DNA from: a virus
Virus record (IMG/VR): IMGVR_UViG_3300013128_000484
Coordinates: 1-23,263 of that record
DNA: 23,263 nucleotides
Strand: one strand, 5' to 3'
Position numbers and translations under genes: made by a program. Of this stretch, positions 1 to 23,263 are shown in pieces. How positions within the stretch are numbered: the stretch's first letter is position 1; each line of letters opens with the position of its first letter. The notes beneath the pieces are model-generated. The model ran no database searches. It was given only the letters and a program-made list of their open reading frames with translations, and was not told the origin of the DNA.

Positions 1-1
1 C

Positions 2-337
2 GAAACTTGCGGTGGGGAGTCCGCCACGTGCGAGGAGACTTGCGGCGAGATGTGTGGCGAGAGCTGCCCCGAGGGTTGCACTGAATTGTGTGCCGAGTTC
101 TCCTGCGAGGAGACTTGCGCCGAGGTGTGCGAGGAGTCATGCGCAGAGGACTGCGCAGAGCACTGCGGAGAGTCGTGTACGGAAACCTGCCAAGAGACTT
201 GCAGCGAGACCTGCGGCGAAGATTGCGAAGAGAAGTGCGCCGAACGATGCGTGGAAGGCAATGCGGAAAGCGATGTAGTGCCTAACAGCGGGTGGCAACT
301 GGCCGACCCGACATACAACCAGCTCGGATTCGATTGA
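2..337 (+). CDS. Cysteine-rich acidic tetrapeptide-repeat protein (5' partial)
   Basis: The reading frame is open to the left edge, so the start lies upstream of the window. The visible part of about 111 residues has 20 cysteines, nearly all spaced exactly four residues apart (C-x-E-x type units with Ala, Ser, Thr, Gly or Glu filling the variable positions). It ends in a 25-residue non-repetitive tail. Almost every unit carries Glu, so the protein is strongly acidic. The DNA shows a matching degenerate 12-base period. A four-residue period would place all cysteines along one face of a helix, which suits metal binding or interchain disulfides, but this is inference. It lies just upstream of a small gene and the portal. 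I do not recognise a named family. The overlapping frames are Arg/Ala-rich by-products of the repeat. The coding call is supported by the frame choice, the clean stop and the Shine-Dalgarno site of the next gene right after it. Confidence 0.7.
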   Translation, partial: ETCGGESATCEETCGEMCGESCPEGCTELCAEFSCEETCAEVCEESCAEDCAEHCGESCTETCQETCSETCGEDCEEKCAERCVEGNAESDVVPNSGWQLADPTYNQLGFD

Positions 338-348
338 GGAGAACCATT

Positions 349-642
349 ATGGCCAGCGCCGGTAAAGCGACGGTCACTGCCGAGGAAGAAACCCAACTGT
401 TCACTGGCGCCTGTGCCGCATTTTATGTGGGCGTGCCAGCCACATCGGCCAATGGCGTGCTCGTGCGCATTCCGAAATTGCACGAGAGCACCGACTGGTT
501 TCCCATCCCCGTGGGCGGTGGGATGGTGTTCCGCGTAGCCTTCAGAGGCATCCAGGCCGTCTACGCCAAGGGCGATGAGGGCAGCGCTCTGGTGAACTAC
601 GGCGTGGTGGCGATCCACCCAACCGTCAAGACTGCGGGATAA
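349..642 (+). CDS. Small phage protein upstream of portal, probably beta-rich
   Basis: This encodes 97 residues. The ATG at 349 follows a GAGGAG Shine-Dalgarno at good spacing, whereas the longer open frame to 292 would overlap the preceding gene. The sequence alternates short hydrophobic and polar stretches with many Val, Gly and Phe (for example GGGMVFRVAF near residues 60-70), as expected for a small beta-sandwich or barrel. There is no signal peptide or membrane segment. It sits four bases before the portal start, so it is likely a head-associated or neck protein, but position is the only argument. No catalytic motif is visible and I assign no function. Confidence 0.75.
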   Translation: MASAGKATVTAEEETQLFTGACAAFYVGVPATSANGVLVRIPKLHESTDWFPIPVGGGMVFRVAFRGIQAVYAKGDEGSALVNYGVVAIHPTVKTAG

Positions 643-646
643 TGAC

Positions 647-2824
647 ATGGCAACGGTTGACGAATCACTATCGCAGGGCGACGCACCGGACATAACACAG
701 CGGCTCATTGACGAGCAAGAGACATACCGCCGCGCCACGCTCGTGGAGAAAGCCGAGAAGCTCCGCCGCCTGGACGAGGAGTTTGCGCTCTGGGATGATC
801 TGCTTACGCTCTCGGACGCCTTTACGTTCGACCGCGAGGACGGCAAACTCACACCCGGGCCGCGGATGCAATTCTACGGCTTTGCAGCGGCCTTCAATAT
901 GGGGCTGATCCGGCCCAGCGCAACCGCTTGCGCATACATCACGCTTCAGCAGTTGCGCATCATCCGGGCCTTCTCTCGCGCCTTCTGCTTGCTCAATCCG
1001 TACTGGTGGGCCATTGAGCACAACCGAAAAACGTATGTCATCGGCGACGGGCACCAGTACGCTTTCGATGCCCAGAAAGGAAAGGTTGTCTCCGATTCGG
1101 AAATCGCCGACGTGGAACGGATTGTCAAGCGGACATGCGACTGGAATGAGTGGCCGCTTTTGCAGGCTGAAATGCAGCGGCGCGCCGACAGGGATGGCGA
1201 GTGGTTCCTCCAGATTGAGACCGACACGAACGAGGAGGGCAAGCGGGTCCTCGATCTGTCGTTCATCGAGCCGCTGTTGGTTTGGGACCCGCCCGAGAAG
1301 AGCGCCGCGCAAGATGTGTGGTTCGGCTGTCAGTTCCGCAAAAACAAATACAAGCGGGCCATCGGTTACTACATTCGTCCCACCGACTATCTTGGCGGCA
1401 CGAACGGAATTGACACGGCGGCGTGGCGACAAATGCACACACGCAAGGAAATCCTCCATCGCAAGTACAACGTGGACATCAGTAGTCCGCGCGGAATCCC
1501 GACGACCTACTCAATCTTCCCGCGATTGGATCAGGGGCTAAAGACGCTCACCTCGATGGGACGGTTGGTGGACTTCCGCGCCAAAATCGGCTTGATCCGC
1601 CGGCACCTGAACGCCACGCTCTCCAGTGTGAATGCCTACCTCGGCCAGAAGCGCGGCGACAATAGCAGCGCCGCCGGCCCGATGCGCAATTTGGAGATGC
1701 TGCCGTATGGGGCGGTCATCGACACGAACGATGCGACGCAGTACGACTTTCCGACGCAGAACTTGGAAGTGGACAAGATGATGTGGGCGGTGCGCGGAGA
1801 GTTGCAGTGTGCTGCGGCGGCCACCGGCCTGCTGGACGCGATGATTAGCGCGGACAACAGCCAGAATAGTTTCGCGAGCGGCATGATTTCCGAGGGCCCG
1901 GTTGACAAGACGATGCGATACCTCCAAGGCGAGGTGAAGCGCAATAGCCACCTGATCCTGGTGCGAGCGATTCAGTTGGCCATTGAAGACGACGAACTGC
2001 CGGGCGACATTCTGGAGCGGTTGAAAATTGAGCACATCGCGCCGTTGGTGATCGCTCGGAATCGGATTCAGGAGGTGCAAGCCGACCAACTATTGGTGCA
2101 ATCCAAGGCCATGTCGCCCCAGACAATGGGCTTGCGTCACAACGTCGATCCCAATGTCGAAATTCCGAAGATCAAGCAACACGAGAAGGACTTTCCGCCT
2201 CTCGACACCAAGGCCGCTGGCGGCCCGGTCGGCAACCGTCAGATGGCTGGACGGCAGAAGGTGACAGCCAGGCCGTTCCGGGCGGACGATGAGCCGGCGC
2301 CGCGAGCACATCCCCAGCGGTCGCAGGAAGGTCTAGAGGAGGCCGCCGATAGCCACTACTCCCAGGATAAGCCGGCTGGGGAAGACTGGGCCATGGTTGC
2401 CAAGATACTGCCCGATGGCTGGGCCGAGAGGACCAAGGGCGAGATCCTCGCGCTGGCTACCGAAAATCTCGCGGCTGCCGAGTACGCACCCGGTGCGCAG
2501 GGCTATTATATGGGCGACGTGGACGGCCAGCAGGTGTGGTCCGTTGACATGACGACATTCCGCGTGCAGTACGGCATCGCTGACATTCTGGTTGCGGGCA
2601 ACAGTGCGCTTTACGACTGGATTCCCGCCGATCGGATCTACGTGGACCGAGACTTCAAGCCGCAAGCCAAAGGTCATTGCATCTACCACGAAGCAATCGA
2701 GGCCCGCCTGATGTCCTTCGGCTGGGCCTACGCCCGAGCGCACCGTATGGCGGGCGCGATGGAACTGGAGTGGCTCTTGGATGACTTGCGTCCCGAACTC
2801 GCGGACCTAAAACCGAAAGAGTAA
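647..2824 (+). CDS. Phage portal protein with C-terminal extra domain
   Basis: This 725-residue protein has the look of a lambda/HK97-type portal. It has an acidic helical N-terminus, a central region with repeated Trp/Tyr-rich strands, the long clip and stem helices, and a crown-like helical part ending near residue 520. Portals of this class are usually 450-600 residues and form the dodecameric DNA channel and tail docking vertex of the capsid. A low-complexity linker rich in Pro, Ala, Arg and Glu (about 520-580) leads to an additional domain (about 580-725). That domain contains a pattern His681-Glu682-x-x-Glu685, then Gly692 and Ala-His699, then Glu706. It resembles a domain I recall from other phage proteins of unknown function, and could be metal-binding. 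The start at 647 lies four bases after the previous stop; its Shine-Dalgarno is weak, suggesting coupling. The portal call is firm on size, composition and position, while the extra domain's role is unknown. Confidence 0.82.
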   Translation: MATVDESLSQGDAPDITQRLIDEQETYRRATLVEKAEKLRRLDEEFALWDDLLTLSDAFTFDREDGKLTPGPRMQFYGFAAAFNMGLIRPSATACAYITLQQLRIIRAFSRAFCLLNPYWWAIEHNRKTYVIGDGHQYAFDAQKGKVVSDSEIADVERIVKRTCDWNEWPLLQAEMQRRADRDGEWFLQIETDTNEEGKRVLDLSFIEPLLVWDPPEKSAAQDVWFGCQFRKNKYKRAIGYYIRPTDYLGGTNGIDTAAWRQMHTRKEILHRKYNVDISSPRGIPTTYSIFPRLDQGLKTLTSMGRLVDFRAKIGLIRRHLNATLSSVNAYLGQKRGDNSSAAGPMRNLEMLPYGAVIDTNDATQYDFPTQNLEVDKMMWAVRGELQCAAAATGLLDAMISADNSQNSFASGMISEGPVDKTMRYLQGEVKRNSHLILVRAIQLAIEDDELPGDILERLKIEHIAPLVIARNRIQEVQADQLLVQSKAMSPQTMGLRHNVDPNVEIPKIKQHEKDFPPLDTKAAGGPVGNRQMAGRQKVTARPFRADDEPAPRAHPQRSQEGLEEAADSHYSQDKPAGEDWAMVAKILPDGWAERTKGEILALATENLAAAEYAPGAQGYYMGDVDGQQVWSVDMTTFRVQYGIADILVAGNSALYDWIPADRIYVDRDFKPQAKGHCIYHEAIEARLMSFGWAYARAHRMAGAMELEWLLDDLRPELADLKPKE

Positions 2825-2919
2825 CCTATGCTCGTCGTTTGAGTACTGAGCGGTGTTGCTGGTGCTCGGCGTGGCTTGGCACTGGCTTATGTCACTTTCC
2901 AACTGAAAGGGAGTTCGCT

Positions 2920-3831
2920 ATGCGATGCGTTGTGTTGATCGCGCTTCTGTTGGTCTCGTGCCCGTCGTGGGGTGCCGAGCAGCCGAAAACACCAGCGCTT
3001 CCTCCCGCCGATTCCGTTGCTGAGTTTCTGCAAGAAATCAGCGTGACGCTCAAGTGCAACGACGGCCAGGGTAGCGGGACGATGGTGGTCGTTCCCGTCA
3101 ATGGCAAGGATCGCACGTTCATCTGGACCGCCTATCACGTCATCGCCGACTTGCGTGCAGTCAAAGAGGTCATTACTCCGGATGGTACGAAACGGCAGGC
3201 CGTCACCTTCCGTGAACCGGAGATCGTGCAAGAAGAGATTGAGGACGGTGCGCGAGTCGGCGAGCGCAAGATGCTGACCCGCGTTGTCACCTGTTCGGAG
3301 AAGGAGGACTTGGCGCTTCTGGAGGTGCGCAAGCAAGGCTTCGCCCGTGCCTCGGCGGTGTTCTATCTTGACAAGGCCGTTCCCAAGGTCGGTTCTGATC
3401 TGTGGGCTTGCGGTAGCCCTGGTGGCCAGGAAATCGGGGCCAATTCCGTCACTACGGGCGTCATCTCGCAGATCGGTCGGCGCTTTCCAGAGTACCCTGG
3501 AGAGTTCGATCAGGTGTCCTGCCAGGGATTGCCGGGGAGTAGCGGATGCGGTGTCTATCTGCGGGACGGCCGATTCATCGGTATGCTAACGATGGGCATT
3601 CGCGGTTCCGATTCGTTTCACTACATCGTACCGCTGCGGCGCATCAAGGCGTGGGCCGAGAAGATGCACGTCGGCTGGGCGCTCGGCATTGGTCTTCCGC
3701 CAACCCAAGCGGATCTGGACAAGATTCCCATCGAGGACAGCGGCACCATGTTCAAGTCCACGTCCGCCAAGACGCATGGGGGAACCGTGCCGGCGGTTAA
3801 GTTTTGTATCGAGCGTGAGCCGCTCCGGTAG
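2920..3831 (+). CDS. Secreted trypsin-like serine protease
   Basis: This encodes 303 residues. The ATG at 2920 is preceded by AAAGGGAG at six bases and opens directly on a signal peptide, so I prefer it to the longer frame from 2839. The signal is a short basic start, a hydrophobic core of residues 4-13, and either a lipobox (LVSC, Cys14) or a signal peptidase I site after Ala19. The catalytic triad of the trypsin/DegP fold is intact: His73 in a TAYHV motif, Asp130 in EDLALLEV, and Ser208 in PGSSGCGV. No PDZ domain follows, only about 60 residues of tail. The product should act outside the cytoplasm or in the envelope. It is the first gene after the portal and does not look like a prohead protease. 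A host-derived cargo (moron) gene is likely; the substrate is unknown. Confidence 0.85.
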   Translation: MRCVVLIALLLVSCPSWGAEQPKTPALPPADSVAEFLQEISVTLKCNDGQGSGTMVVVPVNGKDRTFIWTAYHVIADLRAVKEVITPDGTKRQAVTFREPEIVQEEIEDGARVGERKMLTRVVTCSEKEDLALLEVRKQGFARASAVFYLDKAVPKVGSDLWACGSPGGQEIGANSVTTGVISQIGRRFPEYPGEFDQVSCQGLPGSSGCGVYLRDGRFIGMLTMGIRGSDSFHYIVPLRRIKAWAEKMHVGWALGIGLPPTQADLDKIPIEDSGTMFKSTSAKTHGGTVPAVKFCIEREPLR

Positions 3832-3856
3832 TGATTTCCCACAAGAGGCTTTACGA

Positions 3857-4204
3857 ATGGCGAGTAAACCACCCCCGATCTCAACCGAGATGCACAACGA
3901 GGCCGTACTCACGCGGATCGGCCGCATCGTCTCCGAGGAACACGACCGGCTGGAGCAGGGCAAGGAACATGGCGAGTTGCATGTCGAAGTCCAGTTCGAT
4001 GAGGGACGAGCCGCGCGCACGGGAAAGGTCCACACGATTCGCGAGGTAGATCGGGCGGATATGCAGACGACTCTGCGAGACGAATTCTCCAGGTTGGAGA
4101 AGAACCGCGACTTCGGAGAATTGCACATCACTGTTCAGTTCGACGAAGGGCGATCGTTGCGCACCAGTCGGGTCCACACAATTCGCCACATCAAGATAGC
4201 GTGA
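3857..4204 (+). CDS. Small protein with an internal duplication
   Basis: This encodes 115 residues from the ATG at 3857; AGAGG at 3843-3847 can serve as the ribosome site. It consists of two copies of a roughly 50-residue unit (about residues 13-65 and 69-113). Each copy has a charged helix with a conserved RLE, followed by a strand segment GELHxxVQFDEGR, then RT, a basic residue, and VHTIR. The two copies share the protein pattern although many codons differ at third positions, so the duplication is old and kept under selection for the protein. There is no signal peptide or membrane segment. I do not recognise a family. It lies between the secreted protease and the transketolase genes. Confidence 0.7.
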   Translation: MASKPPPISTEMHNEAVLTRIGRIVSEEHDRLEQGKEHGELHVEVQFDEGRAARTGKVHTIREVDRADMQTTLRDEFSRLEKNRDFGELHITVQFDEGRSLRTSRVHTIRHIKIA

Positions 4205-4210
4205 CGGTCC

Positions 4211-4810
4211 ATGAGAGATATTGCCTTCATTCGCGAACGCATCCTCAACATCAGCCGCCGGCACGGGCTGACGCATCTCGGCTCGTGCATGTCCTGCCTG
4301 CCGATTCTGGTGAACATCTACACCCGCGAGCCGAACGCCGTGGTGATCCTATCCAATGGGCACGCCGGATTGGCGCTTTATTGCGTACTGGAGGAAGTCT
4401 TCGGCCACGACGCCGAGGAATTGCTGGAACGGCACGGCATTCATCCATGCTACGATCCCGAACACCATATTTACTGTTCCACCGGGAGTTTGGGCATGGG
4501 GCTTGCCGTGGCCGCCGGGTACGCGATGGCCGGAAAGCGAGTCCACTGCGTCATCTCGGATGGGGAGTGCGCGGAGGGCATCGTCTGGGAAGTGCTGGCC
4601 TTCCTGGGCGATCACCCGAGCCTTCCGATCCTGGTCCACGTCAACGCCAACGGCTGGAGCGCCTATCGGCGAGTGGATCTTCCGCTCTTGCGGCGACGGC
4701 TGGCGGCCTTCGCTTCAGTGGATTTGCGCGAGACGACTAACGCCCCGCTCCCTGACAACCTTTCCGCCCACTACATGAAGCTATGCGACGAACCTTCGCC
4801 CGCATCCTGA
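4211..4810 (+). CDS. Transketolase, N-terminal (diphosphate-binding) subunit
   Basis: This encodes 199 residues matching the PP domain of thiamine-diphosphate transketolases. Visible landmarks are THLGS at 21-25 (the conserved His near the active site), SNGHAGLALY around His51, GSLGMGLAVAAGYAMAGK at 92-109, and the ThDP/Mg motif SDGE at 116-119 followed by Asn145 and Asn147. Stand-alone bacterial N-subunits are usually about 270 residues, so this is a compact form. It overlaps the C-subunit gene by 28 bases, and the two products must associate because ThDP binds between PP and Pyr domains. Transketolases move a two-carbon ketol unit between sugars. In a glycan locus such pairs can make unusual or branched-chain sugars, which is my inference here. 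The ribosome site is weak, and the start follows the previous stop by six bases. Confidence 0.86.
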   Translation: MRDIAFIRERILNISRRHGLTHLGSCMSCLPILVNIYTREPNAVVILSNGHAGLALYCVLEEVFGHDAEELLERHGIHPCYDPEHHIYCSTGSLGMGLAVAAGYAMAGKRVHCVISDGECAEGIVWEVLAFLGDHPSLPILVHVNANGWSAYRRVDLPLLRRRLAAFASVDLRETTNAPLPDNLSAHYMKLCDEPSPAS

Positions 4811-5259
4811 TCCAACAGATGACCGAGCGGCCCGAGATGCACGCGCTCGTCGGCGACGTGGGTTATGGGATGTTCGATGCCATTGCCCATCGCTACCCAG
4901 AGCGGTTCTGGAATGTTGGGGCCGCCGAGCAGGCGATGGTCGGCATGGGCGTCGGGTTGGCTCTGGCCGGAAAGTTGCCGATCTGCTACACGATCACGCC
5001 GTTCCTGTTGCTCCGTCCCTTCGAGTTGATCCGCAATTATCTGAACAACGACAAGGTGCCCGTGGTGCTGGTGGGCTCAGGACGGGACAAGGACTACAAC
5101 CACGATGGGCCGACGCACTGGTGCGAAGAGGACCGGGCGCTCTTGGCCCTATTGCCGAATATCCACGCGTGGTGGCCTGCGAATGCACACGAATTGCAGG
5201 AATGCCTTCCCGTGGTGCTGGAAGACCGGAACCCGCTTTACATCAACCTCAAGAGGTAA
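4783..5259 (+). CDS. Transketolase, pyrimidine-binding subunit (third domain absent)
   Basis: This encodes 158 residues corresponding to the Pyr domain of transketolase. The catalytic Glu49 that activates ThDP lies in NVGAAEQAMVGMGVGLA, and the DGPTHW stretch (108-113) matches the conserved substrate/cofactor loop. Family C-subunits are usually about 300 residues because they carry a third C-terminal domain. Here the protein stops at the end of Pyr with a clean stop at 5257-5259, so that domain is missing rather than frameshifted. The start overlaps the N-subunit end by 28 bases, which points to coupled translation. Together the two genes encode a minimal PP plus Pyr enzyme. Reaction and substrate are inferred from family membership only. 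Confidence 0.85.
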   Translation: MRRTFARILIQQMTERPEMHALVGDVGYGMFDAIAHRYPERFWNVGAAEQAMVGMGVGLALAGKLPICYTITPFLLLRPFELIRNYLNNDKVPVVLVGSGRDKDYNHDGPTHWCEEDRALLALLPNIHAWWPANAHELQECLPVVLEDRNPLYINLKR

Positions 5260-5279
5260 CGGAATGTGAGGAAATCGCT

Positions 5280-5972
5280 GTGATCTTGAAACGCAGAGAC
5301 GGCACCGAATTGACCCTTGACGACTATCCAGCGCTGTCGCAGCACCTTGCCGATCCGGCATGCCACGTCGCCGACATCGTGGACCAGATCAACGGCGGGA
5401 TCTACGAGGGAGTGCCGATTTGCGGGAGGGTCATGGACATGGGGGCGAACTGCGGCCTATTCTCGGCCTACGCCAGTCCGTCGTGCGACCGCATTTGGGC
5501 GTTTGAGCCGTCGCGCAGGCATTTCACCGCCGCAGAGCAATTCTTCCGCGAGGCACGGATCGAGAACGTCTCGCTCGTCCATGCCGCCCTCTGGGTCAAG
5601 GATGGGCCAATCGGCTTCATGCACGATCCGAGCAACGCGACGATGGACCGCATCGACTACCACCGAAACGCGCACACGCCCGTTCAGGTGCCGTGCCTGC
5701 GCATGGACACGTTGTTGTCGCGCTACGTCATCGACCATGCCGACTTTGTGAAGATGGACATCGAGGGCGCGGAGGAGGACGTGTTGGCCAGCGAGGGATT
5801 CGCGGCGGCGGCTCCGAAGATCGGGTTCCTCTGGGTCGAATGCCACAACTATCGCGATTGGGGGGATGGCAAGTTGCTCGGCGACCGCGTGGAGGCCCTC
5901 GTCCGCAATCACTTCCCCCACGTCGAGCGGAGAACGCAAGACCTCGTGATCGGCAGGAGGGTGATGGCATGA
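5280..5972 (+). CDS. FkbM-family SAM methyltransferase
   Basis: This encodes 230 residues from a GTG at 5280, chosen because GAGGA lies seven bases upstream; the longer frame to 5121 would run through the transketolase gene. The Rossmann-type methyltransferase motifs are clear: DMGANCG at 53-59 (motif I), FEPS at 75-78, and FVKMDIEGAE at 156-165, the signature of the FkbM family. FkbM enzymes usually O-methylate sugars or polyketides. Its stop overlaps the start of the sugar epimerase gene (ATGA), so the two are coupled and likely act on the same glycan. It could methylate either a free nucleotide sugar or a glycan end. Confidence 0.88.
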   Translation: MILKRRDGTELTLDDYPALSQHLADPACHVADIVDQINGGIYEGVPICGRVMDMGANCGLFSAYASPSCDRIWAFEPSRRHFTAAEQFFREARIENVSLVHAALWVKDGPIGFMHDPSNATMDRIDYHRNAHTPVQVPCLRMDTLLSRYVIDHADFVKMDIEGAEEDVLASEGFAAAAPKIGFLWVECHNYRDWGDGKLLGDRVEALVRNHFPHVERRTQDLVIGRRVMA

Positions 5973-6775
5973 GAATTCTCGTGACAGGTTCAAGCGGATT
6001 CATCGGTCGGACAGTGGTTCGCCGCCTCCAAGAGCAGGGCAAGCACGAAACCTACTGCCTCGACCGACAGAACATCCCGGCAGCGGCCGAGTGGAAGCCC
6101 GAGGCAGTGATCCACTGCGCCTGGGGTGGAGTGTCACACGAGTTCCGCGATGATGATGCCCTCCAGTCTGGCGGGCTTTTGTTGACCCAGACGGTTGCCT
6201 GCGCAGTAGCCGGCACGTGTCGGCGGTTCGTGGGAATCGGGAGCCAAGCCGAATTAAGCCAGCCGGAGATTCCCTACTCGCAATATAAGGCACTCACCAA
6301 TCGCTATCTCCAGCGGTTTTGCAAGGAACGGAATATCTCCTGGGCCTGGGCGCGGCTCTACTCGGTCTACGGCCCCGGCGACAACCCGCAGACCTTCATC
6401 CCCTATTTGATTCGCGCCCTGTTGCGCGGCGATACGGAGATTCCACTCACCGACCAGAACATTCCCTGGGACTGGCTCTACGTCGATGATGCCGCCGATG
6501 CCTTGATTCGCCTAGCCGAAGTGAATATCAATGGCGAGTTCGAGCTGGGCTATGGGGCCAGCGTGTTGACACAAGACACGGCGAGGGCCATACGCGACAA
6601 GATCAATCCGGAGGCCAAATTACTGTTCGGGCTGCGCCCCAAACGAGTCAAGGAGATTCCGGGGTTGATGTGCGACATTGAAGCCATCCAGCGCGCGACC
6701 GGCTGGTGGCCGCAAGTTCCGATCAGCAAAGGACTGGACCGAACCATCGCGTGGTACAGGCAGCACATCCGATGA
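5969..6775 (+). CDS. NAD-dependent sugar epimerase/dehydratase (extended SDR)
   Basis: This encodes 268 residues. The NAD-binding glycine motif GSSGFIG is at 7-13 and the catalytic pair of Tyr103 and Lys107 (YSQYK) is intact. A further family-typical segment, RLYSVYGPGDNPQTFIP, follows. The order fits extended short-chain dehydrogenases acting on nucleotide sugars. The length is short for the family (often about 310 residues) but both the cofactor and substrate-binding halves seem present. The ATG overlaps the FkbM stop. It probably epimerises or reduces an NDP-sugar intermediate in the same pathway as the transketolase pair. The exact sugar cannot be read from the sequence. Confidence 0.88.
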   Translation: MRILVTGSSGFIGRTVVRRLQEQGKHETYCLDRQNIPAAAEWKPEAVIHCAWGGVSHEFRDDDALQSGGLLLTQTVACAVAGTCRRFVGIGSQAELSQPEIPYSQYKALTNRYLQRFCKERNISWAWARLYSVYGPGDNPQTFIPYLIRALLRGDTEIPLTDQNIPWDWLYVDDAADALIRLAEVNINGEFELGYGASVLTQDTARAIRDKINPEAKLLFGLRPKRVKEIPGLMCDIEAIQRATGWWPQVPISKGLDRTIAWYRQHIR

Positions 6776-7563
6776 AACCCGTCTGTGACTGCATCAGCGA
6801 CCTGCACATGGGCGACGGTGGGCCACGAGACAACTTCGCCTACGGTAGTCGGGCATGTGAGTTCAACGCATTCCTGGATGCAGTGGAGGCGCAGGGAACC
6901 ACGCTCGTTATCTGCGGCGATCTGTTCGAGTTCTGGCAGGCGAATCTCAGCGCTGTCATCACGTACCGTAAACCGCTGCTTGATAGGCTGGCGAGGCTGG
7001 GGGCTATCTATATCCCCGGCAACCACGACGCGGACCTATCGTATTTCATCGGGCGCAAGTGGCTAACGCACCCGTTCTTCCGGACGATGCGGCTGTGCCA
7101 CACGATCACGGTCGCGTACCGCACATTCCATTTTTACCACGGGCACGAGGAAGACCCGTACTGCTGCACCGACAGACCGGGAATTGGGCGCATCTCCGCT
7201 ATCTATGCGGGATTGAAAGAAGACCGGAACGGCGGGCCGATGCTCGACAAGCACAAGACAGTGGAAGACATGACAGTTGGACGTATCGAGCGGTGCATGA
7301 GCGCGGTGCGGAAATTGTTTGGACTACCCGGCCGAGTGGAAACCCTGAACGCCCGCTGGCTGAGGCGTGTGCCGCAAGATGATGCCATTGTGTTCGGCCA
7401 CACGCATAGCCCAGGGCAAAAAGACGGCAAACTGTTCAACTGCGGCTCTTGGGCCGAGACGCGAAACGGTTTCGTGCGAATCTATGACGATGGCTCGGTC
7501 CATGTCATGGATTGGATTAACTGCCAAGCCGTGCCAAATGAAACAGAATTGAGGGCACCGTGA
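6772..7563 (+). CDS. LpxH-like calcineurin-type metallophosphoesterase
   Basis: This encodes 263 residues, with the ATG at 6772 overlapping the preceding stop (ATGA). The five metal-binding blocks are in order: SDLH (Asp10, His12), GDLFEFW (Asp50), GNHD (83-86), HGHEED around His123-125, and GHTH near residue 217. The GDLFEFW and GNHD pattern is close to UDP-2,3-diacylglucosamine pyrophosphatase (LpxH), which removes UMP from a lipid A precursor. In this context it may instead cleave a sugar-nucleotide or polyprenyl-diphosphate intermediate; this is inference. It is unlike the second phosphoesterase at 14406-15509, which belongs to a different phage-type group. Confidence 0.84.
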   Translation: MKPVCDCISDLHMGDGGPRDNFAYGSRACEFNAFLDAVEAQGTTLVICGDLFEFWQANLSAVITYRKPLLDRLARLGAIYIPGNHDADLSYFIGRKWLTHPFFRTMRLCHTITVAYRTFHFYHGHEEDPYCCTDRPGIGRISAIYAGLKEDRNGGPMLDKHKTVEDMTVGRIERCMSAVRKLFGLPGRVETLNARWLRRVPQDDAIVFGHTHSPGQKDGKLFNCGSWAETRNGFVRIYDDGSVHVMDWINCQAVPNETELRAP

Positions 7564-8285
7564 GATTCATAACCTGTTCCAACCGCCCGCTCGATGACTA
7601 CTCCGATTGCAACATTCGGAGACAGCCGAGAATGCTGAACGAATCGTGCAGATACTTCGGAGTTCCCATCGAAAACATCTGCCCACTCCGCGCCAAGCAC
7701 GACTGGACCGGGGGCGAGCGACGCAAACTCGTGCTGGCCTACCTGGAGCACACCCCAGACGATGAGCCGGTGACTTTGATCGACGCATGGGACAGCTTCG
7801 TGGCCGGTACGCCGCAAGAGATAGAGACGGCCTTCCGCGAGATCGGCTATCCCGTGGTGATTTCCCCGGAGTGCAACCTGTGGCCACCCGAAATCGCCAA
7901 GTACGTCCAGCATCCGCCGGCCCCGACGCGGTGGAGATATGCCTGTGGCGGCGGTTGGGCAGGGTTTGCCGGCGCACTTCGCGAGATGTTCACCGCGCCC
8001 GACTTCTGGCCAGCGTGGGCCATCTGCGATCAAGCGGCCTTTGACCATTGGGTTTGCACACACCCAGATATGGCCACCGTGGATCACCACTGTCGGCTGT
8101 TCGTTTGCGGTTACGACGATGGCAAGGCCGACCCGCCCATCTGGAGCGTGCTGAAGCTCAAGGGCGGGCGACCGTACAACGCCGACACCGACACCTATCC
8201 GCTGGTCTGGCACGGAGGCGGCGGATTCGCCATGCAAACACTGGCCCTTTGGGACAAAACCAAGGAGATCCGCGGATGGAAATAG
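7560..8285 (+). CDS. PLOD-type (collagen-lysyl) glycosyltransferase-like protein
   Basis: This encodes 241 residues from a GTG at 7560 that overlaps the previous stop, with GAGGG five bases upstream. The arrangement resembles the glycosyltransferase domain of PLOD/procollagen galactosyl- and glucosyltransferase proteins. A DAWDSF motif (Asp75, Asp78) fits the metal-binding DxxD position, GYPVVISPECNLWP (97-110) matches the family's VVFSAE and CWP region, and WRYACGGGWAGFAGAL (125-140) matches its YLNSGGFIG segment. A DQAAFD-like acidic stretch follows. Viral members of this family glucosylate hydroxylysines in collagen-like proteins. No collagen repeat is present in this window. The donor and acceptor are unknown. 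Confidence 0.72.
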   Translation: MRFITCSNRPLDDYSDCNIRRQPRMLNESCRYFGVPIENICPLRAKHDWTGGERRKLVLAYLEHTPDDEPVTLIDAWDSFVAGTPQEIETAFREIGYPVVISPECNLWPPEIAKYVQHPPAPTRWRYACGGGWAGFAGALREMFTAPDFWPAWAICDQAAFDHWVCTHPDMATVDHHCRLFVCGYDDGKADPPIWSVLKLKGGRPYNADTDTYPLVWHGGGGFAMQTLALWDKTKEIRGWK

Positions 8286-8887
8286 CCGACTGCTTGCAGT
8301 GGTATCCGATCAATCCCGGCCTGAGTAGCCGCGTTGTTCTCAGCAACCTGCTACGCCGCCTGCACGCCGTCCTGAAAGCAGGCGTCCCCGGCGATGTGGT
8401 GGAGATGGGTTGCCACGCTGGAGAAACGTCGGTCTTCTTCGCACGAATGATTCAGGAGATGGACCCGGTACGCGCGCTGCACTTGTACGATTCCTTCGAG
8501 GGCCTGCCGGCAAAACACGCCAAGGATAACCCAAACTACGGCGAGCCAGGGAGCGTCAAGACCAGCCACGACTCAGTGGTCGATCGTTTCACTCGTCATG
8601 GCCTGCCGCAACCGCAGATCCATGCCGGCTGGTTCAGCGCGGTGCCAGAGGAAGAGTTCCCTGAGCGCGTGGCCTTCGCCTTCTTCGATGGGGACTTCTA
8701 CCAGTCGATCTGGGACTCCTTCACGCGCATCTACCACCGTCTGTCGCCGGGCGCGATCGTTTGCGTCCATGATTACGCGGTGAGCAACTGGCCCGGAACC
8801 GAGGCCGCCTGCGAGGACTTCCTCCAAGACAAATCCGAGCGCATGGAGCACGTCTGCTTCCTGCTGGGGGTGATGGTGAAGCGATGA
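8276..8887 (+). CDS. TylF-family SAM O-methyltransferase
   Basis: This encodes 203 residues from the ATG at 8276, which overlaps the upstream gene by ten bases. SAM-binding motif I is DVVEMGCHAGETS (40-52). The family-typical YDSFEGLP block follows at 71-78, and the metal-binding acidic stretch is in FFDGDFYQS, then HDY near residue 160. TylF/MycF enzymes are metal-dependent and O-methylate sugar hydroxyls; related proteins occur widely in glycan clusters. The stop overlaps the next start (ATGA). This is the second methyltransferase in the block and of a different family from FkbM, so the glycan may carry two distinct methyl groups. Confidence 0.87.
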   Translation: MEIADCLQWYPINPGLSSRVVLSNLLRRLHAVLKAGVPGDVVEMGCHAGETSVFFARMIQEMDPVRALHLYDSFEGLPAKHAKDNPNYGEPGSVKTSHDSVVDRFTRHGLPQPQIHAGWFSAVPEEEFPERVAFAFFDGDFYQSIWDSFTRIYHRLSPGAIVCVHDYAVSNWPGTEAACEDFLQDKSERMEHVCFLLGVMVKR

Positions 8888-9570
8888 TCGTAGACATAGT
8901 GTTGCTGACGTTTCCGAACCACCCGAAGCGCCTCGAATACTTGGGGCACACTTGGGACTGCCTTCAGAAGTATATGGTGGCCTCGGGGGACACCATTCGC
9001 TATCTCTGCGTCTCCGAGTCGGAGCGCGACCCGGCCTGCCCGTGGTGCGGCGATGAGTTGGAACAGTTCTGCCATGAGCGTGACATCCCGCTGACCTGGC
9101 TGTCTGGTCCAGCATCGCTCGGCCATGGGATGAATGGAGCGATGCGCACTGCGCAGTCGGCAATCTTCGGACTGCATCAGGACGACTACGAGTTAAAGCA
9201 CCCGCTGGACCTATCCCCAGGCATCCGGATGATGGAACGTCACGCTGAGGTGGACTTGATCCGCTATGGCTATCCTCCTCCCGAGTTCAAGTGGCGGCAT
9301 CTTGACTACAAGGACGGGTGGAAGCGATTCGACCTGACGGCGCATTGGCCGTATGGGGACGAGCCACGCCTCCAACGCAAAACCTTCCCGACCAAGTTCG
9401 GCTGGTACACAGAGAACAATGGGCACGCCTCCGAGGGCACCATGCTGTGGACGCTGGTTCGCCGCAACGCCGTGATCCTGGCCGCCGACAAGCGATACTA
9501 CGACCACTACGGCACCGTCTCGGCAGTGCCAGCCAACAAGGAAATGATGGGCCGAATATCCCAACGCTAG
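8884..9570 (+). CDS. Glycosyltransferase, GT-A (family 2-like)
   Basis: This encodes 228 residues. The N-terminus VLLTFPNHPKRLEYL (6-20) resembles the first strand and nucleotide loop of family 2 glycosyltransferases. The SLGHGMNGAM (78-87) block leads to QDDYEL (99-104), the probable DxD-type metal site. A CPWC pair at 52-55 is unusual and may bind metal or be chance. The C-terminal half contains a Trp/Tyr-rich part and GYPPPEFKWR. It is shorter than many family 2 enzymes. The start shares the ATGA overlap with the methyltransferase. Donor and acceptor are unknown; its position suggests it extends the same glycan as its neighbours. Confidence 0.7.
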   Translation: MIVDIVLLTFPNHPKRLEYLGHTWDCLQKYMVASGDTIRYLCVSESERDPACPWCGDELEQFCHERDIPLTWLSGPASLGHGMNGAMRTAQSAIFGLHQDDYELKHPLDLSPGIRMMERHAEVDLIRYGYPPPEFKWRHLDYKDGWKRFDLTAHWPYGDEPRLQRKTFPTKFGWYTENNGHASEGTMLWTLVRRNAVILAADKRYYDHYGTVSAVPANKEMMGRISQR

Positions 9571-9581
9571 GAGCCGAAACC

Positions 9582-10208
9582 TTGTCTTTTATCGACATCG
9601 CCCGCAAGTTCGCCTTCATCCATGTCTCAAAGACCAGTTCGGTCATTGAGTGGACGTGGCGTGCGGCTTGCGGCGTCAGGATCGCGGTTGACGAAAGTCG
9701 GCTCTTTCGGGGCGGTCTGTGGCTTGGCGGTGCGCACGACTGCGCGCGAGACACGCGGCGGTTGCAGCCGGAATTGTGGGCACAGTCCTTCAAGGTGGGC
9801 TTCGTCCGCAATCCTTGGGCGTGGTGGGTGAGCGCCTACTTCTGGTACAACCCTCCCAGACACACCGGCTTTGACTTCCTCGCGCGGTATCCGACCTTCC
9901 GTGAATTCCTGCTGCGCTGGAAGGAGTGGCGGCTGAAGTTCCCCTGGGACGGATACACCGGCTTCCTGTGCGACGACGATGGGAAAATCATGGTGGATTA
10001 TGTCGGTCGCTCGGAGCGATTGCAACAGGACTTCGACATGATCTGCGATCGGGTCGGCTTCCCCAAGACGACGCTTCCCCGCAAGACCGACCGCCGCAAC
10101 TATCGTGAGTTCTACGACGGCGATGACCTGAAGCGGATCGTCTACCACCTGAGTGGCCGGGATATCGACCTGTTCGGCTATACCTTCGACGATGGAGGGG
10201 ATTGCTGA
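9582..10208 (+). CDS. Sulfotransferase family protein
   Basis: This encodes 208 residues. I chose the TTG at 9582 because a GGAG lies at 9570-9573 and the preceding gene stops at 9570; no ATG fits without overlapping that gene at length. Typical PAPS-binding features are present: AFIHVSKTSS (11-20) as the 5'-phosphosulfate loop with Lys17, and KVGFVRNPWAWWVSAYF (71-87) as the 3'-phosphate site with Arg76 and Ser84. The loop lacks the usual glycine after KT, so activity is likely but not certain. The C-terminal GYTFDDGGDC stretch is short. The stop overlaps the next start. The pair of adjacent sulfotransferases argues for a sulfated glycan, with PAPS from the host. Confidence 0.74.
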   Translation: MSFIDIARKFAFIHVSKTSSVIEWTWRAACGVRIAVDESRLFRGGLWLGGAHDCARDTRRLQPELWAQSFKVGFVRNPWAWWVSAYFWYNPPRHTGFDFLARYPTFREFLLRWKEWRLKFPWDGYTGFLCDDDGKIMVDYVGRSERLQQDFDMICDRVGFPKTTLPRKTDRRNYREFYDGDDLKRIVYHLSGRDIDLFGYTFDDGGDC

Positions 10209-10843
10209 TGCAACTCCTTGTCATCCCCGATCATCGACAACAGTGGGCCTATCTTCCGCTTCCCAAGTGCGGATGTTCCTCGGTCAAGCGGGCCATCGAG
10301 CGGCACTTCGGCCTGGAGCCGACCGAGCAGATCCACGCAAGGGGGTGGGAAGATGCCCCGCCGCTGTCCGAGGGCTCGCAATTCATGCGGACTACCACTT
10401 ACTTTCGCTGGACGGTGGTTCGCCATCCTCTTTCGCGACTGATTTCGACATGGGCCGAGAAATGCTATGCCTTCCCGGCCGATCAGGCGCACCTGTTGGG
10501 CCCGGACCTGCGGGCGGTCTACGGAAAATCGTTCACTGAGTTCGTCGCGCACGTTCTGACGCTGGACGTGAACAGCGAGGCCACCGATTCGCATATCCGG
10601 ACACAAGCGTCCTTTCTGGTCGAGAACGGGGAATTGCTGGTGGACAAGATGCTGCGGCTGGAGTCCATCGGCACGGAATGGCCGAAGATGCAGGCGTTGT
10701 ACGGCCTTCCGGACCTACCCTGGGAGAACACATCGCCTACTGAGCTGCGTGAGCAAGCCTTGGTCGAGTTGACGGACGAGATGCGCGCGATGCTGGTGGA
10801 TCACTACAAGGCGAGCTACGAACTGCTGGGGTATGAGCCATGA
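10208..10843 (+). CDS. Carbohydrate sulfotransferase (sulfotransferase family 2-like)
   Basis: This encodes 211 residues from the ATG at 10208 (a TGATG overlap with the preceding stop; the in-frame TTG six bases earlier is less likely). The 5'-phosphosulfate loop PKCGCSSVKRAI (19-30) and the 3'-phosphate block WTVVRHPLSRLIST (68-81) match Golgi-type carbohydrate sulfotransferases, where PKxxST and RxPxxRxxS are the key features. It differs strongly from the upstream sulfotransferase, so the two probably act on different positions. The 3' end overlaps the ParB-like gene (ATGA). Sulfation of the glycan is inferred from the family; the acceptor is unknown. Confidence 0.85.
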   Translation: MQLLVIPDHRQQWAYLPLPKCGCSSVKRAIERHFGLEPTEQIHARGWEDAPPLSEGSQFMRTTTYFRWTVVRHPLSRLISTWAEKCYAFPADQAHLLGPDLRAVYGKSFTEFVAHVLTLDVNSEATDSHIRTQASFLVENGELLVDKMLRLESIGTEWPKMQALYGLPDLPWENTSPTELREQALVELTDEMRAMLVDHYKASYELLGYEP

Positions 10844-11748
10844 GTACGTGTGTTGCAGGACGCAAGACGCCGATCGATGCGGGGAAGGTGTTTGAACTCG
10901 ACCCGTATCGCATCAAACCGTTCGCCGACCAGCCGCGCAAGAGGTTCCGGGGGATTTCACAGTTGGCCGAGTCCATCCGGCTTGCCGGGCAGGTGACGCC
11001 AATTGTCGTAGCGGCGTGCGATGATCCGGACTATGACGCGCAACTGGTGGATGGCGAGCGTCGCCTGCGAGCCTGTCGAGAAGGCCACATGAACGTGAAA
11101 GCGGTCTTCGAGTCTGGAGCCGACGCTGACCGCTATATCCGCTCAGTGGCCGCCAACTTTTGCCGGCAGAGCCACGATGCGGTGGAGATCATGGAGGCGG
11201 TGTTGACGCTAAAAAAGTCCGGCTACTCCAACGAGACCATTGCGGGGATCTTCGGCAAGACGGCGGCATGGGTATCTCAGTATGCGAGCCTGCGAAAACT
11301 ATCTCCGGCGGTACTTGAGGAATTAAAGGTTCCCGATGACCGCCACAAGCAATCGAAAGCGCAGCGACGGTCACGCGGACGGGTAACGCTGAGCATGGCC
11401 CTCTTGCTGGTGTCGCTGCCCATCCGGATGCAACTGACGATGCTACGGAAGATCCAGGCTGGAAAAATGTCGATGGCCCAGGCGAGAACCTTCGTCCACC
11501 GGGAAGCGGTCGGTGTCGGCCTCCACGTTGGCACGAGGCAGTCCGATTATTCCAAGTTCAAGGTTGTTCGTTCGGCCGTCGAGAATTGTTTGCATGTTGT
11601 GGATCGCTATCTGGGGATGCCGGGCGTGGAGATCGCAAAGCTCATCGGGAACGCCAATCTCAGCGAAAAGAAGCACGTCGTAGAGTTATTGGAGAAGCTT
11701 TGCGAAAGCCTGTTGATGCTCAGCGATGCTCTGGCAAGGGGAGCGTGA
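10840..11748 (+). CDS. ParB/Spo0J-like protein
   Basis: This encodes 302 residues. The N-terminal ParB/Srx-type domain (about 17-110) has FADQPRKRF at 28-36, LAESIRLAGQVTPIVV at 42-57 and the box II motif DGERRLRA at 71-78, which in ParB proteins binds CTP. A helix-turn-helix (about 126-152, with SNETIAGIFGKTAAWVSQY) follows. A basic segment, QSKAQRRSRGR, lies after it, and the C-terminus is helical. Genuine partition systems have a ParA ATPase nearby; none is visible, so a regulator, or DNA-loading protein, is as likely as a segregation factor. It sits amid glycan genes, coupled to the sulfotransferase by an ATGA overlap. Confidence 0.82.
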   Translation: MSTCVAGRKTPIDAGKVFELDPYRIKPFADQPRKRFRGISQLAESIRLAGQVTPIVVAACDDPDYDAQLVDGERRLRACREGHMNVKAVFESGADADRYIRSVAANFCRQSHDAVEIMEAVLTLKKSGYSNETIAGIFGKTAAWVSQYASLRKLSPAVLEELKVPDDRHKQSKAQRRSRGRVTLSMALLLVSLPIRMQLTMLRKIQAGKMSMAQARTFVHREAVGVGLHVGTRQSDYSKFKVVRSAVENCLHVVDRYLGMPGVEIAKLIGNANLSEKKHVVELLEKLCESLLMLSDALARGA

Positions 11749-11750
11749 TA

Positions 11751-12533
11751 ATGAGCCTTCGCATGATCTGGTGTACGGCCACCTATGGCCGCCCACACTT
11801 ACTGCCCCGCGTGATCTACTCATTCACGCACCAAACCTACCAGAATCGCCACCTCATCATCGTCGATGACGGAGGCCAGTATGGCAACCAGACCGGAGAC
11901 AAGTGGGAACTCATCAGCCTGCGCGAGCGCTTTCCGAGCCTCGGCGCGAAACGGAACTTTATCGCCCGCCTCGCCGCTGAACGCGGGGCCGATGCCGTTA
12001 TGCCGGTCGATGATGACGACATTCCCTTGGCATGGCACACCGAAGCCAGCGCCGCCGCTCTGGAGAAGGCGGAGTGGAGCCGCCCCAGCCAGATCCTTTC
12101 AAACTGCTACCACGGACACCGGCTGGAAGACGGGATCTTCCGCGCAAACTACACTGGCCACAAGAGCGACCAGACGAAGGAAAGGATGTACCATCCTTGC
12201 TGGGCGATCAAACTGAACGCTTTCGAGCGCGTCGGTGGCTACCCGGCAGAGAAAAGCGGGAATGAGGATCAGGGCCTCATGTGGGCACTCGAAGCCGCCA
12301 CAGTGACGCAAGTCGATTATATCGATGACTGCGGATTTCAACCGAGCTATATCTATACGTGGGGCGCGGCTGGCAACATCAGCGGTTTCCTTCGTGTCGG
12401 CGATCCCGCCGGCGCCGATGCCTGGAAGAAGACTAGGCGGGAGTTGAAACCCGCCCGTATCATCCCGTGGATTCCCTCATTCAACTGGAAGTCTCCGGTA
12501 ATTCTGTCCGGCGTCCTTCCGCGTCCCTTTTAA
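11751..12533 (+). CDS. Glycosyltransferase family 2
   Basis: This encodes 260 residues, three bases after the ParB-like stop. The start at 11751 follows AAGGGGAGCG. It carries the usual GT2 features: IWCTATYGRP at 6-14, SFTHQTYQNRHLIIVDDGG (24-42) with the VDDG nucleotide site, and MPVDDDD at 84-90 as the DxD metal site. Later EDQGLMWAL resembles the catalytic ED segment of the family. The C-terminus has a WIPSFNWKSP tail. It has a full GT-A domain and no membrane segments, so it is likely a soluble transferase. The sugar donor and acceptor are unknown. Confidence 0.86.
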   Translation: MSLRMIWCTATYGRPHLLPRVIYSFTHQTYQNRHLIIVDDGGQYGNQTGDKWELISLRERFPSLGAKRNFIARLAAERGADAVMPVDDDDIPLAWHTEASAAALEKAEWSRPSQILSNCYHGHRLEDGIFRANYTGHKSDQTKERMYHPCWAIKLNAFERVGGYPAEKSGNEDQGLMWALEAATVTQVDYIDDCGFQPSYIYTWGAAGNISGFLRVGDPAGADAWKKTRRELKPARIIPWIPSFNWKSPVILSGVLPRPF

Positions 12534-12543
12534 GGAGCCCCCC

Positions 12544-12834
12544 ATGTCCAGCCGTCGTGTCTGTATCGTCGCCGTGACCCCGGAAGCGCTCTCTGAGTTA
12601 AAGAAGCATCTGCCGGAAGGTATCGCGGTCACCGGAGAACGGGAGGTTTTTGACCGCAACATCCTCGAAGTCAAACTCGAAGGCGATGCCCTGCCGATGT
12701 GGTGTATCACACGGGAAAATGCCTACTACACGCGAGCCGGCATCCAGATGGGAGAGGATGGTGTGTGGCATTTCTTCCCAGGTACCGGCGTCACGCCAAA
12801 CATGACCCACCAAACCACACGAATCAGTGAATAG
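12544..12834 (+). CDS. Hypothetical phage protein
   Basis: This encodes 96 residues from the ATG at 12544, with AAGGAG at 12532-12537. The first half looks alpha/beta (VCIVAVTPEALSELKKHL, then a charged strand region ending in ILEVKLEG). The second half has aromatic residues and ends with a Thr-rich tail. No membrane segment, cysteine cluster or catalytic motif is visible, and I do not recognise a family. It sits between a glycosyltransferase and a pair of very small genes. Confidence 0.65.
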   Translation: MSSRRVCIVAVTPEALSELKKHLPEGIAVTGEREVFDRNILEVKLEGDALPMWCITRENAYYTRAGIQMGEDGVWHFFPGTGVTPNMTHQTTRISE

Positions 12835-12855
12835 TCCAAACTAAAGGGGACCAAC

Positions 12856-13029
12856 ATGGATGGCGCAAAATGCAGCGGCGAAGGGTGCCCAGATCGCAAG
12901 GCGCTAAAGTGCCTGCGGTTCGTCACGCCGACCGCTGGACACCAGCCGTGGATTTTGCCGGAATGGAACAGCGAGACGCAAAAGTGCGACAATTTTTTTC
13001 CCGCGGGTAAAGAAGGCAAGCAAACATGA
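12856..13029 (+). CDS. Small four-cysteine protein, possible zinc binder
   Basis: This encodes 57 residues starting at the ATG at 12856, with AAAGGGGA six bases upstream. It has Cys6, Cys11, Cys19 and Cys44 spaced like a small metal-binding fold (C-x4-C-x7-C), together with several Lys and Trp. The stop (13027-13029) overlaps the next start in an ATGA arrangement, which supports it as a true gene even though it is short. I do not recognise a family; zinc binding is inference. Confidence 0.6.
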   Translation: MDGAKCSGEGCPDRKALKCLRFVTPTAGHQPWILPEWNSETQKCDNFFPAGKEGKQT

Positions 13030-13217
13030 CCCGCATCAAGAAATCCGGCTGGGTGCTGACCGGCGTGGCAACGCTCGGCTTGGTCGCGCTTCGCATGTGG
13101 CATGTCGGCTGGGCCCCGCATCTGATCGATGCCCAATTATTGCGCGCAGCATGGCTGCCGTGCTTGCTGATCCTGGCGGGTGCGGCGGCCGGCATTATCC
13201 TACTACGGAGAGACTGA
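13026..13217 (+). CDS. Small membrane protein, two predicted segments
   Basis: This encodes 63 residues. It has a basic start (MTRIKKSG), a hydrophobic stretch of about residues 9-22, a polar loop with His and Asp (about 25-40), and a second hydrophobic stretch of about 41-59 ending in basic LLRRD. The pattern is a helical hairpin with both ends inside by the positive-inside rule. Small two-helix proteins of this size include holins, but no lysin gene is near, so I do not assign that role. The start overlaps the preceding stop. Confidence 0.6.
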   Translation: MTRIKKSGWVLTGVATLGLVALRMWHVGWAPHLIDAQLLRAAWLPCLLILAGAAAGIILLRRD

Positions 13218-13252
13218 AGGAAGATCGACCACTTTCACTGGGAGATTGAGCA

Positions 13253-13723
13253 ATGACATCCAGAATGTCCGATGCTATCTTGAAGAAGACCGTAGAAACG
13301 ATGGCAGCCTCCAAGACAGCTACGGAGGCCGCTACCAAGCTAGGCATCAGCCGCTCTACGTTGACCAATCGTCTAGCGCACGCCCGAGACATCGGCCTCC
13401 CTGATGGAGTCGCGGGCAAGAACGTCGCACCCGTCCGCAAGGTTGGACTGTCGCGTAAAGAGTTCCTTGGACAGTTCGATGCCTCCACGCGGATCAGGGA
13501 GGCCATCCGAAGGGGCATTAAGGAACTTGGCGCGGATCGCATTGTGAAAGACGCCGAGTTCCGTCAGTTGTGCGGCGAGACGGCCGGGCCTGCCTGGGGA
13601 CAGGTCGCAGACGATGAGGAGTTCAGTCCGTACCGCTTTCTCTGCGACGGAAAGAAGTGGTGGGCAACGGTGGCGGTTGTCAAGTACGTCTTGGCCAATG
13701 TTGGCGGGGCTAGGGCCGTGTAA
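13253..13723 (+). CDS. Helix-turn-helix phage protein
   Basis: This encodes 156 residues from the ATG at 13253, with GGGAG eight bases before it. The N-terminus (about 18-47) holds a helix-turn-helix with SKTATEAATKLGISRSTLTN, typical of homeodomain-like or Fis-type DNA binding. The C-terminal domain (about 65-156) has a Gly-poor charged helix and a Trp-rich end (CDGKKWWATVAVVKYVL). Such a two-part protein is common next to phage calcineurin-like phosphoesterases, and one follows two genes downstream. It probably binds DNA, but its target is unknown. The stop overlaps the next start (TAATG). Confidence 0.72.
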   Translation: MTSRMSDAILKKTVETMAASKTATEAATKLGISRSTLTNRLAHARDIGLPDGVAGKNVAPVRKVGLSRKEFLGQFDASTRIREAIRRGIKELGADRIVKDAEFRQLCGETAGPAWGQVADDEEFSPYRFLCDGKKWWATVAVVKYVLANVGGARAV

Positions 13724-14409
13724 TGGCACGCCAACCGCGACGAACGCTGAAACAACGTCTGGAGCAGGTGGAAAACCTGCACGCTTATGATCTGAATATC
13801 GACAGCCGCGAGGTGTTCGTCGAGAGCTATTTCGATGCCTACCAGGAGGAAGAAACGGGGGTGGATTGGAGGATGGCTTCGGGCTTCATCAAGAACCTCG
13901 CCTTTCTGGATGGCCTTTCCTCGAAGCCGATTCTCGTCCATCTGATCTCCTGCGGTGGCGACTGGAACTACGGGATCGCCATGTACGACATCATCAAGGC
14001 GTGCCGGTCATCCGTGGTGACTCTGTCCCACGCCCACGCGAGGAGCATGTCGAGCGTCATCCCCCAAGCAGCGACCCGCCGGATCATCATGCCCAACGCC
14101 GACTTCCTGTTTCATTTTGGAACAATGGAATGTGGCGGTGACTGTATTTCAACGATCGCCGAGGCGGATAAGGCCAAGGAGCTGAATACGCGGATGGTGG
14201 ATATCTACGCAGCCCGGTGTTCGCGAGGTCCATTCTTCCGCCGCAACCGCTACACCAGAGACCGGGTGCGCGCTTGGCTCATAGAGCAGATGAACGCAAA
14301 GCGCGAGGTCTACCTGCGCCCCTGCGAGGCCGTGAACTTCGGCTTCGTCGATGGGATTTTTGGGCAGGCGGGATTTCGCACGATGGACGATTTAAGGAGA
14401 GGAATATGA
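13723..14409 (+). CDS. ClpP-like serine protease
   Basis: This encodes 228 residues. The ClpP/crotonase-like core is visible: HLISCGGDWNYGIAMYDII (73-91) corresponds to the oxyanion region, HARSMSSVIPQAA (105-117) supplies the nucleophile Ser108, and DFLFHFGTMECGG (127-139) supplies His131. AVNFGFVDGI (203-212) matches the ClpP C-terminal signature. The N-terminal 40 residues are an extra charged segment. It is not the prohead protease, which is at 17303. It could process another phage protein or act with host ATPases. The stop overlaps the following ATG. Confidence 0.8.
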   Translation: MARQPRRTLKQRLEQVENLHAYDLNIDSREVFVESYFDAYQEEETGVDWRMASGFIKNLAFLDGLSSKPILVHLISCGGDWNYGIAMYDIIKACRSSVVTLSHAHARSMSSVIPQAATRRIIMPNADFLFHFGTMECGGDCISTIAEADKAKELNTRMVDIYAARCSRGPFFRRNRYTRDRVRAWLIEQMNAKREVYLRPCEAVNFGFVDGIFGQAGFRTMDDLRRGI

Positions 14410-15509
14410 CCCACACATCGAAGGCTGAAGCAAAGTTACGCCGACCGCCCGCAGCGGCAGTTGGCGCAAGCATCTCTGAATTCAAAGGCAAGTACGACCC
14501 AACCGATGAAGTGCGACATCTGCGTGCCGAGGTCAAGCGACTGGAACGCGAACTAGGCGGAGACCGCGAGAATCGTGGTAGCCTGACCGAATTGTTCCAC
14601 GAACTGCTGGCCAACATCGATGCCATCAAGCCGCCGAAGATCGACTACCGCCGCCCGAAGACGACGAGAGTGGCTACGCCCATTGTCCATGTAAGCCACT
14701 GGACCGACTGGCATGAAGGGGCGGTGCAGGACCCAGACGAAGTAGAGGGTTTTCGCCAATTCAACCCCGCTATCCTGCGAACAGAACTCCGCACCTGCGT
14801 CCGCGACCAGTTGGATTGGGTGGAGTTGCATCGCAGCAATTACGTGGTGGACGAGAGCAGGGATCTGGTGACGGGCGACCTCATTAGCGGAGGAATCCAT
14901 CCAGAACTTCTTTGGACCAACGAATATCCCGAGCCGGTGCAGGCCATTGGGGCCGGGGAATTGCTGGCCGAGTTGATCGCGATGAAGGCCCCGCACTACA
15001 AGACGGTGACGGTGGACTTCGTGACGGTGGACAACCACGGCCGCCTGACGAAGAAACCGCAAGCTAGCGAAGCAGGGATCAACTGCTGGGGCTACGTGGT
15101 CGGGGCTTACGCCAAGGAACGCTTGCGACTGTTCAAGAACGTCATCTTCAACGTGCATGCCGTTATCCAAACGGTGGTCAACGTGGCTGGAAGGAAGTAT
15201 TTGCTGAGTCACGGTAGCGAGGTTCGTGGCTGGAGTGGTTTTCCATACTATGGGCTCGAAAGAAAAGCCGGCCGCGAAGCGGTGAAACGCATGCAGGAAA
15301 ACCGCAACCGCTTCGATCGGATGGTCATTGGACATTGGCATGCCCCGCTGGAGCACCCATGGTATCTGATTGGCGGCTCAGCCAGTGGAACGACCGCTTA
15401 CGATCATCGCGAGGGTCGGCATTCGCGGCCCTGTCAATGCGCGTGGTTTGTCCATCCCGGCCACGGCGAGTTCGACCACACCAACTGGATGCTGCGAGGT
15501 GACACTTGA
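14406..15509 (+). CDS. Phage calcineurin-like phosphoesterase
   Basis: This encodes 367 residues. An N-terminal part (about 33-52) is a charged coiled coil. The metallophosphoesterase blocks are TDWHEG (Asp101, His103), VTGDLISGGIH (Asp158), VDNHGR (Asn210, His211), SHGSEV and GHWHAP. The first glycine of the usual GNH block is replaced, giving DNH. This pattern is typical of a widespread group of phage phosphoesterases of unknown substrate, often in replication or nucleic-acid neighbourhoods, and is clearly distinct from the LpxH-like enzyme upstream. The ATG overlaps the ClpP-like stop (ATGA). The substrate is unknown; nucleic acid or nucleotides are a reasonable guess. Confidence 0.84.
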   Translation: MTHTSKAEAKLRRPPAAAVGASISEFKGKYDPTDEVRHLRAEVKRLERELGGDRENRGSLTELFHELLANIDAIKPPKIDYRRPKTTRVATPIVHVSHWTDWHEGAVQDPDEVEGFRQFNPAILRTELRTCVRDQLDWVELHRSNYVVDESRDLVTGDLISGGIHPELLWTNEYPEPVQAIGAGELLAELIAMKAPHYKTVTVDFVTVDNHGRLTKKPQASEAGINCWGYVVGAYAKERLRLFKNVIFNVHAVIQTVVNVAGRKYLLSHGSEVRGWSGFPYYGLERKAGREAVKRMQENRNRFDRMVIGHWHAPLEHPWYLIGGSASGTTAYDHREGRHSRPCQCAWFVHPGHGEFDHTNWMLRGDT

Positions 15510-15943
15510 TCCATTCTGACACGCTCGATCTGGACGCCATGCGGGCCGAATCGGGTTACTGGTATCTGGCTACTCCGTACTCCAAGTACCCGGCCGGTGT
15601 CGAAGGGGCCTTTCGAGAGGCATGCCAAGCAGCCGCGTGGCTCGTGCAAGAGCGTATCGGCGTGTATTGCCCGATTGCCCACACGCACCCCATCGCGATC
15701 CACGGTCAGATCGACCCGCTGGACCACGCCATCTGGCTGCCGGCCGATGCACCGCTGATGGAAGGCGCGGCTGGTTTGATTGTGTGCATGATGCCCGGAT
15801 GGGAGATTAGCTATGGCATTGCCCAAGAGCGCGCGGCGTTCAGACTCATGGATAAGCCCATTCACTTCATGCGATGGCCGCATGGTGTTGCACGTCAGGA
15901 CGTGACGATACGACCAGACGACACGGAATACACTGATGGATGA
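15506..15943 (+). CDS. DUF1937 family, nucleoside deoxyribosyltransferase-like
   Basis: This encodes 145 residues from a TTG at 15506 (overlapping the previous stop), with GAGGTG eight bases upstream. The sequence has the family pattern: YLATPYSKYP at 20-29, IGVYCPIAHTHPIAI near 51-65, an acidic WLPADAP segment, and GWEISYGIAQE about 103-113. DUF1937 proteins share a fold with nucleoside 2-deoxyribosyltransferases and occur in phages; a catalytic role on nucleosides is inferred. It overlaps the DUF5664-type gene by eight bases, and the two are likely to act together in nucleotide metabolism. Confidence 0.8.
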   Translation: MIHSDTLDLDAMRAESGYWYLATPYSKYPAGVEGAFREACQAAAWLVQERIGVYCPIAHTHPIAIHGQIDPLDHAIWLPADAPLMEGAAGLIVCMMPGWEISYGIAQERAAFRLMDKPIHFMRWPHGVARQDVTIRPDDTEYTDG

Positions 15944-16283
15944 TTCAGGACACCGGCAAGAGTTCGCCACGGGAGCCGTTCGCGACACTGCGGAAGGGAA
16001 ACCGCGTCCGGATCTTGTGAGCCCGTTTGCCATGCGTCGGTTGGGAGCATGGCTGGAGCAAGGCGCCGCCAAGTATTCGGAGCACAATTGGGAACGGGGA
16101 ATCCCCATCGCCCGGTGCCTAGCGTCGCTATACCGCCACCTGCTCGCCTACCAAGCAGGAGACAGTGACGAGGATCACGCTGCCGCGATCATGTGTAACG
16201 CGATGTTTATTATCCACATGGAAGAGATGATTAACCGGGGCGTGCTCCCAGCCGACCTCGATGATCGGCCAAGATATACATGA
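15936..16283 (+). CDS. DUF5664-type dATP/dGTP diphosphohydrolase-like (MazG-related)
   Basis: This encodes 115 residues, matching the DUF5664 family: EFATGAVRDTAEGKPRPDL (9-27), then KYSEHNWERGIP about 46-57 and RHLLAY about 67-72, with a conserved DEDH segment. This all-alpha family is related to MazG-type pyrophosphohydrolases and includes phage enzymes that hydrolyse dATP or dGTP to monophosphates. Some relatives supply precursors for 2-aminoadenine genomes, but the needed PurZ synthase is not in this window. It overlaps its upstream neighbour by eight bases and its downstream one by four (ATGA). Confidence 0.82.
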   Translation: MDDSGHRQEFATGAVRDTAEGKPRPDLVSPFAMRRLGAWLEQGAAKYSEHNWERGIPIARCLASLYRHLLAYQAGDSDEDHAAAIMCNAMFIIHMEEMINRGVLPADLDDRPRYT

Positions 16284-17131
16284 GAACGATCCGCCTGCTA
16301 CGGGCTGTGAACGAACCAGGAAACAGAGGTCCCGCGCGCGGCCAGTTCGCCCTCCAGCGTGCCCTCCGCCAAGTCAAGCCCGAATGGCTGGAAATCGGTG
16401 GCCAGTTGCAATTTGGCGAAATCCCATGGGCATGGTCATACGAGGATGCGGCCATAGTGGTTAAGTTCGCGGAATGGGGATTTCCGTTCTGCGTGGGCCC
16501 CAACTTCCTCTTTCACAGTAGCCGCGAGCCAGGACGGATGCCGCACGAGCAGATCGTATTGGATGCCCCAAGCTGCGAACTGCTCTTCACCGAATCCGAC
16601 TGGTATGCCGAGTTGATCCAGCAGCATTGTCTGCGCAACAAGGCGCCAATTGCCATATTTAGCTACCCCATCGACCCCCAGCCGGAGGGGCCCCTGGAGG
16701 CCAAGCGCGACCTGCTGATCTATCTCAAGAAGCCGGACTTCGTGCCGCAGATCCGGGCGGTCCAGAACGGGCCATGGGAACGCAGCGTTATCATCACTTA
16801 CGGATGCTATGAGCGTGACGCTATGATTCTAGCGGCCAGACATTCACGAGCCTGCCTGTACCTCTCGGATGACGACAGGGGCCCCTTGGCCCTAGCGGAA
16901 ATCATGTTGGCGGGCTGTCCGGCCATCGGCGTTCCCCGAGGCGCGCCCTGGATCGTGAATGGCGTATCCGGAATCAAGCTGGAACGCTGGGAACGGATAA
17001 ACGGGGCTGTCAAACGCGCCATCGGGATCAATCGGCAGAAAGTGCGCGCTTGGGCACTAGAGCGCTTTGCCACCACCCGTTCTGTGGGGATCGTTTTGGC
17101 CGCCTTGGAGGCGGTCGCCAAGCGATATTGA
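16280..17131 (+). CDS. Glycosyltransferase, GT-B fold (family 4-like)
   Basis: This encodes 283 residues. The C-terminal donor-binding half is recognisable: SRACLYLSDDDRGPLALAEIMLAGCPAIGV (spanning about 195-223) contains the E-x7-E-type segment of GT-B enzymes. It is followed by PRGAPWIVNGVSG. The N-terminal acceptor half is short for GT4 enzymes (about 370 residues usual), so it is reduced. The ATG overlaps the DUF5664 stop. It is the last gene before the intergenic gap, so it closes the 23-gene block. Confidence 0.78.
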   Translation: MRTIRLLRAVNEPGNRGPARGQFALQRALRQVKPEWLEIGGQLQFGEIPWAWSYEDAAIVVKFAEWGFPFCVGPNFLFHSSREPGRMPHEQIVLDAPSCELLFTESDWYAELIQQHCLRNKAPIAIFSYPIDPQPEGPLEAKRDLLIYLKKPDFVPQIRAVQNGPWERSVIITYGCYERDAMILAARHSRACLYLSDDDRGPLALAEIMLAGCPAIGVPRGAPWIVNGVSGIKLERWERINGAVKRAIGINRQKVRAWALERFATTRSVGIVLAALEAVAKRY

Positions 17132-17169
17132 CGAAAACATTAGGTGCAGGTCAATTGATATTTGAAGTT

Positions 17170-17182
17170 CGCCATGATGGCG
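17170..17182. promoter_or_regulatory. Palindrome, possible operator
   Basis: CGCCATGATGGCG is a perfect 6-base inverted repeat around a single G. It can be extended to 17168-17184 with one G-T pair. The single-base centre suits a dimeric DNA-binding protein better than an RNA hairpin. The ParB-like or HTH protein of the block could be a partner, but this is only inference. Confidence 0.35.
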
Positions 17183-17232
17183 GAATGCTAAGCGTTTAGA
17201 CAGAGCATGGTTGGGTATTCAGGTGTTGTCCT

Positions 17233-17268
17233 GAGGCCCGCCTTTCCCTCACGGGGAAGGCGAGCCTC
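17233..17268 (+). terminator. Terminator-like hairpin
   Basis: The two arms (17233-17248 and 17253-17268) pair over 16 positions with one C-A mismatch and one G-T pair, closing on a four-base loop (TCAC). The stem is GC-rich and is followed by TTGTGTTTCTT, a T-rich but interrupted tail, so intrinsic termination is plausible though not textbook. It sits between the last glycosyltransferase and the protease gene. Confidence 0.6.
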
Positions 17269-17302
17269 TTGTGTTTCTTGGGACGTTTTGGGAGGCAAGG
17301 CC

Positions 17303-18841
17303 ATGCCGTGGTCGGCCAGTGACGCGGACAAACATTCGGCAAAAGCAGACACTCCAGACAAACGCAAGCAATGGGCCAAAGTTGCCAACGCGGCGCGCAA
17401 GCAAGCCCTAGAAGAGGGGAAGTCCGAAGAGGAGGCTGATGCCTACGCCATCAAAGCCGCAAACGCGGCGATGAGCAAGACCAAGGAAGACATCGAACTT
17501 TCCACTGCAACCATTACCGAGTACGCCAGCAGCGCCGGCCTCACCCTTAAGGTGGACCGCGAGAACCACATCATTCACGGCGTCAAGATCCTCGGCCTCC
17601 AGTCGAAAAATCGCGGCGACAAGGCCAACGATTATCCGCCCAAGACGCTCATCGAGGCGGCGCCGAAGTATGAGAACGCCCCGGTCTTCGTCGACCACGC
17701 CCCAGAAGGCGCCAATCGGTCCTACAAGGACCGCAACGGCGTACTGAAGAACGTCACGGTCCGCGAGGATGGGCTGTACGCGGACCACTTCTACAATCCC
17801 GCGCATCCCATAACGGAACAGTATCTTTTCGACGCCGAGAACGCTCCGCAGAATTGCGGCTTCTCGCACGAAGCGGACGGAAAGCGCCGCTATGATCCGA
17901 CGACCAAGCGATACATCGTTGAAGAAATCATCGCGGTCCACTCGGTCGATCTCGTCGCCCGTCCCGCCACCGCGTCCGGACTTTTTGAGTCGGAGAATCC
18001 CGATGACACTTCAGGCGATATTCCGCGCGATCCTCTTCTGGAAACGTCCTTCTGCGCTCTCGACCTCGCCCGCACCATCCTCGAAGACGAGAAAGCCAAC
18101 ACCGAAGAAAAGAAAACCCGCCTCGCCGAAGCGCTCGCCACTTGGCGGCGGGAACTGATCGAAGGCGAAATCTCCGACAAGATCGCCGCCGATGCGAACG
18201 TCAAGGCCATGCAGAAGATCAACTATGCGGCCGATGACATGATCTCGCAGGCACTCTACGACGGCGACAAGTATCCTACCGTGGCGGACAAGAAAGCCCG
18301 CATCCTCTCCGTGCTGGCGGATTGGGAGAGTGAAATGAGCAAGCTGCCTTCCGCCGGCACCACTTCCAAACAGGAGTCGCAAGACATGGAGATCAAGGAT
18401 CTCACCACCGAAATGCTCCAAAAGGAACGGCCCGACCTCGTGGAGCAGCTCACCGGAAACGACGAGATGAGCAAGCTCAAGGCGACTGTTCTGACTTTGC
18501 AGTCCGAGAACTCGCAGATCAAGGAGTCGCTCGACGCCTATCGTGCCAAGGAGGCCGAGGCCAAGAAGGAAGCCGATATCGCCGCCGAGCTGAAGGAAGC
18601 CCACTTCGACGTGGCCAACAAGAAGATCGTCAGCGAGTCCTTCATGCAGCAATTGCGCGCCGCATCCGACACTGCCGCACGCAAGGCGCTCATCCTCGAC
18701 CGCAAAGTGCTCATTTCCGAGCAGCAGCAGGACAAGTCCGCGCCCAGCGCACCGCCGTTCGCTCCCGTCAGCGATCCGCAACACGAGCGCGATGCCCGGC
18801 CCGCCGGCAACATCCGCGAAGCCCTTCACAGTTGGCAGTAA
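17303..18841 (+). CDS. Prohead protease fused to scaffold protein
   Basis: This encodes 512 residues from the ATG at 17303, preceded by GGGAGG at seven bases; longer frames would run through the hairpin. Domains in order: a small helical N-terminal part (about 1-57, with WAKVANAARKQALEEG), then an S78-type prohead protease (about 85-230), with catalytic His132 in VFVDH and Ser188 in CGFSHE, and a typical VHSVDLVARPATA block (212-224). A helical linker follows (about 240-345). The C-terminus (362-512) is a scaffold with a long coiled coil about 389-436 rich in Lys, Glu and Ala. Such fusions cleave themselves and the capsid protein during head maturation. A likely internal start at 18386 could yield the scaffold alone. 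Confidence 0.83.
   Translation: MPWSASDADKHSAKADTPDKRKQWAKVANAARKQALEEGKSEEEADAYAIKAANAAMSKTKEDIELSTATITEYASSAGLTLKVDRENHIIHGVKILGLQSKNRGDKANDYPPKTLIEAAPKYENAPVFVDHAPEGANRSYKDRNGVLKNVTVREDGLYADHFYNPAHPITEQYLFDAENAPQNCGFSHEADGKRRYDPTTKRYIVEEIIAVHSVDLVARPATASGLFESENPDDTSGDIPRDPLLETSFCALDLARTILEDEKANTEEKKTRLAEALATWRRELIEGEISDKIAADANVKAMQKINYAADDMISQALYDGDKYPTVADKKARILSVLADWESEMSKLPSAGTTSKQESQDMEIKDLTTEMLQKERPDLVEQLTGNDEMSKLKATVLTLQSENSQIKESLDAYRAKEAEAKKEADIAAELKEAHFDVANKKIVSESFMQQLRAASDTAARKALILDRKVLISEQQQDKSAPSAPPFAPVSDPQHERDARPAGNIREALHSWQ
18386..18841 (+). other. Possible internal start for a stand-alone scaffold
   Basis: An in-frame ATG at 18386 follows AGGAG (18372-18376) by nine bases, inside the protease gene. 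It would give a 151-residue protein starting MEIKDLTTEML, exactly at the boundary between linker and scaffold. Lambda makes Nu3 from within gene C in this way. Another in-frame ATG at 18335 with GGGAG (18324-18328) is less well placed relative to the domain boundary. Confidence 0.45.
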
Positions 18842-18883
18842 TCGGCCAACTTCACCAAGCCACACTCATACGGAGTCAAAACA

Positions 18884-19474
18884 ATGACCTCGCGATTCCG
18901 CTATCGTTCCGGGGACACGAACGACATTTTCGTTCCCTACGATGCAGACCACCCCATCGAGGAAGGCGATCTCGTGTTCCTCGACCCGACACTCGGCTAT
19001 GCCCGCACGGCAACCGACATGACCAACCAGGGCGACGACGCCCTCAATCAACTGGCCTTCGCGGAGTACTTCGCGGGCGTGGCCATGCAGAAGGCGGGAC
19101 TCCAGTCCAACGAGAAGTCCTTCCGTCTCGTCACCGACCCGAATCCGCCCTGCATCCGCTTGGCCACTAGCGGGCTCTTCGAGTTCAATTGCGCCGCCGG
19201 CATGGGCGACACGATGGCCGAGGGCGATCTAGTCGGCATCTACGCCACGGGGTCCGGCATCTCGGACAGCCAGAAGGTCATGGCCGCCCAGACTGACGGC
19301 GCGCTGACCCGCTCGCGCGCCATCGGTTTCCTGCGCAAGCAGCCGGCCACCTATGGCCAATCCTCCCCGAACGAAACCCGATGTTTCGTTGAGGTGGATG
19401 CCAGCCTCGCGCGCGGTGGAGTCGGAACCGTCTCCTCGGTCGCCGGGACCTACACGAATGCCTCGGGCCAGTAA
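18884..19474 (+). CDS. Probable head decoration protein
   Basis: This encodes 196 residues from the ATG at 18884 after CGGAG. It lies between protease/scaffold and capsid genes, the usual place for head decoration or stabilising proteins. The protein is rich in Asp, Gly, Thr and short strands (for example DDIxVPYDADHPIEEGDLVFL-like and GDLVGIYATGSGIS segments), consistent with a beta-barrel surface protein. It has no signal peptide, coiled coil or catalytic motif. I do not identify a family with confidence; function comes from position and composition. Confidence 0.6.
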   Translation: MTSRFRYRSGDTNDIFVPYDADHPIEEGDLVFLDPTLGYARTATDMTNQGDDALNQLAFAEYFAGVAMQKAGLQSNEKSFRLVTDPNPPCIRLATSGLFEFNCAAGMGDTMAEGDLVGIYATGSGISDSQKVMAAQTDGALTRSRAIGFLRKQPATYGQSSPNETRCFVEVDASLARGGVGTVSSVAGTYTNASGQ

Positions 19475-19510
19475 TGGCCCGCACCACGAACCACAAGGAG
19501 ACGCCATACC

Positions 19511-21025
19511 ATGGCACGTTACCAAGCCCGAAAGCTCTACCGCGACCTCATGGCGGAAACCCGCGACACCGGGTTCCCGATTCGCAACGAGGAAGACCTC
19601 AAGAACACGCGCACCTTCGCCGCCATTCGCGAAGCGTGCGGCATCGAGCGCGACGGTCGCCCGATGCGCGAGTGCTGGGGTGCCGACCTGGAGCACCGCA
19701 CGCTGAAGGAAGGCTGGGAGAAGAACACCGACGAGTTGACCATTCCGGTGCGGCGCCGCACCGAAACCGATCTGGCCGACTGGTCGATCCGCGACCTGTG
19801 GGAGAACCTCGTGATCTCCCGCAATGGCGACCCCGTGGGCCGCGAAGGGGTGCGCTACTTCTGCGACCCCGATGACCCGCAGGCCGGCAAGCGCATGTAT
19901 GAGGCCGCCGTGGGCGGCGCCGTCGATTCATCGCTGTTCTACGGCATCACAGGCCAGTTGCTCATCGCGAGCATCCTCAAGTCCTTCATCCGCGAGTCGA
20001 ACGTCATTACCAACCTGTGCGGAACCTATCCGACCAACATGACGCATGGCGAACGCATCCCCGGAATGGGTCTGCCCGCCGATCCCGACTCCAACCACGT
20101 CGAAGACGTGACTCTCGTGCCCGAGAACGGCGAGATCAAGTACGTCGGGTTTTCGGAAGAGTACATCGAGTTGCCCGACACCCAGTACCGGGCGCTTGGC
20201 ATCGGCGTCACGCGGAAGGCGGTCTACGAAGACCGCACTGGCCTGATTCTCCAGCGCGCCGCCGACGTGGGAACGATCCTCGGCCTCCGCAAGGAGAAGC
20301 GGCTGATCGGCGCCGTCATCGGCGGCACGATCAACCCCGTCCGCTTCCGCGAGAAACGGGCGTTCGACAACGAGTGCATCACGCTGGATATGTACCAGCA
20401 GGCCAGCGCCGGCAGCGGCACCTACCAGTTGGCCTACACCTACAGCACCCGGCCCTACCCGTGGGTCAACGACATTCCCAGCAATCCGCTGGACGACTGG
20501 AAGGCGTTCCGCACCGCCGATCAGTACTTCTCCAAGATCGTCGACCCGAACACGGGCGAACCCATCGAAATCGGGCGGCCGTTCGTGCTGCTTCCCTACA
20601 CTCGCCGCTGGGACCTGATCCAGATTGCCCAAGCGCTCAACATCTTCAAACTGACGCAAGGCGTCGGTCAGAGTGGAGCGTGGTCGCCAGGCAACGTGCT
20701 GACCCAGACGCCGACCAGCGCGCTGGCCGGTCTGATGGCCCAGCAGTTCGCCACCAGCCGCCAGTTGCGCAAGCAACTGATCGAGCAGTTGAGCGTCAGC
20801 GAAGCCGATGCCGACCACGTCTGGTTCAACGGCGACTTCGGCGAAGCGGTCAAGTACAGCGAGAACTGGCCGTTGCAAGTCGTGCAGGCTCCGCCGATGA
20901 GCGAGGCCGAGTTCAGCCGCGACATCATCGCGCGCTTCAAGGCGTTCGAGCGCGGCCAAGCCGCCATTTGGAATCCTCGCATGGTACAGAGGCACAACTA
21001 CCTGAGTTGCTCCTCTGGCCAATAA
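19511..21025 (+). CDS. Major capsid protein (HK97-like)
   Basis: This encodes 504 residues from the ATG at 19511, with AAGGAG at 19495-19500. The size, the acidic and Arg-rich N-terminal helix, and the position immediately downstream of protease and decoration genes fit the HK97-fold major capsid protein. Features include a GITGQLLIASILKSF helix near residue 150 and long beta-rich segments through the middle. HK97-type capsid proteins are typically 300-400 residues, so this one is long and may carry an added surface domain. The N-terminal part may be a cleaved delta domain, but the cleavage site is not determined here. Confidence 0.85.
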   Translation: MARYQARKLYRDLMAETRDTGFPIRNEEDLKNTRTFAAIREACGIERDGRPMRECWGADLEHRTLKEGWEKNTDELTIPVRRRTETDLADWSIRDLWENLVISRNGDPVGREGVRYFCDPDDPQAGKRMYEAAVGGAVDSSLFYGITGQLLIASILKSFIRESNVITNLCGTYPTNMTHGERIPGMGLPADPDSNHVEDVTLVPENGEIKYVGFSEEYIELPDTQYRALGIGVTRKAVYEDRTGLILQRAADVGTILGLRKEKRLIGAVIGGTINPVRFREKRAFDNECITLDMYQQASAGSGTYQLAYTYSTRPYPWVNDIPSNPLDDWKAFRTADQYFSKIVDPNTGEPIEIGRPFVLLPYTRRWDLIQIAQALNIFKLTQGVGQSGAWSPGNVLTQTPTSALAGLMAQQFATSRQLRKQLIEQLSVSEADADHVWFNGDFGEAVKYSENWPLQVVQAPPMSEAEFSRDIIARFKAFERGQAAIWNPRMVQRHNYLSCSSGQ

Positions 21026-21107
21026 TCAGGGGGCCCGATGCGAACTTGTCAGATCGATCTCACCGCAACAACGCTCACCGACCACGCTATCCGGCTGGCC
21101 GGTGATC

Positions 21108-21129
21108 GTTGGTGGCGGTCTCCACCAAC
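21108..21129 (+). other. Hairpin downstream of capsid gene
   Basis: GTTGGTGG and CCACCAAC (21108-21115 and 21122-21129) form a perfect 8-base stem with a six-base loop. No T tract follows, so it is not a clear terminator. It could cap the 3' end of capsid mRNA or reduce read-through into the next gene. The 134-base gap around it otherwise has no gene I trust. Confidence 0.45.
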
Positions 21130-21159
21130 ACTCAACTCCCAATAGTTGGAGGATTTTAC

Positions 21160-21555
21160 ATGGCCCAACTACGCACCGCCATGCAGCGAAACGCTGCACG
21201 CGACCGGAATCAGTCGCGGCTGATCCGGAACCTTCAGGCGCGACTCTCCCGCCTTGGGAAGAAAAAGAAAAAGAAGAGTGGCGCCAAGCAGTGTCAGAAG
21301 GCGTTGAAGAAGTGCCGCCGGCACAAACTGGCCACAACGACCCGTCGTGGTAGCACGGCCTACTCGGTCACCCGTTCGGTGCTGCGTCGCCTCAATGAGA
21401 CGGCGGTATGGGTGCGAAACGAGGTCTATACGAACCGTTACGGCCTGACCTCGACGCGAATCCTGGCCGCCATGGGTGACAAAGCCGGCCCGTTTGCGGA
21501 CGTGCTGACGGCGATCGACACATTGTCGGCGACGCCCCTCAGTTCGGGTACGTAA
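21160..21555 (+). CDS. Small basic phage protein, unknown function
   Basis: This encodes 131 residues from the ATG at 21160, just after TTGGAGGA; the earlier GTG at 21109 lies in the hairpin. The N-terminal half is strongly basic, with a run of six lysines (about 34-39) and further Lys/Arg clusters plus two Cys. The C-terminal half is less charged with Trp and Leu helices. It occupies the place of a head-tail adaptor or nucleic-acid-binding head protein, but no family is recognised. Confidence 0.6.
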   Translation: MAQLRTAMQRNAARDRNQSRLIRNLQARLSRLGKKKKKKSGAKQCQKALKKCRRHKLATTTRRGSTAYSVTRSVLRRLNETAVWVRNEVYTNRYGLTSTRILAAMGDKAGPFADVLTAIDTLSATPLSSGT

Positions 21556-21577
21556 TCCCACCGGACGAGACGACACG

Positions 21578-21610
21578 CGAGGCTGCGGATTACCCTGATC
21601 CGTAGCCTCG
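21578..21610 (+). other. Strong hairpin between small head genes
   Basis: The arms 21578-21590 and 21598-21610 pair over 13 positions with one G-T pair, leaving a seven-base loop. The stem CGAGGCT...AGCCTCG is GC-rich, but TCGGATAAAT follows rather than a T run. It lies in the gap between two genes, and could be a weak terminator, an mRNA end stabiliser or an RNase processing site. Confidence 0.5.
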
Positions 21611-21631
21611 TCGGATAAATGGAGCCAGTAG

Positions 21632-21844
21632 ATGAGCTTGAACGACGATTTACAGAGCACGATTGAGGCACTCGTTGCCCAGCGGCTAGCGATCATCCAA
21701 GCGGGCCCTCGCCCCACCTATCAACTGCACGGCCAAAACGTCTCGTGGACGGATTACCTTCGTTACCTCGACGAGTCGATCACCAATGTCCGTAAACAAC
21801 TCGCCGAACTGGCACCTTTTGAAATCGTGAGCAGGGCAGTCTGA
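21632..21844 (+). CDS. Small helical phage protein near connector genes
   Basis: This encodes 70 residues from the ATG at 21632, with GGAG seven bases before. It has an N-terminal helix, a short polar middle (TYQLHGQNVSWTDYL) and a C-terminal helix (DESITNVRKQLAEL). Small helical proteins of this type with an SWTDYL-like segment are frequent among phage head-tail genes, usually unnamed. It overlaps the following gene by one base (TGATG), so the two are coupled. Confidence 0.65.
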   Translation: MSLNDDLQSTIEALVAQRLAIIQAGPRPTYQLHGQNVSWTDYLRYLDESITNVRKQLAELAPFEIVSRAV

Positions 21845-22557
21845 TGCCGGTTCTTTTTGATCCCAGCCACGACTTCCTCCAAATCATCGACTTTCTCGGC
21901 AATGCGACACTGAAGGTCGATGGCGAGGAGGATGTTGCGCTGGAATCGTGTGTTTTCCACACGCCGCAGACGTGGAAGGAATTGGAGCCTACCGGCGGGC
22001 AGGTGCTTTTGCAGGGAATGCTCTTCGTCTGGCCGCAGGACAAGTCAACGCGACCGCCCATCGGGTCGGTGATCATGGATGAGGACGACCAGTATTGGAC
22101 AATCTGGAAATTTCGCCGCAACCCACACGTCGAGACATGGGAAGCGCAGTGTCTCAATCTCTCCATCGTGACTGCGCCGGCAAACCAAGCGACGCTTTTG
22201 AAAGCCGTGTACGGCAAAGGGAACGCAAATGAGGCGATGGCCACTTGGGTCGGGGCAATCAGCGGCCAAACTCCACCCACTGCCGAGGACATCGTGCCCG
22301 CGCGCTTCCAACCGAGCGATGATGCGGCGGCGCTGTTGTACGGGGCCGAGTTTCTCAAGAACGGCTACCGGGTGTTCTTCGAGCAAAACGTGCCACTCAA
22401 GACGAGCGGTGCCGAGTATCGACTGAAAGACGCCTCGGGCGCGTCCTATCGAGTGCTACGCTACAACAAAGCCGAACTCATCGACCGCATGCCCGTGGCG
22501 CTGTGCATGAAGATTGTCGAGGGTGGACCCTACTGGGAATGGGCAGTTGGAAATTAG
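21844..22557 (+). CDS. Probable head-tail connector/head-closure protein
   Basis: This encodes 237 residues. Its order after the small helical gene suggests a head completion or connector protein. The sequence has two beta-rich parts: one around QYWTIWKFRRNPHVETW (about 81-97) and another around SYRVLRYNKAELIDRMPVAL (about 203-222). These look like weakly related halves and may be two similar domains. No membrane segment or enzyme motif is visible. The call rests on position and secondary-structure impression, so a neck or tail terminator protein is also possible. Confidence 0.5.
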   Translation: MPVLFDPSHDFLQIIDFLGNATLKVDGEEDVALESCVFHTPQTWKELEPTGGQVLLQGMLFVWPQDKSTRPPIGSVIMDEDDQYWTIWKFRRNPHVETWEAQCLNLSIVTAPANQATLLKAVYGKGNANEAMATWVGAISGQTPPTAEDIVPARFQPSDDAAALLYGAEFLKNGYRVFFEQNVPLKTSGAEYRLKDASGASYRVLRYNKAELIDRMPVALCMKIVEGGPYWEWAVGN

Positions 22558-22560
22558 TCT

Positions 22561-23184
22561 ATGCCAAACTCGCAAAAAACAATTCACCATCTGCGGAAAC
22601 TTGCAAATCGACAACACAAGGCGATTCGCAAATTACACCATGCACTGAAACACGTTCGTGCCAACATGAAGTGTTGCCAGTGCGGGGAAACATGTTCCGA
22701 GTTAAGCAATGAAGGCTCCGAACCGCCACCGAGTAGCGCAAGCCCTTGGACCATAAAAAAGGGCCTCCTTCGGCTACATAACCGCACACTGACGATACCA
22801 TCTCAATGCAATGTCATCGCTAGGGAAGTCAACATCATGTATGCGGCAATTGAAGCCGCCTTGGCAAAACTAGACTCGCGGATTATTCCGCACCAGAGGA
22901 TCAAACGTCGTCGGCTGAGGGCAACGGATGCTGATTGCCGGGGCACGGCTGCGCTTTGGAACCTGATAGGGGTTCGCGGTACCGCTTGTTCTTACGGGCG
23001 CAAACTACCGCTGATTAAACCCGAAATGGATGACTTGATGGCCGCCGCAAGGTCCGCCATCCAAAAGCGGGCATTATACCCCGGATCGGGCTCCATCGCG
23101 GACATTAGCGGAAGTACAGGAAAATTCCATTGCGGACCAACATCATCTAAGCATCAAGACCAAGACGATAGTTCATCGCACTAA
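22561..23184 (+). CDS. Hypothetical basic, Cys-containing protein of atypical composition
   Basis: This encodes 207 residues from the ATG at 22561. The N-terminal 35 residues are a basic helix rich in His, Lys and Arg. A cluster KCCQCGETC at about 37-45 follows and may bind metal. Then come a Ser/Pro-rich stretch, a basic RRRLRATD segment and a C-terminal Ser/His/Gln/Asp tail. The first 120 bases are about 45 percent GC against about 58 percent in the capsid gene, so the gene may be a recent insertion. The ribosome site is weak (GTTGGA about 12 bases upstream). No family is recognised. Confidence 0.55.
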   Translation: MPNSQKTIHHLRKLANRQHKAIRKLHHALKHVRANMKCCQCGETCSELSNEGSEPPPSSASPWTIKKGLLRLHNRTLTIPSQCNVIAREVNIMYAAIEAALAKLDSRIIPHQRIKRRRLRATDADCRGTAALWNLIGVRGTACSYGRKLPLIKPEMDDLMAAARSAIQKRALYPGSGSIADISGSTGKFHCGPTSSKHQDQDDSSSH

Positions 23185-23232
23185 CCATCTTCGTCATCGA
23201 GTTAGCTCGTTCTTAATCAGGAGATTTGATTC

Positions 23233-23263
23233 ATGGCTACGTTGCTGAAAGCCGCATTTGCCA
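23233..23263 (+). CDS. Start of next phage gene (3' partial)
   Basis: The ATG at 23233 follows AGGAG by about ten bases. Ten codons (MATLLKAAFA) are visible before the window ends. It is too short to identify; by order, a connector or tail gene is expected. Confidence 0.55.
   Translation, partial: MATLLKAAFA

Follow-up and report, generated by a model that had tools for sequence, protein, structure and literature searches.

What would a phage do with a transketolase in two halves, encoded among sugar-modifying genes between its portal and capsid genes? The locus occupies positions 4211–10843 of the window, by which we mean the whole 23,263-nt stretch analyzed (IMG/VR record IMGVR_UViG_3300013128_000484; all genes given below with both coordinates lie on the + strand). 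It forms an unbroken gene run, with intergenic gaps of −28 to +20 nt, that encodes two transketolase halves, an FkbM methyltransferase, a sugar SDR, a metallophosphoesterase, a PLOD-type glycosyltransferase (GT_PLOD), a TylF methyltransferase, a GT-A-like glycosyltransferase (GT1), and two Sulfotransfer_2 proteins (ST1 and ST2). The genes that a first-pass annotation named here were all found intact, most of them by family match, and are tightly coupled in this one run, to which the overlooked metallophosphoesterase has to be added. Start codons were chosen by Shine-Dalgarno fit (GTG at 5280 for FkbM, TTG at 9582 for ST1, and ATG at 10208 for ST2). Beyond ST2 the run goes on gap-free, with a ParB-like gene (10840–11748; PF02195, 1e-8; phrog_4715, 9e-15) that overlaps ST2 by 4 nt, followed by a GT2-family glycosyltransferase gene (11751–12533). 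Inside the run, promoter and terminator signals did not exceed those expected from shuffled sequence, and neither a structured RNA nor a tRNA was found in the window. Intact sugar-active families do not line up in this way by chance, and a sugar pathway in this phage is well supported.

The two leading genes had been read as a split transketolase; both halves are present, but the enzyme is also miniature (199 + 158 aa) and lacks the Transketolase_C domain. The N subunit, tktN (4211–4810; ThDP pyrophosphate domain, 199 aa), scores just over the cut-off for PF13292 (22.4 bits), just under it for PF00456 (19.9 bits), and matches the NCBIfam transketolase model at 5e-17, yet under that model's cut-off. 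It has the ThDP-binding DG...N motif (SDGE...VNANG), shares residues H22, H51, H78, D117-G118, N145, and N147 with its counterpart in contig L002, and is 36–44% identical to its relatives. The C subunit, tktC (4783–5259; PF02779, 1e-23), comprises the pyrimidine-binding domain only and stops at residue 158, so that the third domain is absent. The catalytic Glu and His are in place; E49 and H112 are invariant in 15 aligned sequences, and D108 is nearly so. The 14 relatives of tktC (41–54% identity) are every one of the same short type, the corresponding frames measuring 157–184 aa in all mini relatives vs. 308–311 aa in full forms, and the mini form is a separate clade in the tktC tree (support 100/100). 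In the alignments, the mini-transketolase keeps its ThDP and catalytic residues despite the missing third domain. At the position of a His in classical transketolases (TH in 6yaj), the 15 aligned mini forms have Gly, with an invariant Arg after it, which suggests that the pocket differs from that of classical transketolase. The mini-transketolase family looks new.

The genes that follow encode an FkbM-family SAM methyltransferase (5280–5972; PF05050, 1.5e-11; Methyltransf_21 score 45.2 bits, cut-off 22.7) and an NAD(P)-dependent extended SDR with a predicted (nucleotide) sugar substrate (5969–6775; PF01370, 1e-25), in which the motifs GSSGFIG, GSxxE, and YxxxK are retained. A TylF-family (macrocin) O-methyltransferase lies farther along (8276–8887; PF05711, 3.2e-25; 89.3 bits, cut-off 23). 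The earlier reading of an NAD sugar enzyme and of two methyltransferases from separate families is thus borne out. The metallophosphoesterase (6772–7563; PF00149, 1e-8) is LpxH-like, with a weak match to UDP-2,3-diacylglucosamine diphosphatase (7e-7, under cut-off), and is possibly a sugar-phosphate or nucleotide-sugar hydrolase.

Two glycosyltransferases had been proposed within the run and two more at 11751 and 16280, and all four assignments stand. GT_PLOD (7560–8285; PF25342, 1.3e-8; 34.8 bits, cut-off 27) is a 241-aa stand-alone protein, not fused to a 2OG-Fe(II) lysyl hydroxylase and with no hydroxylase domain; it has homologues in cyanophages, some of them annotated as 2OG-Fe(II) oxygenases. 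GT1 (8884–9570) had no family match, and its assignment as a GT-A-type enzyme is supported by conservation of a QDD motif in three phages (45% identity in L041, 29–30% in L038) together with a low-confidence predicted model (pLDDT 54), whose top fold matches are the GT2 enzymes GtrB and ArnC (E 7e-4). The GT2-family gene at 11751–12533 matches PF00535 above cut-off (5e-6; 51% identity in L038, 36% in L041). GT3 (16280–17131), likewise with no family match, looks like a GT-B enzyme in a low-confidence model (pLDDT 57; top fold match a UDP-bound glucosyltransferase, E 1.4e-4) and is 54% identical in L038 and 48% in L041; GT2 and GT3 are both backbone genes of this phage group. A PDB sequence search with GT1 and GT3 was uninformative. 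The sulfotransferases ST1 (9582–10208; PF03567, 8e-8; phrog_3347, galactose-3-O-sulfotransferase, 6e-13) and ST2 (10208–10843; PF03567, 6e-17) score 33.1 and 63.1 bits against Sulfotransfer_2 (cut-off 22). Their PAPS motifs, identified by eye, are HVSKTSS and VRNPWAWWVSAY in ST1, and LPKCGCSS and VRHPLSRLIST in ST2. They had been described as two different sulfotransferases; the proteins are divergent, but they belong to the same Pfam family.

These genes could serve late-expressed virion glycosylation in which the mini-transketolase/SDR pair makes a C2-extended or branched nucleotide sugar, a reading that we regard as about evenly balanced between right and wrong. The ThDP enzyme formed by tktN and tktC would act on a nucleotide-linked sugar at the stage of a keto intermediate, to which it would transfer a two-carbon ketol unit; the neighboring SDR would make or reduce the keto group, yielding the C2-extended or branched product. 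FkbM and TylF would O-methylate this sugar; GT_PLOD, GT1, GT2, and GT3 would build it onto an acceptor, for which a virion protein is the likeliest candidate; and the two sulfotransferases would add sulfate. Within this scheme, we infer both the branching step and the choice of the virion as acceptor. Genes for a nucleotidyltransferase, a dehydratase, or PAPS synthesis were not recognized in the 23,263-nt fragment, and therefore supply by the host must be assumed. The window shows no obvious S/T-rich protein that might be the acceptor.

Relatives of the mini-transketolase occur in 13 further IMG/VR contigs and also in a small number of genomes of CPR bacteria, which are tiny and uncultured. 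An SDR lies within one gene of it in 14 of 18 loci, the window included, and an FkbM gene adjoins it in seven of the 18 (six besides the window); in none of these loci does a matching SDR lie more than 3 kb away. For these counts L013 and L014 were taken as one locus, and L027, a match in which no continuous frame of the pair was recovered, was left out. The pairing with an SDR (and FkbM) thus recurs in unrelated phage contigs, although the window SDR is merely 20–27% identical to those beside other mini-transketolases, and L002 and L030 carry a mini-transketolase with no adjacent SDR. In L010/L011, GDP-mannose-4,6-dehydratase-like and SDR genes lie downstream of it.

Such neighborhoods also bear on an alternative without branching, in which the mini-transketolase merely supplies sedoheptulose-7-phosphate for GDP- or ADP-heptose that is then methylated, sulfated, and attached. 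L013/L014 carry GDP-heptose genes (GmhA-like, HddA-like, and an HddC-like nucleotidyltransferase) directly upstream of SDR-tktN-tktC, and the metallophosphoesterase could replace the heptose bisphosphatase. However, GmhA/HddA/HddC homologues accompany the mini-transketolase in L013/L014 only, which look like one virus, and none were recognized in the window. The Gly-Arg replacement likewise speaks against this route, and one CPR genome encodes the mini form alongside a full-length split transketolase, so that the former is not simply a housekeeping enzyme. We consider heptose supply unlikely. The L014 context itself fits heptose synthesis as well as branching.

The flanks place the run within the structural region of the phage. 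Upstream lie the portal gene (647–2824; phrog_21, 3.6e-24; 50% identity to the L038 portal) and, directly before the cassette, a small conserved phage protein (3890–4204; 47% over 36 aa in L038) whose L038 homologue likewise sits between portal and glycosyltransferases. Downstream are three consecutive capsid-side genes (17207–21025), which L038 also has, at 52, 59, and 55% identity; none of them had a PHROG match, and the third is probably the major capsid protein, as gene order and size suggest. L038, the only record matched in the capsid alignment search, has the order portal, g05, GT2, GT1, GT2, GT3, capsid genes, with the sugar block missing, and L041 has the order GT2, methyltransferase, GT1, GT3. 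When used by themselves, portal and capsid queries recovered no relatives among the viral contigs, and no bacterial or prophage relative of the phage was found. Three glycosyltransferases thus lie between portal and capsid genes in the window and L038 alike, and they are kept in phage relatives lacking the sugar-building block; the gene orders therefore mark these three as the conserved core, and the sugar-building and sulfation blocks as exchangeable inserts. Exchangeable blocks would be expected of a surface trait selected by receptors, defense, or grazing.

The surface in question might instead be that of the host, remodeled by lysogenic conversion or receptor masking, given that bacterial surface-polysaccharide loci contain comparable sets of genes and that CPR mini-transketolases are located among glycosyltransferases. 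Against this, the genes sit within the structural region and show no promoter of their own above chance, and the glycosyltransferases hold the same portal-to-capsid place in L038. No flippase, polymerase, ligase, or membrane-anchored transferase was recognized in the run, nor any convincing membrane helix in a cassette protein. We regard host-surface remodeling as improbable, to much the same degree as heptose supply. Decoration of phage DNA with hypermodified bases is a good deal less probable. The glycosyltransferase at 11751 weakly matches TET-associated glycosyltransferases (PF20691, E 0.012) and an HMC glucosyltransferase PHROG (0.078), both under cut-off, and a gene with a dATP/dGTP diphosphohydrolase domain lies at 15936; yet that glycosyltransferase scores better as an ordinary PF00535 member and accompanies two others near capsid genes, and no base hydroxymethylase or TET-type enzyme was recognized in a non-exhaustive annotation of the incomplete window and of the examined parts of L038 and L039. 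That the transketolase has nothing to do with the glycan genes and is an auxiliary metabolic gene boosting pentose phosphate metabolism in the host is the reading that its homology and automatic annotation would give, but it is scarcely credible for an enzyme of a separate clade, missing its third domain, coupled to SDR/FkbM genes in unrelated phages, in a run that holds no other pentose phosphate gene.

The first-pass suggestion that a complex sugar decorates virion proteins, host surface, or DNA accordingly survives in part. A sugar-building and -decorating module is well supported by the intact families, their coupling, the recurring mini-transketolase and SDR (with or without FkbM), and the glycosyltransferases between portal and capsid in a relative; DNA is little supported as acceptor, and a virion protein is tentatively favored over the host surface. 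PADLOC gave a weak trypsin-domain match and nothing else, and a defense role was rejected.

What is known of phage glycosylation consists mainly of glycosyltransferases that act on ordinary sugars. If a phage module also produced, methylated, and sulfated a sugar of its own, it would reveal how virions diversify their surface. The mini-transketolase and its SDR, a compact pair open to assay, are a candidate for sugar branching of the transketolase type. The locus also cautions against taking every transketolase on a viral contig for a pentose-phosphate auxiliary metabolic gene. The earlier statement that no described phage has this exact set was upheld in the GenBank phage collection and the literature as searched: ST2 and GT1 had no match in that collection and ST1 weak matches only, and a literature search for a phage transketolase of this kind or for the gene set returned nothing relevant. 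The transketolase matches examined in the collection (MT835711, MT835679, MT836054, and CAKLQH020000010) were rejected as pieces of bacterial chromosome, judged by their neighbors (e.g., dnaX/recR-like or metH/pitA).

Among known systems, the nearest solved structure for tktC (1e-22) is the split transketolase of Carboxydothermus hydrogenoformans (6yaj/6yak), which also has N and C halves on two chains, but of 309 + 341 aa, whereas the mini form has no third domain. For Streptomyces antibiotics, sugar branching by a transketolase-type reaction is a proposal that has yet to be demonstrated in vitro; in miharamycin and amipurimycin, the unproven suggestion is that split transketolases attach a hydroxyacetyl branch to keto sugars (PMC12247030). 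Those enzymes are described from Streptomycetes only, for small-molecule antibiotics (PMC12247030), whereas the form described here is miniature and belongs to phages and CPR bacteria. YerE, AviB1-AviB2, and Pau11-Pau12 (yersiniose, eurekanate, and paulomycose) are ThDP enzymes through which a keto sugar gains a C2 branch, with a ketoreductase as a possible next step (PMC4753412; PMC12247030). The window likewise encodes its ThDP enzyme beside a sugar oxidoreductase, but YerE and its counterparts belong to decarboxylase or alpha-keto acid dehydrogenase families that use pyruvate and are not transketolases. A broader proposal, that the mini split transketolase and SDR are a new family placing a C2 ketol branch on nucleotide-linked sugars, common to phages and CPR bacteria, and that this phage coats its particles with a branched, methylated, sulfated glycan, is a tentative one that we would sooner doubt than assert. 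Glycosyltransferases encoded with structural genes, as here, are a feature of phage virion-glycosylation systems, and in mycobacteriophages they are thought to glycosylate capsid protein; the description there is of glycosyltransferases only, with no comparable sugar-synthesis, methylation, and sulfation set (PMC11256854, abstract). The sugar cassettes of huge phages (LR756500; L007) are alike in joining a sulfotransferase to glycosyltransferase-, methyltransferase-, and sugar-acid-synthesis-like genes (named by eye), but they have a single sulfotransferase, no transketolase, and another sugar. Phage glycosylation itself is known; the sulfate/methyl set looks new.

The window spans an entire 23,263-bp IMG/VR virus record, which is probably a genome fragment, and all of the window genes described lie on the + strand. 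From 5′ to 3′, they encode a portal protein (647–2824), a trypsin-like protease with a signal-peptide-like start (2920–3831), a small conserved protein, a run of sugar genes, ParB, a PF00535-family glycosyltransferase (GT2; 11751–12533), and a ClpP-type head maturation protease, followed by an exonuclease-like protein, nucleotide enzymes, a GT-B-like glycosyltransferase (GT3; 16280–17131), and capsid-side genes. The run encodes the N and C subunits of a mini-transketolase (tktN, 4211–4810; tktC, 4783–5259), an FkbM methyltransferase (5280–5972), an SDR (5969–6775), a metallophosphoesterase (6772–7563), GT_PLOD (7560–8285), a TylF methyltransferase (8276–8887), a GT-A-like glycosyltransferase (GT1; 8884–9570), and two sulfotransferases (ST1, 9582–10208; ST2, 10208–10843). 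The GT1 and GT3 assignments are tentative, deriving from low-confidence structure models built on three-sequence alignments. Intergenic gaps within the run are −28 to +20 nt, and this tight coupling extends via ParB to the end of GT2 at 12533; GC3 of the run genes (0.71–0.84) matches that of the structural genes (0.72–0.86).

The mini-transketolase halves (199 and 158 aa) are far shorter than those of the solved Carboxydothermus split transketolase (309 and 341 aa), and tktC ends where the third transketolase domain would start. The ThDP/catalytic residues H22, H51, H78, D117-G118, and N145/N147 are retained in tktN, as are E49 and H112 in tktC, where D108 is nearly invariant across the aligned mini forms. 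Where classical transketolase has one of its His residues (TH in 6yaj), these forms carry a Gly and then an invariant Arg, which hints at a different substrate. A profile made from two sequences, run on viral contigs and bacterial genomes, matched 13 viral contigs and several CPR members. Among 380 surveyed CPR-phylum genomes, only three carry the mini form (>240 bits, frames of ~171 aa) vs. seven with full-length forms (<140 bits, frames of at least 309 aa). One CPR genome carries both. Mini forms constitute a single, fully supported group (100/100) relative to full-length forms, within which the CPR members are not a single group separate from those of phages. GenBank MT835711, MT835679, MT836054, and CAKLQH020000010, all filed under phage, were rejected, as they look like bacterial chromosome pieces (neighbours dnaX/recR-like, dxs, metH/pitA).

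An SDR lies within one gene of the mini-transketolase pair in 14 of 18 loci, as found with a profile drawn from a subset of these neighbouring SDRs (gene positions being independent of profile building); the profile had no matches >3 kb from the pair in the 18 loci. One further SDR (contig L012) was identified by eye, and FkbM adjoins the mini-transketolase in 7/18 loci. The window SDR is only 20–27% identical to those of the other loci. CPR full-length split transketolases likewise tend to adjoin SDRs, as in CPR genomes L031–L037, some with aminotransferase-like or GDP-mannose-dehydratase-like genes nearby, by eye; nucleotide-sugar clusters with transketolase may be common in CPR bacteria.

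These gene families and their positions suggest a pathway in which the host, or phage genes beyond the fragment, would supply a nucleotide sugar that acquires a keto group. The mini-transketolase would attach a two-carbon ketol unit, the SDR would reduce or epimerise the product, the methyltransferases and sulfotransferases would tailor the residue, and the glycosyltransferases would assemble it on an acceptor. Yersiniose-type sugars and paulomycose offer known or proposed examples of a ThDP-dependent branching step with subsequent ketoreduction (PMC4753412); for miharamycin, branching by a transketolase-type enzyme has been proposed but is unproven (PMC12247030).

Two phage contexts indicate the sugar class. 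Contigs L010/L011 carry GDP-mannose-4,6-dehydratase-like and SDR genes. In L013/L014 (IMG/VR 3300025322_000736 and 3300002460_001159), GmhA-, HddA-, and nucleotidyltransferase genes lie upstream of SDR-tktN-tktC, near terminase-like genes, a probable phage-encoded GDP-heptose pathway. Because of this gene context, it is a real alternative that the mini-transketolase merely supplies sedoheptulose-7-phosphate for heptose, with no branching.

The virion is the favoured acceptor, because the genes lie in the structural region with no promoter of their own above chance (promoter- and terminator-like sites show no excess over shuffled expectation), and no membrane-anchored transferase, flippase, or polymerase is recognisable among the cassette genes. 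In contig L002, an 843-aa protein (6755–9286) with a long (SPSASxSPS)n repeat and mucin-like composition, directly upstream of the mini-transketolase trio, is a candidate acceptor. The only close phage relative found, L038, shares the portal (50% identity), GT1 (30%), GT2 (51%), GT3 (54%), and capsid-side genes (52–59%). Its three glycosyltransferases all sit between portal and capsid genes, a region lacking sulfotransferase, ParB, and protease block, and a single extra GT2 replaces the tktN-to-TylF stretch. A phage of different backbone, L041, has the order GT2-methyltransferase-GT1-GT3. From these layouts, the three glycosyltransferases are a conserved core, and the sugar-building and tailoring genes are inserts. 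Blastp at 1e-3 gave no sulfotransferase match to ST1 or ST2 in the other mini-transketolase loci examined.

Elsewhere in the window, an open-ended reading frame (2–337, starting outside the window) encodes a Cys/Glu-rich CxxxC repeat of period 4 (TCQETCSETCGEDCEEKC...), with weak 12- and 24-bp tandem repeats. A weak PADLOC LmuA match to the trypsin-like protease is due to its protease domain. At 15506–16283, a DUF1937 protein adjoins a PF18909 dATP/dGTP diphosphohydrolase N-terminal domain, a type associated with modified-purine phages (Z-genomes); no PurZ was seen in the fragment.

We found no description of mini split transketolases as a family, of their pairing with SDR and FkbM genes across phages and CPR bacteria, or of a phage gene set in which they occur together with two sulfotransferases and methyltransferases from two families. 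Phage glycosyltransferase cassettes and the sugar-synthesis cassettes of large phages are already known kinds, and one of the latter (L007) includes a sulfotransferase.
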